DNA from: an uncultured Bacilli bacterium
GTDB lineage: Bacteria; Bacillota_I; Bacilli_A; RF39; UBA660
DNA length: 64,000 bases
Assembly (NCBI GenBank): GCA_944332205.1
Contig: CALVJN010000001.1
Span: forward strand, 1-64,000
Reading direction: 5' to 3'
Under the pieces are notes generated by a model that was not told the DNA's origin, did not search any database, and was given only the letters and a program-made list of their open reading frames with translations. A program made the translations under genes and the position numbers. Shown here in pieces: positions 1 through 64,000 of this stretch (positions are counted from its first letter, which is position 1; each line of letters opens with the position of its first letter).

Positions 1-36
1 AAAACCCCAATCGAGTATAGAACTCAATTAGGGTTT
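1..36 (-). terminator. Putative terminator after the PII-like/DUF1538 operon
   Basis: An imperfect inverted repeat (arms about 2-15 and 23-36, with G-T wobbles and a loop of about 7 nt) lies 86 nt past the stop of the minus-strand gene at 122. Read on the minus strand it runs into TTTT at the window edge. The T-run may continue outside the window, so strength cannot be judged. Confidence 0.45.
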
Positions 37-121
37 AATTAGAACTTTTTGTGTCTACTTTTTATTGACAAGTTCATATAAAATAATGAGCTTTTTATTT
101 TATATAAGTATAAAAATTAAA

Positions 122-817
122 TTATTTCTTTTCAAATACAATCTTTTCCTGTAATCCAACAACATTATCAACAGGAATTGAAAAGCAAATTCCTCTTCCT
201 TCTTTAGATAAACCAACAGCATCAGTTATTTCACTCATAACTTTTTTCTTATTATCTTTTTCTGTCAATATAAGAACAACATCTTTTTCTGGTTCTATTG
301 TTATGCCTAAAAATTTAGTTGCTTCTTTTGACCCTAGTCCAATACCATGAACTAACGTACCACCACTTGCACCAACTCTTTTAGCAGCATCCATAGCTAA
401 TGATGAATATCCTTCTAATACAATGACAATTATAAGCTCATACTCTTTTTCTTTTGCCATAATGTATTCCTCCTCTACAAATTTAATGTCTTTATATTGA
501 TTAGATAAATATCTTGTAGCACTTATTATTGAGGTAGTAAAAGCTATCCCCATTCCTGGTTTATATATTTCTATTTTATTGTGTAAATCATATAATAATT
601 TCATTTCTAACTTTTCAGGAATTATGCTAATCATTATGTTTTTTTTTATTTTACTAAGTCCAAAATATTCTAAAAGTGAACTTGAGGCTGTTCCAATTCC
701 ATTTATTAAAAACGAATAAGTAATTTTATGTCGTCTATATAATCTTAAAATTTTTGAATACTTATCCTTATCAGTTATAGTAATTAGCATTTTAGTTTTT
801 ACTACATCTTCATTCAT
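122..817 (-). CDS. Tandem PII-like (nitrogen-regulator-fold) protein partnered with DUF1538
   Basis: Predicted soluble 231-residue regulator. It seems to hold two PII-like ferredoxin-fold halves, about 1-110 and 125-231. The second has the family hallmarks GASGGTLVHGIG near 149-160 and GRGICFSIPV near 208-217, where PII proteins have their conserved glycine-rich and C-terminal segments. The first half is more diverged. PII-like proteins gate or sense for membrane transporters, and this one sits 11 nt downstream of a DUF1538 membrane protein, a pairing known in many bacteria. Its Shine-Dalgarno AGGAGG at 826-831 overlaps the stop of the upstream gene, so translation is probably coupled. The ligand and the transported substrate are unknown. 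Confidence 0.72.
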   Translation of the reverse strand: MNEDVVKTKMLITITDKDKYSKILRLYRRHKITYSFLINGIGTASSSLLEYFGLSKIKKNIMISIIPEKLEMKLLYDLHNKIEIYKPGMGIAFTTSIISATRYLSNQYKDIKFVEEEYIMAKEKEYELIIVIVLEGYSSLAMDAAKRVGASGGTLVHGIGLGSKEATKFLGITIEPEKDVVLILTEKDNKKKVMSEITDAVGLSKEGRGICFSIPVDNVVGLQEKIVFEKK

Positions 818-828
818 AATAATGCCTC

Positions 829-2322
829 CTAGTAATAATCAATAATCTCCTCATTATAAATTGGATCATTGTAAATAACTTTAGTTTTAAATTTATAAAT
901 TAATCCAACTAATTGAACAGTAATAAGCGGAATAGTAGCCACGATAGCAATTAAACCAAAAGCATCTGTCAAAACATTATGACCAAGTGCTTCTGCTACA
1001 CCAATGGCAAATGGTAATAAAAATGTAGCAGTCATTGTTCCAGAAGCTACTCCTCCAGAATCAAAAGCAATAGCCGTAAATACAGGTGGAACAAAAAATG
1101 TCATAATAAGAGCAAAAACGTATCCAGGAATTAAAAAATACCAAATAGAAATTCCCGTTATAACTCTTATTATTGAAAATGCTGTAGCAATACTAACACC
1201 AACTGCTAAAGATATATCCATCGTTTTCTTTTTTATGTTTCCATTAGTGATTTCTTCAATTTGTGTTGTTAAAACAGCAACTGCCGGTTCACTAGATACT
1301 ATAAAATATCCTAAAATAAGACTTAAAAATATTAAAATATAATTATAGTTAGATAAAGTTTTACCTACCATATAACCCATTGGCATAAATCCAACATTAA
1401 CACCTGTTAAGAAAATAACTAAACCCAAATATGTATAAATTAATCCCTTAAATATTTTACTTAATTCTTTTCTATTCAATTTTAAATATAGAAAATTATA
1501 AATAATAAACAATACTACAATAGGCCCTAATGACATCAATACCTCTTTAAAATATATTGGTAACCCTTCTAAATATAATTTTAATACTTCAATTAAAGAT
1601 AAATTTGTTGGAACAAAAATTTCATTATAGGTTGATTTAGCATTATAAATTAATCCTAAAATCAAAACTATTAATACTGGGCCAACAGAACAAAAAGAAA
1701 TTATACCAAAAGTATCATCCTTTTTTTTAGAATCACTACGCATTGAAGAAAGTCCTGCACCTAAAGCAATAATCAAAGGTACACTAAGTGGACCTGTTGT
1801 AACTCCACCAGAATCAAAAGCAAGTGGAACAAACTCATTAGGTACAAAATAAGCAATTACAAAGGATAAGCCACAAATAAAAATTAATAAATAGACATAA
1901 TTAATTTGAAAAAGCATTCTTAAAATTGCGATTAAAAGAAAAATGCCAACACCTATACCAACTGTTAGTATTAAAATACTACTAGAAATTGTAGGAACTT
2001 GACTTGCTAAAACATTTAAATCCGGTTCTGCAACAGTTACAATAAATCCTATTAAAAAGCATACAATTAAAATAAACGGTATACTTTTTTTATTAGTTAA
2101 GTGAACTCCTATTTTTTCTCCTATTTCAATCATCGAAATATCAGCACCGAGTTCAAATAAACACATACCAACAATCAAAAAAATAGAACCTATTAGAAAC
2201 GAAGGAATTAAAGTTATTAAACTATTACTTTTAAAAAATAAACATATTATTAATACAATAATAGTTATTGGAAGTATTGACTTAGCAGAATCTTTTATTT
2301 TATTAAATATAAGTTTAATCAA
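829..2322 (-). CDS. DUF1538 polytopic membrane protein (internal duplication)
   Basis: 497-residue integral membrane protein with about a dozen hydrophobic segments. It is an internal repeat. AFDSGGVTTG and AFDSGGVASG mark equivalent points of the two halves, and the pairs AEPDLNVL and SEPAVAVL precede them at similar spacing, as in DUF1538 transporters with inverted or tandem repeat folds. The conserved acidic and glycine signatures in membrane segments suggest an ion or solute transporter, but the substrate is not known. It is followed directly by its PII-like partner, so regulation by ligand-dependent plugging is a reasonable inference. The start has a GGAGGG site at 2330-2335 and a good promoter upstream. 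Confidence 0.78.
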   Translation of the reverse strand: MIKLIFNKIKDSAKSILPITIIVLIICLFFKSNSLITLIPSFLIGSIFLIVGMCLFELGADISMIEIGEKIGVHLTNKKSIPFILIVCFLIGFIVTVAEPDLNVLASQVPTISSSILILTVGIGVGIFLLIAILRMLFQINYVYLLIFICGLSFVIAYFVPNEFVPLAFDSGGVTTGPLSVPLIIALGAGLSSMRSDSKKKDDTFGIISFCSVGPVLIVLILGLIYNAKSTYNEIFVPTNLSLIEVLKLYLEGLPIYFKEVLMSLGPIVVLFIIYNFLYLKLNRKELSKIFKGLIYTYLGLVIFLTGVNVGFMPMGYMVGKTLSNYNYILIFLSLILGYFIVSSEPAVAVLTTQIEEITNGNIKKKTMDISLAVGVSIATAFSIIRVITGISIWYFLIPGYVFALIMTFFVPPVFTAIAFDSGGVASGTMTATFLLPFAIGVAEALGHNVLTDAFGLIAIVATIPLITVQLVGLIYKFKTKVIYNDPIYNEEIIDYY

Positions 2323-2352
2323 AACAATCCCTCCAATTATTTATTCAAATTA

Positions 2353-2381
2353 ATTATAACAAAGTTAAAATTAATTAACAA
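2353..2381 (-). promoter_or_regulatory. Sigma-A promoter for the DUF1538/PII-like operon
   Basis: On the minus strand: TTGTTA (2376-2381), 17-nt spacer, TATAAT (2353-2358), with an extended TGT just before the -10. It lies about 25 nt upstream of the DUF1538 ribosome site. Confidence 0.65.
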
Positions 2382-2420
2382 GTTTAAAATATTATTAGAA
2401 AAATAAAATTTTAAACTACA

Positions 2421-2456
2421 AAAATAAAATGTCAATTGCTTGTATTTGCAATCGAC
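2421..2456 (-). terminator. Terminator after the lipoprotein gene
   Basis: Stem GTCAATTGC (2431-2439) with GCAATCGAC (2448-2456), one wobble pair, followed on the minus strand by ATTTTATTTTT. It sits about 65 nt past the stop at 2523. Confidence 0.55.
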
Positions 2457-2522
2457 ACAATTGAAATTTTTTATAATAACATATAAAGCAATGATAATTT
2501 ACTAATATTTTTATTATAAACT

Positions 2523-3062
2523 TTAATAACTATATATACCATGAATTTTTTGCCTATCTATTTCAGTTATATCATTCATTTTCCAAACATCATTATTTTT
2601 AGTTAATGATAATATCAAAGTATATTTTACCCTATCAGTATTTTTACTCATTAAATCTAATTTTTTATCAATAAACTTTTCCTTATTAACTGTTCCATTT
2701 TCATCTAAAAATTCTTCTTGATTATTTTGCAAATAATTATCTGCTTCTATAATAGATTTACTATAATCATATACTTCTATTTCTGTCTTCACTGTTGCAC
2801 TATTACCATCTACAGTTTCTTCTTTTATAGTGTAAACCAAATCATTATACTGTTTCTTCATTATATTTTTATATTTTTCTTTTTGCTCATTTGTTAACTC
2901 ATAATCATTATCAATTGTATAGTCTAACTGTTCGATAACTTTATTATCTATTGTTTGATATTTATTAAAAAATTCTTCTACTTTTTTAGTAGGTGTATTC
3001 ATTAAATTGTCACAACCTAAAATGAAAACAGAAATTATAATAAATAATACTATTTTTTTCAT
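2523..3062 (-). CDS. Small secreted lipoprotein of unknown function
   Basis: 179-residue lipoprotein. It has a short basic start (MKK), a hydrophobic core and a lipobox ending LGC at residue 16, so it should be lipid-anchored outside the membrane. The mature part is highly charged, and its alpha then beta pattern resembles the NTF2-like (DUF4878/DUF5105-type) lipoproteins common in Bacillota. That assignment is only a guess from pattern. There are no catalytic motifs. The Shine-Dalgarno AGGAGG (3071-3076) lies inside the 3' arm of the asnS terminator hairpin, so initiation may be occluded unless the hairpin is open. It is likely expressed by readthrough from asnS, because no separate promoter fits in the 66-nt gap. 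Confidence 0.7.
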   Translation of the reverse strand: MKKIVLFIIISVFILGCDNLMNTPTKKVEEFFNKYQTIDNKVIEQLDYTIDNDYELTNEQKEKYKNIMKKQYNDLVYTIKEETVDGNSATVKTEIEVYDYSKSIIEADNYLQNNQEEFLDENGTVNKEKFIDKKLDLMSKNTDRVKYTLILSLTKNNDVWKMNDITEIDRQKIHGIYSY

Positions 3063-3105
3063 AAAAAAATCCTCCTATTAGTATTTTCTACTAAAAAGAA
3101 GATTT
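3063..3105 (-). terminator. asnS terminator overlapping the next gene's ribosome site
   Basis: 17-bp near-perfect stem: arms 3089-3105 and 3067-3083, loop 3084-3088, one mismatch and a few G-T pairs. On the minus strand it ends in seven T (3063-3069), which abut the ATG of the lipoprotein gene. The AGGAGG of that gene is within the second arm. Confidence 0.75.
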
Positions 3106-3128
3106 TATTCCAATTTTAATTTATATTT

Positions 3129-4505
3129 TTAATATTCACAACTTCCAGGAGTTCTAGGATATGGAATAACATCGCGAATATTTTCAACACCAGTTAAATA
3201 TATTAATAGTCTTTCAAATCCCATTCCAAAGCCTGAATGATAGCATCCTCCATATTTTCTTAAGTTTAAATACCATTCCATTCCACCTAACGGCATATTT
3301 AATTCTTTCATACGATTAATAAGTTTATCATAATTTTCTTCTCTTTGTGATCCGCCCATTAACTCTCCTGCTCCTGGAACTTCCAAATCAACTGCTGCAA
3401 CTGTTTTTCCATCTGGATTTTGTTTCATATAAAATGCTTTTATGTCCTTTGGCCAATTAGTTATAAATACTGGGCCATCAAAATATTCAGTAATATATTT
3501 TTCATGTTCTTTAGCAATATCTTCTCCATACTCTGGTATAAATTCCCATTTAATATCAGCTTTCTTTAAAATAGTTATTACTTCTTCATGAGTTACTCTT
3601 GTAAATTTACTATTAACTAATTTAGTTAATTTATCTTTTAAACCTTTTTCAATAAACTTATCAAAGAAATTTATTTCATCTTTACATCTATCCAAAACAT
3701 AAGTAACTACATACTTAAGCATATCCTCCATAATATCCATATTTTGCTCTAAATCACAAAATGCAATTTCTGGCTCAATCATCCAAAATTCATTTGCATG
3801 AGTTTTTGTATTAGAATTTTCTGCTCTAAAAGTTGGACCAAATGTATAAGTTTTTTTAAATGCCAAAGCAAATGTTTCAGCTTCCAATTGTCCAGATACA
3901 GTAAGTGATGATTGCTTTCCAAAAAAATCCTTAGAGTAATCTACCTTACCACTTTTAGCAATTTTTTCTAAATCCAATGTCGTTACTTGAAACATTTCAC
4001 CTGCCCCTTCACAATCACTAGCAGTTATAAGTGGAGCATGAAAATAAACATATCCTCTGTCTTGAAAATATTTATGAATCGCATCTGCTGCAACACTTCT
4101 AACTCTAAATACAGCTTGAAACAAATTTACACGTGGTCTTAAATATGCTTGCTCTCTTAAAAATTCATTTGAATGTCTCTTAGGTTGCATTGGATAATCT
4201 TCTGGGCAATCACCTTCTAATTTTATATTTTTTACTTTAATTTCAAAATCTTGACCAGCTCCTACTGATTTAATAACTTTTCCTTCAACTGTTATTGCAC
4301 ATCCAACATGATACTTTTGAATAGCATCAAAATCTTTTAGCCCATTATCATAAACTAACTGAATATGCTTAAAACAAGTTCCATCTGAAAAATCAATAAA
4401 TCCAAATTCCTTTTGTTTTCGATGATTTCTAATCCATCCTTGTAATATTACATCTTTATCCATGTAATCATCTAATTTGCTATACAAATCTTTTACATCA
4501 ATCAT
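3129..4505 (-). CDS. asnS: Asparaginyl-tRNA synthetase
   Basis: 458-residue class II synthetase that charges tRNA-Asn. It has an N-terminal OB-fold anticodon-binding domain (about 1-110, containing VILQGWIRNHR), followed by the class II core. The motif 2 region is FGPTFRAENSNTKTHANEF near 222-240 and motif 3 is GFGMGFERLL near 431-440. The TKTHANEFW stretch is typical of AsnRS rather than AspRS. Length and order match the Bacillus-type enzyme. It is transcribed from its own promoter through a T-box leader whose specifier is AAC, which independently supports the asparagine call. It starts at ATG 4505 with AGGAGG about 6 nt upstream. Confidence 0.97.
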   Translation of the reverse strand: MIDVKDLYSKLDDYMDKDVILQGWIRNHRKQKEFGFIDFSDGTCFKHIQLVYDNGLKDFDAIQKYHVGCAITVEGKVIKSVGAGQDFEIKVKNIKLEGDCPEDYPMQPKRHSNEFLREQAYLRPRVNLFQAVFRVRSVAADAIHKYFQDRGYVYFHAPLITASDCEGAGEMFQVTTLDLEKIAKSGKVDYSKDFFGKQSSLTVSGQLEAETFALAFKKTYTFGPTFRAENSNTKTHANEFWMIEPEIAFCDLEQNMDIMEDMLKYVVTYVLDRCKDEINFFDKFIEKGLKDKLTKLVNSKFTRVTHEEVITILKKADIKWEFIPEYGEDIAKEHEKYITEYFDGPVFITNWPKDIKAFYMKQNPDGKTVAAVDLEVPGAGELMGGSQREENYDKLINRMKELNMPLGGMEWYLNLRKYGGCYHSGFGMGFERLLIYLTGVENIRDVIPYPRTPGSCEY

Positions 4506-4525
4506 AAATTCCTCCTAAAAAAATA

Positions 4526-4749
4526 CTAGTTTTATCCCAGAAGGGACGAAAAACTAGTATTTCCGCGGTACCACCCAATTTATTACAAAAGTAATCACCT
4601 TATAGCAATAACGGTGCATACCGGCTTAGTCTACTTTATTCTTTAAGCACTCACAAATGTTATTCATAACAACTATTTATTAGTTTCCACCACTCACTAA
4701 CTCTCTATAAAAAATTATTGTTATTACTTCTTTTGTTCATCGTTTTAAT
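4526..4749 (-). ncRNA. T-box riboswitch leader of asnS (specifier AAC)
   Basis: The canonical T-box sequence GGGTGGTACCGCGG occurs at 4562-4575 on the minus strand. Stem I elements include AGAGAG and GGTGGAAACT. The candidate specifier triplet AAC (Asn) is at 4659-4661 within GAATAACATT. The competing intrinsic terminator is AATACTAGTTTT paired with AAAACTAGTATT, ending in seven T at about 4526-4532. Uncharged tRNA-Asn should favour the antiterminator and so asnS expression. Confidence 0.93.
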
Positions 4750-4755
4750 GATAAT

Positions 4756-4784
4756 ATTATATTTAATAGTTATAATTTTGTCAA
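4756..4784 (-). promoter_or_regulatory. Consensus sigma-A promoter of asnS
   Basis: Minus strand TTGACA (4779-4784), spacer of exactly 17 nt, TATAAT (4756-4761). It is a perfect consensus match, placing the transcript start near 4749 at the base of the T-box. Confidence 0.88.
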
Positions 4785-4803
4785 TTTTTAATTTTTTATT
4801 CTA

Positions 4804-6042
4804 CTAATTACTAACAATATTAATAAATTCTTGTAATGAAGTATTTTTATAAATTGGATATCTTGGTATTTTATATTTGTCAACTAACCTATTTGCTTTT
4901 CTGTTTCCACCAATAAATGCTAAAGAAAATCCTACTTCCTTAACATTTTCTATTGCTTTATTATTATATGCATAAAACGGAAAACAAAACGCTGTTTTTG
5001 AACCAGTTATTTCAATCGATTTTTTTAAATCGGCAAGTACTTCTTCTTGACTACTACATAACATTTGAGCACCACTCGCAACACCACCACATAATCCGCT
5101 CATATGCATATCGTTAGTATGCGATTCAACACTCAAATACTCTGATGAATAATTAGATATATCCCACCATCCTGTAATTAAAAATAAAGTTGCATGCATT
5201 TTATATTCTTCTAATATTGGAATAAGTTTATTACCATTATGAGCACCAGTACCCATAGCACCATCATCAATTGTAATTAAAACTGACTTTTCTGGAATAT
5301 TTATTTCTCCATACATCCATTCTCTAAATTCTTCCATTGTAAGTGTTTTATAGTTATTATCTTTTAAATAATCCAATTGTTCTCTAAATTTTTTTACATC
5401 AATACATATTGATTCATTACATGATTCCCCTAAAGTTGGATCGTAAAAAAAATGATAATTAAGTACAGCTATTTCTGGACTTTTCGTTACATTAACTTTT
5501 TCACGATAAACAACAGTTCTACTAGTCGATGATTCATTATTTGAACTATCACTAACCTTATATATAATTTGGTAAGTCCCAACAGTATTTTTATCAACAT
5601 TACTAATTATTTCAACTTTTGATGTTAAATCCCCATCATAATTATCATTTGCTATAACTAATGGATCATTAAATTCATCTCCAACAGTCAGCTTTACTAT
5701 TGAATCACCATTTAATGTTAATACTGGGGGGACTTTATCTATGACTTTTACAGTTCTTTCAACTTTTTTCTTTGATTGTCTATATTGTACTATATATTCT
5801 ATTTTATAAACACCAACTTTTGAAGTATCTAAATTACTATTATTTATATAAATATTATCACTAATATCTTTATCTTTATAATATGCTTTAGCCCCTAATT
5901 CTTTATACTCATCATAAACATTTAAAGTAATATCTTCTCCTATAAGCTCTAATCTTATATTTGGAAAATTTATAAAAATAATAGATATAACAATAAATAA
6001 TATCATTATTAATCCTATAATTAACACTTTTTTTCTTTCCAT
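4804..6042 (-). CDS. Membrane-anchored polysaccharide deacetylase with Ig-like domains
   Basis: 412 residues from the ATG at 6042, which has GGTGAT about 8 nt upstream. An earlier in-frame ATG at 6069 lacks such a site. One N-terminal membrane anchor is followed by two DUF5011/Ig-like repeats (about 35-115 and 120-180). The C-terminal NodB-type deacetylase domain has the metal/catalytic motif ITIDDG and the zinc-ligand HxxxxH in SHTNDMH. Such enzymes remove acetyl groups from peptidoglycan or other surface glycans. The Ig repeats probably bind or span the wall. It is monocistronic and divergent from trpS. The target polymer cannot be told from sequence. Confidence 0.88.
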   Translation of the reverse strand: MERKKVLIIGLIMILFIVISIIFINFPNIRLELIGEDITLNVYDEYKELGAKAYYKDKDISDNIYINNSNLDTSKVGVYKIEYIVQYRQSKKKVERTVKVIDKVPPVLTLNGDSIVKLTVGDEFNDPLVIANDNYDGDLTSKVEIISNVDKNTVGTYQIIYKVSDSSNNESSTSRTVVYREKVNVTKSPEIAVLNYHFFYDPTLGESCNESICIDVKKFREQLDYLKDNNYKTLTMEEFREWMYGEINIPEKSVLITIDDGAMGTGAHNGNKLIPILEEYKMHATLFLITGWWDISNYSSEYLSVESHTNDMHMSGLCGGVASGAQMLCSSQEEVLADLKKSIEITGSKTAFCFPFYAYNNKAIENVKEVGFSLAFIGGNRKANRLVDKYKIPRYPIYKNTSLQEFINIVSN

Positions 6043-6098
6043 AAAAATATCACCATAACTATTATACATTTATTTTATTAATATTAAAATATAATTTG

Positions 6099-6126
6099 TT
6101 TACTATTATATTATTTATGTTAAAAT
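6099..6126 (+). promoter_or_regulatory. Putative trpS promoter
   Basis: TTTACT (6099-6104), 16-nt spacer, TAAAAT (6121-6126) with an extended TG two bases before the -10. AAGGAAG follows before the trpS ATG. No T-box is seen here, unlike at asnS and serS. Confidence 0.5.
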
Positions 6127-6147
6127 ATTTATAAAGGAAGAGATTTT

Positions 6148-7155
6148 ATGAAAAAAACAATTTTAACAGGTATAAGACCAACAGGAAGAATTCACTTAGG
6201 TCATTATTTTGGTGCAACAAAAAATTGGGTAGAACTTCAAAATGATTATAATTCTTTTTTCGAAATTGCAGATGTGCAAGCTTTAACAGATAATTTTGAT
6301 AATCCTACCAAAGTTAGAGAAAATGTTAGAGAAATTGCTATTGATTTACTTTCAATTGGAATCAATCCGGAAAAATCCACAATATTTATTCAATCAATGA
6401 TTCCAGAAATAGCAGAACTTACAGTTTACTATTCAAATCTAGTTACTATGTCTAGGTTATATAGAAATCCGACTATAAAAACTGAAATAGCTCAAAAAAA
6501 AGCTATATTTGGAAATAATGGTGAAAGTGTAACATATGGATTTGTAGGCTATCCTGTTAGTCAAGCAGCAGATATTACCGCTTTTAAAGGTGAACTTATT
6601 CCTGTTGGAGAAGATCAATTACCACTTATTGAACAATGCCGAGAAATCGTTAGAAAATTTAACAGTATATATGGTGAAACATTAAAAGAACCCGAAGCAT
6701 ACCTAAGTAAAACTACTAGAATTAAAGGGCTGGATGGAAATGAAAAAATGGGAAAAAGTCTAGGAAATGCTATCTACTTACGAGACAATGAAGAAGTTAT
6801 AACAAAAAAAATTATGGGAGCAGTTACAGATCCTAATAAAATAAAAAAAGACGATCCAGCAGAACCATCTAAATGTATGGTATATTATTACCATAATTTA
6901 ATAAATTCAAAAGAAAAAGACCTTATTTGTGAAGAATGCAAAAAAGGACTACGTGGATGTGTTCAATGTAAAAAAGAATTAATAAAAAATATGTTAGATT
7001 TTCTATCACCTATTCAAGAAAAAGCTAAATATTATGAAGAGCATCTTGATGAAGTAGATAATATTTTAATAAAAGGAACAAAAAAAGCACAAGAAATAGC
7101 TAAAGAAACAATGAAAGATGTCAAAAAAGCAATTAAAATTGATTACTATAATTAA
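6148..7155 (+). CDS. trpS: Tryptophanyl-tRNA synthetase
   Basis: 335-residue class I synthetase charging tRNA-Trp. The HIGH-type motif is GRIHLGHYFG near residues 13-22, and the KMSKS-type loop is EKMGKSLG near 199-206. The C-terminal half carries an extra CEECKKGLRGCVQCKK cysteine-rich stretch, a zinc-binding-like insertion found in some TrpRS. Length is normal for the bacterial enzyme. It is one of only two plus-strand genes in the window. The start is ATG 6148 with AAGGAAG about 8 nt upstream. It ends in an intrinsic terminator shared with the convergent gene. Confidence 0.96.
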   Translation: MKKTILTGIRPTGRIHLGHYFGATKNWVELQNDYNSFFEIADVQALTDNFDNPTKVRENVREIAIDLLSIGINPEKSTIFIQSMIPEIAELTVYYSNLVTMSRLYRNPTIKTEIAQKKAIFGNNGESVTYGFVGYPVSQAADITAFKGELIPVGEDQLPLIEQCREIVRKFNSIYGETLKEPEAYLSKTTRIKGLDGNEKMGKSLGNAIYLRDNEEVITKKIMGAVTDPNKIKKDDPAEPSKCMVYYYHNLINSKEKDLICEECKKGLRGCVQCKKELIKNMLDFLSPIQEKAKYYEEHLDEVDNILIKGTKKAQEIAKETMKDVKKAIKIDYYN

Positions 7156-7189
7156 AGACAACGGACTGTTAATCAGTTGTCTTTTTTTT
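7154..7189 (+). terminator. trpS terminator overlapping the convergent gene's last codons
   Basis: Stem AAAGACAAC (7154-7162) with GTTGTCTTT (7176-7184), then a run of T to 7189. The second arm and T-run encode the last residues (KKKTTD) and stop of the minus-strand gene at 7169. Confidence 0.85.
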
Positions 7190-7507
7190 CAATTCATCAT
7201 ATTGAATATATAGTTTTTGAACATTATTCTCTAAAAAATAATAATGAACAATGTATGGAACAACAAGCAATATAAACATTGAAGTTAATAATATCAATCC
7301 TAAAGTTGGCATTAATATCGTATATAAAAAGCTAATTATTAAAAGAATAGCAACTAAAGAAGTTACAATCAAATGAATTAATCTTTCGTGTTGATAAAAA
7401 GATATTTTTATTAAATGTGAATTTATAACTTCATCAAGATTATCTATGCTTTTTTTCTTTAATAGTTTATCTATATAATTTACATACTCCATTATACTTT
7501 TTTTCAT
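7169..7507 (-). CDS. Small two-TM membrane protein, unknown
   Basis: 112 residues with a soluble helical N-terminus (1-45), two adjacent hydrophobic segments (about 45-65 and 68-88), and a charged C-terminal helix, giving a hairpin topology. No recognised family. It lies 1 nt downstream of tex and is probably co-transcribed with it, so the link may be only positional. Its last six codons are also the trpS terminator. Function unknown. Confidence 0.7.
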   Translation of the reverse strand: MKKSIMEYVNYIDKLLKKKSIDNLDEVINSHLIKISFYQHERLIHLIVTSLVAILLIISFLYTILMPTLGLILLTSMFILLVVPYIVHYYFLENNVQKLYIQYDELKKKTTD

Positions 7508-7508
7508 T

Positions 7509-9653
7509 CTATTTCCCCTCTATTAAACTCAATGACACTTTTTCTTTTTCGACTGAAATATCAGTAACATAGCAATCAACAATATCTCCAACACTTACTA
7601 CCTCACTTGGATGTTTTATATATTTATTAGTAAGTTTAGAAATATGGGCGAGTCCATCATTATGTAGACCAATATCTATAAATACTCCAAAATCTACTAC
7701 ATTTCTAACTGTACCCTGTAACTTAGTTCCAATTTTTAAATCCTCAATACGTAAAATATCGCCACGTAAAAGTGGTTTAGGCATATTATCTCTTGGATCA
7801 CGGTTTGGTTTTTGTAAATCATTAACTATATCTGTTAATGTATATTTATCTATTTTTAACTTTTCACAATATTCATTTATATTAAAATTACTTAATACTT
7901 CTTTCAATTTATCTGTACCAATATCATTGACAGTTAAATTTAAAGATTGCAATAAACTTTCTGCCTCTTTATAACTTTCCGGATGAATAGAAGTTTTGTC
8001 TAAAGGATTACTTCCATCAAGTATTCTCATAAACCCAATAGATTGTTCATATATTTTTGGGGTAATTCCTTTTATCTTTTTTATCTCTTCTCTAGAACTA
8101 ATCATACCCTTTTTGTTTCGTTCTTCGATAATAGCATCAATAGCTTTTTTATTCATTCCAGATACATAAGATAATAAAGAAGGTGAAGCTGTATTTATAT
8201 TCACACCAACTTGATTTACTGTCTTTGTAACAACAAAGTCTAACGATTCATCTAATTTTTTAGGAGTAACATCATGTTGATACAAACCAACACCAATACT
8301 TTTAGGATCTATCTTTACAAGTTCAGATAAAGCATCTTGTAAACGTCTAGCAATACTTATAGCGCTTCTTTTTTCTACTGTTAAATCCGGAAATTCTTCA
8401 ATTGCTAACTTTGATGCCGAATACACACTAGCACCTGCCTCATTAACAATAATATATTCAACTTTTCTCTTAGCATCTTTTATTGCATCAGCTACAAATT
8501 TTTCTGATTCACGTGATGCAGTACCATTTCCTATGGCAATAATGTCAACATTAAATTTATCAATTAAATCTAATAATATTTTTTTACTTTCTTCTATCTT
8601 GTTATGTGGTTCTGTTGGATAAATAACACTTATATTAAGAGGCTTTCCTGTTTTATCAACTACTGCTAATTTACATCCAGTTCTAAATGCTGGATCGTAA
8701 CCCATAACTATCTTTTCTTTAATAGGTGGAGTTAATAACAAATTTTCTACATTCTTTGCAAAATTGTCAATTGCACTTTCTTCTCCCATATCCTTAAGCA
8801 TAGCTCTAATCTCACGTTCTATGCTAGGCTTAATTAACCTTTTATAACTATCATTTATTGCCTCTTTAACTAAAATACTACAATAATTATCTTTCTTTAT
8901 AATTTTATTATTTAAATAATCTAAGATATCATCTTCATTAATATCGATTGACACATTTAAAACTTCATCGTTTTCTCCTCTATTTATAGCTAAAATACGA
9001 TGTGGTTTAATTCTATTTACTTTTTCTTGATAATCATAATACATTTCATAGATTTTATTTTCATCTTTAGCATTTTTCTTAATTTTAGAAACTATTAATC
9101 CATCACGATAAGTTCTTCTTCTTATTTCTTTTCGATACTCAGCGTTATCACTAATTACTTCTGCAATTATATATTTTGCACCAGTTATTGCATCTGTTAC
9201 ACTAGTAACTTTATCATTCAAATACTTTTTAGCCTCATTTTCTATATCAATATCACTAAATGAAAAAATAATTTTACTAAGTGGTTCCAATCCATTGGCT
9301 ATAGCTTCTGTAGCTTTTGTCTTCTTTTTTTCTTTATATGGTCTATATAAATCTTCAACATCTATTAACTTACTACAAGACATAATAGAATTTTTTAAAT
9401 CATCAGTAAGTAACCCTTTTTCATCTATAAGTCTTATAACATCTTCTTTTCTTTTTAAAAGATTAACTTGATAAACATATACATCATTTATACTTCTAAT
9501 AACTTCTTCATTTAAAGCTCCTGTTACTTCTTTTCTATATCTAGCAATAAAAGGAATGGTATTTCCTTCTTGTAAAAGCTTAAGAACACTTTCAACTTGC
9601 TTTGTCTTTATATTTAAATCTTTACTTATTTGTTCGATAATTAATTCATTCAT
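7509..9653 (-). CDS. tex: Tex-family S1 RNA-binding transcription accessory protein
   Basis: About 714 residues, the normal Tex length. The domain order is the Tex N-terminal helical region (1-190), a YqgF/RNase H-like domain (about 320-450, with GYDPAFRTGCKLAVVD), a helix-hairpin-helix region with VNINTASPSLLSYVSG near 485, and a C-terminal S1 domain (about 640-710, GTVRNVVDFGVFIDIG). Tex proteins bind nucleic acid and affect transcription or ribosome-associated RNA handling. I place the start at ATG 9653, where GGAGG at 9659-9663 is correctly spaced. An upstream in-frame ATG at 9680 lacks a site. The small membrane protein follows in the same operon. Confidence 0.95.
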   Translation of the reverse strand: MNELIIEQISKDLNIKTKQVESVLKLLQEGNTIPFIARYRKEVTGALNEEVIRSINDVYVYQVNLLKRKEDVIRLIDEKGLLTDDLKNSIMSCSKLIDVEDLYRPYKEKKKTKATEAIANGLEPLSKIIFSFSDIDIENEAKKYLNDKVTSVTDAITGAKYIIAEVISDNAEYRKEIRRRTYRDGLIVSKIKKNAKDENKIYEMYYDYQEKVNRIKPHRILAINRGENDEVLNVSIDINEDDILDYLNNKIIKKDNYCSILVKEAINDSYKRLIKPSIEREIRAMLKDMGEESAIDNFAKNVENLLLTPPIKEKIVMGYDPAFRTGCKLAVVDKTGKPLNISVIYPTEPHNKIEESKKILLDLIDKFNVDIIAIGNGTASRESEKFVADAIKDAKRKVEYIIVNEAGASVYSASKLAIEEFPDLTVEKRSAISIARRLQDALSELVKIDPKSIGVGLYQHDVTPKKLDESLDFVVTKTVNQVGVNINTASPSLLSYVSGMNKKAIDAIIEERNKKGMISSREEIKKIKGITPKIYEQSIGFMRILDGSNPLDKTSIHPESYKEAESLLQSLNLTVNDIGTDKLKEVLSNFNINEYCEKLKIDKYTLTDIVNDLQKPNRDPRDNMPKPLLRGDILRIEDLKIGTKLQGTVRNVVDFGVFIDIGLHNDGLAHISKLTNKYIKHPSEVVSVGDIVDCYVTDISVEKEKVSLSLIEGK

Positions 9654-9705
9654 ATAATCCTCCATATTTAATTTTATCACAATAAAAAAAGGATGTTAAT
9701 AATTA

Positions 9706-10593
9706 TTAATATCCTAATCTAAGAATTTCACATTCAACATTATAAGCAACACCAAATTTATTAGCATTTTCATCTGAAGCAAACAATAAATCAAAAATTG
9801 CTCTTTTATTTTTACCAATTGCTCCTCCTCTATCTAATACAATTGCATAAACATCTTCACCAAAATAATTTAAATTCTTAATTCTAACAATAGTACCAAA
9901 TGGGTATGAGGAATCACCTGCTACTATTCTAACCATTCCATATTCACTATCATATTGATAGATATCACCATTACCAACATACTTTCCAGATGCTGTATAA
10001 CCTTGACACCCATCACTACAAAATGGTGTGAAAGCAGTTATCGTTCCTGTTATAATCTCTAATATTACAGCATTTTCATTTGGTGTTGATACAACTTTCA
10101 TCGCATCAATTTCTTTCATTTTATTATAATATGATAAGAGTTCTAATCTTTCTTTTTCTTCTTTAATAAGACTTTGTATAACACTAACTCTTTCTAATAA
10201 ACTTTCTTTAACATCCAAATATTCAATAGAATTTATTTTCTCTATAATACTATTTAACTCTTCTTCACTTAAATTATTTTCAATAGTATCTAACAGTAAA
10301 TTGAATTCTTTTTGTATTGCCTCTTTAGCAATGTTCAACTCTAACTCGCTAATAACTATAGATAATTCTTCTTTAATTTCAATTGTATTTAAATTATCAA
10401 TCGATTCCTTTGCTTCTTTAATATCATCTTGACTTTTAGTATTATTAGCTTCACTTACCTTTTTTCTAGCAAGTTCAATTCTTTTATTTTCTTGAGCCTT
10501 ATAATTATACTCTTTAACTATATAAACAGTTATACCAGTTATTATTAATAAAAATCCTAATAATAAACATAATATAATATTTTTCTTTTTCAT
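9706..10593 (-). CDS. Membrane-anchored 3D-domain protein (wall remodelling)
   Basis: 295 residues. An N-terminal membrane segment (about 8-28) is followed by a long charged helical/coiled-coil linker (35-165), then a C-terminal 3D domain (about 185-295). That domain has ITAFTPFCSDGCQGYTASG, IVLDRGGAIG and AIFDLL, the three conserved aspartate positions of the double-psi beta-barrel seen in YabE/YocH/MltA-like muralytic or resuscitation factors. It likely acts on peptidoglycan outside the membrane. I prefer ATG 10593 with AGGAG 5 nt upstream, because the in-frame GTG six bases earlier overlaps that ribosome site. Confidence 0.88.
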   Translation of the reverse strand: MKKKNIILCLLLGFLLIITGITVYIVKEYNYKAQENKRIELARKKVSEANNTKSQDDIKEAKESIDNLNTIEIKEELSIVISELELNIAKEAIQKEFNLLLDTIENNLSEEELNSIIEKINSIEYLDVKESLLERVSVIQSLIKEEKERLELLSYYNKMKEIDAMKVVSTPNENAVILEIITGTITAFTPFCSDGCQGYTASGKYVGNGDIYQYDSEYGMVRIVAGDSSYPFGTIVRIKNLNYFGEDVYAIVLDRGGAIGKNKRAIFDLLFASDENANKFGVAYNVECEILRLGY

Positions 10594-10677
10594 AAACACT
10601 CCTTTTGGTGAATAGCTTATATTTTAACATAAATGTTTATTATTTGCAAAAGTAATTTTTACCAAAATAAAAACTAA

Positions 10678-11319
10678 CTATTTTTTACAAGTTAATTTTA
10701 ACAAATTATAAATATTCAAATGCTTATCAGTAATATTATTTAAACTATTTAGAAGTTCTTTATAAATGTACTCAATATCATCTTCTTTCCTATCAAAATA
10801 TTCAATATATAAATATTTAAGCTTTTCAAAATAATTGTTTTTATATAACTCATTAATTTCTTTTAATAAGAAATCTCTTGTATATTCTTCTTTTCTTGTT
10901 ATGAATTCAACATTTTTTACTCTTCCAAATTTTTTATAATTAAAATCTAAAGTCGTTAATTTTTCAGCTATAAAACAAGCCTCCTCCTCTTCTTCTAATA
11001 ATAAACAACTTTTAAATTCAACAATTCCTTTTTCATTTATGCAAATTCCAATTGCTTTATTTCCATCAGAAAAAATAGTTAAATACTTATATTTTCTTTT
11101 ACTTTGTTTGTATATCACTGCAGTATTTTCTATTTTTTTTAAAAAATCATCGTCAACTTTTATTTTATAATTATATATATCTGATAATGTAGATTTATTG
11201 ACTTTAAAAACAGATATTTTTTTTATATTTAAAATTACATCATTATAGTCCCACTCAAAAAAATCATAAATTCTTTTTGAATCCGTAAAATTTAATAAAA
11301 TATCATACATGTATGTCAT
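10678..11319 (-). CDS. DUF3603-like cytoplasmic protein
   Basis: 213 residues from ATG 11319, chosen because GGAG is about 8 nt upstream. No membrane segment. The N-terminus (MTYMYDILLNF, then YDFFEWDYND) and the following DFLKKI pattern resemble DUF3603, a Bacillota family of unknown function. An acidic stretch LLLEEEEEA lies near residue 120. It overlaps the upstream small membrane gene by 17 nt, so the two are translationally linked. No catalytic motif is visible. Confidence 0.6.
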   Translation of the reverse strand: MTYMYDILLNFTDSKRIYDFFEWDYNDVILNIKKISVFKVNKSTLSDIYNYKIKVDDDFLKKIENTAVIYKQSKRKYKYLTIFSDGNKAIGICINEKGIVEFKSCLLLEEEEEACFIAEKLTTLDFNYKKFGRVKNVEFITRKEEYTRDFLLKEINELYKNNYFEKLKYLYIEYFDRKEDDIEYIYKELLNSLNNITDKHLNIYNLLKLTCKK

Positions 11320-11524
11320 TTTCTTTTCTCCTTTTAATAACAATTGATAATAAAAGTAATATATACCCTACAAAAAAAATTATACATTCCAATTTTGTAA
11401 ATATATAAATTAAATAATCAATAAAACTATAACCAATTACTAAAAGATTTAAATACATAATTATATAAGATAGACCCATACTAGACATAATTAATCCTAA
11501 TATAAATAATATTATTCTATTCAT
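11303..11524 (-). CDS. Small two-TM membrane protein
   Basis: 73 residues, nearly all hydrophobic, with two TM helices (about 3-30 and 42-63) and a basic C-terminus RRKENDIHV. The end overlaps the DUF3603-like gene by 17 nt. AGGTG lies upstream of the ATG. No family recognised; perhaps a membrane partner for its neighbour. Confidence 0.6.
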   Translation of the reverse strand: MNRIILFILGLIMSSMGLSYIIMYLNLLVIGYSFIDYLIYIFTKLECIIFFVGYILLLLSIVIKRRKENDIHV

Positions 11525-11590
11525 ATATGCACCTATATTTAAATTTTATTTTACTACAATAATATTATGTTTTATTTTAATAAATATATA

Positions 11591-11620
11591 CAAAAAAGAA
11601 TTACTATAAAAAGTAATTCT
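11591..11620 (-). terminator. Terminator of the 11.6-17.5 kb surface operon
   Basis: Stem AGAATTACT (11612-11620) with AGTAATTCT (11597-11605) read on the minus strand, followed by six T. The first arm overlaps the TAG stop of the last gene. Confidence 0.8.
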
Positions 11621-12113
11621 AATATTCATCTGGAGTCCTATTTTCTAAAATTCCAGTTAAAACATTAACAATATCTTCACCACTATCATATTCAACATTA
11701 AACATCGACAAGAAGGAAAATTCTTCTGTTGCTACTAATGTAACTGTAACTTTTGGTGGACATTCATCTATATCATTTATTATTATTTTATATTTTCTAT
11801 TCAACTGAGCACTTGACGCAAATCTTCTCACAAAACTCTCTACAAATTTTTCTTTAATTATTCTTATCGTTCCAGGTATTCCTTCCATACAATGCATACT
11901 CTCCGGATCATTTTCTTCTGTTACTCCATCCCAGCCAATTCCATCTCTATATGCTTTTAAATCTACTGCATCTATCATTGCTGCTTCAGTAATCTCTTTT
12001 AATAAATAATAGTTCTGCTCATTACTCATTATTACATTTCCAAATATATTTATAAGTACTATTCCTAATATTCCCATTACCATAAAGAAATACATCCACA
12101 TTGAACTATTCAT
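11619..12113 (-). CDS. TadE-like single-pass pseudopilin candidate
   Basis: 164 residues. The N-terminal hydrophobic helix (about 5-28) continues into an amphipathic helix, then a beta-rich C-terminal domain with VTVTLVATEEFSF. This architecture is like TadE/TadF minor pilins of Tad systems (and DUF5411-type proteins), and like the gene at 41462 in the Tad locus. Sequence identity to TadE is too low to be certain. It is the last gene of an operon encoding Cys-rich secreted proteins, which suggests it helps assemble or display them. The strong terminator begins at its stop codon. Confidence 0.55.
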   Translation of the reverse strand: MNSSMWMYFFMVMGILGIVLINIFGNVIMSNEQNYYLLKEITEAAMIDAVDLKAYRDGIGWDGVTEENDPESMHCMEGIPGTIRIIKEKFVESFVRRFASSAQLNRKYKIIINDIDECPPKVTVTLVATEEFSFLSMFNVEYDSGEDIVNVLTGILENRTPDEY

Positions 12114-12126
12114 TCATTTTCACCTT

Positions 12127-15100
12127 CTATCTTACCTGCTCGCCATCTATAACTGTAAAACTTGATCTAAACGTTTCGTTTATAAATTTACTATAATATC
12201 TTTTAGTAGTATCAACACCTTCCATATATACATAATCTAAATATGCATCATTTCCAGCACTCGCATTATTATAACTTTCAGTATCTTGTCTTATTTGTTT
12301 TATAACAGATGGAGTAAGTTCTATTACATATTCTTGTTTTTGATTTTTGTTGACTCCAGTCACACTTGAAGTATCTTTATCATCTTGTTTTATGTATTCT
12401 GTTTTCCCTACCCAATTAGATGGTATTATTCTCTCTCCTGTTGGATAATTAAATCCTAAAGTATTACTATCGCTTGAATATGGGAATGGATTATAATTAT
12501 TTACTGTTCTATATAAATAATCATTTGAACATTCTGGACAATAATAACAATAATTAACACAACTTGATGCACTATTGAATCCCCATTCAACATAATTGTT
12601 TGTACAAGTATCTGTAACTTCCGCTATATCTCTATTATTCTCAGCACACATTCTTGCTTTTGAACACTGATTTATGCATTCATCTACATTATCATAATTA
12701 TTTATATCACTATCCCAATACTTTACACAATAATTTTTTACTTCGCCAGTATCAGCAGGATTTATACTTTCACTACAATTTGGTAATTCTGGTACATCAC
12801 TCCAACAAACATTATAGCATTTTTCCCCTGTTGTTACCATTGTTCCTTCTACTTTTCCATATACAATAGTATCATCGTATATTATATTGCCTTTTCCATC
12901 ATCACTATTTCCTACTTCTTTATTCAATCTTACTAAATATCTATTATCTCCTATTGTTGGTAATACCACTACGAAATTCATATTTGTCGACAATGCTGTC
13001 AAATATTGTTTAGGTTGTTGCTTTCCCGTAGACTTTATTTCATATAATAATCTATCATTATTATCTCTAGTTACACTACATGAAACACCGCAGCTATCAC
13101 TAGGATCTATTATATATATCTTCTTTTTGCATATTGCACTTTGACCTTTTTTAGATTCTACTATACCAGTTATATATATTTCTTCTACGCCATTTTTTTG
13201 ATCTGATATATTTATTTCAATTTCTTTATTCCCATTTGCAATTGCTGTGGTTCCTGTAGTTAACCCTATATTTTCTATTTCATCTTCTACTCCCAACTTT
13301 TCATTCGCTTTTAGTGTTGCTGTAACTCCACCTTTTACATATATATCATTTCCATGCATTTCTGTTCCTTCTTCACTTGTTATAATTATTGTACATCCCA
13401 ATGCTGTATCATCAATTTTATATTCACAACTTTCGCCATCTTCATAATATATACTTTCATCTTTTACTTCTCGACCTATACTTACATCTGTCATTACAGC
13501 ATGTCCTAATCCTTGATTCTTTATATTATCATTAAAATCTTTATTTCTTGTAGCGTTTAAATCTGTATAATATACATTTCTTCCAATTACATCTTCACCA
13601 TTACTTACATAGCATACACCATTATCTGGAGTTTTGTATACTGTTGCTTTTCCATCATTTGATACACAATATTTATCGAACATATAATATACTTCTTTTT
13701 TACTTACTTGTACATATCTGTTTATTGGCATATATTGTATATTCATATTATATATTTGTGTTATACTTTCTTTTCCAACTATAGTTGCATTGACACTATC
13801 ATCCTCACTATTTTCTATTAACTTATATTCTTCAGATATTTTTACAACATTATTTACTATCTCTCTTACTCTTGATAGAACAGTCACTTTATTTTTATCA
13901 TATTCATAAATTGACCATTCAACTTCTCCATCATTTTGAGCTAAAAAATCTGCATCATAATATGGGCTTTTAGTTCTATCATAACTATCATTTAATGCAT
14001 TATTGTAAATATCATAAATATATAATAATCTTTTTCTTCTATCAGGATCTTTAGATGATATTGTTGCATAATCAAATTTCCATTGTTCTAGATTAAAATA
14101 AACTGTACACTCTTTTTCACCATCCAACTTAGCATAATAGTCAATTCCTTCTCCGGCCACTAACTTTTTATTTGTTAAATCAGCAAAACCAAAACCACTT
14201 GTCTCTTTACATGCAACATTTATATATGTTCTGTGATCAAATATTGTATCATTTGTATCATCACCATCAAAGTCAGTTATTTGATCTCCAACACAAGTAG
14301 TTATTATTGCATTTGTTTTATACAAATCATCACCAGTTAAATTATCTATACTACATTGAGAAGTAGTCTTTACAATAACATTTGCTTTTTCTATTCCATT
14401 ATAAGGACTTGAATTACTGCAGCTATTTATTGACTCTCTATCTAATCCATTACTACTTCCATCTGTTGGAGATTTTCCATATGTATATCCACAGCTTATT
14501 ATACAACCTTTTTTTCTTAATCGAGCATTTCCTTTTAAATTAAAATCAACTTCTGCATCACAATAATTCTCTGCACATTTCAAATACTCGTCTGAAGATT
14601 TGTTACTTATGTAACTCTCACATGTATTTTTACATGAAATTAAATCTTGTAAATAATAATGTTTTATTCCTAACTCTTTTCTTCCAGTTACACCATTTGA
14701 ACAACTACCATTTAACAAATAATAATTGTTTGAAGTCGTTCCTACTAGTGCCTTATCCAAACTTGGTCCAATATAATATTGATATATTATATTTCCATTT
14801 GCATCTTTCTTACATGTTACATTATCATTTTCTAGTTCACAATGTTTATTATCAGTGTTATCACAATAGTCTACTGCTCTTTTTAAATGAATTTCACTTG
14901 TTCCTAAACTTCTTGATGTTTGTATATGAGAGTATCCCTCAGCATATCTTCCATATATTTCATAAATATTTTTTATTCCATTATAACGAGGATCCAAATT
15001 GTAAATATTACCAGAATAGCATGTTTGACAAGTCCTTTTCGTTGAACACTGCTGACATTCGCCATTATTCCATTCATATTTTGATCCTAAAGCAAGACAA

Positions 15101-16107
15101 CTTGCTTTATCTTCTGCCATGACAGTACTACATATTTTTTTATTTCTACAATTGCATTCGTATGCCCCACATTTTTCTCCAGTTGCATACCATACTTTGT
15201 TAAATTCACTATTACTACCACTAGTTCCCCAAGTCGTTTCCTCTTGTTTTATATATGTAATGGTCGTTAATGGGAATGTTTTACCTAATCGAGCTATATC
15301 ATCTAATACTCTTTGTACAGGCTCTATTGATATATAGTATTTATCAATTTCACTATAGTCTATATCTATTCCAAAATATTGTTTTACTGCTTGTATGTCC
15401 TTAAAATACTTATTTTTTATTATGTTATCCAAATAACCTGCAACAACATTGCTCTCTGTTAAATTACTATCAGAATATGTTTTGTAATAATCTCCTAAAT
15501 TTGTTATATCACTTGCTTTGTATGTTACTATTCTATATTGTGTTGAATAACGAATTATATATTTTTGATAACCAGTTCTTCCCGAATCACGTGGGTCTGA
15601 ACTTTTTGTGACGCAAACACTTTTAGCAGTATTGCATTTATCTTCAAGTGCACAAACTAAATCCGAATGATCATAACTATAAAAATATTGATTATGTACT
15701 ATAAACTCATTACCAAATTCATCCTCAACTACTCGATTAGAACCAGAATTATTTGGATTACCAAATAAATTATCTATAAATATTCCATCAACAGAAGTTC
15801 CTGTGTTTGTATCAGCCCATGTCGAATCAGCATCTCTATCAATAATTTGACTCATTCCCCAATTTTTGCTCATTAACGCACTATAACTTGTTGGATATTC
15901 TACATCTTTATGAATAGTTATATCGCCAAATAAATCTGGATGATATATTAATATTGGCTTTCCAACTTGTTGAGGTGATCCTGTACCAGAATATTTCCAT
16001 ATTGTTACTTGATATCCATATGCCATCATTGGATCCCCTGCAGAATAAGAAAAAAATGGTAATATAAAAGTAAACAACATCATTATAAATATAATTTTTT
16101 TTCGCAT
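12127..16107 (-). CDS. Giant Cys-rich secreted surface protein
   Basis: About 1,326 residues from ATG 16107, with AGAGGTGA about 8 nt upstream. An in-frame GTG four codons earlier sits inside that site. A clear signal peptide (basic start, hydrophobic core to about residue 23, then SYSAG) is followed by a long extracellular part with dozens of cysteines, many spaced CxxC or CxxxC (for example CGAYECNC, CSTKRTCQTC, YYCPECS), suggesting disulfide-rich modules. A more regular beta-rich, Ig-like region lies around 930-1080. No C-terminal TM, LPxTG or other obvious anchor is visible, so it may be held by partners. Upstream neighbours are two paralogous anchored proteins and the downstream neighbour is TadE-like. 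Probably an adhesin or appendage subunit; function not established. Confidence 0.72.
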   Translation of the reverse strand: MRKKIIFIMMLFTFILPFFSYSAGDPMMAYGYQVTIWKYSGTGSPQQVGKPILIYHPDLFGDITIHKDVEYPTSYSALMSKNWGMSQIIDRDADSTWADTNTGTSVDGIFIDNLFGNPNNSGSNRVVEDEFGNEFIVHNQYFYSYDHSDLVCALEDKCNTAKSVCVTKSSDPRDSGRTGYQKYIIRYSTQYRIVTYKASDITNLGDYYKTYSDSNLTESNVVAGYLDNIIKNKYFKDIQAVKQYFGIDIDYSEIDKYYISIEPVQRVLDDIARLGKTFPLTTITYIKQEETTWGTSGSNSEFNKVWYATGEKCGAYECNCRNKKICSTVMAEDKASCLALGSKYEWNNGECQQCSTKRTCQTCYSGNIYNLDPRYNGIKNIYEIYGRYAEGYSHIQTSRSLGTSEIHLKRAVDYCDNTDNKHCELENDNVTCKKDANGNIIYQYYIGPSLDKALVGTTSNNYYLLNGSCSNGVTGRKELGIKHYYLQDLISCKNTCESYISNKSSDEYLKCAENYCDAEVDFNLKGNARLRKKGCIISCGYTYGKSPTDGSSNGLDRESINSCSNSSPYNGIEKANVIVKTTSQCSIDNLTGDDLYKTNAIITTCVGDQITDFDGDDTNDTIFDHRTYINVACKETSGFGFADLTNKKLVAGEGIDYYAKLDGEKECTVYFNLEQWKFDYATISSKDPDRRKRLLYIYDIYNNALNDSYDRTKSPYYDADFLAQNDGEVEWSIYEYDKNKVTVLSRVREIVNNVVKISEEYKLIENSEDDSVNATIVGKESITQIYNMNIQYMPINRYVQVSKKEVYYMFDKYCVSNDGKATVYKTPDNGVCYVSNGEDVIGRNVYYTDLNATRNKDFNDNIKNQGLGHAVMTDVSIGREVKDESIYYEDGESCEYKIDDTALGCTIIITSEEGTEMHGNDIYVKGGVTATLKANEKLGVEDEIENIGLTTGTTAIANGNKEIEINISDQKNGVEEIYITGIVESKKGQSAICKKKIYIIDPSDSCGVSCSVTRDNNDRLLYEIKSTGKQQPKQYLTALSTNMNFVVVLPTIGDNRYLVRLNKEVGNSDDGKGNIIYDDTIVYGKVEGTMVTTGEKCYNVCWSDVPELPNCSESINPADTGEVKNYCVKYWDSDINNYDNVDECINQCSKARMCAENNRDIAEVTDTCTNNYVEWGFNSASSCVNYCYYCPECSNDYLYRTVNNYNPFPYSSDSNTLGFNYPTGERIIPSNWVGKTEYIKQDDKDTSSVTGVNKNQKQEYVIELTPSVIKQIRQDTESYNNASAGNDAYLDYVYMEGVDTTKRYYSKFINETFRSSFTVIDGEQVR

Positions 16108-16126
16108 TATTTCTATCACCTCTTAA

Positions 16127-16819
16127 CTATATATCTAAATTAATTTTTATCTTTTTCTTCTCTTTGATTATTTTAACAACTACTAAAACTATTATCAATA
16201 ATATTACTATTATAGTTATTGGTAATGTAATTTTAATGTTATCAACATAAAATTCTAATATTTTTTGAAAAATATCTTTATCATCAACATCTGGTTTAGG
16301 TTTTTCAGGCTCTATTAAACTATTCTTATAAATCTCTAATTGTTCTAAGAAATAATCTTTATCTTTTATTTCACCAGAATACCACTTATTACATAGTGGA
16401 AATTCCTCATATTCGATACATTCTTCTAATTCATTATATTTATTATATTTTGGTAATGTTAATTCTTTTGTATATATATATTCTTCTACGCAAGGATTAT
16501 CATAACCACCATAAAACTTAAATTCATAAGTATTACCGCCTTCCAGAACTGTATTTATTATAAATTGGCTACCATCATCGTTAGCTTCATAAACAGAATC
16601 ACCAAATTTTAATAAAACATCTTTATTCATATTTGCTACTGTTACTTCAAAATAATGATTATGTTCCGCATCAAATTTTAATTCCCATGTTAGTTCTACT
16701 TTATAAGCCTCTCTTTTTAATTCATTATATTTAGTAGCTGTACAAATATTTGCGGCATCAACGTTAATAATAAAAATCAAAGGTAAACATAACAAAACAA
16801 GTATTAACCATTTTTTCAC
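16127..16819 (-). CDS. Anchored surface protein, paralogue B
   Basis: 230 residues with a GTG start (GGGTGAT just upstream). A signal peptide ends near VDAANICT, followed by an extracellular domain of about 170 residues and a C-terminal TM (about 197-218) with a lysine-rich tail. It is clearly paralogous to the next gene upstream. Shared blocks are ANICT, KYNELK, LEGGNTY(E/Q)FKFYGGYD, PCVEEY(I/V)YTK and KWYSGEIKD. The four or five conserved cysteines probably form disulfides. It shares the operon with the giant Cys-rich protein 8 nt downstream, so a role as its membrane anchor or folding partner is possible. Family unknown. Confidence 0.7.
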   Translation of the reverse strand: MKKWLILVLLCLPLIFIINVDAANICTATKYNELKREAYKVELTWELKFDAEHNHYFEVTVANMNKDVLLKFGDSVYEANDDGSQFIINTVLEGGNTYEFKFYGGYDNPCVEEYIYTKELTLPKYNKYNELEECIEYEEFPLCNKWYSGEIKDKDYFLEQLEIYKNSLIEPEKPKPDVDDKDIFQKILEFYVDNIKITLPITIIVILLIIVLVVVKIIKEKKKIKINLDI

Positions 16820-16823
16820 AATA

Positions 16824-17447
16824 TCACCCTTTTTTCTTTTTCTTATAAAATAATAAAAATGAAATGATAAATATAATAATTATTATCAAACCAAAAACAT
16901 AATATAAATTATTGTTTTCTTTTTCTATTACAATTTCACCACTTGCAAGTTTTTTCTTATATTCTTCTAATCTATTATAAAAATCTTCAGTATCTTTAAT
17001 TTCCCCAGAATACCATTTATCACATAAATCCCACTCAGAATATTCTGAACAAACTTCTAATTCGCTATATTTATTGTATTTAGGAACTGTTAAATTTTTA
17101 GTATAAACATATTCCTCTACACACGGATGATCATATCCCCCATAAAATTTAAACTGATAGGTATTACCACCTTCCAAAGGAGTTAGTACATCAATACTAC
17201 CATTTTTAGGTTCATAATAAATACCATCAAAAAAAAGCATTAAATTTTCATCTACATTATTAGCATTAATTTGGAAATAAAAATTATCATCGTTATCATA
17301 TTCTAAAGTCCAATTCATTTCTATTTTTACTGCCTTTTCTTTTAAATCATTATATTTTTCTTTAGTACATATATTAGCAGCAAAAACAGAATCAATACCA
17401 CAAACAAATAATAATATAAATATAAATAAAATATATTTTTTTTTCAT
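16824..17447 (-). CDS. Anchored surface protein, paralogue A
   Basis: About 207 residues from ATG 17447 (GGGTGAT upstream). It has a signal peptide, an extracellular domain and a C-terminal TM (about 186-204) ending in lysines. The extracellular domain matches the downstream gene block for block, so this is a tandem duplication retained in one operon with a 4-nt gap. No catalytic motif; the alternating strands suggest an Ig-like fold. It is the first gene of the four-gene surface operon. Confidence 0.7.
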   Translation of the reverse strand: MKKKYILFIFILLFVCGIDSVFAANICTKEKYNDLKEKAVKIEMNWTLEYDNDDNFYFQINANNVDENLMLFFDGIYYEPKNGSIDVLTPLEGGNTYQFKFYGGYDHPCVEEYVYTKNLTVPKYNKYSELEVCSEYSEWDLCDKWYSGEIKDTEDFYNRLEEYKKKLASGEIVIEKENNNLYYVFGLIIIIIFIISFLLFYKKKKKG

Positions 17448-17543
17448 ACTATCACCCAACTTTAATACAACTATTAATTTTTAAATATCTGCAACACTTT
17501 ATCATAACTAATATACACTAAAATTATACTATAAATATAATAA

Positions 17544-17566
17544 ATTTCAAATCTTTTATTTGAAAT
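17544..17566. promoter_or_regulatory. Inverted repeat in a divergent promoter region
   Basis: A perfect 9-bp palindrome, ATTTCAAAT (17544-17552) and ATTTGAAAT (17558-17566), lies between the divergent surface operon and the thioredoxin-like lipoprotein. TTGAAA within the right arm, 17 nt from TATTCT (17583-17588), could be a plus-strand promoter. That would leave almost no leader. A repressor site is possible but unproven in such AT-rich DNA. Confidence 0.3.
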
Positions 17567-17607
17567 ATTAAATATTTTATGTTATTCTTCCAATAGAGGT
17601 GCGTTTT

Positions 17608-18042
17608 ATGAAAAGAAAAAAAATAATTTTAATTATTGTAATATTACTATTAGTGTTTACAGGGTGTAACAAAAAAAACAATAGTGACTATCTTATTGAA
17701 ATAGATTATAAAGAATTCAAAGAAAAAAGAGAAAATAAAGAAACGTTCTTTTTTGAAGTTATCCAAGATGGTTGTTCAGCTTGCATGTCATATTCACCAA
17801 TATTAAAAGAAACATTAACTGAATATAAAATAGTTGGTTATCAATTAAACATATCCAATATGACTAATGAAGAATATGATGAATTCCAATTAGAATTCAA
17901 AATATCTGGTACTCCAACAACTATATTTTTAACAGAAGGAGAAGAAATTTCAAAAATGCAAAGAATATCTGGCAAAACAACAAAAGCTAAAACTATTTCA
18001 AAACTAACTGCTAATGGTTATATAAAAGATACTGAAAATTAA
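17608..18042 (+). CDS. Thioredoxin-like lipoprotein with a CxxC site
   Basis: 144 residues from ATG 17608. The in-frame GTG at 17599 falls in the GAGGTG ribosome site. The lipobox ends FTGC near residue 19. The mature domain is thioredoxin-like: a DGCSACMSY segment carries the redox CxxC, and SGTPTTIFL has the cis-proline expected opposite it. It likely acts outside the membrane as a thiol oxidoreductase. It is divergent from an operon of exceptionally Cys-rich secreted proteins, so it may help fold them. That link is inferred from proximity. Confidence 0.75.
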   Translation: MKRKKIILIIVILLLVFTGCNKKNNSDYLIEIDYKEFKEKRENKETFFFEVIQDGCSACMSYSPILKETLTEYKIVGYQLNISNMTNEEYDEFQLEFKISGTPTTIFLTEGEEISKMQRISGKTTKAKTISKLTANGYIKDTEN

Positions 18043-18068
18043 AAAGATTTGAAAAACAAATCTTTTTT
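18041..18068 (+). terminator. Bidirectional terminator between convergent genes
   Basis: Stem AAAAAGATTTG (18041-18051) and CAAATCTTTTT (18057-18067). It provides a T-run for the plus-strand lipoprotein gene and, by its complement, for the minus-strand lipid kinase gene, whose stop lies in the second arm. Confidence 0.8.
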
Positions 18069-18987
18069 ACTTTATAAATAACTTATCAATATTAGTCTTA
18101 GGAATCATTATTTGCACATTACTATTAACTTTTATTTCAACCTCATCTTTATCTACTTCAAGTTTCTCACCATCTATACACCAATTTACTTTATTTTGAT
18201 TATTTATTTTAATTTTTATATTATTAGCTTTGTAAAAACTAAATCCTGGAACATTAGATATATCTGTTTTCCTTAAATAATACAAAGTTTTTACAATATC
18301 TTTCCTTTTCTTCAGACTACAAAAAATTACTTCAACTCTATGATCATTAAGCTTGACATCGCGAAAAACATTATTAATACCAGCAATTCTAGTAGCATTA
18401 GCAACTAACATAAAAGAATATTTGCCATTATATTCCTTGTTATCAATAACATAAGATATTTCATGCATTTTAGTAAATCTCAACAAATCTTTTGCACCAT
18501 TTACTAAATAAGCTAAATAACCTATTTTTTTCTTAGAACTACGACTTGTTTCATATGGAATATTCATAAATTTTCCAAATCCAGCAACATATACAAACGG
18601 CTCATTGTCAATTGTACATATATCTATGTTTACAACTTTTCCACTCATTAGAAGATTCAAATTATTTATTATATTTTTACCATAGCCAAACATTTTTCCA
18701 ACATCATTTGTTGTACCAACCGGTATATGAGCAAGAACTAATCTTTTATTCCGTTTAAAATTACCTCGCATTGATTCGTTAAAAGTGCCATCGCCACCCA
18801 ATGAAATAACAAGATCTATATTATCTTCTAAAGATGAAACTATTTCAACTATATTTCCTTGATATTTAGAACAAATAAAATCAACATTATAATTATTAGC
18901 ATTTAAAATTTGTTTAAACTTATCAATAAAATTACTTTTATTTTTCTTACCACTATTTGGATTATATATAACAACACATTTTTTCAT
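18067..18987 (-). CDS. Diacylglycerol/lipid kinase family protein (DgkB/YegS type)
   Basis: 306 residues from ATG 18987. The DAGK catalytic N-domain begins VVIYNPNSGK and has the nucleotide-binding GGDGTFNE near 82-89. The C-terminal beta-sandwich includes WCIDGE, typical of YegS/DgkB. The predicted reaction is ATP-dependent phosphorylation of diacylglycerol or a related lipid at the membrane, recycling it into phosphatidate. It is the last gene of an operon with an ABC transporter and a pentapeptide protein, overlapping or abutting the permease gene. The substrate could be another lipid. Confidence 0.88.
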   Translation of the reverse strand: MKKCVVIYNPNSGKKNKSNFIDKFKQILNANNYNVDFICSKYQGNIVEIVSSLEDNIDLVISLGGDGTFNESMRGNFKRNKRLVLAHIPVGTTNDVGKMFGYGKNIINNLNLLMSGKVVNIDICTIDNEPFVYVAGFGKFMNIPYETSRSSKKKIGYLAYLVNGAKDLLRFTKMHEISYVIDNKEYNGKYSFMLVANATRIAGINNVFRDVKLNDHRVEVIFCSLKKRKDIVKTLYYLRKTDISNVPGFSFYKANNIKIKINNQNKVNWCIDGEKLEVDKDEVEIKVNSNVQIMIPKTNIDKLFIK

Positions 18988-18992
18988 ACAAA

Positions 18993-20312
18993 TCAACTCT
19001 TTTTAGCAGCTTTAAACATTTTCTTCCACATTTTGTCTGTAGAATAATTAAGTATACCAATCTTATATATACGTAAACCATATTTAGATAAAAAGTAAAT
19101 AAAAATAAACATTATTACTATAGATATAAATGAATCAATGATTCCAATCTGTCCTATAATCAAAAGCGCAGGTGAAAGAAGACACGATATAAGTGGAACA
19201 TAACTTAAAAATTTAATAAAAATACTTCCTTCAAACATTCCAGCCATTACAGATAAATAATAACTAATTAAGCAAATAATAATAATTGGTGTTTGAACTT
19301 GTTGATAATCTTCAACATTTACAGTCATACTCGCTAGTACACTAGCTAACAATGAATAAGCAATAAAAGATAATATCATAAGTATTATTGTAATTGGAAC
19401 TATATAAAATAATTTTTCTATTAATCCAGAATTACTAATAGTAGATAATACACTTCCTATTTCGCCTGTTATAATATTAGCACCACCTGTTATATTTCTA
19501 ATAAAAAGTCCTATAGCGCCATAAATAAAGACCAACACAGCTTGAAATATAACAAATAAATTATTTGTTACTAATTTTGAAAACAAATGAACTTTAGCCG
19601 AAACATTAGAAATAATAACTTCCATACTTCTAGTGGTTTTTTCTTCATTTATTTCACCACCTATTAATTGTACAAGAAGAAGTATTAACATAAAGAAAGG
19701 TAAAATTAAAGTTGGAAAAACTACTGTCATAATAGTATTCATATTTTCTTCCTCAGTATTCTTACCTTCATCTAAAATTATTCTCTCAATAACAGGAGCT
19801 TTTGAAATTTGATTTAATTCGTTAATATCAATATCGCTATTTTTTAAAGCTAAAGAATATTTTGTATTATTTATACTTTGAACTATACTTTGATAAGTAA
19901 GCATATCAATGTAACCATCACTTATAACAGATGCACTCAAATAATTTATATCATCATTTTTAAATTCAATGATAATATCACTTTTATTTTCAATTTCCTT
20001 TTTTAAAATATCTAGAGTTTTATCACTTATTAGCGCAATATTTACTTTTTCATTATTTTCTTCAGAGTTTTCATCAAAAATATTAATAGTTTCATAGTTG
20101 TTTTTAAAAGTTTCAAAAGATTCATTAGTATTATCGATCACATAAATATTAACATTTTCATTAAAATCACCGCCAAAAAAATTAATAATACTATCAATAT
20201 TTATAACAGTTATCAATAATACAACTAAAACAATATTTGAAATAATAAAAGCTTTAGATTTTAGTTTTTTCTTAAGACCATAGTTTACTAAAAACATAAA
20301 TTTTCTCATCAT
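18993..20312 (-). CDS. ABC-2 type transporter permease (NatB-like)
   Basis: 439-residue permease. There is an N-terminal TM (about 24-44), a large extracellular loop (about 50-190), then five or so TM segments (about 208-415), the layout of NatB/YhaP-like exporters. GGEINEEKTTRSMEVI near 219-234 is the usual signature after the first core TM. It pairs with the ATPase gene, whose stop overlaps this start (ATGATGA). It exports an unknown substrate; sodium or antimicrobial extrusion are known for relatives. Confidence 0.88.
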   Translation of the reverse strand: MMRKFMFLVNYGLKKKLKSKAFIISNIVLVVLLITVINIDSIINFFGGDFNENVNIYVIDNTNESFETFKNNYETINIFDENSEENNEKVNIALISDKTLDILKKEIENKSDIIIEFKNDDINYLSASVISDGYIDMLTYQSIVQSINNTKYSLALKNSDIDINELNQISKAPVIERIILDEGKNTEEENMNTIMTVVFPTLILPFFMLILLLVQLIGGEINEEKTTRSMEVIISNVSAKVHLFSKLVTNNLFVIFQAVLVFIYGAIGLFIRNITGGANIITGEIGSVLSTISNSGLIEKLFYIVPITIILMILSFIAYSLLASVLASMTVNVEDYQQVQTPIIIICLISYYLSVMAGMFEGSIFIKFLSYVPLISCLLSPALLIIGQIGIIDSFISIVIMFIFIYFLSKYGLRIYKIGILNYSTDKMWKKMFKAAKKS

Positions 20313-21199
20313 TTTGCTTCACCTACTTTTGCAATAAAGATTTCGTTTAAACTAGCTTCTTCAACTAAAAATTTAGTTATATTGCATTTAGAAATCTTCT
20401 TAAACACTTTAGGAACAACTTCATCACTTTCTATTTTTACAGTATAATCATCAATATTTTTTATTACATCAATTACCCCAGAAACTTTTTTTATTTCCTC
20501 AATATCAATATCTCCTTTTATAAATATGTTCTTTTTTCGATAATCTTTTTTTATGTCTTTTATATACCCTTCTAAAATACTTTTACCTTTTACTAAAATA
20601 ACTAACTTTTCACAAAATTCTTCAATATGTTCCATTTGATGTGATGAGAAAATTATAGAACAACCTTTTTTTTGAAGTTTTCTTATATATTTTTTGAACA
20701 ATTCTACATTTATTGGATCAAGACCAGTAAATGGTTCATCTAAAATCAATAATTTTGGATCATTTATCACTGCTGATATAAATTGAATTTTTTGTTGATT
20801 ACCTTTTGATAATTCTTTTATTTTTCTATTTTTATACTCTAAAATTTCAAATTCTTTTAACAACGTATCTAATTTTTTTAAAATTTCATCTTCTTCCATT
20901 CCTTTTAACGATCCATAAAAAATAATTTGCTCCTTTACTGTCATCTTAGTAAGAAGACTGCGTTCCTCCGTTAAAAATCCAATTTTATCAGTTATACTAT
21001 AGTCAATTTTTTTTCCATCTAATAATACACTACCACTATCGCAGTCTAACAATCCCATTATAATTCTAAATGTTGTAGTCTTTCCAGCACCATTTTCACC
21101 TAAAAGTCCGAAAATCTCACCATTCTCAACTTCAAATGACAAATTATTTACAGCACAATTTTTACCATAATATTTAACTATATTTTTTACACTTAACAT
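20309..21199 (-). CDS. ABC transporter ATP-binding protein (NatA-like)
   Basis: 296-residue ABC ATPase. Walker A is GLLGENGAGKTTT near 32-44, the signature is LSKGNQQKIQF near 129, and Walker B is LLILDEPFTGLDP near 150, with the H-loop in SSHQMEHI. A C-terminal extension of about 80 residues is typical of ABC-2 exporter ATPases. It is co-transcribed with the permease and lies 7 nt after the pentapeptide gene. It powers export by the neighbouring permease. Confidence 0.93.
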   Translation of the reverse strand: MLSVKNIVKYYGKNCAVNNLSFEVENGEIFGLLGENGAGKTTTFRIIMGLLDCDSGSVLLDGKKIDYSITDKIGFLTEERSLLTKMTVKEQIIFYGSLKGMEEDEILKKLDTLLKEFEILEYKNRKIKELSKGNQQKIQFISAVINDPKLLILDEPFTGLDPINVELFKKYIRKLQKKGCSIIFSSHQMEHIEEFCEKLVILVKGKSILEGYIKDIKKDYRKKNIFIKGDIDIEEIKKVSGVIDVIKNIDDYTVKIESDEVVPKVFKKISKCNITKFLVEEASLNEIFIAKVGEAK

Positions 21200-21206
21200 A
21201 TTATCA

Positions 21207-21839
21207 CTATCCTTCTATAACTATTCCCAACATTTTAGCAACCATACATGCTTGATAGCTATTTAGTATGGCACCTTTAAGATCCTTGGGATCAATAATT
21301 ATCCCATCAATGTTATTATTTGAAAAGTTAATCTTATTTAAATTACACTTAACAAATTCTACACTAATCATATCACATTCATCAAAATAAATAAAAGAAA
21401 ATTTATTTTCTAAGAATCTTCCTTCATCTAAGACACTATTATTAAATTCTACTTTTTGCATCTTATTATTAGCAAAATTTATATATTTTAACATACCATT
21501 AAAACTGATATTCTGAAACGAAGAATTAAAAAAATTACTTCCTAACAATTTACAATTTTTAAATTGACATCTAATAAAAGAGCACAATTCAAAATTGGAA
21601 TTAGAAAAATCACAATTATTAAATACAATATCAACAAAATAAACGTTATAAAAATTACTATTAAGAATTTTTAAGTTATCAAAATAACATTCATTGAATT
21701 CTATAGCATTTATTCTTAATTTATTATGTTCTTCTAAAGAAAACATGCTATTATAAATTTTACTTTCTTTTAAAGCATCATCTAATTTTATAGAAAATAA
21801 TTTATTTTCAATTTTTGGATAACTAATTAAAGACTGCAT
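21207..21839 (-). CDS. Pentapeptide-repeat-like protein
   Basis: 210 residues with relaxed pentapeptide repeats, A/C/S-N/D-F/L-x-x, across about 48-185 (for example CDFSNSNFELCSF, CKLLGSNFFNSSF, CNLNKINFSNNNI). These predict a right-handed quadrilateral beta-helix. The C-terminus is a short helix. Such proteins can shield DNA gyrase or act as scaffolds. Here it heads an ABC exporter/lipid kinase operon, so an accessory or immunity-like role is conceivable but not shown. GGTGAT precedes the ATG. Confidence 0.75.
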   Translation of the reverse strand: MQSLISYPKIENKLFSIKLDDALKESKIYNSMFSLEEHNKLRINAIEFNECYFDNLKILNSNFYNVYFVDIVFNNCDFSNSNFELCSFIRCQFKNCKLLGSNFFNSSFQNISFNGMLKYINFANNKMQKVEFNNSVLDEGRFLENKFSFIYFDECDMISVEFVKCNLNKINFSNNNIDGIIIDPKDLKGAILNSYQACMVAKMLGIVIEG

Positions 21840-21896
21840 ATTATCACCAATTAAATTATATATATAATATTATAATAAATCAATTATATAAAAACT

Positions 21897-21925
21897 AAAA
21901 AGAGTTTATTTCATAAACTCTTTTT
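21897..21925 (-). terminator. Terminator after the M23-like gene
   Basis: Perfect 13-bp stem AAAAAGAGTTTAT / ATAAACTCTTTTT with a 3-nt loop, giving a T-run in both directions. It lies between the M23-like gene and the pentapeptide operon. Confidence 0.85.
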
Positions 21926-21940
21926 AGAATAACTTTAACT

Positions 21941-22846
21941 TTATTTATTATACATATTAAAAACTTTTTTTACCCAATAAGTAACAATTGTAAATAACTT
22001 ATTATAAAAATTGGAATTTTCATTTTTATCTTTTTCCTCTTCTTCTTTAAGATAGACGTTAATAAGTTCTTTTTGATAAAGAATGTACCCTATTTCTATG
22101 TTATACCAAATATAATCACCATTATCTATTTTTTCTATATAATTATAAAAACCTTTTTTTATATACCCTATAACTTCTGAATCTAAACTTGGAGTTTTAT
22201 AACATTTTATATTTGAAGCTATAATTTCAATTTGATTTTTTAATGAATTCTTCTCAACAGGTATTCCTATAACACTAATTTCTTTTGGTACATCTATAAA
22301 ATTACTTCCTTGAGAATTAATAATACTTGTAAATTCTCTATCTACATAAAAAGCTTCTTCTGGCAATAAAGACTTATCATAAGTAAAACACCACGAACCA
22401 TTAGAATTTTGTAAAAGACCATAATATTTGCCTAAATTTGCTGTAATATGAAAATGATTTCCTGTAGCAATGCCATCTTTTCCTTCTAATAAAATCATAT
22501 TTCCTTTTTCAATTATTTGCCCCTTAGAAATCTGTTTTAAATTCTCCTCATTCATATGAGTTAACGTTAAAAATAAATAATCAGCCTCTTCTTTATATGG
22601 CATATATAATTTATTAACAGATTTTAATCTAACAGAATTAGTTATATTACTGTTAATTCCTAAAACTTCTTCTACAATAAAATCATTTTGTGGAATAAAA
22701 AAATCTTGATTTATATCTTTACCAGCTTCATCCCAAGGTTTATCACTATAATTGCTGCTTTTTTTCCAATGAAAAATATGATTTCCCTGATTCCAATTTT
22801 GAGTTATATTCATTGTTTTAAATGGATATATTGCATATTCCTTAAT
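21941..22846 (-). CDS. M23-like peptidase-fold/SH3 protein, probable ATT start
   Basis: About 301 residues if started at ATT 22844-22846, or 290 from ATG 22813. The N-terminal part is degenerate M23 (LytM)-like. An FHWKKSSNYSDKPWDEAGKD stretch could supply the first His/Asp ligands, and ATGNHFHI supplies the HxH. LKQISKGQIIEKGNMILLEG is the usual turn before that motif. An SH3-like domain follows (about 200-265, NIKCYKTPSLDSEVIGYIKKG), and then an amphipathic tail. This combination is typical of wall hydrolases, including lysin-like ones, but no signal peptide is seen. The strong AAGGAGGG site is placed for the ATT, not for the ATG. It is monocistronic with its own terminator. Confidence 0.6.
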   Translation of the reverse strand: MKEYAIYPFKTMNITQNWNQGNHIFHWKKSSNYSDKPWDEAGKDINQDFFIPQNDFIVEEVLGINSNITNSVRLKSVNKLYMPYKEEADYLFLTLTHMNEENLKQISKGQIIEKGNMILLEGKDGIATGNHFHITANLGKYYGLLQNSNGSWCFTYDKSLLPEEAFYVDREFTSIINSQGSNFIDVPKEISVIGIPVEKNSLKNQIEIIASNIKCYKTPSLDSEVIGYIKKGFYNYIEKIDNGDYIWYNIEIGYILYQKELINVYLKEEEEKDKNENSNFYNKLFTIVTYWVKKVFNMYNK

Positions 22847-22978
22847 ATTATCCCTCCTTCATAATAATTTATGTTCCATAAAAAGAAAAAACTATTATAA
22901 AGGTTTAACAAAATGCATATAAAATTTAATAAAATAATTATTAAATAAAAATTTAAATTACTAGAACTAAATTGCAAA

Positions 22979-23003
22979 ATAAAAGCGTTGAATAAACAAC
23001 GCT
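22979..23003 (-). terminator. tRNA-Ala terminator
   Basis: Stem AGCGTTG / CAACGCT (22984-22990 with 22997-23003), followed on the minus strand by TTTTATTTT, 11 nt past the tRNA 3' end. Confidence 0.8.
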
Positions 23004-23013
23004 AAAATCAATA

Positions 23014-23089
23014 TGGTGGAGCATAGCGGGATCGAACCGCTGACCTCCACGGTGCAAACGTGGCGCTCTCCCAGCTGAGCTAATGCCCC
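23014..23089 (-). tRNA. tRNA-Ala (TGC anticodon)
   Basis: 76-nt cloverleaf with the 3' CCA encoded in DNA. The acceptor pairs GGGGCAT with ATGCTCC and has discriminator A. The D-arm is AGCTCAGCTGGGAGAGC, the anticodon loop is in CGTTTGCACCG and reads TGC, and the T-arm GCGGTTCGATCCCGC is canonical. It has its own promoter and terminator. Confidence 0.97.
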
Positions 23090-23108
23090 AAATACAAGCA
23101 ACAAAGAA

Positions 23109-23138
23109 ATAATATCACGAAACATATACAAATGTCAA
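23109..23138 (-). promoter_or_regulatory. Promoter of tRNA-Ala
   Basis: Minus strand TTGACA (23133-23138), 18-nt spacer, TATTAT (23109-23114), about 20 nt before the mature 5' end. Confidence 0.65.
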
Positions 23139-23428
23139 TAATTTTAATTTATTTTTTCAAATTTACACATAAAATCGTTAATAATCATAAATAGCAAAAA
23201 ATATAAAATTACATATATTTACAATTTTAACAACCTAAATTAATTACTAATAAAATATCATAATAAAATTTAAAATTTTTAATAATCTTTCTTCATTACT
23301 TTACTTTAAAAATATATAACACAATTAAAAATCATAAAATTACATTTTACAAACTTTTTAATTAAAGTTAATTATATACTTAATAATAAATTAATATATT
23401 TTAATTTGAATTATATACCTAAATTTAT
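23139..23428. other. AT-rich non-coding gap
   Basis: About 290 nt upstream of the tRNA promoter and downstream of the minus-strand gene ending at 23429. It is almost entirely A/T. I see no open frame with a ribosome site, no strong hairpin with a T-run and no RNA gene. Confidence 0.5.
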
Positions 23429-24655
23429 TTACCTAATATAAACATCATAGATATTATTAAAATTGTATTTAAATTCTTCTCTTTTTACTAAAGAAGTAAT
23501 ACCATATTCATCATATCTATATAAATAATCATCAGCTATGAAATAAATTCTATCATTTTTTACTTTTACTTCTTTAGCATTATCATTTTTAAATAAATAA
23601 ATTGGACTATCTAAATAATTTTTATAAACTTTATAAAAAATACCATCTTTTAAATAGATTGCATAAGTATTAAATTTAAATATTAAATCATAATCTATAC
23701 TATCATATTCAGAAGTATCTTCTGAAAATTTAATTATATCATCTTTTAATTCATAAACACTTATCTCACTAAATACACCATTCTGATAATTAACTCCTTT
23801 TGAATTTTTATCACCAACAATTGAAACTTTACCATTAACAGGATCAATAGCATATTGTATTAAATTACTCTTGTCAAAAAAATAAAGTTTATCATCATGT
23901 ATACCATTAATATATAATTGTTTTGAAATAGGATTAGAAAATTCAATATCTTTTATAACACCGCTTTCTATATCAAAAATCAAATAAATATTATATTCAG
24001 GATTAGAACTCATTTTTGGTATCAAATAATAATTATCAACTAATACACCTAAATCATTTTTATAATTATCATATACAGAAAAAGGAAGTAATTCTTCTAG
24101 TTCTTTATCAAATTTTATAATATTTTTATAATTATATACAACAAATATTTCATCATCATAAATATATCCACTATTAATATATAAATCAGATATTTCACTT
24201 GTTTTATCATCATCAAAAGAAACATTTGACAACAAATTAGGAATGCCGTTTAAATATTCATCAAAACCATCAATATCTTTAAAAATATAAGAAGAATAAA
24301 ATTCACCATTTTTTGAGCATAATGGCATACTTGATTTCTGATCATTTATATATATTAAAGAAAGACACGAAACACTATCATTGTTAAACACTTTAACATC
24401 CTTAATTACCTCTTTCTGTTTATTAAAATAATTATTATTTTGAAATAAAAAGTTAATACCATTAAAGTCAATATCAAAAAAATAATAATCTTCACCTTTA
24501 ACCTTTCTATATATTTCATCAACATAAAAAGTTCCAGAATCATTTTCAATTATATATTCAACTTCATGTTCAACTTTTAAATAATTAATTAACAATTGAA
24601 AGCTAAATGCAAAAATTAAAATTAAAAATGAAATTGAAATAATTTTTTTAAGCAT
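23429..24655 (-). CDS. Signal-anchored protein, possible beta-propeller, unknown
   Basis: 408 residues. An N-terminal signal anchor (about 4-26) is followed by a wholly extracellular beta-rich part. Recurring units such as YIYDDEIFVVYNY, DDKLYFFDKSN, DRIYFIADDYLYRYDEYG and DGIFYKVYKNY suggest repeated four-stranded blades. Two cysteines (CLSL, PLCSKNG) could pair. No family is recognised and there are no catalytic residues. AAGGAGG precedes the ATG. It lies 11 nt downstream of holA, at the end of the long T4SS-associated gene string, so it may simply be the last gene of that transcript. Confidence 0.6.
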   Translation of the reverse strand: MLKKIISISFLILIFAFSFQLLINYLKVEHEVEYIIENDSGTFYVDEIYRKVKGEDYYFFDIDFNGINFLFQNNNYFNKQKEVIKDVKVFNNDSVSCLSLIYINDQKSSMPLCSKNGEFYSSYIFKDIDGFDEYLNGIPNLLSNVSFDDDKTSEISDLYINSGYIYDDEIFVVYNYKNIIKFDKELEELLPFSVYDNYKNDLGVLVDNYYLIPKMSSNPEYNIYLIFDIESGVIKDIEFSNPISKQLYINGIHDDKLYFFDKSNLIQYAIDPVNGKVSIVGDKNSKGVNYQNGVFSEISVYELKDDIIKFSEDTSEYDSIDYDLIFKFNTYAIYLKDGIFYKVYKNYLDSPIYLFKNDNAKEVKVKNDRIYFIADDYLYRYDEYGITSLVKREEFKYNFNNIYDVYIR

Positions 24656-24666
24656 GAAAAACCTCC

Positions 24667-25596
24667 TTATATTTTTAATAAAAACATTTCAAAAGCAAGA
24701 CTACTAGAAATATCACTACTTTTTATTTTATAATCAAGATCAGATAAATCATTTAAAAGCATAATAAGCTTTCTATAAGAAAAATTACAACAATTTTCTA
24801 ACGCAATCGTTACAGCTCTAAATTTAACATTCAACATTTTAGAAATTTCATTTACACTAATTCTATCATCATTGAGCAATTTTACACAATATAGTAACCT
24901 CAGTTGACTCGAAATGCCTGCTAATAATCCAACAATATCTTTTTCACTTTTAACAATTCTATAATAAATTTCAAAAATTTTATTATTATCTCTTTTAGCA
25001 ATTGCATTAACCAAATCAAAAACATTTTCGTCATAATCTTTTGCTACAAGCATATTTATATCATTAATACTAATGTTCTTATTTTCTTCATCAATTTTAT
25101 AAAGTTTAATTTTATCCAATTCATTAATAATTTTCTCATTATTATATAAACAATATTCAGCAAAATATTTAACTGTTTTATTATCCATAGAAAAATTATT
25201 TAATCTACTTTTAATTAAAATCTCAGACGAAAATTTCGAATCAACAATCTCCATATTAACTAAAAGTTTTTTTATTTCTTTTTTTTCACTTAACTTTGAA
25301 GCAACAAGTATTAAATAATTGTTGCTAGGATTATTTAAATATTTATCTAAATATTTAATATCATCATTACTTGCACCTTCTAAAAAGGAACAATTATAAC
25401 ATACTACAATTTTGCAATTAGACAAAAAATCATATGTATCTAACTCCTCAATCACATTATATAAAGAAGTCATTTCCAAATCATATTTAATTAATTGACT
25501 ATCATAATCTTTAATATTAGATAATATATTATTAATTTTAGCATCAATTACAACTTTATCCTCAGAGAGTATTAAAAAATTACGTTTAAAATTCAT
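24667..25596 (-). CDS. holA: DNA polymerase III delta subunit (clamp loader)
   Basis: 309-residue HolA-type protein. The N-terminal domain has VIEELDTYDFLSNCKIVVCYN at the place of the usual LxxxxLFSxxKLVVV pattern, then a helical lid and a C-terminal collar with GLLAGISSQLRLLYCVKLL and VKFRAVTIALENC. It opens and loads the beta clamp as part of the clamp loader complex. As is normal for delta, no active Walker motifs are present. It is diverged but length and helix pattern fit well. It lies downstream of the secretion genes with 45 nt to the PH-like gene. Confidence 0.8.
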   Translation of the reverse strand: MNFKRNFLILSEDKVVIDAKINNILSNIKDYDSQLIKYDLEMTSLYNVIEELDTYDFLSNCKIVVCYNCSFLEGASNDDIKYLDKYLNNPSNNYLILVASKLSEKKEIKKLLVNMEIVDSKFSSEILIKSRLNNFSMDNKTVKYFAEYCLYNNEKIINELDKIKLYKIDEENKNISINDINMLVAKDYDENVFDLVNAIAKRDNNKIFEIYYRIVKSEKDIVGLLAGISSQLRLLYCVKLLNDDRISVNEISKMLNVKFRAVTIALENCCNFSYRKLIMLLNDLSDLDYKIKSSDISSSLAFEMFLLKI

Positions 25597-25641
25597 AACA
25601 TCACCAATAAAATCCTAACAATAATAAGAAAAATAGAAAAT

Positions 25642-26088
25642 TTATTTTATCGAAGCCTTTTCTTTGTTTGAAAATTGTTTTTTTAATTTAAACATGTATT
25701 TACTTACATTTGTTTCAATTTCGGACATAGCATCTTTATCAATATTAGACACAAAAATTTTTTCTCGTATAGTATCAATACAAACTTTTCCCCAAATAAT
25801 TCTAGTTCTTACATTTAAATCATTAAACATATATGGCATAATCGAATCTAAAGCATAACCAAAAAACACCCTTTTTCTTCCAATAAGTATTCTCTTATTT
25901 GTTATAGCTATAACACATGTAGAAAAAAAATCATAAAACTTCTGACTTTTTTGCCCTGTAAACACATAATGTACAGTTTCATCATTATTTAAATGCTTAT
26001 CAATTACATCGGAATTTTTTTTCAAGCGCCAAGCAACTGTCAGTGGATATTTCTTTTTAAATTTTTTTGCACCTTCATAAATTGACAT
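25642..26088 (-). CDS. Bacterial PH-domain-like protein
   Basis: 148 residues, soluble. The core VHYVFTGQKSQKFYDFFSTCVIAITNKRILIG is the classic bacterial PH (bPH/YokE-like) signature, where the second strand reads TNKRIL. A basic N-terminus (KKFKKKYPL) and a lysine-rich C-terminus could bind membranes. These domains often report membrane or envelope state, but no partner is known. It lies between the J/thioredoxin-like fusion and holA with gaps under 50 nt. TAGGTG precedes the ATG. Confidence 0.7.
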   Translation of the reverse strand: MSIYEGAKKFKKKYPLTVAWRLKKNSDVIDKHLNNDETVHYVFTGQKSQKFYDFFSTCVIAITNKRILIGRKRVFFGYALDSIMPYMFNDLNVRTRIIWGKVCIDTIREKIFVSNIDKDAMSEIETNVSKYMFKLKKQFSNKEKASIK

Positions 26089-26101
26089 TATAACACCTAC
26101 T

Positions 26102-26785
26102 TTATATAAAATTATTCTCTGTTAATAACTTAATAAGATTATCTTTAGAAGTATAACCTTTTTTAAACATTTTAACTTCCCCACCTTGAACTAACATCAT
26201 TGTAGGAGTTGCAATTCCATCATCAATAAAACTTGAATAACTAGAATATAAATATTCTAAGTCATAATCTGTTAATTTATTTAAATTTAAATAATTAATA
26301 ATAATATTATATTCAGATAAAATTTCTTGTAAAACAACATCTTCAGCTTTTGAATATTCACAATCATTTCTGCCAATATATATAAATGATAAATTTTCAC
26401 CACTTAATAAATTCTTATATTCTTCAATAGATATATCAGAAAACATATTTTCTACTTCTGTATTAGATTCAATTTGGCAATTCTTTTTATAATAGGAAAT
26501 TTCTGAAGAAACATAAGAACCACCAAAAACTATTATTAAAACTAAAATTAAAATTATAAAATTTTTTATTTTATCATAAAAGTTTGAAACAATACCATCA
26601 TTATCATAATTAGATACATTAATTTTTGATAACAATAAATTATAAGCCTCCATTAATTCTACTATTTTTTTATATGCTTTAGCTTTTTTATATTTATTGT
26701 ATAAAAAATTATAATTATCTTCTATCTCTTTAATATCAGCATTGCTACTTACATTCAAAATTTCATAACAATCTTTTTTATTCAT
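26102..26785 (-). CDS. J-like domain / TM / thioredoxin-like fusion
   Basis: 227 residues. An N-terminal J-domain-like helical hairpin (about 4-52) reads CYEILNVSSNADIKEIEDNY and ends EAYNLLLSK, but the HPD tripeptide between helices is absent (NKYKK instead). One TM follows (about 74-95). The C-terminal thioredoxin-like domain (about 110-227) has GRNDCEYSKA, a CxxS rather than CxxC site at 142-145, and the cis-proline loop ATPTMM. The domain outside the membrane could still do monothiol chemistry. It is an unusual fusion, placed between the nuclease-like gene and the PH-like gene downstream of virD4. It may assist folding of secreted Cys-rich proteins; inference only. Confidence 0.68.
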   Translation of the reverse strand: MNKKDCYEILNVSSNADIKEIEDNYNFLYNKYKKAKAYKKIVELMEAYNLLLSKINVSNYDNDGIVSNFYDKIKNFIILILVLIIVFGGSYVSSEISYYKKNCQIESNTEVENMFSDISIEEYKNLLSGENLSFIYIGRNDCEYSKAEDVVLQEILSEYNIIINYLNLNKLTDYDLEYLYSSYSSFIDDGIATPTMMLVQGGEVKMFKKGYTSKDNLIKLLTENNFI

Positions 26786-26800
26786 ATTTTTTCTCCTATT

Positions 26801-27418
26801 CTACTGCATTTCTTCAATAATATTATCGATAAATTTTACAATTTTTTCTAATATTCCATTTATAAAATTTAGAATAGTGGAAAACAAATTTTCATTTTTT
26901 TGTAATTGACTATCGCTAACATTTGTATCAACTACGTTTTCTTTATACCATATACCTAATTCATTATTTTTAGCATAATCTTCAGCTGACAGTAATAAAT
27001 CACTATATTTATAATCATCAGATAAATATGCTATTTTTGAATATCCTATTTTCACTAAATTTTCTTGTAATAAAACGCCATCAACCCAAACCCATACTAA
27101 TTTTCTACCATATTTATCTTCTTTTTCACTATTATTCTCATATTCCAATTTTATATCTTTAGCATTTTTCAAAACATTACAAACATATTCACTTACTAAG
27201 CTACCATTTATCTCATCATTAACATCAGCAACTACTACAGAATTTGATTCAACTCCTATAAACTTTACTTTAATTTCATTATTTTCTAATATAAATCTTG
27301 CCGAATTACCATCAACGCACTTACTTAAAGTAACTGAAAACTGATTACTTTGATTATCTAACGCAAAAACGCTAAAAGGAAATACGAACCAAGCTAAAAT
27401 AAAAAAAGAAAATTTCAA
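26801..27418 (-). CDS. Secreted staphylococcal-nuclease-fold protein, likely catalytically altered
   Basis: 205 residues with a TTG start (27416-27418) and GAGGTGG 5 nt upstream. A signal peptide ends near FALDNQ. The SNase OB-fold (about 26-155) is recognisable by KCVDGN, EDKYGRKLVWVWVDGVLLQENLVKIG and ELGIWYKEN. Against staphylococcal nuclease, Arg87 is kept (YGR), but Asp21 becomes Asn (DGNS), Arg35 Lys, Asp40 Glu, Thr41 Ser and Glu43 Ser (VESNS), so calcium-dependent cleavage is doubtful. The C-terminus is an amphipathic helix. It lies 28 nt after virD4 in the same orientation. It could bind nucleic acid or act structurally in the secretion locus. Confidence 0.75.
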   Translation of the reverse strand: MKFSFFILAWFVFPFSVFALDNQSNQFSVTLSKCVDGNSARFILENNEIKVKFIGVESNSVVVADVNDEINGSLVSEYVCNVLKNAKDIKLEYENNSEKEDKYGRKLVWVWVDGVLLQENLVKIGYSKIAYLSDDYKYSDLLLSAEDYAKNNELGIWYKENVVDTNVSDSQLQKNENLFSTILNFINGILEKIVKFIDNIIEEMQ

Positions 27419-27445
27419 TTATACCACCTCACAAATAATTTTTAA

Positions 27446-29806
27446 TTAATCATCAAAAAAATCATCAAAAAACTTATCATCATCACTTAAATCTTCTAAT
27501 TTTAAAGATGTAGCTAATTTATTAGAAGCTTTTTCTTTAACATCATCTGATTTTATTTCATCTTTAGATACATTAACAGGATTTGTCTTATCAACATTTT
27601 TTATAACACTTATCTGGTCATTTTTCATGGTATTAATATTAGAAGATGTTAAATTTTCATTTGCGTTAATTTTATTAATATCATCAAACTCTTTATTTTT
27701 TAGTTTTTCATTTACTTTTCTTTCTATGTTGATTGATGAAAGATTTAAATCGTTTTTAGGTTTATAAACAATATCATTATCATCTAATAATTCGATGTTA
27801 TCATGTTTAAATTTACTAGTTGTTTCATTAACTTTATTATCATATATAGGTTTTTTAACAACATTAGTTGTCTCACTAATATGATTGTTACTTAAATTAT
27901 TAGAATTAGAATTTTTTGCAACGTTATTATCAACTTTTTCTTTTTTTTCAAAATTTATAAGTGCTTGTTGAACTTTTTTCATTAATTCATTTTCATCAAA
28001 TTTTGATCCTAAACCAGCTTTATCTCTAGAAAAATTTGTTGAAGATGTTGCATCATTTCCTGACATATTAGACATCATTTCTTTTATCTTTTGATTTTTT
28101 TTCTCCTTAACAAAATCTCTTATATCAAAAATTTTAACAGGGCGTTTTTCACGAACTGGATAATCAATCTTTCCAGAAACACAATTTCCCCAATTAATTT
28201 TAAAATCTGGCACAAATGAAGTTTTAAAAGGATTTTTTCGCAAACGCAAAATTATTTGATCAAACTGTTTCATTCTTTGCAAATCACTAATAGTTACAAG
28301 AGGAGTTGAAGCTGTTTTATCATCTTTTTTAGATTTTTTTTCACCACATAGTTTACTTATTTCTTCAAGAGCGGCCAACTCAGTGGAAATAAGATAAATA
28401 ATATTACCACAATTTCCTTTAATCGTTTCAGCATCATCTTTTCCATATACTTTATTAAGTTGTGCAAAATTTTGAATTATCATTGTAAATCTAATCTGAC
28501 GCGAACGTGCAGCAGTTATCATTGTTGTAACATCTTTAAGAGGTGGCATATTAGCAAATTCATCAAGTAAAAAATTAGTTCTAACAGGAAGTTTACCACC
28601 ACTAACTTGAGCGACATCAATTAGAGTTTCATATATTTGTTTTATAAGTATTGTTGCTAAAGAATGGTATGTCTTTTTCTCATCTTGAATTATTATAAAA
28701 ACAGCTGTTGGCACTTTACCAATAGATTCAAGCTCAAAGTCACTATAACTAAGCATCTCTGAAAGATTTTCACGAGATGCAAAAAGTTTAACTTTTTGTT
28801 TGAATACTGATATTATCCCCCCCTTTGTTTCACTTGGCGCCATAACAGTACCACTAGCATTTACATATGCAGCACTACTAGGATCCTTGTAATTAAAATA
28901 TTCTTTTATATAAGTAGAACCGCCAAATTTATCTTCACCAACAGTTGCTGTCATATTAATACTATTAATATTAATCTTGTCTTCTTCAGTATCTTCAAAC
29001 ATAGCTAAAGCAATACCAGCGAAATAATCGGCAGCTGTTTTTTCCCAAAATGGATCACTATTAGCTGAATTTTCTTCATACAAAATATTAAGTGCTAAAT
29101 CATCTAATAGTTCTATTGCTTTATCCTGATTACCATTTTTATATAATTTGTATGGTAATGATAGTGGATTCCAAGCATTACCATTTTGTGGATTACGGAA
29201 ATTTAAAACAATTAAATTATATCCTTTCTTCTTTAATAAATCACCGGTTTTTTCATAAATTTCACCTTTTGGATCAGTACAAATAATAGATTCACCTTTT
29301 TTTGCTAAAATTTTTACACTAGGTAAAATTGTATTTACAGTTTTACCACTACCAGTAGCACCTATAACTAAATTGTGATACTCACCATTATCTACCCATA
29401 ATTCATGCCCATTACTTATTAATGGAATACCAGCATATTCAGAAGTAGAATCAGATGCTAAAACACGTTTTATATTATTATCATTTTTTATACTTTTAAC
29501 ACTAGACCAGTTACTATAACCATTAGAATTCTTTGAATTAAAACCAATTCCAAAGCCACTTTCCCATTCAAAAAAATACGAACTTACACTAAAAAACAAA
29601 CCACCTAGAGCTAATAAATAAAATACTAAAGTAAACACCAAATAATCCTCAGAAAAAGCCTTTAATGGATTTAAACCATAAAAAGTTCCTTGACTTGCTA
29701 ATTGTGGTAAATTAAGAACTCCTAAAGCAACTATATATAATAAAAATATAGCAAAGAAAATAAATATTAAAATATCTTTAGAAGTAGCAACAATACGAAA
29801 TTTCAT
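27446..29806 (-). CDS. virD4: VirD4/TraG-type T4SS coupling protein
   Basis: 786-residue coupling ATPase. Two N-terminal TM helices (about 11-30 and 55-76) are followed by Walker A GATGSGKT (149-156), then IICTDPKGEIYEKTG, the usual TraG/VirD4 motif, and Walker B NFLLDEFANMP near 403-413. RQIRFTMIIQNFAQL completes the core. It recruits substrates to a type IV secretion channel. The last about 200 residues form a low-complexity Asn/Lys/Asp-rich tail ending in acidic SDDDKFFDDFFDD, likely disordered and perhaps a docking element. It lies downstream of the VirB6-VirB3-VirB4-hydrolase set. No relaxase is in the window, so a protein rather than DNA substrate is plausible. Confidence 0.92.
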   Translation of the reverse strand: MKFRIVATSKDILIFIFFAIFLLYIVALGVLNLPQLASQGTFYGLNPLKAFSEDYLVFTLVFYLLALGGLFFSVSSYFFEWESGFGIGFNSKNSNGYSNWSSVKSIKNDNNIKRVLASDSTSEYAGIPLISNGHELWVDNGEYHNLVIGATGSGKTVNTILPSVKILAKKGESIICTDPKGEIYEKTGDLLKKKGYNLIVLNFRNPQNGNAWNPLSLPYKLYKNGNQDKAIELLDDLALNILYEENSANSDPFWEKTAADYFAGIALAMFEDTEEDKININSINMTATVGEDKFGGSTYIKEYFNYKDPSSAAYVNASGTVMAPSETKGGIISVFKQKVKLFASRENLSEMLSYSDFELESIGKVPTAVFIIIQDEKKTYHSLATILIKQIYETLIDVAQVSGGKLPVRTNFLLDEFANMPPLKDVTTMITAARSRQIRFTMIIQNFAQLNKVYGKDDAETIKGNCGNIIYLISTELAALEEISKLCGEKKSKKDDKTASTPLVTISDLQRMKQFDQIILRLRKNPFKTSFVPDFKINWGNCVSGKIDYPVREKRPVKIFDIRDFVKEKKNQKIKEMMSNMSGNDATSSTNFSRDKAGLGSKFDENELMKKVQQALINFEKKEKVDNNVAKNSNSNNLSNNHISETTNVVKKPIYDNKVNETTSKFKHDNIELLDDNDIVYKPKNDLNLSSINIERKVNEKLKNKEFDDINKINANENLTSSNINTMKNDQISVIKNVDKTNPVNVSKDEIKSDDVKEKASNKLATSLKLEDLSDDDKFFDDFFDD

Positions 29807-29874
29807 TGATAAATCACATCCTTAATTCAAATAAAATAATATCATAAAACAAACAAAAAAGGCAATAAATATAA

Positions 29875-30612
29875 CTATATAACATTATTCTTTTTTTTCA
29901 TATTAACTAATTTAACAATAATAACTAACCCAATAATTAAAACTACTCCACAACATAATAATACAACATTCCAAGGTGTACTGCTCACAGTAGGTCTTAT
30001 TGATGTTGTATCTAAAACAATATACAAATTTTCAGATAGTATAGTATCTTTAGTTATAGTCCATTCGTATACACCATTACCCTTATCTTGAGCATTAGTT
30101 GCTATTGGATAAAAAATACTACTAACTGTTACATTAATTTCATCTAATTCATCGTAGCCATTAAAAAAATCTAAATCACTACTACCTGATATTGTTAAAT
30201 ATCTACCATCGTATGTTGATGAAAAGTTGGGTATTAAATCATTAGGTATTGTTGCATTAACATAATCATTAAATTTAAAAGAAGAAGATAATTTAAATCC
30301 AACATTTTCATCATCATTAATATATTCGGAATGATACACATCACAACTATTATTATCTGTAACTTGACAACTAGTATCCATATCACCATACATATTATAA
30401 TAATTTGTATAAATTTTATTAGAATTACCATATTCCATAGCATAATCATTAAAAGTCATTCCTAAATCGTCGCTTTTATTAGTTAACGTATCTTTGTTAG
30501 CAAAAACAAAAAATTCTTCATGTATAATACCATCTAAGACTTCAATTTTATAATTGGCTCTACAACCCGTAAAAAGAAATAGAAAAATAAATATTAAAAA
30601 CTTTTTTTTCAA
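29875..30612 (-). CDS. Lipoprotein with C-terminal TM, T4SS-locus accessory
   Basis: 245 residues. The start is TTG (30610-30612) with AGGAGG 6 nt upstream. A lipobox ends FTGC near residue 17. A beta-rich extracellular domain (about 20-205) is followed by a C-terminal TM (about 214-235) and a lysine-rich cytoplasmic tail, so both ends are membrane-tethered. Two cysteines in CQVTDNNSCDVYH may pair. No family recognised. It is 18 nt downstream of the SpoIID-NlpC/P60 gene, and its position suggests a periplasm-side scaffold of the secretion machine. Confidence 0.65.
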   Translation of the reverse strand: MKKKFLIFIFLFLFTGCRANYKIEVLDGIIHEEFFVFANKDTLTNKSDDLGMTFNDYAMEYGNSNKIYTNYYNMYGDMDTSCQVTDNNSCDVYHSEYINDDENVGFKLSSSFKFNDYVNATIPNDLIPNFSSTYDGRYLTISGSSDLDFFNGYDELDEINVTVSSIFYPIATNAQDKGNGVYEWTITKDTILSENLYIVLDTTSIRPTVSSTPWNVVLLCCGVVLIIGLVIIVKLVNMKKKNNVI

Positions 30613-30629
30613 ATTTTACCTCCTATTAT

Positions 30630-33600
30630 CTACCAACTTAAATTATTTCTATTTTCAGAATTAGAGTAAAAATCATCTAACAAAAGTATTACATAATTAT
30701 GACTACCAGACTTTAATTCTTTATAACTAATAGCTCTACTTTTTCTACCATTTTCAGCAATCCAAATAGCAGAATCTTCTATTCCAACAATAACCATTAC
30801 ATGATTAGAACCACCATTAACATCAGAATAAAGAACATCACCAGGCTTTATAAGAGAAAAAACTCTATCTATGCTTACTGATGACAACTTAGTACTATCG
30901 TTATATAATCCCAAAAGTTGATTTCTATAGTCCTCGCTCAACTCTCCTATTGTTATACTAGGCTCGGTATAAAAACTAGAACCAGTAACAAATACTCTAA
31001 TAGCACCAGGGAAATAATTTTCATCTTTTCTATTGTTAACACCAGCCATTCCAGTAGCATAGGTCGACCCTTTATCGCATAAGTTCATTCCACCATTACA
31101 CATAGACCATCTAACAAAATTAGCACAATTAAGTCCCAATCTACATTTACTACCTTGACATCCAGTAGCACTTTCATGATATTCTCCCCATCTACTATTA
31201 ACACCTAACTTATTAGTTATATCCGAATTATATTCTGACCCAATCCAACCACCACGATGATCATATGGATAGGTATATCCTCCAGTCATTTCCATCGTAC
31301 ATTCCAATAATCCTATTGCTGCTTCAACTACACCTTCTCTTGTACCACTACCAGCAGCATTTACTCGTTGAGCAATACAACCATTTAAACAACCAATACT
31401 ATAACCATTTCTACTCAAAGCCTCTGTAAGTGGCTCATTAAGTGGATTACCACTAATTTTCTTTGTATAATTAGAATCAGTAATATCAAAACTAACTCCA
31501 CAAGAATCAACCGAAACAGAAGAACCTCCTTGTACAAACGATGCGTTTTGACATTCTCCATCCTCTAATGAAGAAGAAAGTCTTCTTATACTAACATCGT
31601 CATAAAAAAGTTTAATTAATGATTCCCAATCGTATTCAAAACCTTCAAAATACTTTAGGCCATATTGACTAGCTCCTCTTCCATGACCACCACTAGGTTT
31701 ATATGACCAACCATATTCTGTTTGTCCAAAAAAATTAGTTCTAGTATACCCCTTATAAGTCCAACAAGAAGCCAAAGTAGCTTGACTTGGATATCCTGCT
31801 GGGGAAGTTGGTGCAACAGTAGAGGATGTAGTAAATCTAACCTTATCACCATTAAATAAAGTATCAGCTGGACGACTATTATTATTTTGAAAACAAGGAC
31901 ATTCTAAATATCTATCAGAAATAGAAAAACTTTTACCTGTCTTATTAACATAAGCCTCAGGATTAATAGGTAAATTATTTTGACCATCAGGTAAATAATA
32001 GAAACCATTTTTTAAAGTATTTGCAACAGGACAAAAAGCATCATACTCTGTCATTAAAATAGAAGTTAGTCCATATTTTGTAACAACTAATCCTTTAGTT
32101 TGCTCTACTGCTTCAGCAATTTTTGGATGTTTATCTGGAGAATAACTTGAATTATAATTTTGATTATTAGAACTGTTTTCAATAACACCTGAACCATCTT
32201 TTCCAACTATGGATATAGCATAACTTCTAGCCAAAACTGCAAATGCCTTAAGTGATTCCAAATCACCACTACTATATTCTGCTAATAAAACCCCACCTAA
32301 ATACTGATCCTCAAAATTTACTTCTTGAACAGAACCACTATTTGGATCTCTAACTTTTATGGTTTCAATTGTACTTTCTAAAAGACCAAAACCATTACAA
32401 TCTTTTCTAATTGATTCATAATAAGAATAAATATAATTTGCTGTATCTAATATAGTAGAAAGATTTAACTCATAATTCTGATCATCCGTAAAATCAGAAT
32501 TTATACTTAAATAATCCTTCATATATATATGTATAAAGCCACCATTATTAACTAAGTTCCAAAAATAAACTCCTCCTGTATTAGGATCTTTAACGTATGT
32601 TCTTTCATGATTAGCATTTATACTAGTATAATAAATTCCCTGTTCTTTTGAAAGAACATACACAGTGGGAATAGAAGATTCACCAATAGGAACATCATTA
32701 ATACACTTTGCATTAGTCTCAGCTTCAGCAACATTTCTAAAGCCCTTAAACCAATTTACAGGGTTAAAAATTGCCCAAAAATTAAATTCATTTACTTCTA
32801 AATCATTCATAGCATATTGTTCCATTGTATCTTCTTCACCACAATCAACTTTAATATAAGAGCTAGGATTAACATATGTTAATATTTGTGCTTTTGCAAG
32901 ATATTCGGCTTGATCACCCCATAATGATAAGAATTCTTCCCAAGTATACGATTTCCCTTCCAAATAATAGCATTCCAACTCACCACACGAATTATCAGGA
33001 ATTGGAACAATATTACCATTTTCAATAGGAGCTATCAAAGTAGCAAGAATCAAAAATCTATCAATATCTACTTTATATTTATTACTAATTTTAGTAGATG
33101 CTTGTTCAATTTTTTGATATATTCCAGGATATTTTACAAAAATATTTGGATTTATCAAATCATTATCTGGAAACTCTTCCGTATCAATTGAACCATTATT
33201 TTCGTTACTATATATTTGTGAATCTGCATTTTTGAAAATAGCAATAATTATAATTATAAGAAACAATATAGATAAAAAACCAATACCAAAATGAAGAAAA
33301 AATTTAAACATTTTTTGCCGTGCTTTAATTGTTTGAGCAACTTTTATTAAACCTTTAGTACTTCCACCAGCTTCTATATATTTATCTAATAATTCGTCAC
33401 CTTTTTCAGTTTTAAGCATCTGATTTGCAATTTCACCTGTACCGGGAGAAACAGCATTTAATCCAGTACGAATTTCTCTTCGTGCTGAATCTTTTTTCTC
33501 TTGAAGTCTCATTTTTTCTAATGCAGCTCTAATTTTACTATCATTATTTTTTAATATACTATTTAGACTTCTAAATTTATTAAAATCATTATTCGATTTT

Positions 33601-33635
33601 TTTAAATTTTTAGAACTATTATTTCTTTTATCCAT
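30630..33635 (-). CDS. SpoIID - NlpC/P60 bifunctional wall hydrolase of the T4SS locus
   Basis: 1,001 residues. A basic cytoplasmic N-region (1-110) precedes one TM (about 111-134) and a large extracellular part. A SpoIID-like domain (about 440-690) has YLGGVLLAEYSSGDLESLKA, with Glu453 at the position of the catalytic glutamate of SpoIID, and GGHGRGASQYG (649-659). A C-terminal NlpC/P60-like domain (about 755-990) has the catalytic Cys in LNCANFVRW (Cys837) and His in GGSNHVMVIVG (His945). Gram-positive conjugation systems use a TM-anchored two-domain hydrolase (VirB1/CwlT type) to open the wall. Here the glycan-cleaving part appears to be SpoIID instead of a lysozyme or SLT domain. Many extra cysteines suggest disulfides. 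Confidence 0.85.
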   Translation of the reverse strand: MDKRNNSSKNLKKSNNDFNKFRSLNSILKNNDSKIRAALEKMRLQEKKDSARREIRTGLNAVSPGTGEIANQMLKTEKGDELLDKYIEAGGSTKGLIKVAQTIKARQKMFKFFLHFGIGFLSILFLIIIIIAIFKNADSQIYSNENNGSIDTEEFPDNDLINPNIFVKYPGIYQKIEQASTKISNKYKVDIDRFLILATLIAPIENGNIVPIPDNSCGELECYYLEGKSYTWEEFLSLWGDQAEYLAKAQILTYVNPSSYIKVDCGEEDTMEQYAMNDLEVNEFNFWAIFNPVNWFKGFRNVAEAETNAKCINDVPIGESSIPTVYVLSKEQGIYYTSINANHERTYVKDPNTGGVYFWNLVNNGGFIHIYMKDYLSINSDFTDDQNYELNLSTILDTANYIYSYYESIRKDCNGFGLLESTIETIKVRDPNSGSVQEVNFEDQYLGGVLLAEYSSGDLESLKAFAVLARSYAISIVGKDGSGVIENSSNNQNYNSSYSPDKHPKIAEAVEQTKGLVVTKYGLTSILMTEYDAFCPVANTLKNGFYYLPDGQNNLPINPEAYVNKTGKSFSISDRYLECPCFQNNNSRPADTLFNGDKVRFTTSSTVAPTSPAGYPSQATLASCWTYKGYTRTNFFGQTEYGWSYKPSGGHGRGASQYGLKYFEGFEYDWESLIKLFYDDVSIRRLSSSLEDGECQNASFVQGGSSVSVDSCGVSFDITDSNYTKKISGNPLNEPLTEALSRNGYSIGCLNGCIAQRVNAAGSGTREGVVEAAIGLLECTMEMTGGYTYPYDHRGGWIGSEYNSDITNKLGVNSRWGEYHESATGCQGSKCRLGLNCANFVRWSMCNGGMNLCDKGSTYATGMAGVNNRKDENYFPGAIRVFVTGSSFYTEPSITIGELSEDYRNQLLGLYNDSTKLSSVSIDRVFSLIKPGDVLYSDVNGGSNHVMVIVGIEDSAIWIAENGRKSRAISYKELKSGSHNYVILLLDDFYSNSENRNNLSW

Positions 33636-33699
33636 AATCTCACCACCAATCTATATACAAAATAAAGTTGAAATTTTAGATTATTAGATTATGTTAAAT

Positions 33700-33735
33700 A
33701 TAAAAAATATAAATTAGTAAATTTATATTTTTTAT
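33700..33735 (-). terminator. AT-only hairpin at the end of virB4 (possible attenuator)
   Basis: A 16-bp perfect palindrome (33700-33715 with 33720-33735, loop AGTA) made only of A-T pairs overlaps the virB4 stop codon, with a T-rich arm on the minus strand. It may partly terminate before the wall-hydrolase gene. Without G-C pairs it would be weak. Confidence 0.4.
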
Positions 33736-35525
33736 AATCCACCTCCACTACCAAATGAAGACAATTCATCAGAAGAAACTATTATGTTTATTCGCATTCT
33801 TCTATTACCACAAACGAATAAGGCTTCACCCTGTGAATATTGTTTAATACTTTCCTTTTCATTATCATTAAGATCAATAAGTAAGCTTAAATCTTCAGTA
33901 GCTTGTTTTTTTAAACCCATAATTAAATAATAAGAGGCATTATCAAAAATTGCCTTTCCCTGCATTAAAACACCTGGCGCAGCAAAGTCACTTGGCTGTT
34001 GAGTAATTATAATAGAACCAGTATTATATTTTCTAGCTCGTCGTTGAACTTGAGCTAAAAAATCTGCACCTAAAGTATTATTATTTCCCAATAATACATG
34101 GGCTTCATCGACCATCAATATAGTATCAACAGTTTTATCAAGGCAAAGTCCCCATGCATATTTTAAAATATTAAAAAACAAAGCATTTTTAATATTTTCT
34201 TCTGCGTTCATAAGCTCTTTAATATTAAAAGTAATAAAATCACTCTCATGCGTTATAGTTGTATGACCATCAAAATAATATTTTAAATCTTTTGTAAGTG
34301 GTCTTATTTTTAATTCTAAACGTTCCATGATATCTCTTTCGTGAGTATGATCTGTCATTGACAATAATATTGCTTTTATAGTTTCATAAACATCAGAAAA
34401 TGTAGGATAATCAGCTGCAGTAAAACTATAAAAATCTTTATCGAAATCAATCCCAAATCTTCTATATGTATCCTGAACAATTTCACTAAATAAAGTTAAA
34501 ACATCTTCTTCTATTGATGGATCATAATATTTCATAAAAGCCTTTAAAAATTGAAGAGTTCTGGTTAATACAGTATAACCTAATCCTTGCTTTATTTCTT
34601 CTTCATCTGCATCAATTACTATTTGTAAAGGATTAATCATACCAAATTCTCCACCCTTACCTAAATCAATAGTATCGCCACCAAAAGTTTTAGTCATCTC
34701 TTCAAGTTCATTTTCCGGATCAATTGCAACTATTTGACAACCATTTCTAATATGATTTCTAAGTAAAAGTTTAGCTGCTGTAGATTTTCCACTTCCAGAA
34801 GTACCTAATAAAATAAGATTAGCATTATTTCTATTATTTTCTTTTTTTATCTTATACAAAAATTGATTAAATAAGATTACACCACCAGAAAAATCTACCC
34901 CTAATAAAGCAGAATATCCAGGATCTTTTACACTATCGAAAATAAAAGGATACATAGCAGCAATAGTTACAGAAGGTATAGGAGTACCAATTCGATCTTC
35001 AATATCTTGCTTTGGAAAAACCGGAATAATTGATTTTAAAACTTTTTCTTGTTCAAATCTAAGTGAAACTCCTTTCATCTCCATTGCATCCAAATAACTT
35101 TTCACATTAGTTTTTCTTAATTCTAACTCTTCTCTAGTATCTGCCGTTATCATAACATGCATCTGAAAATCAAATATTTTTGCTTGACTTCCTGCTAGCA
35201 TAGTAACAAAAGATTCCAAAGATTCATAATCCATTCTTATTCTCTCTTGCATAGTTCTGTCACGTTCTTCTTGATATTTTATCTTTAAATCTGCAATTTG
35301 TTTGTTAAGCATTTTAGAAACTATTGAAAATGGTAATGGTAAATGTTTAATAACTATTTTTATACCAGGCATACTAGTTAAATTAGATAGATAACCTGGT
35401 GAAATAAATTTAGGAAAAGATACCACCGTTAAAATCGTAGCATATTTATCACTAATAAAAAAATCACTTGGATAAAACTGCAATCCCTTTGGTGCAATTT
35501 GCGATTTAAAATTTAATGAGCTCAT
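33732..35525 (-). CDS. virB4: VirB4-type T4SS ATPase (C-terminal/ATPase part)
   Basis: 597 residues. Walker A GTSGSGKST is at 241-249, the following ATP-site region is IVAIDPENELEEM, and Walker B is ILMVDEAHVLLGN near 465-477. The C-terminal GSIIITQQPSDF is typical of VirB4/TraC. The start aligns with the segment that follows the N-terminal domain of the about 800-residue VirB4 proteins in Bacillota elements (SDFFISDKYATILTVVSFP). The missing N-domain is encoded by the preceding gene, with an ATGA stop/start overlap. It energises assembly of the secretion channel at the membrane. Confidence 0.9.
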   Translation of the reverse strand: MSSLNFKSQIAPKGLQFYPSDFFISDKYATILTVVSFPKFISPGYLSNLTSMPGIKIVIKHLPLPFSIVSKMLNKQIADLKIKYQEERDRTMQERIRMDYESLESFVTMLAGSQAKIFDFQMHVMITADTREELELRKTNVKSYLDAMEMKGVSLRFEQEKVLKSIIPVFPKQDIEDRIGTPIPSVTIAAMYPFIFDSVKDPGYSALLGVDFSGGVILFNQFLYKIKKENNRNNANLILLGTSGSGKSTAAKLLLRNHIRNGCQIVAIDPENELEEMTKTFGGDTIDLGKGGEFGMINPLQIVIDADEEEIKQGLGYTVLTRTLQFLKAFMKYYDPSIEEDVLTLFSEIVQDTYRRFGIDFDKDFYSFTAADYPTFSDVYETIKAILLSMTDHTHERDIMERLELKIRPLTKDLKYYFDGHTTITHESDFITFNIKELMNAEENIKNALFFNILKYAWGLCLDKTVDTILMVDEAHVLLGNNNTLGADFLAQVQRRARKYNTGSIIITQQPSDFAAPGVLMQGKAIFDNASYYLIMGLKKQATEDLSLLIDLNDNEKESIKQYSQGEALFVCGNRRMRINIIVSSDELSSFGSGGGL

Positions 35526-36076
35526 TCTGTAGTCACCACCGTTCCAAATTCAGTTGTTTTACCACCATTTAAGAAATTATCGAGAATTATTCTCAAATCT
35601 TCATTAGATGTCTGTTTAGCAGAAAGACCAGCTGATGCTAACATATTAATCAACATACGTATTCTTTTTTGAATTTTATCCATATCTTTCTCTTTAAACA
35701 AAATGTAATATTCGGTATCAACAACATTATTATTAATAAAAGAATTACCTTTTTGTATATCCTCAGCAATAAGTTTTCTAATTGCCGGAGAATTCTCTTG
35801 ATTATATAAAAGCTGCAATTGTGACATATACACTGATATATCAACTGGCCTATCAGCAACAACCAACCAAAATTCAAAATCCATTTGATTATACATATTC
35901 TTTAAATTTGATAAAACAGATTGTTGTGACTCATAATCTAATATAAAAATATTTCTAGGAGAAATTTTTACACCAGTTACTTTCTCCTGCGAATTTAAAA
36001 CAATCATTCCACTTGATATTGATTGTATCGGTACCCAATCTTCTGTATACTTACTTCTTATTTGTGTCTTTGTCAT
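35522..36076 (-). CDS. Split VirB4 N-terminal-domain protein
   Basis: 184 residues from ATG 36076, with a weak GGTG site upstream. It starts inside the end of the virB3-like gene. The pattern ISSGMIVLNSQEKVTGVKISPRNIFILDYESQQSVLSNLKNMYNQMDF is split here as SSGMIVLNSQ, GVKISPRN and ILDYESQQSVLSNL. It corresponds to the N-terminal beta-rich domain of full-length VirB4/TraC ATPases. It has no ATPase motifs. It ends in an ATGA overlap with the ATPase gene in another frame. Summed length with that gene (about 780) equals a normal VirB4, so this looks like gene fission, or less likely a frameshift. Confidence 0.72.
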   Translation of the reverse strand: MTKTQIRSKYTEDWVPIQSISSGMIVLNSQEKVTGVKISPRNIFILDYESQQSVLSNLKNMYNQMDFEFWLVVADRPVDISVYMSQLQLLYNQENSPAIRKLIAEDIQKGNSFINNNVVDTEYYILFKEKDMDKIQKRIRMLINMLASAGLSAKQTSNEDLRIILDNFLNGGKTTEFGTVVTTE

Positions 36077-36383
36077 ATTTAACACACCAACCTCTCCATA
36101 CATATCTTTGCCTATTAACAAAATAGAAATTATAAATTGCACCAATTAGTACCAAAACATTATGTTGATATGGTATTGGTAAAACTAAAAATAAGGCAAT
36201 TAAAACAGGAAGTAACAAACAAATAGCAATCAATGTATTATCCATATAATCTTGAAAGATAAGAAGTAAAATTAATGAGATTGATAATCCCACTAAAAAA
36301 ATCACTAAATCAACAGGTCTAAAATATCCCAAAATAAGCCTTCCCCTATTGGCGTTTGCTGGTATCAAATAATTACCATTCAC
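36051..36383 (-). CDS. virB3: VirB3/PrgI-family inner-membrane protein
   Basis: 110 residues with a GTG start (36381-36383). The N-terminal YLIPANANRGRLILGYFRPVD leads into two close TM segments (about 30-47 and 50-72), followed by HNVLVLIGAIYNFYFVNRQRYVWRGW. This is the layout of PrgI/TcpE-like VirB3 proteins of Gram-positive T4SS. VirB3 anchors VirB4 at the membrane, in keeping with its place directly before the two VirB4 genes. It overlaps the next gene by 26 nt. Confidence 0.8.
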   Translation of the reverse strand: MNGNYLIPANANRGRLILGYFRPVDLVIFLVGLSISLILLLIFQDYMDNTLIAICLLLPVLIALFLVLPIPYQHNVLVLIGAIYNFYFVNRQRYVWRGWCVKYDKDTNKK

Positions 36384-36401
36384 TATATATCACACTCCAA
36401 T

Positions 36402-38333
36402 CTAATGATTATTATTATCATTATTTTTAAAGAAATTATGTTTCAAATAATCTCTACGTTCATTATTTTCATTCATTATATTTTCAGAATCATTTATTGC
36501 AGTACCTCCTACAACATTATTATCATTATCTCTTTCCACAGCACCATATGTAAATCCACTTTCATTCTTGTAAATTTGTTGTAATTTTCTTTCATTGGCA
36601 TTTTCTCTTCCTCTATTAACATACTCTACTGAACGATCAACCAACTTAGCACCATATCCAACTACAGGGATTTTATCTTCCACAAAATTAACAACTTTTC
36701 TAGTAGCTCTATGAAAATTTTTCCTTCTTACTTCAGCTTGTTTAGTTTCGCCTAGTCCAAAACTCTCAGCCACTTTAGACATCGTTTCATAATCTTTTTT
36801 AGCTTTTGATGCTACATCCTGAGCAGAGATATAAGAAGAACGAAGATTTTCTATAACACTATCATCTGCACCTTTTTGAACAGCTTCTTCATAAGCCATT
36901 CTAGCCATTTGTTCAGCGGATTCAGTACTCATCATATAATTCTTTGCTCTTTTTAATGTACCATTATCACCGCCAGTAATTCCAAATTTTCTAGCTGATA
37001 TAATTCCTTGCCTTTTAACAGCAGCTTTTTGTAAACTAGCACCCAATCCTCCAGTATAATTTTTATCACCTGTTCTTATTTTTCCAGCAGTATCACGTCC
37101 AGCAGCCCATGCTCCTTGTTTTGGATCTGCTGTAGCACCTGCAGCAGCACCAGTCAACATACCGCTCAAACCATGTCCGCCAACTAAACCTCCCAAGGCT
37201 CCAACAGCTGCACCCAATCCTGTACCAAGTCCAGCACCACTATCTTTAATTCCAAGAGCATCTTTTATAAATTTTGGTGCTTCTCTAGCAAAGAAAATTA
37301 GTCCGATAATTAAAATAACTATTAAATAACTTCCTCTAAGAGGATCTTCAGCAAAACTAGGGAAATTTTTAAACAAGCCATTGCTTATAATAAGCTGAAT
37401 TAACATTATCACTACATATAAAATTCCCAGCTTTAAGAATATATCTAAAAAAGTTGTAATAAGAGCCTTAAGCCAATGGGAAAAAGCTCCATCTTTGCTT
37501 GATTTAGGGTCAATTAATGACATAATAGGTATCGGAGCAATTGCTTCTAATATTATCATTTTAAATATCCTCTTAGCTACATCAATAGTAATACCTAATA
37601 GCATTAATACCATAAGAATACCGACAATAGTAGATACAATAAAAGTATAAGTATATTTATAATATCGAGTGGCACCAATATCAATTGGTCCCAAATTAAC
37701 ATTGATACCTACATTACATGTCAAATTAATATTACTTAAGAATTCGCTTAAAGAAGTAATGCTAGGAGTATCAGCATAAGTTCCCTGCCCACAAACTGAA
37801 TCTAAATCCATAGAAGGTGCAAAAAAAGCCTGTAATGAAGAAATAGCCATCATATTAGCAGCAGAAGAAATATCATCAGTATTATTACCATTACTAACTG
37901 AAACACCACTATCTTCATTAATTCCCAATAAAATTCTAGGTAGCATAGGTAAAAAAGCATTTTGTGCTCTTTGAATTAATCCATCGCCATTATCTACACT
38001 AAACAAAATATTCGGAACACTAACTAAAACTAGCAACATAATAATGGCTCGTGATATAAGCTTAGAAACACCTTTCTCACTTTTTCCTGACATTGATTCT
38101 GGATCAACAATATATTGAAAGAAAGAAAAAGAAAGTTTAAAAGCCATAAAAATTCCAAGTATAACATATATACGAGAATAAATTCCGTTCATAAGTCCAG
38201 AAGAAGTTGTTAACCTAGACAAATCAAATATACCAAATAGAATTATCTTAACCATCGAATAAACAATCCAGTCAATCCAAGCAAAAATAGTTCTTAATAT
38301 ATCCATTATCCAACTAGCAGATTGTAATCCCAT
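36402..38333 (-). CDS. virB6: VirB6/TrbL-like polytopic T4SS protein
   Basis: 643 residues. The N-terminal half has about six TM segments (about 12-32, 50-72, 90-108, 228-255, 285-315, 330-350). Then comes a glycine/alanine-rich stretch (GLGTGLGAAVGALGGLVGGH and on, about 368-400), a hallmark of VirB6/TrbL. The C-terminal half is basic, helical and cytoplasmic. It forms the channel core in the membrane. GGAG lies 8 nt before the ATG. It is the first gene of the VirB6-VirB3-VirB4 cluster and has its own promoter after a 0.5-kb gap. No VirB8 was recognised nearby. Confidence 0.82.
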   Translation of the reverse strand: MGLQSASWIMDILRTIFAWIDWIVYSMVKIILFGIFDLSRLTTSSGLMNGIYSRIYVILGIFMAFKLSFSFFQYIVDPESMSGKSEKGVSKLISRAIIMLLVLVSVPNILFSVDNGDGLIQRAQNAFLPMLPRILLGINEDSGVSVSNGNNTDDISSAANMMAISSLQAFFAPSMDLDSVCGQGTYADTPSITSLSEFLSNINLTCNVGINVNLGPIDIGATRYYKYTYTFIVSTIVGILMVLMLLGITIDVAKRIFKMIILEAIAPIPIMSLIDPKSSKDGAFSHWLKALITTFLDIFLKLGILYVVIMLIQLIISNGLFKNFPSFAEDPLRGSYLIVILIIGLIFFAREAPKFIKDALGIKDSGAGLGTGLGAAVGALGGLVGGHGLSGMLTGAAAGATADPKQGAWAAGRDTAGKIRTGDKNYTGGLGASLQKAAVKRQGIISARKFGITGGDNGTLKRAKNYMMSTESAEQMARMAYEEAVQKGADDSVIENLRSSYISAQDVASKAKKDYETMSKVAESFGLGETKQAEVRRKNFHRATRKVVNFVEDKIPVVGYGAKLVDRSVEYVNRGRENANERKLQQIYKNESGFTYGAVERDNDNNVVGGTAINDSENIMNENNERRDYLKHNFFKNNDNNNH

Positions 38334-38369
38334 AAAATCAACTCCAAATAATATAACTAATCATAACAA

Positions 38370-38398
38370 ATTATAACATAAAAAATAATAATATTAAA
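38370..38398 (-). promoter_or_regulatory. Promoter of the VirB6-VirB3-VirB4 cluster
   Basis: Minus strand TTTAAT (38393-38398), 17-nt spacer, TATAAT (38370-38375) with extended TGT. It lies about 37 nt before the virB6 start. Confidence 0.6.
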
Positions 38399-38683
38399 TA
38401 AATATTATTTAAATATTAACTTTTTGTTGTAGAATTACAATTAGTAAGAAAAAATTATATAAAAAAATTTAAAATTAAATAAAAAATATTTATTAAAAGA
38501 TTTTGGTTACATTCATTACAATATTAAAAAAAATAAATATTTCTAAATATATTTGAAAAAAACTACTAAAAAACTATTACTTATTTAAAATAAGAAGAAA
38601 ATTTAATTATTATGTTAAAATGCAATAAGTAATATATAGTTTGAAGAAAAATTAAATCTTTATATTAAATTTAAAAAATATAG
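38399..38683. other. AT-rich gap upstream of virB6
   Basis: Extremely AT-rich stretch between the virB6 promoter and the terminator of the preceding gene. I see no open frame with a ribosome site. The length is unusual for this compact window and could hold regulator sites, but nothing specific can be named. Confidence 0.4.
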
Positions 38684-38733
38684 AAAAAAACAATATGCAA
38701 TAATTACTTTTTAAGTATATCATATTGTTTTTT
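38684..38733 (-). terminator. Bidirectional-looking terminator
   Basis: 13-bp stem AAAAAACAATATG (38685-38697) with CATATTGTTTTTT (38721-38733), with further internal pairing AATTACTT/AAGTAT. It lies 100 nt past the stop of the 38834 gene and separates it from the VirB6 cluster. Confidence 0.7.
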
Positions 38734-38833
38734 AATTTAAGTTTATTAACATAATAAAATTATAAAAATCGATCAACTACAATCATCAGCCAAAAATTAA
38801 AGAAAAATAAATTATTATGAAAACAAAATAATA

Positions 38834-40030
38834 TCAATAAAACTTAACAATATAAGGATCATTTTCTGTACCAGAACCACTATCATAAATAACACGCGAT
38901 CCTAACATTATAATAGGTCTTATACTTTTCTTTATACGGCAAAGATCACTTTCAGCAACTTTTTTTGAAACAAAATAAGCTTCGTTAGTATTGTCACTAT
39001 TGGCAGTAAGTAGCCACCAATCATCATTAAAATATGACAAATAATTATAATTTCCACAGTTTTTAGAAACAATAGAATCACAATTTGAATCCAAACTAGC
39101 ACTCATATAATAATACGCCGGCAAAAGCCCAACATATTGATTTTCTAATATTTTTTTACATTCTATAGATCCACTATCATCTGCATCGGTTAAACTTCTC
39201 TTTCCTATACACAAATTCATAGGAACTGTCAAATATCTCGTTTTTTCACTATATTCCACTTTATAATCATTACTATCTACTAAAGTTGTATTTCCCTCAT
39301 AAAAATTAATTACGCTTTCCATTGCTCTACTTTTCAAACCATTATATTCATAATTATTTATACCATGATTATTATTTACATCTTCATTATATCTATCATC
39401 CCAAGCAATAGGTTTTTGTAAACTTCCAGAAAAAATTAACAACATATCTCCAACATCATTTATTGAAACAATACGCCAAACATTTTCATCAATTTTTACA
39501 AAATTATTAACATTATCACCTCTGAAAACATATTCGACAGATTCAGAGCTATTTCCCAAATCAGAATAATTTGTTACAAACTCACCATCAACTCTTTCAT
39601 ATAATCCATCTTCAGAAACAACTCCATAATTATTATCTAAAAGAACTTTAGAATAAAGTTTAATTGAATTATATTTATTACCACAACTCAAAACAGGAGT
39701 ATAATTATAATATCCATCTTCAACTTTATAAATTTCAACTTTTCCATTACAATTAATGCTAGAATCACTAATATAACTAGATAAATCATCAATATAATTA
39801 TTATTGATTAATACTGTTGAAGAAATAGTCGAAGAAGTTCCTATCTCAGAAGGCAAAACACTTTTATTATCTTCAACATATTTTTTAGCAGCGACTACTA
39901 ATTTTTCTTCTAAGCTAACATAAGATAATTTAGTACCACCAGTTAAAATATTTATAAACCAAAATGAAAAAATTAAAATTAAAACAACAATTAACAAAAG
40001 GACAATGTATCTATACATTTTTTTATCCAT
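38834..40030 (-). CDS. Pilin-like or surface protein of the Tad/T4SS locus
   Basis: 398 residues from ATG 40030 (GAGGTG 7 nt upstream; an in-frame GTG at 40045 lacks a site). A lysine start and one TM (about 6-29) lead into a helix LEEKLVVAAKKYVEDNKSVLP, reminiscent of the extended pilin helix in G+ minor pilins. A globular domain (about 150-398) has paired cysteines and a DDDWWLLTA / RPIIMLGS pattern seen in DUF6273-like surface domains. No class III cleavage motif is visible. It has its own promoter and terminator inside the locus, so it can be regulated separately. A tip or anchor role is a guess. Confidence 0.55.
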   Translation of the reverse strand: MDKKMYRYIVLLLIVVLILIFSFWFINILTGGTKLSYVSLEEKLVVAAKKYVEDNKSVLPSEIGTSSTISSTVLINNNYIDDLSSYISDSSINCNGKVEIYKVEDGYYNYTPVLSCGNKYNSIKLYSKVLLDNNYGVVSEDGLYERVDGEFVTNYSDLGNSSESVEYVFRGDNVNNFVKIDENVWRIVSINDVGDMLLIFSGSLQKPIAWDDRYNEDVNNNHGINNYEYNGLKSRAMESVINFYEGNTTLVDSNDYKVEYSEKTRYLTVPMNLCIGKRSLTDADDSGSIECKKILENQYVGLLPAYYYMSASLDSNCDSIVSKNCGNYNYLSYFNDDWWLLTANSDNTNEAYFVSKKVAESDLCRIKKSIRPIIMLGSRVIYDSGSGTENDPYIVKFY

Positions 40031-40054
40031 AAAAATGCACCTCACAATAAAAAT

Positions 40055-40083
40055 ATTTTATCAAATTTTTAAAAAAAGGACAA
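40055..40083 (-). promoter_or_regulatory. Promoter of the pilin-like gene at 38834-40030
   Basis: Minus strand TTGTCC (40078-40083), 17-nt spacer, TAAAAT (40055-40060). It directly follows the virB2-like terminator. Confidence 0.5.
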
Positions 40084-40084
40084 G

Positions 40085-40106
40085 AAAAAAAGGAAGTAAA
40101 TCTTCC
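40085..40106 (-). terminator. Terminator after the VirB2-like gene
   Basis: Stem GGAAG (40102-40106 on the minus strand) with CTTCC (40092-40096), loop ATTTA, then seven T. It is 14 nt past the stop of the gene. Confidence 0.75.
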
Positions 40107-40119
40107 TACAAATCAAAAA

Positions 40120-40446
40120 CTAATATTGATTCCAACAAGCAGACCAACTTGATGAATTAGCACCATCAGAATCTGTCTCACCTTTAGCAACAAGCCCCAT
40201 AACTACATCAACAATAGTAACAGCAAAGAAAACTGCAACTGCGGCAATACAACGCTTAATAAGTTTACTAGTAGCGGCTTTAATTTCTTTGTCATCACTA
40301 GCCATAACAGCTTTACCTAGATCTATAGCACCCATAATTATTAAAAGTATAGGTACACCTATCTTAATTATATTAAAAACTCCTTTAACAACTGCTACAA
40401 CAGGTCCTAATCCTTCGCATGCATCCAATATTTGAAACATTTCCAT
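40120..40446 (-). CDS. VirB2-like two-TM small protein (T4SS pilin candidate)
   Basis: 108 residues. An N-terminal amphipathic segment is followed by two TM helices (about 22-45 and 68-92) with a basic cytoplasmic loop KLIKRC between, and a short polar tail. This is the form of VirB2/TrbC-like pilins and of small proteins preceding VirB6 in Bacillota T4SS. No long signal peptide is seen, as in Gram-positive relatives. GGAGGAG precedes the ATG. It has a near-consensus promoter and a terminator of its own, which would allow high expression expected of a major subunit. It lies between tadZ and the pilin-like gene. Confidence 0.7.
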   Translation of the reverse strand: MEMFQILDACEGLGPVVAVVKGVFNIIKIGVPILLIIMGAIDLGKAVMASDDKEIKAATSKLIKRCIAAVAVFFAVTIVDVVMGLVAKGETDSDGANSSSWSACWNQY

Positions 40447-40472
40447 AAAAACTCCTCCAAATTCATAATAAA

Positions 40473-40501
40473 ATGATACTATAATAAATAATAAATGTCA
40501 A
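40473..40501 (-). promoter_or_regulatory. Strong promoter of the VirB2-like gene
   Basis: Minus strand TTGACA (40496-40501), 17-nt spacer, TATCAT (40473-40478), in the 72-nt gap after tadZ. Confidence 0.7.
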
Positions 40502-40518
40502 CTATAACAAATAATAAG

Positions 40519-41460
40519 CTAAATATTCTTAATTAATCCTAGTTTTAAAAGCAATTTATCAATATGTTCAGATGCCTCACGATCATTAATCGAAGGTAAC
40601 ACAAAAAATAAATTTATATTAGCCTCTTCTGAAAATTCTTTAAGGTCATCATCATTAAGTACAGAACGATTAACAATGACTTTTTTATTTTTCAATTTTG
40701 AAAAAACAGTCCTATCTCTAGTCATCAATTTATTAAGCTTAATAACAGATGGTTCAATTAAATAAATTATTTCATCACAAATATTTTCATCATAATCATT
40801 TAAATCAACAAAAATATAATTGAAATTTTTAGCTTTTAACAATTCAGTAGCAATAGAACTTTTATCAGTAGAAATCATATTTTTTTCACGAAAAAAGCTA
40901 AAATCTCGTTTATTTACTTCAATAGCCAACACTGATAAATTATACTTTTCTTCAAGCTGTTTTTTCATCATATAAATTAGCGAAGATGCACCAGCACCAT
41001 CCGTAACATTTTTCACTCCTAAAATTCTTAAATTAGATACAAAATCATTATTATTTGTATTAGGTACAATGCTACTTTGAGCTATTTGATGTAAATGAGC
41101 AACATCTTTATAAGTATTAGGAGTATTAAGTAAATATTGAATGCCTTCAGCATTAGTTGTAAAATTGTAATACCCCATAGAAATTAGCTTGGATAAAAAG
41201 AAATTATTAGCCATTGAAGAATCTGGAGGTATAAGCAAAATAATTTTATCAATAGGAAGGCCTATCGACAATTTTTGATATGTAACTACATCATCAGAAT
41301 TTTCTAATGCAGTAACATCGATAATCATCCTCGCAAAAAAGAAATTAGTAAAACTACTAATTAGTTCATCGGCACTAAATACTCCTCGCAATGTTTTAAT
41401 TATTTCAACGTTTAAAGATGAAATAATGCTTTCTTGATTATTAACAACTAATACATTCAT
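40519..41460 (-). CDS. tadZ: TadZ/CpaE-like protein with a degenerate P-loop
   Basis: 313 residues. A receiver-like N-terminal half (about 1-125) is followed by a MinD/ParA-like half. The deviant Walker A position reads NVTDGAGASSL (151-161), with alanine where the catalytic or signature lysine is expected, so ATP hydrolysis is unlikely. Later strands FNYIFVDLND and KKVIVNRSVLND match the switch and nucleotide-base regions of the fold. TadZ proteins position Tad pilus machines at the pole. It fits its place after the pilus genes. Identity to any one TadZ is low. Confidence 0.68.
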   Translation of the reverse strand: MNVLVVNNQESIISSLNVEIIKTLRGVFSADELISSFTNFFFARMIIDVTALENSDDVVTYQKLSIGLPIDKIILLIPPDSSMANNFFLSKLISMGYYNFTTNAEGIQYLLNTPNTYKDVAHLHQIAQSSIVPNTNNNDFVSNLRILGVKNVTDGAGASSLIYMMKKQLEEKYNLSVLAIEVNKRDFSFFREKNMISTDKSSIATELLKAKNFNYIFVDLNDYDENICDEIIYLIEPSVIKLNKLMTRDRTVFSKLKNKKVIVNRSVLNDDDLKEFSEEANINLFFVLPSINDREASEHIDKLLLKLGLIKNI

Positions 41461-41461
41461 A

Positions 41462-41905
41462 CTAATCTACCCTCGTCAATTCAGATTCACTAACTCCTCT
41501 ACCATAACAATTACCTTCAGAGTCTAAATTACTAAACCATTCATCTGATTTAATAAAAACTCCTGTTTCTATCAATCTTGTTTCACCTTTTATTCTAACA
41601 TCAACAGATGCACTCAACACTGAAAATGTTGCATATAATTTTACATAATAATAACCGCCCCTATTTTCAGCAGGATATCTACAAATAACATACTTTCCAT
41701 TTGAAGGATAACCTAAATTAACAAGTGCATTTTCAAAGGTTTCTTGATTATATACTCCTTCTCCTTGTTCAAGATAATTAATAAGTGAGTTTTTAATCTT
41801 ATAAACCCTAGCATATTGAATAACTGCAGCCAAAAAAGCAATAAATATGCTCATAAAAAACAATACAATCCAAAATAACATTGTTCCACCAATAGACTCA
41901 CGCAT
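41462..41905 (-). CDS. TadE/TadF-like pseudopilin
   Basis: 147 residues. A short N-terminus MRESIGGTM is followed by one long hydrophobic helix (about 9-32), which continues to a helix carrying IKNSLINYLEQ. A beta-rich C-terminal domain includes ATFSVLSASVDVRIKGETRLIETG. The N-terminal RGG-like sequence (ESIGGT) sits where TadE prepilins are cleaved, but a canonical site is not clear. It lies between the Flp-like pilin and tadZ, the usual place for TadE. It is a structural minor pilin of the Tad system. Confidence 0.68.
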   Translation of the reverse strand: MRESIGGTMLFWIVLFFMSIFIAFLAAVIQYARVYKIKNSLINYLEQGEGVYNQETFENALVNLGYPSNGKYVICRYPAENRGGYYYVKLYATFSVLSASVDVRIKGETRLIETGVFIKSDEWFSNLDSEGNCYGRGVSESELTRVD

Positions 41906-41927
41906 TAATTATCACACTCCACATAAC

Positions 41928-42098
41928 TTATGGTGTTACAGTACCATTAACATCTACATTTTGATCAGTACTGTCATCCCATTTATCACTAATACCACTT
42001 AGTATATTTGGTAAAAACATTGTAACAAAAGTTAATACAGCAGCAATAGCAATAATAGTAACTAATGTCATATTTAACTCTCCTGTTGCTTCTTTCAT
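41928..42098 (-). CDS. Flp-like (type IVb) major pilin, 56 residues
   Basis: Short gene from ATG 42098 to TAA 41928, with GAAAGGAGAG about 9 nt upstream. It starts MKEATGELNMTL, then a continuous hydrophobic helix (about 10-32), then a polar tail ISDKWDDSTDQN and on to TVTP. Size, position between tadC and tadE, and the helix that starts right after a glycine (Gly6) all fit Flp pilins or the Flp1-like family. The classical Glu at +5 after cleavage is missing, so processing may differ. No prepilin peptidase is in the window. This is probably the most abundant subunit of the appendage. Confidence 0.78.
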   Translation of the reverse strand: MKEATGELNMTLVTIIAIAAVLTFVTMFLPNILSGISDKWDDSTDQNVDVNGTVTP

Positions 42099-42160
42099 TT
42101 ATAAATCTCTCCTTTCTAGTATAGTATTATTATAAACTTTTTTTAAATTAATATCAATAA

Positions 42161-42949
42161 TTACATTCCAAAAAGCATTAGCATTGACAATAATAATATT
42201 ACCATTGTTCCTCCACCAGTAACTACTAACATAACCATTGTCTTTCTTTCCATAGTGTCAAGACGATTTTTATACTTTACTTCACGTGCCTTATTTTGTA
42301 AAGAAGATACAGATTTAGAAAATATTAATAATTGTTTGTATTTATTCTCTTGAGCACCAAGCCCTAATCTATAAAGTAATCTCATCATTCGCATAGAATC
42401 TCTTACAGGATAAGTAGTAGCAAAATCCATATATGGTTGAATACTAGAGTCTCCTGCATCAATTTTAGCTATCATTTGTCTAAGTCCAGGTTTAAACACA
42501 TCAGGAGCTGACTCTATAGACCTAGCAATTGCAACTGGAACAGTATAATTTTGACATAATATTTCTAAATTTTTTAAATAGTATGGAAGCATCAAGTCAA
42601 TTTGATGCATATATTTTTTATAATAACCTTTTAACGATATATAAGGCATTTTAAAAATCATTACCCCAATTAATAAAACTAATACAACGTTAATAAAACT
42701 TAAATTTGAAATCATCAATGCAAAAAATAGCAAAGTACCATAGAAAGCATTTTTTATTCTTGATACAAGAAGTTTATTTGGACTAACGGATTCACCATAC
42801 TTAGCCGCAACATAAAAATCATAATCTTTTTCTTTTAAAAATAATAAATAACCATTTTCTTCATCTAAAAATTTCTTAGTACTAACAGTTCCAGAATATA
42901 ACAACGGAATGGCAACTAAAATAGCAATAATAAATACTTCAATAAACAT
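42161..42949 (-). CDS. tadC: TadC-like pilus assembly membrane protein
   Basis: 262 residues of the T2SSF/GspF family. Membrane segments near 1-17, 70-100 and 238-260 flank a cytoplasmic helical domain with LMLPYYLKNLEILCQNYTVP and LLYRLGLGAQENKYKQLL. It pairs with TadB to form the membrane platform that CpaF drives. It lies immediately after tadB (2 nt) and before the Flp-like gene, the conserved order in Tad loci. Confidence 0.8.
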   Translation of the reverse strand: MFIEVFIIAILVAIPLLYSGTVSTKKFLDEENGYLLFLKEKDYDFYVAAKYGESVSPNKLLVSRIKNAFYGTLLFFALMISNLSFINVVLVLLIGVMIFKMPYISLKGYYKKYMHQIDLMLPYYLKNLEILCQNYTVPVAIARSIESAPDVFKPGLRQMIAKIDAGDSSIQPYMDFATTYPVRDSMRMMRLLYRLGLGAQENKYKQLLIFSKSVSSLQNKAREVKYKNRLDTMERKTMVMLVVTGGGTMVILLLSMLMLFGM

Positions 42950-42951
42950 AA

Positions 42952-43851
42952 TTATTCAGCCCCCACATTTTCATTATAATATTTTTCACCATTAAGTAAA
43001 AAGTAACTATTAAATATAACTATAGCATGTAAAGCAAAATTTACTAACGAATTTTCCAAAAGATCTAAATAGGTATCAATACCCAAAAGGTATTGAACAA
43101 GCATTACCATCAGATATAATAAAATACCATATTGTACAAACTGTTTATGGAAATTTTGTCTATCGATTCTATCACGATAAACACCTTCTACCAATACATC
43201 TATATCCAAAAGCATATTCTCCAATACTTCATTAGAATCTTTTGCACCCTCTTTAGTTATTTGTAAGAATAATTGATGCATATTCTTAGTCATATGGAAA
43301 TCATATTTTTCATTCATAAATTTAATTGATTCAGAAATATCACCATTTCTATAAGCCATATCAATCATTTCTTTTACATCATCTAAAACTGGTGATTGTA
43401 AAACACCAGAATTATACACACCTTCAAGTGCTTTAACAAAATTTTGAGTTGTTTGAAATTCCATAATAGTATTTGTAGTATAAACTTGAATTTGCTCAAA
43501 TATAAATTCACTATAAATTCTTTTACAACGTAAATATGTAAGATATGGTATAACACAAATAACAATTATCATGTAAAATATAGATATTGCAATATTATAA
43601 AAATATAAATAAGATATTCCTAAAGCAGCACTAGCAAATGTTACAACTTGAACAATATATTGTTTTGGTGAATATTCAAGTCCCATTTCTTTAACTTTAG
43701 TACGAATAACTTTAAACGAAAAAGGAGCATACTTATCATAAATATTAGATGATGTTTCAATAACAAATTTATACATAGAATCGCCAGTTTTAAAATAATA
43801 AAGCAAACCAAAAATAGCGACAGCCAGTACGAAGAAAATTTCAATATACAT
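42952..43851 (-). CDS. tadB: TadB-like pilus assembly membrane protein
   Basis: 299 residues from ATG 43851 (AAGGTG upstream; an in-frame TTG at 43872 is less likely). T2SSF-type protein with TM segments near 1-20, 75-115 and 250-290 and a cytoplasmic helical domain carrying FEQIQVYTTNTIMEFQTTQN and ALEGVYNSGVL. It is the platform partner of TadC, directly downstream of the CpaF ATPase gene. Confidence 0.8.
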   Translation of the reverse strand: MYIEIFFVLAVAIFGLLYYFKTGDSMYKFVIETSSNIYDKYAPFSFKVIRTKVKEMGLEYSPKQYIVQVVTFASAALGISYLYFYNIAISIFYMIIVICVIPYLTYLRCKRIYSEFIFEQIQVYTTNTIMEFQTTQNFVKALEGVYNSGVLQSPVLDDVKEMIDMAYRNGDISESIKFMNEKYDFHMTKNMHQLFLQITKEGAKDSNEVLENMLLDIDVLVEGVYRDRIDRQNFHKQFVQYGILLYLMVMLVQYLLGIDTYLDLLENSLVNFALHAIVIFNSYFLLNGEKYYNENVGAE

Positions 43852-43923
43852 AGTACACCTTCTTTCTATCAATTAAAACTTGTTATAAACATTTTAGAAT
43901 TCAATGACAATTAATCATAAAGT

Positions 43924-45234
43924 TTACGCAGAAGATAAATTAACGTTAGAAGAAACGTTCAAATTTTCAATATTTCGTGTATTATTTGCTTGAGTATTAG
44001 CACCAAATAAACAAGAAATATCAACTCCTTGCCCTTCCAAATATGACTTTAAATACTTTGATGGTTCATTATAAGTTTCCTCCCCTGTGACAGTCTTTAA
44101 ATATATATTATTAAATTCTGGTTTATTATCATCAGTAACATAAAATTCAGTAACACCAGCAATCTCACGCACAAATCTTTTTTCAATTGGGCTATATCTT
44201 CCTCTAACAAAAATTCCTAATTGAATATAGCGATAAATAGTCTTTAAAAACTGATCAACCTCTATGTTAGATTCGAGTAAGCTATACATACGATGCGGAA
44301 TACTTTCTGCTTTATCAGCATGTATTGTTGATAAAATATTATGTCCAGAAGAAATAGAATTACGAACAGCTGTAACTGCCTCTGCACTACGTACCTCAGA
44401 TAATAAAATCCATTTAGGATTTTGTCGCATACAAGTAACTAACACATCAGAATAACTTGCAATATTATTGGTCTTCATAGCAACTATATCACGAGTAGGA
44501 AAAATTCTATCTAAATGTAGTTCAAGAGTATCTTCAATAGTAATAATTTTTTCATTTTCAGCAGTATGACTTGCCAAATATTTAACAAGCTCAGTTTTAC
44601 CACTACCAGTTTCACCACATACTATTATATTACAATGTCCCTTAACACAATTAATTAAAAATTCATGGATACTTAAAGTAACATATTTTTCAGATAACAA
44701 CTTATTCTTTTCAAGCCTTATTTTAGCAGGTGTCTTACGAAAAACAGCAGCAATACCATTTCTTGCTATCGAATCGTGCACAAAATTCATACGTAATTCG
44801 GCACTTTCTGAATCCAAAAAAGGATGTGCCATATTAAAAGTCTTACCCATAATATTAGAGCACTGAAAAGCTATTTTTTCTATTAAAGCATTATTAACAT
44901 CTTGCTGATCTGCCCTAAATACTCCTTTATCTAATGACTTCAACCAAAGCTGTCCACCATTACTATAAGAAATATCTGTAATATTATCATCATCTAAATA
45001 TTTCTTTAATGGTCCAAATTCAATACTAGAAAAATTATCGGCATCTTTTTCATAATTACTTTTTTTTGTAATAGTTGAATTTTCAAAGTCATTATTGACA
45101 AAATTATTATTTACCAACTGATCATTATGATTAGTATCCATAATATTGGTAGCAGAAGTATTATTTTCTGCTACCATATTATTATTTGAAACCTCGTTAA
45201 AGCCAATATTGCCAAAATTCATTGACTCATTCAT
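43924..45234 (-). CDS. cpaF: CpaF/TadA-type secretion ATPase
   Basis: 436 residues. An Asn-rich N-terminal tail (1-70) precedes an N-domain and a RecA core. Walker A CGETGSGKTE is at 206-215, TIEDTLELHL gives the Asp box, ILLSEVRSAEAVTAV lies near 276-290, and ISSGHNILSTIHAD is the His box. It powers extension and possibly retraction of the Tad pilus; relatives are also VirB11-like. It is the only PulE/VirB11-superfamily ATPase in the window, so it could serve both the pilus and the secretion parts. An AACGAGGTG site precedes the ATG. Confidence 0.92.
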   Translation of the reverse strand: MNESMNFGNIGFNEVSNNNMVAENNTSATNIMDTNHNDQLVNNNFVNNDFENSTITKKSNYEKDADNFSSIEFGPLKKYLDDDNITDISYSNGGQLWLKSLDKGVFRADQQDVNNALIEKIAFQCSNIMGKTFNMAHPFLDSESAELRMNFVHDSIARNGIAAVFRKTPAKIRLEKNKLLSEKYVTLSIHEFLINCVKGHCNIIVCGETGSGKTELVKYLASHTAENEKIITIEDTLELHLDRIFPTRDIVAMKTNNIASYSDVLVTCMRQNPKWILLSEVRSAEAVTAVRNSISSGHNILSTIHADKAESIPHRMYSLLESNIEVDQFLKTIYRYIQLGIFVRGRYSPIEKRFVREIAGVTEFYVTDDNKPEFNNIYLKTVTGEETYNEPSKYLKSYLEGQGVDISCLFGANTQANNTRNIENLNVSSNVNLSSA

Positions 45235-45246
45235 ATAAACACCTCG

Positions 45247-46125
45247 TTATTCTGTATTCTGCGAATTATTATCACTATTTATACTACTATTAATATCAAC
45301 ATTTGGAACATCTTCAGGTACGGTTGCAGCCATATTTAATATGTAATCTTGCAAATACTGACTAGTAACATTGGATGTTATTTGTTCATCAGAGTTTTCA
45401 AAGTTAGCAGTAGTTGGAACTGGTATTATATCAATCCTTGAAAATCCTGAATTTCCTGAATAAATAGAATAATTATTAATAGCATTAATCTTCCTTAATA
45501 ATAAATGTTGCTCTTCTGGTAATGAAAAAATTATAACATATGGGATTCTAGTTTCATCAGAGTTTTCAAAAACATTTTTCCCATCTGAAGTTTTTACAGC
45601 TAGAATTTTAACATCTTTTAATAATTTTCCAACCAACGCTTTCCCATTTTCTTTTGTAGAAATATATATATCAATATAATTTCCAGGCAATATTGAATTA
45701 GTATAACTAGTAAGCATATTAACAGTTAAATAAAAAAGTGTTTCACCTTCTGGTACATCATATAAGGAAGAGTCTGGTAAATCTTCTTTTGTCGTAACAG
45801 ATTCCCTATAAAATAAACTTCCTGCTGGAATAACAGTATTAACATTAGAATACTTTCCAATAATTGCAGATGTACTATCATAATAACTACCTTTTAATGC
45901 CTCTTTTGGAACTTTAATAACAGTTATCATGTCTGCTGTTATTTCCGTTTTAGGCTGTATAGTAACTTTAGCAATAGGTATATTAACAGGCTTTGTTGCA
46001 CTATTAACACGCCATGTATACCCAACTAATAAAACTACTACAATTAAAATTGCGCATAATGCTGTAACAGTGTTTTTACTTTTAAAAAATCTCTTAAATT
46101 TTGAGGTATTTAAATTACTATCCAT
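45247..46125 (-). CDS. cpaB: CpaB-like SAF-domain pilus assembly protein
   Basis: 292 residues from ATG 46125 (GGAG 9 nt upstream; in-frame ATGs at 46134 and 46158 lack a site). One N-terminal TM (about 22-41) is followed by a SAF domain (about 50-120: VNIPIAKVTIQPKTEITADM, PAGSLFYRES) and a RcpC/CpaB-type C-terminal domain (LPGNYIDIYISTKENG). CpaB binds wall or forms the periplasmic collar of Tad pili. It is the first gene of the Tad operon with its own promoter. Confidence 0.8.
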   Translation of the reverse strand: MDSNLNTSKFKRFFKSKNTVTALCAILIVVVLLVGYTWRVNSATKPVNIPIAKVTIQPKTEITADMITVIKVPKEALKGSYYDSTSAIIGKYSNVNTVIPAGSLFYRESVTTKEDLPDSSLYDVPEGETLFYLTVNMLTSYTNSILPGNYIDIYISTKENGKALVGKLLKDVKILAVKTSDGKNVFENSDETRIPYVIIFSLPEEQHLLLRKINAINNYSIYSGNSGFSRIDIIPVPTTANFENSDEQITSNVTSQYLQDYILNMAATVPEDVPNVDINSSINSDNNSQNTE

Positions 46126-46183
46126 AAAAATCATCTCCCATAAAATATTCCAATTCAAATATCACACTATCTACTTTAAAATA

Positions 46184-46212
46184 AGTATACATTATTTAAA
46201 AAAAAAAGGCAA
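46184..46212 (-). promoter_or_regulatory. Promoter of the Tad operon
   Basis: Minus strand TTGCCT (46207-46212), 17-nt spacer containing a long T-tract, TATACT (46184-46189), about 60 nt before cpaB. Confidence 0.55.
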
Positions 46213-46318
46213 CAATTAAAATAATAAATATGATATATGTAATTTTTATTTGAAATTACCTGTTTCATGAAAAAAACTTTAAATATCTAATCAAAATTAT
46301 ATAATTATTACTTTAAAG

Positions 46319-46349
46319 AAAAAAATAGCCTATGCTAACGCACAGCTAT
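46319..46349 (-). terminator. Terminator between the prepilin-like operon and the Tad operon
   Basis: Stem ATAGCTGTGC / GCATAGGCTAT with a bulge, loop GTTA, on the minus strand, followed by seven T (46319-46325). It is about 110 nt past the stop at 46462. Confidence 0.75.
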
Positions 46350-46461
46350 AAAAAATAATTATCGATTACAATTTACTCATAAACAGTAATAAATTTTTTT
46401 ATTATCTAAAATTCAAATTATAAAATAATTACTAACCATATTATTAATAAAAAGAATAAAA

Positions 46462-47601
46462 TTATGAATATGTATATTCAAAAAAATCTTCTATTTCATT
46501 TGCTTCTATTATGTCACTAGATTTTATAGTGATTATATAAATTACATTATTATCTATTAAATTAACATACATATTAAAATATTTTATTTGATTATTCTCT
46601 TTATAATTAAAAGAAAAATTTTGAAATTCTTTATTATTAATAAATATTATACTATTCAAATAATCTTGTACATCATAACTCTCAGTATTTAAGTAACTAT
46701 ATATTTTTTCATCTTCAATAAACTCTTTTATATCTTGATTAAAATAATTTGTTAACTCAACAACAACAATAAAATTATCGCTTTTGGATTTAAATGTAGT
46801 ATAATTTGTCGTATTATTTTCATTTTCAATTTCTTCATATTTGCTATTAGATACTTTAAAAGTTAAACTATAGTTTTCATTCGTATTTTCAGTTTTAATA
46901 TTATATAATGTACCTACTAATTGATTATTAACTACTTCACTAACTAAAAAATTAGCAGCATTTCTTTCTACAGTTATATTGTTTATAATCTTAGTAAGTA
47001 ATTCATCAGTTAATTTTTTACCAGTTATACTATATTTTATTTCAACAAACTCTTTATAATCAGTTTGAATAAATATATAAAATTCCTCATTATACAGTGA
47101 TGCCTCATCTTCTACTGCATTTTCTTTAATAACATAATTTATTTTAAGATAACTACTTTTTATTCCACTTATTAATATTGAATTTTTACTAGCTGAATAA
47201 TTATATTTTTCATATGCATCATCATCATAACTTTTTATTACATCATCTATATATTGATTAAGGCTGAAATCACTATTTTGTATTACCATTGCAGTTACAT
47301 TTATATCATTTTTAATAAAAGATTTATAAAATTCTGTACCACTAATATCATCTTTATCCATATTATCAAACAATGGGAATATAATTTTCATTTTATTTTC
47401 TAATGAATGACTTTTTACATAATCATAATTAAAATTATTATCATACTCAAATGTTTTGTATTGTGAGTTTTCTATTTTTTGACCTTCGACTTTAGTAGTA
47501 TCTACAAAATAATTTTTATCTAAATTGCCATTAATTATTACACACACGACACAAAAGCATAATATTCCTATAATAACTAATAATGCCCCTATTTTTTTCA
47601 T
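46462..47601 (-). CDS. Signal-anchored extracellular protein, unknown
   Basis: 379 residues. An N-terminal hydrophobic anchor (about 4-25, with cysteines CFCVVC near its end) is followed by an extracellular alternating alpha/beta part with two similar halves. KIINNITVERN and YIYTITIKSS-like ends may mark them. No cysteine pairs outside the anchor and no catalytic motifs. It lies 24 nt downstream of the 968-residue prepilin-like gene, so both share the promoter at 50.6 kb. It may be a partner or stabiliser of that protein. Confidence 0.58.
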   Translation of the reverse strand: MKKIGALLVIIGILCFCVVCVIINGNLDKNYFVDTTKVEGQKIENSQYKTFEYDNNFNYDYVKSHSLENKMKIIFPLFDNMDKDDISGTEFYKSFIKNDINVTAMVIQNSDFSLNQYIDDVIKSYDDDAYEKYNYSASKNSILISGIKSSYLKINYVIKENAVEDEASLYNEEFYIFIQTDYKEFVEIKYSITGKKLTDELLTKIINNITVERNAANFLVSEVVNNQLVGTLYNIKTENTNENYSLTFKVSNSKYEEIENENNTTNYTTFKSKSDNFIVVVELTNYFNQDIKEFIEDEKIYSYLNTESYDVQDYLNSIIFINNKEFQNFSFNYKENNQIKYFNMYVNLIDNNVIYIITIKSSDIIEANEIEDFFEYTYS

Positions 47602-47625
47602 GGATTTTCAATTCCTTCCTTTGTT

Positions 47626-50532
47626 CTAATCGCAAACTAATGTACAAGTAATTTTTCTATAACGATTTTTTGTAGGGTAACAAGAGCATGATGAGTTAGT
47701 GCCATAGCAATAGTTTCCATTTGACTGTCTACAAAATACTTTTGAACTACAAATAGTATAAGTTGCACCTACACTATATCCACTTGTTGAAAGGCTACCG
47801 CATTTAGAACTTGAGCCGTTCTTATTACCACTGCATGATTTTAAATATAACTCATTAGTTTGTACCCAATGTAATGAACATTCTCTTTCACAACCAGTTT
47901 GTGAAGAATTTGGTTTATAACCGCTACCACAAGTACTACAGCTTGAAGCTCCACCTGTACTATAAGTACCGCTTGGACATCTTGTACAACTACTTGTACT
48001 GCCATATACTACACGATGTTTATTACTATATGTTCCTGCTGGGCATGAACGTTGTGTTGCACTATTTGCAGTTTCAATATATTTTCCTGCAGAAACATCT
48101 ATATAACAGCTATTTAGTGAAACTGCTCCCACCCAAGTTGTATAACCAGCTGGACAATTTGTACAACTTGCTGCTCCACCTGTACTATAAGTACCACTTG
48201 GACACGCTTGACAAGTTGAACCAGTAGAATATGTTCCTGCACCACATTGTGTCCATTGTGCATATATAGTATGATTACTTGATGTCTTTACTACTGTCGT
48301 TGTTGTTACTTGAGTACCCCCACTTGCTGCTGTATACCACCCTTTGAATGAATAACCAGCACGCGTTGGCGTTGGTAATGTTCCATATGTAGCATCATAA
48401 GTTACAGTTTTACTTGTTGGGCTTACACTACCACCATTAGCATTATAAGTTAATGTATATTTATTTGCTGTCCATTTAGCATAAAGCGTTTTATATTCAT
48501 TTTTAAATATTGTAGTATTTGTAATTCTATTAGTTAAACTACTTTCACTATACCATCCTGCAAAAGTATAACCAGTTTTAGTTGGTGTACATAAAGTTCC
48601 AATTTGATTGTTATATACTACAACTTTATTTGTACATCCTGTACCGCCGTTATTATTGTAAGTTAATGTCCAATTTGCCTTTCTTTTTACAACTATACTA
48701 CAAGTACCTATATTTCCAGCTTTATCTTCTACATATCCAGTATAAGTAACTCCTTCTGTATTATCCTCTGTCATAATTAAAGTTTTAGAACCATCTACAC
48801 TTCCTAAACCATATTTGTTAACATTACTCATAGAATATAAACTTGTAGATGCAGCATCAGTAACTGATTGAAAAGAAATATTTACATTAGTACCATAAAA
48901 ATCTGATGTAGCTTTTGTTCCATCTGCCTTTAACACACAACTTGGTACTAACTTATCAATATTAGTTATTTTAACATTTACAGGTTCAGAAGTAAGTGGA
49001 AGCTTATTTCTAGACTTCACAATACCTGAATAATTATTTGAAAAATCCTTATAATTTGTATTTTGCCATGTATTTCCATTATCAAAAGAAAACTCTGTTG
49101 TTTTAACAACTTCATTAGTTGGAACTATATTTATAGAAACATTTTTATTAGTATATAAACTACTTGAATCACCAACTCTTAATTCAATTTTCTTTATATT
49201 GTAACTAGCTCCACTAACAGTACCTAAATTTATCTTTATACTATTATACGTTCCTTTTGGTATTATAAATTCTACACTATTCTTACCAGCAGCTAATAAA
49301 GCTCTACTTGAAGCTGTATCACTAAAAGCAGTGTTAGTATAAAAAATCTGACCAGTTGTTGTTGTTGAAATTATATTATTAAAATAAACAACAACTCTAT
49401 TAACATTTTTATAATTACTTAATCCTGTCAATTCAATACTTGAGTCTGAAGATTGAGTAGTAAATATAGTACCATTTTCTGTTATATTATTTAAAACATA
49501 TTTTTCTTTATCTGGATATATTTGATAACCATACTCAACATTAAATGTTGGTTTTGGAGCACCTACCCTTACATCTAAAGAACAAACTCCTTCATTTCCA
49601 GCATAATCCTTAACATATCCAATTACAGTAGTAGTTCCATGATTTACAATCTTTATTGTATTCTCTTTATTATAGTTTTTATTATTTATACTAGTACCAA
49701 TACCATAAGTCAACACTCCACTAGTTAAATCATTAGTAGACTTTAATCTTACCTCCACATCACCAGAATACCAACCTGTAGTTTCCATAGTACCACTAAC
49801 AACCTCTAATTCACATGTTGGAATATCTTTATCAACATAAACATCAACTGGGCATTCAACAGAATTTCCACTTTTGTCTGCAATTTGAACATTACCTTTT
49901 TGTGTTGTATTCTTAAAAGTCTTTGAAAACTCGCTTTTTAAACAACCACTTGTCGCATCACTACAACCAACAAATATAGTTCTATCTTGATTTGTCCATT
50001 GAGTAGACTCACCAGTTATTTTCCCACATACAGGATTATCATTATCATTAGAATAACTAGTACAATTAGCATTATCTGTAACATAATCACCACAATATAA
50101 GCAAGCGTTAAATTCATAATTAGAATTTCCAGTATTTTCAATTTCAACATAACTAAAAATTTCATCACAAAAACTAGAGCCATCAGACGTTCTTAATGAG
50201 CTTAAATATCCTTTGTCAATTAATTCATTAAGATAAACCAAAGTTTTTTCCCCATCATTAGGTAAATGACAACTAGTGTTATTTTCAGCAATACAATCAA
50301 CTGACATTGAATTAGCAGCTTCTTCCATACTTCTCTCATGAGCTAAATAAGTAGTTTCTCTAGAATTAATTATATATTTAGAAACTGCAGGTATTGTAAT
50401 TATTGATAAAATACCTAATATAATTATTACTGATATAACTTCAATTAATGTAAACCCCTTTTTTCTTCTTGCTATTTTTTTGTTTTTATTTTTAAAATTA
50501 TTTTTTTTGCTATTTAAATTTCTAATATTCAT
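47626..50532 (-). CDS. Prepilin-leader adhesin with InlB-type repeats
   Basis: 968 residues. A basic N-terminus ends KKG|FTLIEVISVIIILG, a textbook class III prepilin site: Gly26, then Phe, Glu at +5 (Glu31) and a long hydrophobic helix. The rest is far larger than a pilin. There is an N-terminal globular part with cysteines, then Ig-like cell-surface domains (about 160-610, with DIPTCELE and YVKDYAGNEGVCS repeats). Two InlB/Flg_new-type repeats follow (about 620-762, GYTFAGWY and GYSFKGWY). The Cys-rich C-terminus repeats CPSGTYSTGG and CTNCPAGY. It may be a pilus-tip adhesin assembled through its leader. No PilD is in the window. Confidence 0.82.
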   Translation of the reverse strand: MNIRNLNSKKNNFKNKNKKIARRKKGFTLIEVISVIIILGILSIITIPAVSKYIINSRETTYLAHERSMEEAANSMSVDCIAENNTSCHLPNDGEKTLVYLNELIDKGYLSSLRTSDGSSFCDEIFSYVEIENTGNSNYEFNACLYCGDYVTDNANCTSYSNDNDNPVCGKITGESTQWTNQDRTIFVGCSDATSGCLKSEFSKTFKNTTQKGNVQIADKSGNSVECPVDVYVDKDIPTCELEVVSGTMETTGWYSGDVEVRLKSTNDLTSGVLTYGIGTSINNKNYNKENTIKIVNHGTTTVIGYVKDYAGNEGVCSLDVRVGAPKPTFNVEYGYQIYPDKEKYVLNNITENGTIFTTQSSDSSIELTGLSNYKNVNRVVVYFNNIISTTTTGQIFYTNTAFSDTASSRALLAAGKNSVEFIIPKGTYNSIKINLGTVSGASYNIKKIELRVGDSSSLYTNKNVSINIVPTNEVVKTTEFSFDNGNTWQNTNYKDFSNNYSGIVKSRNKLPLTSEPVNVKITNIDKLVPSCVLKADGTKATSDFYGTNVNISFQSVTDAASTSLYSMSNVNKYGLGSVDGSKTLIMTEDNTEGVTYTGYVEDKAGNIGTCSIVVKRKANWTLTYNNNGGTGCTNKVVVYNNQIGTLCTPTKTGYTFAGWYSESSLTNRITNTTIFKNEYKTLYAKWTANKYTLTYNANGGSVSPTSKTVTYDATYGTLPTPTRAGYSFKGWYTAASGGTQVTTTTVVKTSSNHTIYAQWTQCGAGTYSTGSTCQACPSGTYSTGGAASCTNCPAGYTTWVGAVSLNSCYIDVSAGKYIETANSATQRSCPAGTYSNKHRVVYGSTSSCTRCPSGTYSTGGASSCSTCGSGYKPNSSQTGCERECSLHWVQTNELYLKSCSGNKNGSSSKCGSLSTSGYSVGATYTICSSKVFCRQSNGNYCYGTNSSCSCYPTKNRYRKITCTLVCD
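48245..48680 (-). repeat. Two InlB/Flg_new-type repeats within the prepilin-leader adhesin
   Basis: Tandem modules of about 70 residues, each with NxNGG near its start, a central TP(T/-)xxGYxFxGWY block, and a closing YAKWT or YAQWT. They are typical Listeria-Bacteroides surface repeats. Confidence 0.8.
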
Positions 50533-50563
50533 ATTAAAAAACCTCGCATCTTATCTTAATAAC

Positions 50564-50592
50564 ATTTTAACAATAAATTTTATTTTTTACAA
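50564..50592 (-). promoter_or_regulatory. Promoter of the prepilin-leader adhesin operon
   Basis: Minus strand TTGTAA (50587-50592), 17-nt spacer, TAAAAT (50564-50569) with extended TGT. Confidence 0.55.
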
Positions 50593-50602
50593 TAATAAAT
50601 AA

Positions 50603-50630
50603 ATTATAAAAGAGTGATTTATATCACTCT
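50603..50630 (-). terminator. Terminator after the coiled-coil protein gene
   Basis: Stem AGAGTGAT (50623-50630 region, minus strand) / ATCACTCT (50611-50618) with a 4-nt loop, followed by TTTATAATTT. Confidence 0.7.
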
Positions 50631-50676
50631 ATATAACATATAACTATATATTCATAAAATTTATTATAAAAAACAT

Positions 50677-52716
50677 CTATAAATATTTTTTTGCAATCTC
50701 AATTACTTTAATAGGACACCCCATAAACTTTATAGCATTATCATTATCATCTATAACTAAATAATCACCAAAACCATTTGGAATATTATCAGTTTTACTT
50801 GCAACCAAAACTGCATTTTTAGAATAAATATCGCAAAGTTCCTTTATAACACTATCATCAAAAGAAGAACTATCGAAAAAAGTTTCAGTAAGTATATCAT
50901 CATTATCATCTTTTACAGAATAAATAACAATATGGTAAAAATTATCAACAGGCAATATATTAATAACAGTATGCCTTCCATCTTTTTGATAAATATGACT
51001 AGCATTATAAACATTCCTAATTATATTTAATAATTCATCTGAAGTTTTATTTTGCACAATTACTTCGTCATTATTAATTTCTTCATCTTCATAACTGATA
51101 ATATTTTTGTGAGTTAATAAATATGTAGTTATCTTCTGTTCTAGCAAAGATATAGTTTGCATAATAGTAGGATGATTAACAGCAAAATCTAAATCTTTAA
51201 CATTAGATAAAGCTGTCAATAAATAATTTATTTTATCTATATCCGCCTTATGAATAGGAACATCATCTTGTTCTTCTCTCAATTTAATTTCTTCATCATA
51301 TTTTTTATTATTCTCTAAAATATACCTAGCTGTTTCTTCAGCCATTTTTTTTAATTTACGATTTTCACATTCTAAATTGTAAATTTCACGAGCCTGTTCT
51401 TCAGCCATTTTTACAATTTTCTTATATTCGCGTTGACCATTCAAAATAGTTTTTGCAAATTCCTCTGCATCTTTCTTTATTTGTTCATGTTCTTTTAAAA
51501 TTTGGAACAGCTGTTTCGCTTGCTCCTTTGCCCCTAAAACTAATGCATTGGTACTATTAAAATTAGAATTATTATCGACAATAATTGGATTATTAATTAT
51601 ATCAGAAAAATCCTGTCTACTATTTTTTTTAATATCTTTTAATGTCGATAATAAATTATCTTTTTTATTTCTAATTAAATCAACAGATACATCTTTTTTA
51701 GTATCTTTTTTAGCATCAGAATCAACATCAAATAATACTAATCTATTACTAATCAAAAAATCATTACATACTTTTACTAATTCATTATTTTCTAAAATTT
51801 TATAATATCTTTTTTTTCTATCCCAATACTCTAAAAATTTATCGCTATTACTAAAAACCCCATATTTTGCAGCTTCTAAAGCTTCTTTAATAAAAACTTT
51901 ATTATTTGTAATAAAATATCTATTAATTTCCTCATATTCAACACAATTTATAGCTTTAAAAAATAATGATTTACTATCGCCACTATTAAGTTTAAATTCA
52001 TTACACAAATCAACAATTAGACTATCATTATTATATTCTTTTATTATTTCATCCCATACACTCCCATTAATTCCTAGTGTATATGCATATCTAACTAAAT
52101 CCAAAGAAACAAGATTTTTTAAATTTTTTTCATTATTTCTATTTTCTTTATTTAATAAACTTTTATGTGTATTAAAATCAAAAAAATCACTTTTCTCACT
52201 ATCATCTAAAAAATCACTACGATATTTAGCATAACATAATGCTATATTAGCACTTACAAAACTTATATATTTTTCATTTTCTTCAGTCTTAATATTAATA
52301 TCTCTTGTTTCAATTGCATTAAGTGACAATATAGAATCATTTAACGAATTTACAATATTAATAAATTTTATAGAACAATTACGTAAAATCAAAGATTCTT
52401 TTCCGTCTTTTCTAAATAAATTCAAAGTACCACTAGAATCTGTTCCCATAATAACTTTTTTATCTAAATCACTATTTTTACTAATAAAATGTATTAAAAC
52501 TCTAGGAAAAATTCTAGTCTCAAAATCAAAATCTAAATTAAAAAGACATCTATAAGTGTTAACTATATTTAACCTATTTTTACATAACAAAACAAATTCA
52601 ACTTTTTTATCCTTTAAAAAATTAAAATTAACTTCAACATTATTTTCATTTAATCTACAATAATGACATATATCATATTGAAATAACAAATCATCTAATT
52701 CTTTCCCCAAAGCCAT
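50677..52716 (-). CDS. Large soluble coiled-coil protein, unknown
   Basis: 679 residues from ATG 52716 (GGGAGG 8 nt upstream; ATGs at 52749 and 52722 are worse placed). No signal or TM. The N-terminal half (1-380) is mixed alpha/beta with no known motif. A charged helical coiled-coil (about 400-505) has heptad-like blocks such as EQAKQLFQILKEHEQIKKDAEEF (split here as EQAKQLF and HEQIKKDAEEF) and KKMAEETARYILE. The C-terminal domain (about 510-679) ends in a beta-rich segment. The coiled-coil resembles parts of cytoskeletal or chaperone-like proteins. It stands alone between terminator and glycosyltransferase. Function unknown. Confidence 0.6.
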   Translation of the reverse strand: MALGKELDDLLFQYDICHYCRLNENNVEVNFNFLKDKKVEFVLLCKNRLNIVNTYRCLFNLDFDFETRIFPRVLIHFISKNSDLDKKVIMGTDSSGTLNLFRKDGKESLILRNCSIKFINIVNSLNDSILSLNAIETRDINIKTEENEKYISFVSANIALCYAKYRSDFLDDSEKSDFFDFNTHKSLLNKENRNNEKNLKNLVSLDLVRYAYTLGINGSVWDEIIKEYNNDSLIVDLCNEFKLNSGDSKSLFFKAINCVEYEEINRYFITNNKVFIKEALEAAKYGVFSNSDKFLEYWDRKKRYYKILENNELVKVCNDFLISNRLVLFDVDSDAKKDTKKDVSVDLIRNKKDNLLSTLKDIKKNSRQDFSDIINNPIIVDNNSNFNSTNALVLGAKEQAKQLFQILKEHEQIKKDAEEFAKTILNGQREYKKIVKMAEEQAREIYNLECENRKLKKMAEETARYILENNKKYDEEIKLREEQDDVPIHKADIDKINYLLTALSNVKDLDFAVNHPTIMQTISLLEQKITTYLLTHKNIISYEDEEINNDEVIVQNKTSDELLNIIRNVYNASHIYQKDGRHTVINILPVDNFYHIVIYSVKDDNDDILTETFFDSSSFDDSVIKELCDIYSKNAVLVASKTDNIPNGFGDYLVIDDNDNAIKFMGCPIKVIEIAKKYL

Positions 52717-52796
52717 ACACATAGCCTCCCTATTATTCAATATAAACATTATATCATAAATATTTTGTAAATAAATAGTTTTTTAATAATAATTTT

Positions 52797-53807
52797 CTAT
52801 TTTTTATTTAATAACTCTTCATAAACATTTTTTAACTGTTCTCCAACGTATTTTAAATCACGAGTCTTAGCAACTTCATAAGCACTTTCAGTTAATGAAG
52901 GTAACTTCCCGTCAAAAAAATCTTTGATTTTTCTTTCAAATTCATCAACATCTTTAGCTTTATAAACATTTTTCCCATCTTCAAGCCAACCATCAAATAT
53001 CTTTATATCACGTATAATAGCATTTGTTTTACAAGCACACGCTTCAATAATAGGAATTCCTTCTGTTTCTTCTAAAGTTGGAAATATATATAAATCAACG
53101 CCACACATAGCCTCTTTTATAACACTTTGTTCCACATAGCCTGGAAAAAATAGATTAGGTAATTTAGTATTAACTGCCTTTCTTACTGGCGCAGTAGCAG
53201 CAGCAAGAGGACTATAACCAAACCAAATAAATTTATATTCAGGAAGTCTTTTAGCTAATTCAACAAAATCAACAATCCCCTTTCTTTCTATATAAAGACC
53301 TATTCCCATAATAACTTTATCATTTTTAGAAAAACCATAATCTTTCCTAAATTTTTTACCAAGCTTATTATCTCGTTTAAAAAAATCTATCTCAATTCCA
53401 TTTGATATAGCATATATTTTTTTATTTTCCAATCCTTTATAACCATGAAGTAAATTTTTCGAATATAAAGTAGGAGTTACTATTACATCTCCAAGTTTAT
53501 AACATTTTATCAACCATTTTTTAAATAATTTTGATGTTTGCTTTGCAAATATAAAACCATTTTTATAATCCTCTTCAGTAGAATGAGCATGATAAACTAT
53601 CTTCTTACCATCTTTTTTAGCTTTTTTTGCTAGTAAATATGACTTTGGAAAATAAGTGTTAATATGCAAAATATCGTAATTATCATTTGGATCTAATGTA
53701 TAACTAACATTAGCATCTTCTAGCGCTTTAATTTGATGCTGTATTGCTTTACCAAGACCACTTTTTCCAATTGTCTTTAACCCTTCTGTATATAATAATA
53801 TTTTCAT
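52797..53807 (-). CDS. GT4 glycosyltransferase, probable glycolipid synthesis
   Basis: 336 residues from ATG 53807 (GAGGTGG upstream). GT-B fold, family 4: N-terminal LLYTEGLKTIGKSGLGKA and YDILHINTYFP, then the linker GIEIDFFKR, C-terminal GIGLYIERKG, and the E-x7-E donor site ETEGIPIIEA. The N-terminal KSGLGKA and HINTYFPKS blocks resemble streptococcal-type diacylglycerol glycosyltransferases that make diglycosyl membrane lipids. Donor and exact product cannot be read from sequence. Monocistronic with an extended -10 promoter. Confidence 0.8.
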   Translation of the reverse strand: MKILLYTEGLKTIGKSGLGKAIQHQIKALEDANVSYTLDPNDNYDILHINTYFPKSYLLAKKAKKDGKKIVYHAHSTEEDYKNGFIFAKQTSKLFKKWLIKCYKLGDVIVTPTLYSKNLLHGYKGLENKKIYAISNGIEIDFFKRDNKLGKKFRKDYGFSKNDKVIMGIGLYIERKGIVDFVELAKRLPEYKFIWFGYSPLAAATAPVRKAVNTKLPNLFFPGYVEQSVIKEAMCGVDLYIFPTLEETEGIPIIEACACKTNAIIRDIKIFDGWLEDGKNVYKAKDVDEFERKIKDFFDGKLPSLTESAYEVAKTRDLKYVGEQLKNVYEELLNKK

Positions 53808-53915
53808 AAAAACCACCTCTTAAAATTAAAAATTATTTACAATATAAAAATTTATATACATATAAATAAGGAAGAAAAAACATTCAAAAAATTTATATTC
53901 TTAATTATAATATAT

Positions 53916-53943
53916 ATTATAACATAATTAATAAAAAGCACAA
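53916..53943 (-). promoter_or_regulatory. Promoter of the glycosyltransferase gene
   Basis: Minus strand TTGTGC (53938-53943), 16-nt spacer, TATAAT (53916-53921) with extended TGT, about 110 nt before the start. The rest of the gap 53808-54134 is AT-rich, with no convincing gene. Confidence 0.5.
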
Positions 53944-54134
53944 AACAATTAATATATGTCAAGTACAAAAACTGATTCTATTGTCAATATAATAATCAAA
54001 CTTAATAAAGCATCACTTATAAACAAAATATATATAATAACAAATGAAAAACTGCAATTTGTAGAATATATCAGCGCTGTAATCCCTCATATTTATAGTA
54101 ACTATTTATATAAAAATACAACATACACAATAAT

Positions 54135-54168
54135 AAAAACTCGCTTTTCATATAAAATGCGAGTTTTT
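54135..54168 (-). terminator. sigG terminator
   Basis: Perfect 10-bp stem AAAAACTCGC (54135-54144) / GCGAGTTTTT (54159-54168) with T-runs on both strands. It lies 48 nt past the sigG stop. Confidence 0.85.
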
Positions 54169-54215
54169 TCATATAAAAATAAATTCAAAAATATAAAATA
54201 ATTGGTTATTTTATA

Positions 54216-54992
54216 TTAATTAAGATTTTTTCTCAAACTATCAATTGTATTCTTTTCAATTCTAGAAATTTGTGCTTGACTTATTCCTAATTCTAAAGCA
54301 ATTTCAGTTTGAGTTTTTCCAACTATAAAACGCTGATCCAAAATGTATTGCTCGCGCTCATCTAAATCTTTCATAGCATTGCTAACAGCTAATTTCAATG
54401 CAACATCTACTTTACTATTTTTCTTATCTTCAATCTGATCATATAGATAAATAGTATCACCGCCATCATTATATATTGGCTCAAATATACTAACAGGTAA
54501 TTTTCTAGAATCAAGAGCTTCAATTACTTCAAAACTACTAACTTCTAAAGATTTAGCAATTTCATCGTTTGTTGGTTCTCTACCATTAGAAATCAAATAA
54601 TTCTCCTTAAACTTTATTATTTTATATGCTAAATCCTTTAATGACCTACTTACTCTTATACTATTATTATCCCTTACATACCTTCTAATTTCACCTTGTA
54701 TCATTGGAACACAATAAGTAGAAAATTTAACACCAAAATTTAAATCAAAGTTGTCAACTGCTTTTAATAAACCTATACATCCTACTTGAAATAAGTCATC
54801 TTTATTTTCATCAGATTTATCAAATAATTTCAATATTGATAGAACTAATTTCAAATTACCATTAATAATCTTTTCTCTTGCTGCAATATTACCTTTTTTA
54901 TATTCCTCAAAAAGTAATTGCATTTCATCATTAGTTAAAACTGTGATATTTGCTGTATTCACGCCACTTATTTCAACCTTATGACGTGACAA
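54216..54992 (-). CDS. sigG: Sporulation sigma factor SigG (forespore-type)
   Basis: 258 residues with a TTG start (54990-54992) and AGGAG about 8 nt upstream. It begins SRHKVEISGVNTANITVL, the N-terminus specific to SigG. Region 2 reads DDLFQVGCIGLLKAVDNFD and GVKFSTYCVPMIQGEIRRY, then RDNNSIRVSRSLKD. Region 4 ends GKTQTEIALELGISQAQISRIEK. It directs late forespore transcription in spore formers. It is preceded by a zinc-ribbon gene, and no other sporulation regulator is in the window. A sigma-G-like promoter lies just upstream, consistent with autoregulation. Confidence 0.93.
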   Translation of the reverse strand: MSRHKVEISGVNTANITVLTNDEMQLLFEEYKKGNIAAREKIINGNLKLVLSILKLFDKSDENKDDLFQVGCIGLLKAVDNFDLNFGVKFSTYCVPMIQGEIRRYVRDNNSIRVSRSLKDLAYKIIKFKENYLISNGREPTNDEIAKSLEVSSFEVIEALDSRKLPVSIFEPIYNDGGDTIYLYDQIEDKKNSKVDVALKLAVSNAMKDLDEREQYILDQRFIVGKTQTEIALELGISQAQISRIEKNTIDSLRKNLN

Positions 54993-55014
54993 AAAAATTC
55001 TCCTTTCTTATAAC

Positions 55015-55044
55015 TATTAAGTAACAAGAAAAGAAAATTTATTC
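55015..55044 (-). promoter_or_regulatory. Possible sigma-G-type promoter of sigG
   Basis: Minus strand GAATA (55040-55044), 18-nt spacer, CTTAATA (55015-55021), one mismatch to the -10 consensus CATWHTA of SigF/SigG promoters. The placement, about 23-30 nt before the start, is right. Chance matches are common in AT-rich DNA. Confidence 0.3.
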
Positions 55045-55060
55045 ACTTTTTAATACTAAA

Positions 55061-55306
55061 TTAAGATGTAACTATAATATACACAATTAAAGAAACTAAA
55101 ATTAACAGCAAAATTACAATAATTATTTTTAAATCTTTATTACTAGATAAGTTTTTACTAACACTTTCATTAGATTCATAAGTATCACTAATTAATGTAT
55201 CATCATTATCTTCAGAACTAGAATCAGATATAATAGGATTACCACAAACTTGGCAAATCTTCATCCAATCTTCATTATCTGAACCACAAAAATGGCAAAC
55301 TCTCAT
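55061..55306 (-). CDS. Zinc-ribbon, single-TM small protein
   Basis: 81 residues. An N-terminal zinc ribbon with two CxxC pairs (CHFCGS and CQVCGN, residues 4-22) is followed by an acidic serine-rich linker (25-55) and a C-terminal TM (about 58-78). It is likely a tail-anchored membrane protein with the ribbon in the cytoplasm. GGAGG precedes the ATG. It lies 14 nt after galE and just before sigG. Function unknown. Confidence 0.7.
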   Translation of the reverse strand: MRVCHFCGSDNEDWMKICQVCGNPIISDSSSEDNDDTLISDTYESNESVSKNLSSNKDLKIIIVILLLILVSLIVYIIVTS

Positions 55307-55319
55307 ATTTCCTCCATAC

Positions 55320-56324
55320 TTACTTGATTTTATTCTTTAAGACATAATTATAAGCATCCCTACACATATCTTCAATTTCAAATTCAGCACTCCAATTTAA
55401 CATTTCTTTTGCTTTTACAGTCGAAGCATAACATGCATCAATATCTCCAGCTCTTCTATCAACTATTTTATATGGAATTTTAACGTTATTAACTTTTTCA
55501 AAAGTATTTACTATTTCCAAAACGCTATAACCTTTTCCTGTTCCAAGATTATATGCATCAATTCCATTATCATTAATTACTTTTTGAATTGCTTTTATAT
55601 GTCCTTTAGCAAGATCAATAACATGAATATAATCTCGTACTCCAGTACCATCTTTAGTATTATAATCAGATCCAAATATACTTAACTCTTTTAACTCTTT
55701 ATTAGCTACTTTTACAATATATGGCATTAAATTATTAGGTATGCCATTTGGATTTTCCCCTATTAATCCACTACTATGAGCACCAATTGGATTAAAATAC
55801 CTAAGTATAGCGATACTCCATTCATTATCAGATACATACAAATCTTTAAGAATACTTTCTATCATTAACTTAGTAGTTCCATAAGGATTTGTAGTATGTA
55901 AAGGAAAATCTTCCGTTATCGGCAACTTTTTAGGATTGCCATATACTGTAGCACTAGAAGAAAAAACTAACTTTTTACATCCGAAATCAGACATTATCTC
56001 CAATAACGATATTGTAGATATCAAATTATTATGATAATACATAAGCGGTTTCTTCACACTCTCTCCTACAGCTTTATAACCAGCAAAATGAATAACAGCA
56101 TCTATTTTATGCTCATTAAAAACTTTAATTAAAAAATTCTTATCACAAACATCGCCCTTATAAAAAATTACTTTCTTCCCAGTAATTTTTTCTATTTTCT
56201 TCACAACATTCCTTTGAGAATTTGACAAATTATCAACAACAACAACATCATAACCATTATTCAACAATTCACAACATGTATGGCTCCCGATATATCCTAC
56301 TCCACCAGTAACTAATACTTTCAT
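55320..56324 (-). CDS. galE: UDP-glucose 4-epimerase
   Basis: 334 residues from ATG 56324 with AGGAGG 5 nt upstream; an earlier frame opening at 56384 lies in the neighbouring gene. SDR extended fold: NAD-binding VTGGVGYIGSHT, the YxxxK active site in YGTTKLMIE, and C-terminal RAGDIDACYAS typical of GalE. It interconverts UDP-glucose and UDP-galactose in the cytoplasm, feeding glycolipid or surface sugars; the nearby GT4 enzyme may use the product. Confidence 0.95.
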   Translation of the reverse strand: MKVLVTGGVGYIGSHTCCELLNNGYDVVVVDNLSNSQRNVVKKIEKITGKKVIFYKGDVCDKNFLIKVFNEHKIDAVIHFAGYKAVGESVKKPLMYYHNNLISTISLLEIMSDFGCKKLVFSSSATVYGNPKKLPITEDFPLHTTNPYGTTKLMIESILKDLYVSDNEWSIAILRYFNPIGAHSSGLIGENPNGIPNNLMPYIVKVANKELKELSIFGSDYNTKDGTGVRDYIHVIDLAKGHIKAIQKVINDNGIDAYNLGTGKGYSVLEIVNTFEKVNNVKIPYKIVDRRAGDIDACYASTVKAKEMLNWSAEFEIEDMCRDAYNYVLKNKIK

Positions 56325-56337
56325 ATTACCTCCTATA

Positions 56338-57150
56338 TTACCACTTATAATATTTATCATAATATAATATTCTAGATTTAGCAATTAATTTATTTATAAA
56401 TATAATCAAATAAGAAAACAATAAAAAGATACCAACAACAAATAAAAAACAATAAATAAAACTAACTTTATCAGTAATATATAATTGTATATTATCATTT
56501 ATATAATCTGGTATTTTAAATATGTCTAATAAATACACTATAAAGTACTTGGTACAACAAAATATTAATATTGAAAATACTAAGCATACAAAGCCAATAA
56601 AACCAATACTAAACTTTTTTTCTAAATAAAATAGAAAAAATATTATTAAAATTAATAAAAAATATAAAATATAAACATAATTACTAATAGACAAATTATA
56701 TATACTATTAAAAGCAACTATCCAATTATTATTATTTAAATTTTTAGTAACTTCATTAGAATATTTTATAATATCATCTTCAATAATTGAATAAACATCA
56801 ACTGTATACTTATTTTCATAAACATTAATAGACTTTTTCATTAACGACACAATATCACTTCTATCTATCAAAGTAGATTCATCATTATAAAAATTATCAA
56901 TAAATAATTCAGCTTTCTTTCTGATTTCATCAGTATCAATATAGTCAAAAATAGCATCAGGTATCTTCTTATCACTAAGAATATCATTTATTTTTTCATC
57001 ATCACGAAGTAATCGAATCAAATCAAAGTTAATCACTAATTCTTTTACAGAATCTTTATCAAATAATATTTTGAAACATACAAAAAAAAGACAAAAAAAC
57101 ATTATAATTACAAATAACAACATAACAAAATAATTTCTTTTATGATTCAT
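56338..57150 (-). CDS. Polytopic membrane protein, unknown
   Basis: 270 residues from ATG 57150 (GAGG 6 nt upstream). TM segments near 10-30, 160-180, 185-210 and 235-260, with a large charged soluble loop (about 35-155) rich in Asp/Ile/Lys between the first and second. No family recognised. It precedes galE with a 13-nt gap, sharing the transcript. Confidence 0.58.
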   Translation of the reverse strand: MNHKRNYFVMLLFVIIMFFCLFFVCFKILFDKDSVKELVINFDLIRLLRDDEKINDILSDKKIPDAIFDYIDTDEIRKKAELFIDNFYNDESTLIDRSDIVSLMKKSINVYENKYTVDVYSIIEDDIIKYSNEVTKNLNNNNWIVAFNSIYNLSISNYVYILYFLLILIIFFLFYLEKKFSIGFIGFVCLVFSILIFCCTKYFIVYLLDIFKIPDYINDNIQLYITDKVSFIYCFLFVVGIFLLFSYLIIFINKLIAKSRILYYDKYYKW

Positions 57151-57264
57151 ATACAACCTCAAAATAATTTAATAACCTATAAATTTATTTTCAATAGTTT
57201 TTTGATATTCAATATTTGTTATTTTAAACAAGCTATCTTCTTTATAATAATTATAACAAAATTT

Positions 57265-57298
57265 AAAAAAAAGAAAATTCTTTTAAAAAAATTCTCTT
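57265..57298 (-). terminator. murD terminator
   Basis: Stem AAGAGAATT / AATTTTCTT (57290-57298 with 57271-57279; one G-T pair), followed on the minus strand by a run of T. It overlaps the murD stop region. Confidence 0.65.
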
Positions 57299-58662
57299 AT
57301 ATTTTTTTTATAATCATTTCCTTTTTCTTCAAAGTTTTTATACTTATTATAACTTGATGCAGCAGGTGACAAAAGACAAATTTTTCCTTTTTTTGTTTTA
57401 TTATAAGCTATTTTTACAGCATCAGACATTTCTTCTACAAAAAAAACATTTTTATTTTTTATTTTTTTACCAATTTCATATCCAGTATCAGGCATACATA
57501 TAAAATTTTCAATTCTGCTATTATTTAAATAACTAATAAAATTAGAATAATCTATTTTTCTATCTAACCCTCCAAATATCAAAGTATTAATATCTTTTAA
57601 CGTATCAATACAATTAATTGTAGCCTCGGGTATCGTTGCAATACTATCATTATAAAACTTTATATTATTAAATTCTCCTACAAACTCCATACGATGTTCT
57701 AATGGTTTAAAATTATTTATTGATTTAACTACTTCATCATTATTTAAACCTAAAATATTAGAAACAGCCAAAGCAAACATTATATTTTCAATATTGTGAC
57801 GACCTAATAAATATCTTTCACTATCTACATCATACAATTTAGTTACTCTATTATTCCTTTTAATGTATACATATTTCTCATCACATATTATAGAATCATT
57901 ATCAGCATCATTAACATTATTTAAAGATTCAATTTTAATAAAATTAGCATTATAATTACCTACGCTAACTAATTTTTTTAAGTTATTATTATCAAAAGAA
58001 TAAAGAGCAAAATCATTTTTATCTTGATATTTAAACATATTTAATTTTGAATTAAAATATAAATCCTTGCTACCAAAAAAATCAAGATGCTCTTCAAATA
58101 GATTTAATATAATACTTATATGTGGAGATTTTTTTATAAATTGTGTATGATAAGCTGACATTTCTGCAACAACAATACTATTTTTTTTAATTTTATCAAT
58201 ATAATCAAAAACTGGTATACCAATATTACCACATAAATAAGCATCATATCCTTGATCTTTAATAATTTTATAAATTAAAGATGATGTTGTACTTTTTCCT
58301 TTAGTTCCAGTAACACCAATTACTTGGCAATTACAATTTTCCAACAGCAGGTTTACTTCTGAAGTAATTTTATCTTTAAACTTAGTTATATCAATATTTT
58401 TAAATGATATTCCAGGACTTTTAATTATAACATCATACATATATAAATTATTTAAATAATCATTACCTAAAATCAATGTAACATTTTTATCATTTAATAA
58501 GAATTGTGAATCAACTATTAAATTAACATTTTTATCTAGTATAGTAAGTTTTTGTTCTTTTAAATATTTTCTTATAAAATTATAAGTTGACTTTCCTTCT
58601 CTACCAAAACCAACAATAGCAACTTTTTTATTTTTTAACTTATTTAAAATTTTTTTATACAT
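57283..58662 (-). CDS. murD: MurD-family ligase, probably the L-Glu-adding type
   Basis: 459 residues. It has an N-terminal Rossmann domain (AIVGFGREGKST), the P-loop GVTGTKGKSTTS (116-127), central SAYHTQFIKKSP and NLFEEHLDF with the carbamylated-lysine region, and a C-terminal domain with FKPLEHRMEFVG and LIFGGLDR. MurD adds glutamate to UDP-MurNAc-L-Ala in the cytoplasm. The start overlaps the MurL-like gene by 8 nt. In the alternative pathway (MurD2-MurL) the ligase adds L-Glu and MurL then inverts it, so here the enzyme probably uses L-Glu rather than D-Glu. Confidence 0.9.
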   Translation of the reverse strand: MYKKILNKLKNKKVAIVGFGREGKSTYNFIRKYLKEQKLTILDKNVNLIVDSQFLLNDKNVTLILGNDYLNNLYMYDVIIKSPGISFKNIDITKFKDKITSEVNLLLENCNCQVIGVTGTKGKSTTSSLIYKIIKDQGYDAYLCGNIGIPVFDYIDKIKKNSIVVAEMSAYHTQFIKKSPHISIILNLFEEHLDFFGSKDLYFNSKLNMFKYQDKNDFALYSFDNNNLKKLVSVGNYNANFIKIESLNNVNDADNDSIICDEKYVYIKRNNRVTKLYDVDSERYLLGRHNIENIMFALAVSNILGLNNDEVVKSINNFKPLEHRMEFVGEFNNIKFYNDSIATIPEATINCIDTLKDINTLIFGGLDRKIDYSNFISYLNNSRIENFICMPDTGYEIGKKIKNKNVFFVEEMSDAVKIAYNKTKKGKICLLSPAASSYNKYKNFEEKGNDYKKNIREFF

Positions 58663-60013
58663 ATTTTTTCCACTCTTCTTTTAATAAATTTATATGTTTA
58701 TAATTCAAATTATGTACATAATTAAATTTATTTAATAAATTATAATCAATATTGTTTTTATAATAATTTTTCAAATAGTAATCTAGTAAAAAAGGCATTT
58801 TACCATTTATTATTTTTAAATTCTCTATCTTAGTATTTAAAGCATAATTTACTTCCTCAATGCTTCCTACACATTCAAATGGTTTTGCACTGCTTTCACC
58901 AATTAATGATAAAAAATGATCAAGTAAATCTCTTCTATCTAATAAATTATCACCAAAAATACCTATCATTTCATCGTCTGATAAAAAAGGGCTAAGTATA
59001 ATAAAGGTAAACAAACATTTAGGGCAATTGCAGCACCATTTCCAAGATTCTTCTTTACTTCCCAAATTACAGCTCTTAAAAATTTTATGATATTTTTTAT
59101 AGTTAGAAAACAATTTTGAAATCTGTATTTCGCTTAAAGGTCGCAATATACTAAAATATGTAATATTCTTATCGAAATAATTATGAATATATTCATTAAA
59201 ATCCTTTTCAAATTCATAACTTTTTGAATATTGATGATTAATTTTAGTACCTATAATAGTTTCTTCATTAGCACTAGATTCATTAGACAAAACGATATAT
59301 TCAATATCATTTTCATAAGCAATTAAATAACTTAAAAAAGCTACAATTGATGAAAATGGTGTATGTCCATTAATAAACCCTTGGCTATTTAAATCGATTA
59401 TTTGCTTATCCAAAATACGATTAATTAAAAACAACTTATCTTCTGTATAACCCGCAACTTTTGTACATTCTATCATTATATTTTTAGGATTTATCATAAA
59501 ACAACAATTATCTTTATAAGATTTTTTTAAAAGCTCCAACGTTACACAAGAATCTTTTCCTCCACCAATAGGAATTAAATAACCTCTTTTATTAGTACTT
59601 TTACAATAATAATTTTCTTTTTTATAAACGCATTTTAAATTCATAAAATCATCAATACTATTAAATATGTTATTCTTATAAAATAATTCTCCTAAACCAT
59701 AATAAAATAGTTTTTTAAACCATAATATCTGATTATCATCAATATATCCTGCCTCAATAATAACGTCTTTACTGCAAGTTGCTTTCCAATAACTTAATAA
59801 TTCAATCATTCCAATATTAAATATTATATAATTAGACATACTATCTAATTTTTTTAAATACCTTTTATTAATTCGCAATTTAGGACTAAATTTACACAAA
59901 CCAACTGTCTCAAAATCATAAGTTATCTCATAATAATCTTCCACTTTATTAACACAAAAACCATGATATACAAAAGTTGGAAATTTATTTCGTAACAAAA
60001 TATAATTATCCAT
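58655..60013 (-). CDS. murL: MurL-like UDP-MurNAc-L-Ala-L-Glu epimerase
   Basis: 452 residues. The signature blocks match the MurL family: ELLSYWKAT near 71-79, YGLGELFYKN near 105-114, the ATP-site IGGGKDSCVTLELL with GGGKDS at 150-155, QGFINGHTPFSS near 212, and LSNESSANEE followed by NHQYSKSYEFEKDF. MurL converts the terminal L-Glu of UDP-MurNAc-L-Ala-L-Glu to D-Glu with ATP. This avoids the need for free D-glutamate. The gene overlaps murD by 8 nt, so the two reactions are coupled genetically. GGTGAT precedes the ATG. It is rare in Bacillota as far as I know. Confidence 0.85.
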   Translation of the reverse strand: MDNYILLRNKFPTFVYHGFCVNKVEDYYEITYDFETVGLCKFSPKLRINKRYLKKLDSMSNYIIFNIGMIELLSYWKATCSKDVIIEAGYIDDNQILWFKKLFYYGLGELFYKNNIFNSIDDFMNLKCVYKKENYYCKSTNKRGYLIPIGGGKDSCVTLELLKKSYKDNCCFMINPKNIMIECTKVAGYTEDKLFLINRILDKQIIDLNSQGFINGHTPFSSIVAFLSYLIAYENDIEYIVLSNESSANEETIIGTKINHQYSKSYEFEKDFNEYIHNYFDKNITYFSILRPLSEIQISKLFSNYKKYHKIFKSCNLGSKEESWKWCCNCPKCLFTFIILSPFLSDDEMIGIFGDNLLDRRDLLDHFLSLIGESSAKPFECVGSIEEVNYALNTKIENLKIINGKMPFLLDYYLKNYYKNNIDYNLLNKFNYVHNLNYKHINLLKEEWKKYV

Positions 60014-60064
60014 TTTATCACCTAAAAATAAATATACATTTATATAATATAATATTCATAAAAC

Positions 60065-61354
60065 TTATTTTTTCTTTGGAAGAATTGCTTCTAATCCACC
60101 CATATAAGATTGTAATACCTTAGGAATCTTAACACTTCCATCTTTTTGATATCCACATTCTAACAAAGCTATTAATGCTCTAGGACTTGCTATTACTGTA
60201 TTATTTAAAGTTGCAAGAAATTGATTACCATTTTCAGTTTTCATTCTAATTCCAAGTCTTCTAGCTTGTGCATCTCCCAAAGTAGAACAAGATCCAACTT
60301 CGAAATATTTTTGCTGTCTTGGACTCCATGCTTCAACATCACATGATTTTACTTTTAAATCTGCTAAATCTCCACTACAGCATTCCAAAGTCCTAACTGG
60401 AATATCTAAACTTCTAAAAAATTCAACAGTATAAGACCACATTTTATTATACCAATTCATTGCATCTTCTGGTTTACATAAAACAACCATTTCTTGCTTT
60501 TCAAATTGATGAACTCTATAAAGGCCTCTTTCTTCTAACCCATGCGCTCCAACTTCTTTTCTAAAACATGGTGAATAAGAAGTCATTGCAATAGGCAAAT
60601 CTTTTTCATCGATTAATTGCCCTCTAAATTTACCGATCATACTATGTTCAGATGTACCAATTAAATACAAATCTTCATTTTCTATTTTATACATCATATT
60701 TTCCATTTCAGTAAAAGACATTACACCAGTTACTACATCACTTCTTATCATGAAAGGAGGAATAGCATAAGTAAAACCTTTATTAATCATAAAATCCCTA
60801 GCATATGCAATAGTTGCTTCATGTAATCTTGCTATATCGCCAAGTAAATAATAAAATCCATTTCCACTAGTTCTTCCCGAAGCTTCTTTATCTAATCCTC
60901 CTAAAGATTCACAAATATCGGCATGATATGGTATTTCATAATCCGGAATAAAAGGATCACCAAATTTTTCTATTTCAACATTTTCACTATCATCTTTACC
61001 TATAGGCACGCTATCATCTATAATTTGTGGAATTACCATCATTTTACTTTTTAATTGCTCAGACAATTCATTTTCCTCTTTTTCAACTGTTTCCAACTCT
61101 TTATTAATATCAATAACTCTCTGTTTTTTTGAATTAGCCTCTTCGATTTTTTTATCCCTAAATAACGCACCAATTACATCACTAGTAATATTTCTTTCTT
61201 GTCTTAAACTATCTCCTTTTACCTTTAACTCCCTAATTTTCTGATCTAATTCAATTACTTCATCAACCAAAGGTAATTTCTCATCTTGAAACTTTTTCTT
61301 TATATTTTCTTTTACTATATCTTTATTTTCACGAACAAATTTTATATCTAACAT
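60065..61354 (-). CDS. serS: Seryl-tRNA synthetase
   Basis: 429 residues from ATG 61354 (AAAGGATG upstream; the open frame before it is T-box leader). An N-terminal coiled-coil arm (about 30-105) binds the tRNA long variable arm. The class II core has PCFRKEVGAHGLEERGLYRVHQFEKQEM (motif 2, split here as CFRKEVGAHG and YRVHQFEK) and motif 3 NTVIASPRALIALLE. It charges tRNA-Ser (and tRNA-Sec if present). It is transcribed through a T-box with specifier TCA. Confidence 0.97.
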   Translation of the reverse strand: MLDIKFVRENKDIVKENIKKKFQDEKLPLVDEVIELDQKIRELKVKGDSLRQERNITSDVIGALFRDKKIEEANSKKQRVIDINKELETVEKEENELSEQLKSKMMVIPQIIDDSVPIGKDDSENVEIEKFGDPFIPDYEIPYHADICESLGGLDKEASGRTSGNGFYYLLGDIARLHEATIAYARDFMINKGFTYAIPPFMIRSDVVTGVMSFTEMENMMYKIENEDLYLIGTSEHSMIGKFRGQLIDEKDLPIAMTSYSPCFRKEVGAHGLEERGLYRVHQFEKQEMVVLCKPEDAMNWYNKMWSYTVEFFRSLDIPVRTLECCSGDLADLKVKSCDVEAWSPRQQKYFEVGSCSTLGDAQARRLGIRMKTENGNQFLATLNNTVIASPRALIALLECGYQKDGSVKIPKVLQSYMGGLEAILPKKK

Positions 61355-61402
61355 TTTATCATCCTTTCTTTTAATAAATCGAAACACTACATATCCATAA
61401 TA

Positions 61403-61610
61403 AAAAGAAAAAGACCAAATATAGGAGTGAATTATCACGGTGCCATCCTATTGAGGTCTTAATTTTTTATAACGGTTTTACCCGGAAATAGATACTAAAA
61501 TTCCCTATTTCACTCATAAGTTGATTCAAATATTTTCATACACAGCTTCCACCAAACACTGTTTCTCTATAATATAAATAATACTTTACTAATCTTATTC
61601 ATCGATTTAT
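61403..61610 (-). ncRNA. T-box riboswitch leader of serS (specifier TCA)
   Basis: On the minus strand: stem I AGAGAAAC and GGTGGAAGCTG, specifier TCA (61522-61524) within GAATCAACTT, then the T-box proper AGGATGGCACCGTG (a variant of the usual GGGTGGTACCGCG). The terminator pairs AAGACC with GGTCTT and then T-run at about 61405-61411. Serine starvation should relieve termination. Confidence 0.9.
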
Positions 61611-61616
61611 AAATAA

Positions 61617-61645
61617 ATAATATCATTTAAAAAACACAAAGTCAA
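61617..61645 (-). promoter_or_regulatory. Promoter of serS
   Basis: Minus strand TTGACT (61640-61645), 17-nt spacer, TATTAT (61617-61622). The transcript would start near 61610 at the T-box base. Confidence 0.75.
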
Positions 61646-61658
61646 ATACTTAATAAAA

Positions 61659-62957
61659 TCAAGTAAAATTTTTTAACAAATCATCAAGTTCTTTTTGTTC
61701 TTCTTTAGATATTTCACTTTTTTCTATTGTTTTTTCAAACCAAGAAGGCAATACTTCTTGGCTAGCATTATTAGTTTTAGTTATCTTACTTTTCTCTAAT
61801 AGTTTTTTTATTTTTTTATGTTCTTTTTCAGCAATTTTCATAGCATCTTCAACAGTTTCAATATTCATTCTACACCATTGAGAAGCAACTGTCTCAACAT
61901 AACTTCTAGTGAATTTATTATTATTTACTTTAAGAACATATGATATTAAAACATTAACTACGCCTGGTTTCATTTTCTGCTTTACCATTAAATCTTCAAT
62001 TATTCTAAGCTCACGCATAGTAGGTTCTCCATTTTTATACTTACTCCTCAAATAATCATTTGGTGTCACATTTTCAAAAGTATAAACTTGCTTTGCCCAA
62101 TTAGAAGTATCTCCACTAGGATTTTTTAAATACTCTGGTTGTCTTGAATAAATCAAAGTAGGAAGTTTTCCTGCATTTTCAAACTCATAAAAATTTCTGC
62201 AGTTTTTAGTTAATTCTTCTTTATTTATCATTCCTTTTTCATTTAAACTATTTCTTACCATTCCTTGCATATTTAAATCATCAATATTATAAGTAAAAGC
62301 TAAAGAATTAATTAGATTTCTAACTTCTGAATTAAAACATTTATCATTAATAATATTTTTTGGAATACTAGATATTAATAAATCAAAATCAATTTTATCA
62401 CTAATGCTAATAGTACCAATATTCTTTTTAATAATATTATCATTCTCTACAAAAACATTACCACTTATAGATGTAAAAACACTATCAAATGTTGCTGTAA
62501 TATCTTTATATTCACGTAAACTTATTTTTGGTATTTTAAAACAGCTGATTATTTTTTCGTATTCTTTTTTACCTAAATTATTATATAAAACAACACTTAA
62601 AATTGGATGATTTAAAAAGTCTGCTATTGATAATGGAGAATACAAAACATAAACATAATTGTTCACATTCTCCTCTTTTACATATGTTTTAAGTAATCCA
62701 ACAGCCTCCAATTTTTCTCTTGCAATTATTATATCCTGTAATTTAAGTTGCATAGTACTAACTAAATGATGATGTGTAAGTTCATTACTCATTAGTTCTC
62801 TTTTTTCTAAATCATCAATAAGAGTTAAATAAAGACTAACAGCTGTATGGCCAATAATCGGTTGATATAACATAGTTATTTTTTTCTTATCTTGATCAGA
62901 CAATATTGTTTTATTTATAACTATATATGTATCAGCTGGCAATAATTTACCATTCAT
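61659..62957 (-). CDS. dnaB: DnaB-like replication initiation and membrane attachment protein
   Basis: 432 residues from ATG 62957 (GGATGTGA upstream; an opening at 63008 has no site). Bacillota-type DnaB of the DnaB/DnaD superfamily, not the helicase. The N-terminal winged-helix-like domain begins PADTYIVI and has LYQPIIGHTAVSLYL. A DnaD-like C-terminal helical domain has EPTMRELRIIEDLMVK and RSYVETVASQWCR. It helps load the replicative helicase at oriC and in restart. It is followed by the serS promoter. The neighbouring genes upstream are unknown. Confidence 0.88.
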   Translation of the reverse strand: MNGKLLPADTYIVINKTILSDQDKKKITMLYQPIIGHTAVSLYLTLIDDLEKRELMSNELTHHHLVSTMQLKLQDIIIAREKLEAVGLLKTYVKEENVNNYVYVLYSPLSIADFLNHPILSVVLYNNLGKKEYEKIISCFKIPKISLREYKDITATFDSVFTSISGNVFVENDNIIKKNIGTISISDKIDFDLLISSIPKNIINDKCFNSEVRNLINSLAFTYNIDDLNMQGMVRNSLNEKGMINKEELTKNCRNFYEFENAGKLPTLIYSRQPEYLKNPSGDTSNWAKQVYTFENVTPNDYLRSKYKNGEPTMRELRIIEDLMVKQKMKPGVVNVLISYVLKVNNNKFTRSYVETVASQWCRMNIETVEDAMKIAEKEHKKIKKLLEKSKITKTNNASQEVLPSWFEKTIEKSEISKEEQKELDDLLKNFT

Positions 62958-63023
62958 AAAATCACATCCAATCAATAACGTAATAATAGACTTTATTAAT
63001 GACATCAAAAAAACATTTAAGTA

Positions 63024-63851
63024 CTAAAGAGATAAACTTAATATTTTCTTTTTTACATTTATTGTACTAGTACATTCTTTATTCAAAGATTCTAATTTTT
63101 CATAACATACAGAGTTTATCGGCAATCCCCATGAAAGTACATTAATAATATCTTGCTGATCATCAAAATCAAATGATAAGTATTCATCTATTTTACCCCT
63201 TTTACAATAATAAATCTCACTTGGAGAAATAATTCTACTAGTGCTCTTTTTATAATAACGCAAACACATTTTTAACAGTTTCTCATTAAAAAAGGATAAA
63301 TCACCAATAGAAAAAAATGACAATTCATTACCTAAATCTATAAAATTAAGCAAAGATTTTATTTCTGCATCTCTCTCAAACAAAACTTGATTATAAAAAA
63401 AATTATATAAAATCTTTTCACTAAAACTAACATTATTAGGGAGTCTACTACCGAATTCGATACCTTCATTTATTAAAGATTGTATCACAGAATCACCATA
63501 AGTTCTTTCAATTGAATCTCTTTTTTGCTTTACATGCTGTAGCTCATGCAAAATAGTGCACAAACAATTAAAATTGAAAAAACGAGTAAACTCTTTTTTA
63601 TTGAGATTAGAAGTAAAGGTTGGTAACAAATTAAAAGAAGAAAACTTAATATTTTCTAAATCAATAATTAAATTTCTATAACTAGGATAATAAATTGCAT
63701 AACACTTAAGCTTTCCTACTTCAACTCTACTTAAATAATCACGTAAACCTTCAGATAAAACAATTAAATTAATTAATTCCATCAAATTTTTTTCATTTAA
63801 TTCTTTTCCTGATACTAAACAATCCAAAATATAACTTTTATAATCACACAC
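63024..63851 (-). CDS. Zincin-like protein with HELQH
   Basis: 275 residues from GTG 63851, with AAGGGTGA 5 nt upstream; a GTG at 63860 overlaps that site. No signal or TM. ILHELQHVKQ near 105-114 has the HExxH zinc and catalytic motif, and LFERDAEIKS about 45 residues later could supply the third ligand. The fold is otherwise unassigned, reminiscent of ImmA/M78-type or phage-style metallopeptidases. It lies 66 nt upstream of dnaB. Substrate unknown; it could also be an inactive relative. Confidence 0.65.
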   Translation of the reverse strand: MCDYKSYILDCLVSGKELNEKNLMELINLIVLSEGLRDYLSRVEVGKLKCYAIYYPSYRNLIIDLENIKFSSFNLLPTFTSNLNKKEFTRFFNFNCLCTILHELQHVKQKRDSIERTYGDSVIQSLINEGIEFGSRLPNNVSFSEKILYNFFYNQVLFERDAEIKSLLNFIDLGNELSFFSIGDLSFFNEKLLKMCLRYYKKSTSRIISPSEIYYCKRGKIDEYLSFDFDDQQDIINVLSWGLPINSVCYEKLESLNKECTSTINVKKKILSLSL

Positions 63852-63874
63852 AAAACTCACCCTTTGTGCACAAT

Positions 63875-63913
63875 ATAATATAATAAAAAAGATAAAAAGT
63901 AAAGTTTATCTTT
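63875..63913 (-). promoter_or_regulatory. Terminator with overlapping promoter
   Basis: Minus strand stem AAAGATAAA (63905-63913) / TTTATCTTT (63888-63896), followed by TTTTTT, ends the gene at 63929. Inside it TTTACT (63898-63903), 17-nt spacer, TATTAT (63875-63880) could start the HELQH gene. Confidence 0.5.
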
Positions 63914-63928
63914 CAAAACAAATATTCA

Positions 63929-64000
63929 CTATTCATCATTCATTGCTAAAATTTCAACAACTTTTTTAACATTTAATTCGTTAAATGGTTTTTCAAGAAT
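63929..64000 (-). CDS. 3' end of a gene cut by the window edge
   Basis: The last 23 codons and TAG of a minus-strand gene: ILEKPFNELNVKKVVEIL and on, ending AMNDE. It is too short to assign. The KPF tripeptide could hint at a receiver domain, but this is not enough. Confidence 0.55.
   Translation of the reverse strand: MLEKPFNELNVKKVVEILAMNDE

Follow-up and report, generated by a model that had tools for sequence, protein, structure and literature searches.

The Gram-positive T4SSs known so far mostly carry lysozyme-type hydrolases. A hydrolase of the VirB1 type is required by these machines, and CwlT is known in the role of T4SS wall hydrolase (PMC11753425); in CdCwlT, a glycan-cutting module comes first and an NlpC/P60 module second (PMC12542765). 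The window analysed here, a stretch of 64,000 nucleotides from an uncultured Bacilli bacterium (GTDB lineage Bacteria; Bacillota_I; Bacilli_A; RF39; UBA660; contig CALVJN010000001.1), holds a gene between VirB4 and lipoprotein/VirD4 genes whose product carries a SpoIID-like module. The question is what such a protein does in a T4SS locus, and whether it could open the wall for the machine.

Organisation of the hydrolase

The hydrolase is encoded on the minus strand from an ATG start (Table 1). A plus-strand reading of 30630–33635 was rejected, as stops occur throughout. The preliminary description had placed the ORF exactly, and all of its residue numbers are exact as well (Glu453, GGHGRGASQYG at 649–659, Cys837 and His945); to its position, the minus strand has to be added. 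The segment before the transmembrane helix carries six K/R and no D/E, and that after it one K/R and seven D/E. These positive-inside charges predict an N-in/C-out topology, and the predicted arrangement of one membrane helix, positive-inside charges and outward catalytic domains is that of a VirB1/CwlT-like enzyme. Residues 150–400 gave no database match. Comparison with the nearest relative, the ortholog of congener G009 (81% identity), yielded a dN/dS of ∼0.15, indicating purifying selection on the hydrolase. A phmmer search of the PDB with the single protein matched nothing, and profiles were therefore required for PDB matching.

The SpoIID module

The first module matches Pfam PF08486 over residues 434–519 (44.5 bits against a cut-off of 23; 2.5e-11). 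A SpoIID profile searched against the PDB retrieved Bacillus anthracis SpoIID (4rwr, 1.4e-67) and the Clostridium difficile structures 5i1t and 5txu (∼1e-57). In an AlphaFold2 model of residues 150–700, the SpoIID core exceeds a pLDDT of 90 over ∼100 residues; the best seven PDB matches of the SpoIID region are all SpoIID or SleC (E from 1.5e-8 to 8.9e-3), and the next has an E value of 1.4. Full-length TM-scores are low because the model is multidomain and the placement of its domains uncertain. The claim of a SpoIID-like first module thus holds by Pfam, PDB profile and predicted fold, the last of which matches solved SpoIID structures as had been proposed as a check. The protein scores 30.4 bits on the NCBIfam SpoIID equivalog TIGR02870, below the cut-off of 234.75. 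A viral fold library gave no match.

Glu453 aligns with Glu101 of C. difficile SpoIID, which is the Glu of a VVxxEM motif in that chain (counted on the alignment) and is essential by mutagenesis (PMC6221140). It is invariant in all 46 aligned SpoIID-family sequences, drawn from many phyla. The window protein keeps both SpoIID motifs, the Glu at the catalytic position and HGxGxSQ. SpoIID had been described as otherwise known from engulfment, which is too narrow: SleC (9h68), a lytic transglycosylase of germination, has the same fold, and SpoIID domains are present in many non-sporulating groups.

The NlpC/P60 module

The C-terminal module of the window protein alone scores 15.5 on PF00877, below the cut-off of 23; two orthologs (L013 and L020) exceed it with 24.0 and 30.5, and NLPC_P60 matches 11 of 14 related C-termini (best 4.7e-8). 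A profile built from the 14 sequences matched CwlO (8wt3) at 1.8e-4, and the next matches were mostly other NlpC/P60-type enzymes. Cys837 and His945, already named in the preliminary description, are aligned in the CwlO match, and this Cys and His are invariant in 14/14 sequences. The AlphaFold2 model of the C-terminal module, built from four sequences, has a pLDDT of 68 and showed weak similarity to papain-like folds, with no match at E<0.001. The NlpC/P60 assignment of this module, including the profile match to CwlO, therefore rests on sequence.

The T4SS locus

The T4SS genes form one block with housekeeping genes on both sides (holA, tRNA synthetases and tex). In the direction of transcription, the block runs from CpaB/RcpC through the CpaF/VirB11-type ATPase, two TadB/TadC-like proteins, a TadE-like and a CpaE-like protein to the T4SS pilin-like protein, and continues with the VirB6-like protein, the small membrane protein, the split VirB4, the hydrolase, the lipoprotein and VirD4. 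The CpaE-like, TadE-like, TadC-like and TadB-like proteins were named by inspection only. The window VirB4 is nearest to the Mbov_0397 family of mycoplasma ICEs, yet below the cut-off of that family. The small membrane protein has no Pfam match, and nothing resembling VirB8 was recognised. A gene beside the Tad-like block encodes a 968-aa protein (47626–50532, minus strand) that has a prokaryotic N-methylation (pseudopilin-like) start and carries cysteine-rich, receptor-like and List_Bact repeat domains.

Table 1. Coordinates in the window of the hydrolase, its parts and the surrounding T4SS genes.
Feature	Position	Strand	Evidence
Bimodular wall hydrolase (SpoIID + NlpC/P60), 1001 aa	30630..33635	-	Pfam, fold and profile matches
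Single transmembrane helix, residues ~109-133	33237..33311	-	hydropathy
N-terminal region, predicted extracytoplasmic, residues 150-400, partly helical	32436..33188	-	AlphaFold2 model
SpoIID domain, residues ~420-690	31566..32378	-	Pfam; fold match 5i1t E=1.5e-8; profile vs PDB
Glu453	32277..32279	-	aligned with catalytic Glu of SpoIID (C. difficile Glu101)
GGHGRGASQYG, second SpoIID motif, residues 649-659	31659..31691	-	alignment
NlpC/P60-type cysteine peptidase module, residues ~726-1001	30633..31460	-	conservation, profile, Pfam
Cys837, predicted nucleophile	31125..31127	-	LNCANFVRW, cf. CwlO DCSSFVRW
His945, predicted catalytic His	30801..30803	-	conservation, CwlO alignment
Glu961, near-invariant, candidate third catalytic residue	30753..30755	-	conservation
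Lipoprotein, lipobox LFTGC, downstream partner family A	29875..30612	-	lipobox, partner family
VirD4 coupling ATPase	27446..29806	-	Pfam T4SS-DNA_transf 3.4e-58; NCBIfam conju_CD1115 291 bits, above cut-off
VirB4 ATPase part (split VirB4)	33732..35525	-	profile matches, orthologs
VirB4 N-terminal part, separate gene	35522..36145	-	CagE_TrbE_VirB E=0.0016, below cut-off; 114/115 loci
Small membrane protein, putatively VirB3/PrgI-like by size and position	36051..36383	-	113/115 loci
VirB6-like polytopic membrane protein	36402..38333	-	pLS20_p028 family 3.7e-8, below cut-off; 106/115 loci
T4SS pilin-like protein	40120..40446	-	PF18895 E=9e-4, below cut-off; 94/115 loci
Tad-like block: CpaE-like, TadE-like, TadC-like, TadB-like, CpaF/VirB11-type ATPase, CpaB/RcpC	40519..46158	-	mixed
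CpaF/VirB11-type ATPase	43924-45234	-	T2SSE 1.5e-26; VirB11 1.6e-31, below cut-off
CpaB/RcpC	45247-46158	-	SAF/RcpC match

A chromosomal core system

Most described Gram-positive T4SSs reside on mobile elements (PMC11753425), and the preliminary description had set this locus beside conjugative ones. For a family-wide chromosomal system with no relaxase among the window proteins scanned, a conjugative role is at most putative. A VirB4 ortholog, likewise split (E<=1e-40), is present in 123 of 145 genomes of the family (122/144 genera), three of these matches (G028, G116 and G127) being partial or only of a longer fused kind. At E<=1e-150, VirB4 was found in 34 of 38 family members and was absent from all 258 class genomes outside the family. 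Presence in 123 of the 145 family genomes and in none of the 258 class members outside indicates a chromosomal core system rather than a mobile element. The longer fused VirB4s (26–40% identity) are otherwise extra and sporadic. Both the N-terminal and the ATPase gene of the split VirB4 (35522–36145 and 33732–35525) are retained family-wide. Among loci with enough flank, roughly one half to two thirds have Tad-like genes upstream, on the strand of the locus itself.

The pattern of a conjugative element, with a relaxase at the locus and a patchy distribution, was not found. No relaxase was detected among the window proteins scanned, a subset of the ORFs. In the host genome, where relaxases and sporulation genes were checked family by family, PF03432 is absent and a Mob_Pre on a different contig is broken. 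A tblastn search against plasmids and phages gave no match, so that nothing there points to an origin from a mobile element; in viral contigs, two SpoIID matches were obtained, both weak and neither accompanied by VirB4 or VirD4 in the sequence examined.

Wall-lytic modules in the VirB4–VirD4 slot

The interval between VirB4 and VirD4 was surveyed in ∼115 loci. The SpoIID and NlpC/P60 fusion recurs there in other species and genera, so that its absence elsewhere, named in the preliminary description as a refuting outcome, was not borne out. Several modules are interchangeable at this position, and SpoIID is the most frequent of them. A Pfam scan of 97 slot proteins gave SpoIID in 41, M23 in 33, CHAP in 12, C39_2 in 12, NLPC_P60 in 11, Phage_lysozyme2 in 6 and glucosaminidase in 5, with single cases of GH25, Amidase_3 and others. 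With local profiles, a recognised wall-lytic domain was found in 85 of the 90 genera with a complete interval: SpoIID in 44, M23 without SpoIID in 32 and a cysteine peptidase only in 9, the other 5 having none of these. Where SpoIID is present (44 genera), its partner module is C39 in 24, M23 in 6, M15 in 1 and NlpC in 5 plus the window's own genus, and none was recognised in 8. Three genomes of the window's genus (G001, G004 and G008) have no NlpC module. In congener G003 (L009 3560–4432), the SpoIID and NlpC parts lie in two overlapping frames owing to a frameshift in the linker, either biological or from the assembly.

Parsimony on the VirB4 tree requires 19 changes of the SpoIID label, at least 9 of them forced by well-supported branches. 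A tree of the SpoIID domain accommodates the 50 slot SpoIIDs with only 2 changes, where shuffles require 38, and separates them from canonical SpoIIDs of the same family, so that the slot SpoIIDs form essentially one lineage. The SpoIID+C39 type, which has no HGxGxSQ motif and keeps the Glu, falls mainly in one clade (98) of the SpoIID tree and has a scattered distribution over the VirB4 tree, with 14 changes. The exact counts are soft because the trees were made with FastTree only and the SpoIID branches are long. The simplest account is that SpoIID entered the slot once and was later lost, replaced and exchanged between T4SS loci.

A probable wall-opening component

Taken together, we consider it likely that the hydrolase is the VirB1/CwlT-like component that opens the peptidoglycan for a chromosomal T4SS and is encoded by an exchangeable cassette. 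The one membrane helix would anchor the protein, with both catalytic modules outside. The SpoIID module would act as a lytic transglycosylase and cut the glycan via Glu453, and the NlpC/P60 module may cut the stem peptides; both cuts would create a local gap in the wall, through which the machine could be assembled. The occupant of the slot, a hydrolase with its downstream partner, has been exchanged repeatedly among relatives. The constant position between VirB4 and VirD4, the wall-lytic domain in 85 of 90 complete intervals and the single helix of nearly all main slot proteins speak for a wall opener. Several observations count against a wall opener, namely the weak C-terminal model, the motif-less slot SpoIIDs, the losses of the Glu and of NlpC modules in congeners and the lack of an identified VirB8-like protein.

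The combination of modules poses a difficulty of its own. NlpC/P60 enzymes (D,L-endopeptidases) do not denude glycan. The SpoIID of C. difficile acts only on denuded glycan, which is made by the amidase SpoIIP (PMC6221140). The pairing of the two modules is therefore biochemically not obvious. Either the slot SpoIID branch has relaxed this requirement or an amidase partner exists.

Alternative functions

Xanthomonas-type killing T4SSs offer a comparison in which an effector goes with an immunity partner. The slot protein might accordingly be a wall-attacking effector delivered to neighbouring cells, with the downstream lipoprotein or membrane protein as its immunity partner. Variable lytic modules within one slot would fit, as would partner genes that switch with the hydrolase. 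Partner B, a downstream membrane protein, accompanies SpoIID+C39 in 22 of 24 genera and other slots in 4 of 66 (Fisher 7e-15), and about six independent pairs on the VirB4 tree go in the same direction with none opposite. Family B is the last ORF before VirD4 (L104, L102, L131 and others). Partner family A, however, occurs with a dozen module combinations, unlike a specific immunity protein. Moreover, 88 of the 90 main slot proteins contain a single membrane helix, and the helix lies in the first 45% of the protein in 89; most genomes have one hydrolase slot per locus, and no arrays of immunity genes were seen. We regard an effector as rather doubtful and keep it as a rival because one type co-switches with its partner, yet partner family A is common to many types. 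The slot may, in a related reading, be a polymorphic site for antagonism cassettes, at which the T4SS delivers or displays an exchangeable wall cutter, the co-switching downstream gene protects, and SpoIID is an inter-bacterial weapon domain; this we consider unlikely.

A further alternative is that the SpoIID domain is a scaffold or glycan-binding part without catalytic activity and only the second module cuts. HGxGxSQ is missing in 34 of 47 slot SpoIIDs, and the Glu is lost in congener G004. Against this, the Glu is kept in 44 of the 47, and the window protein has both motifs and evolves with the low dN/dS given above. The motif-less types could have a non-catalytic SpoIID; the window protein is a weaker candidate, and for it we judge this reading distinctly unlikely.

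Least of all do we favour the idea that the hydrolase is the host's engulfment SpoIID housed in a T4SS locus, an improbable reading since canonical and slot SpoIIDs coexist in many other genera, the slot holds M23 instead in the 32 genera noted above, and the association of VirB4 with SpoIIP is weak (Fisher p 0.05; 0.46 without the smallest VirB4-lacking genomes). What speaks for engulfment is gene content: the host genome (G000) has gpr-spoIIP (L209 142–2169), the window encodes a SigG-like sporulation sigma factor (54216–54992, minus strand) that scores 355.8 bits and narrowly misses the equivalog cut-off of 372, and the searched congeners that bear the T4SS (among G000–G011; L210, L228) yielded no canonical SpoIID. 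The only congener with a canonical SpoIID is G002, which is without this VirB4 and slot SpoIID. Although its genome measures 1.25 Mb, the host has the gene content of an endospore former, as judged by the SigG-like gene and gpr-spoIIP. A second SpoIID protein, with three PG_binding_1 repeats and similarity to SleB, is encoded just downstream of a LysM-like ORF (L002 1402–2763) and is present in nearly all congeners.

Comparison with known systems

With the wall-opening component as the preferred reading, this family of uncultured small-genome Bacilli, which keeps a T4SS as a core trait, would use a lytic transglycosylase fold of the sporulation type for wall opening, an enzyme exchanged repeatedly for M23, lysozyme, glucosaminidase, CHAP, NlpC or C39 modules. 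What the T4SS needs, some wall cutter with a one-helix anchor, would then be separable from which bond is cut, and the slot would offer naturally occurring module swaps with which to test the requirement for a wall cutter. The enzymology is also checkable, in particular the need of the slot SpoIID branch for denuded glycan.

The hydrolase resembles SpoIID of C. difficile and B. anthracis (5i1t, 5txu and 4rwr) in fold and catalytic Glu. It differs from canonical SpoIID in being fused to NlpC/P60, in its T4SS locus and in its separate branch of the SpoIID tree. SpoIID enzymes fused to Amidase_2 or PG_binding_1 likewise place this domain within a multidomain wall enzyme. Among 24 non-T4SS SpoIID proteins scanned, however, Amidase_2 was fused to SpoIID in three and NlpC, CHAP, C39 or M23 in none. 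SpoIID-like domains are also known, under a different Pfam code, from polyvalent proteins of phages and conjugative elements (PMC5512222); these are large multidomain proteins of mobile elements, whereas the window hydrolase is a fixed gene of a T4SS operon. The VirB4 and VirD4 belong to sequence families shared with the Mycoplasma ICE (Mbov_0397 VirB4) and CD1110/CD1115 conjugation systems. Unlike in Mbov_0397 and CD1110/CD1115, the window VirB4 is split in two genes, family-wide and in single copy.

The open-licence papers searched contained no SpoIID-containing hydrolase of a T4SS or conjugation system, which does not prove novelty. The closest counterpart is CwlT of ICEBs1/Tn916-type elements, a bimodular Gram-positive T4SS wall hydrolase in which lysozyme and NlpC/P60 modules follow the same order. 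The window protein differs in a glycan module of another fold, SpoIID in place of lysozyme/SLT, and in a long N-terminal part with one membrane helix, and its locus is a chromosomal core unlike the CwlT elements. What appears new is that a different fold would take the role of CwlT, in a core T4SS whose hydrolase cassettes are exchangeable.
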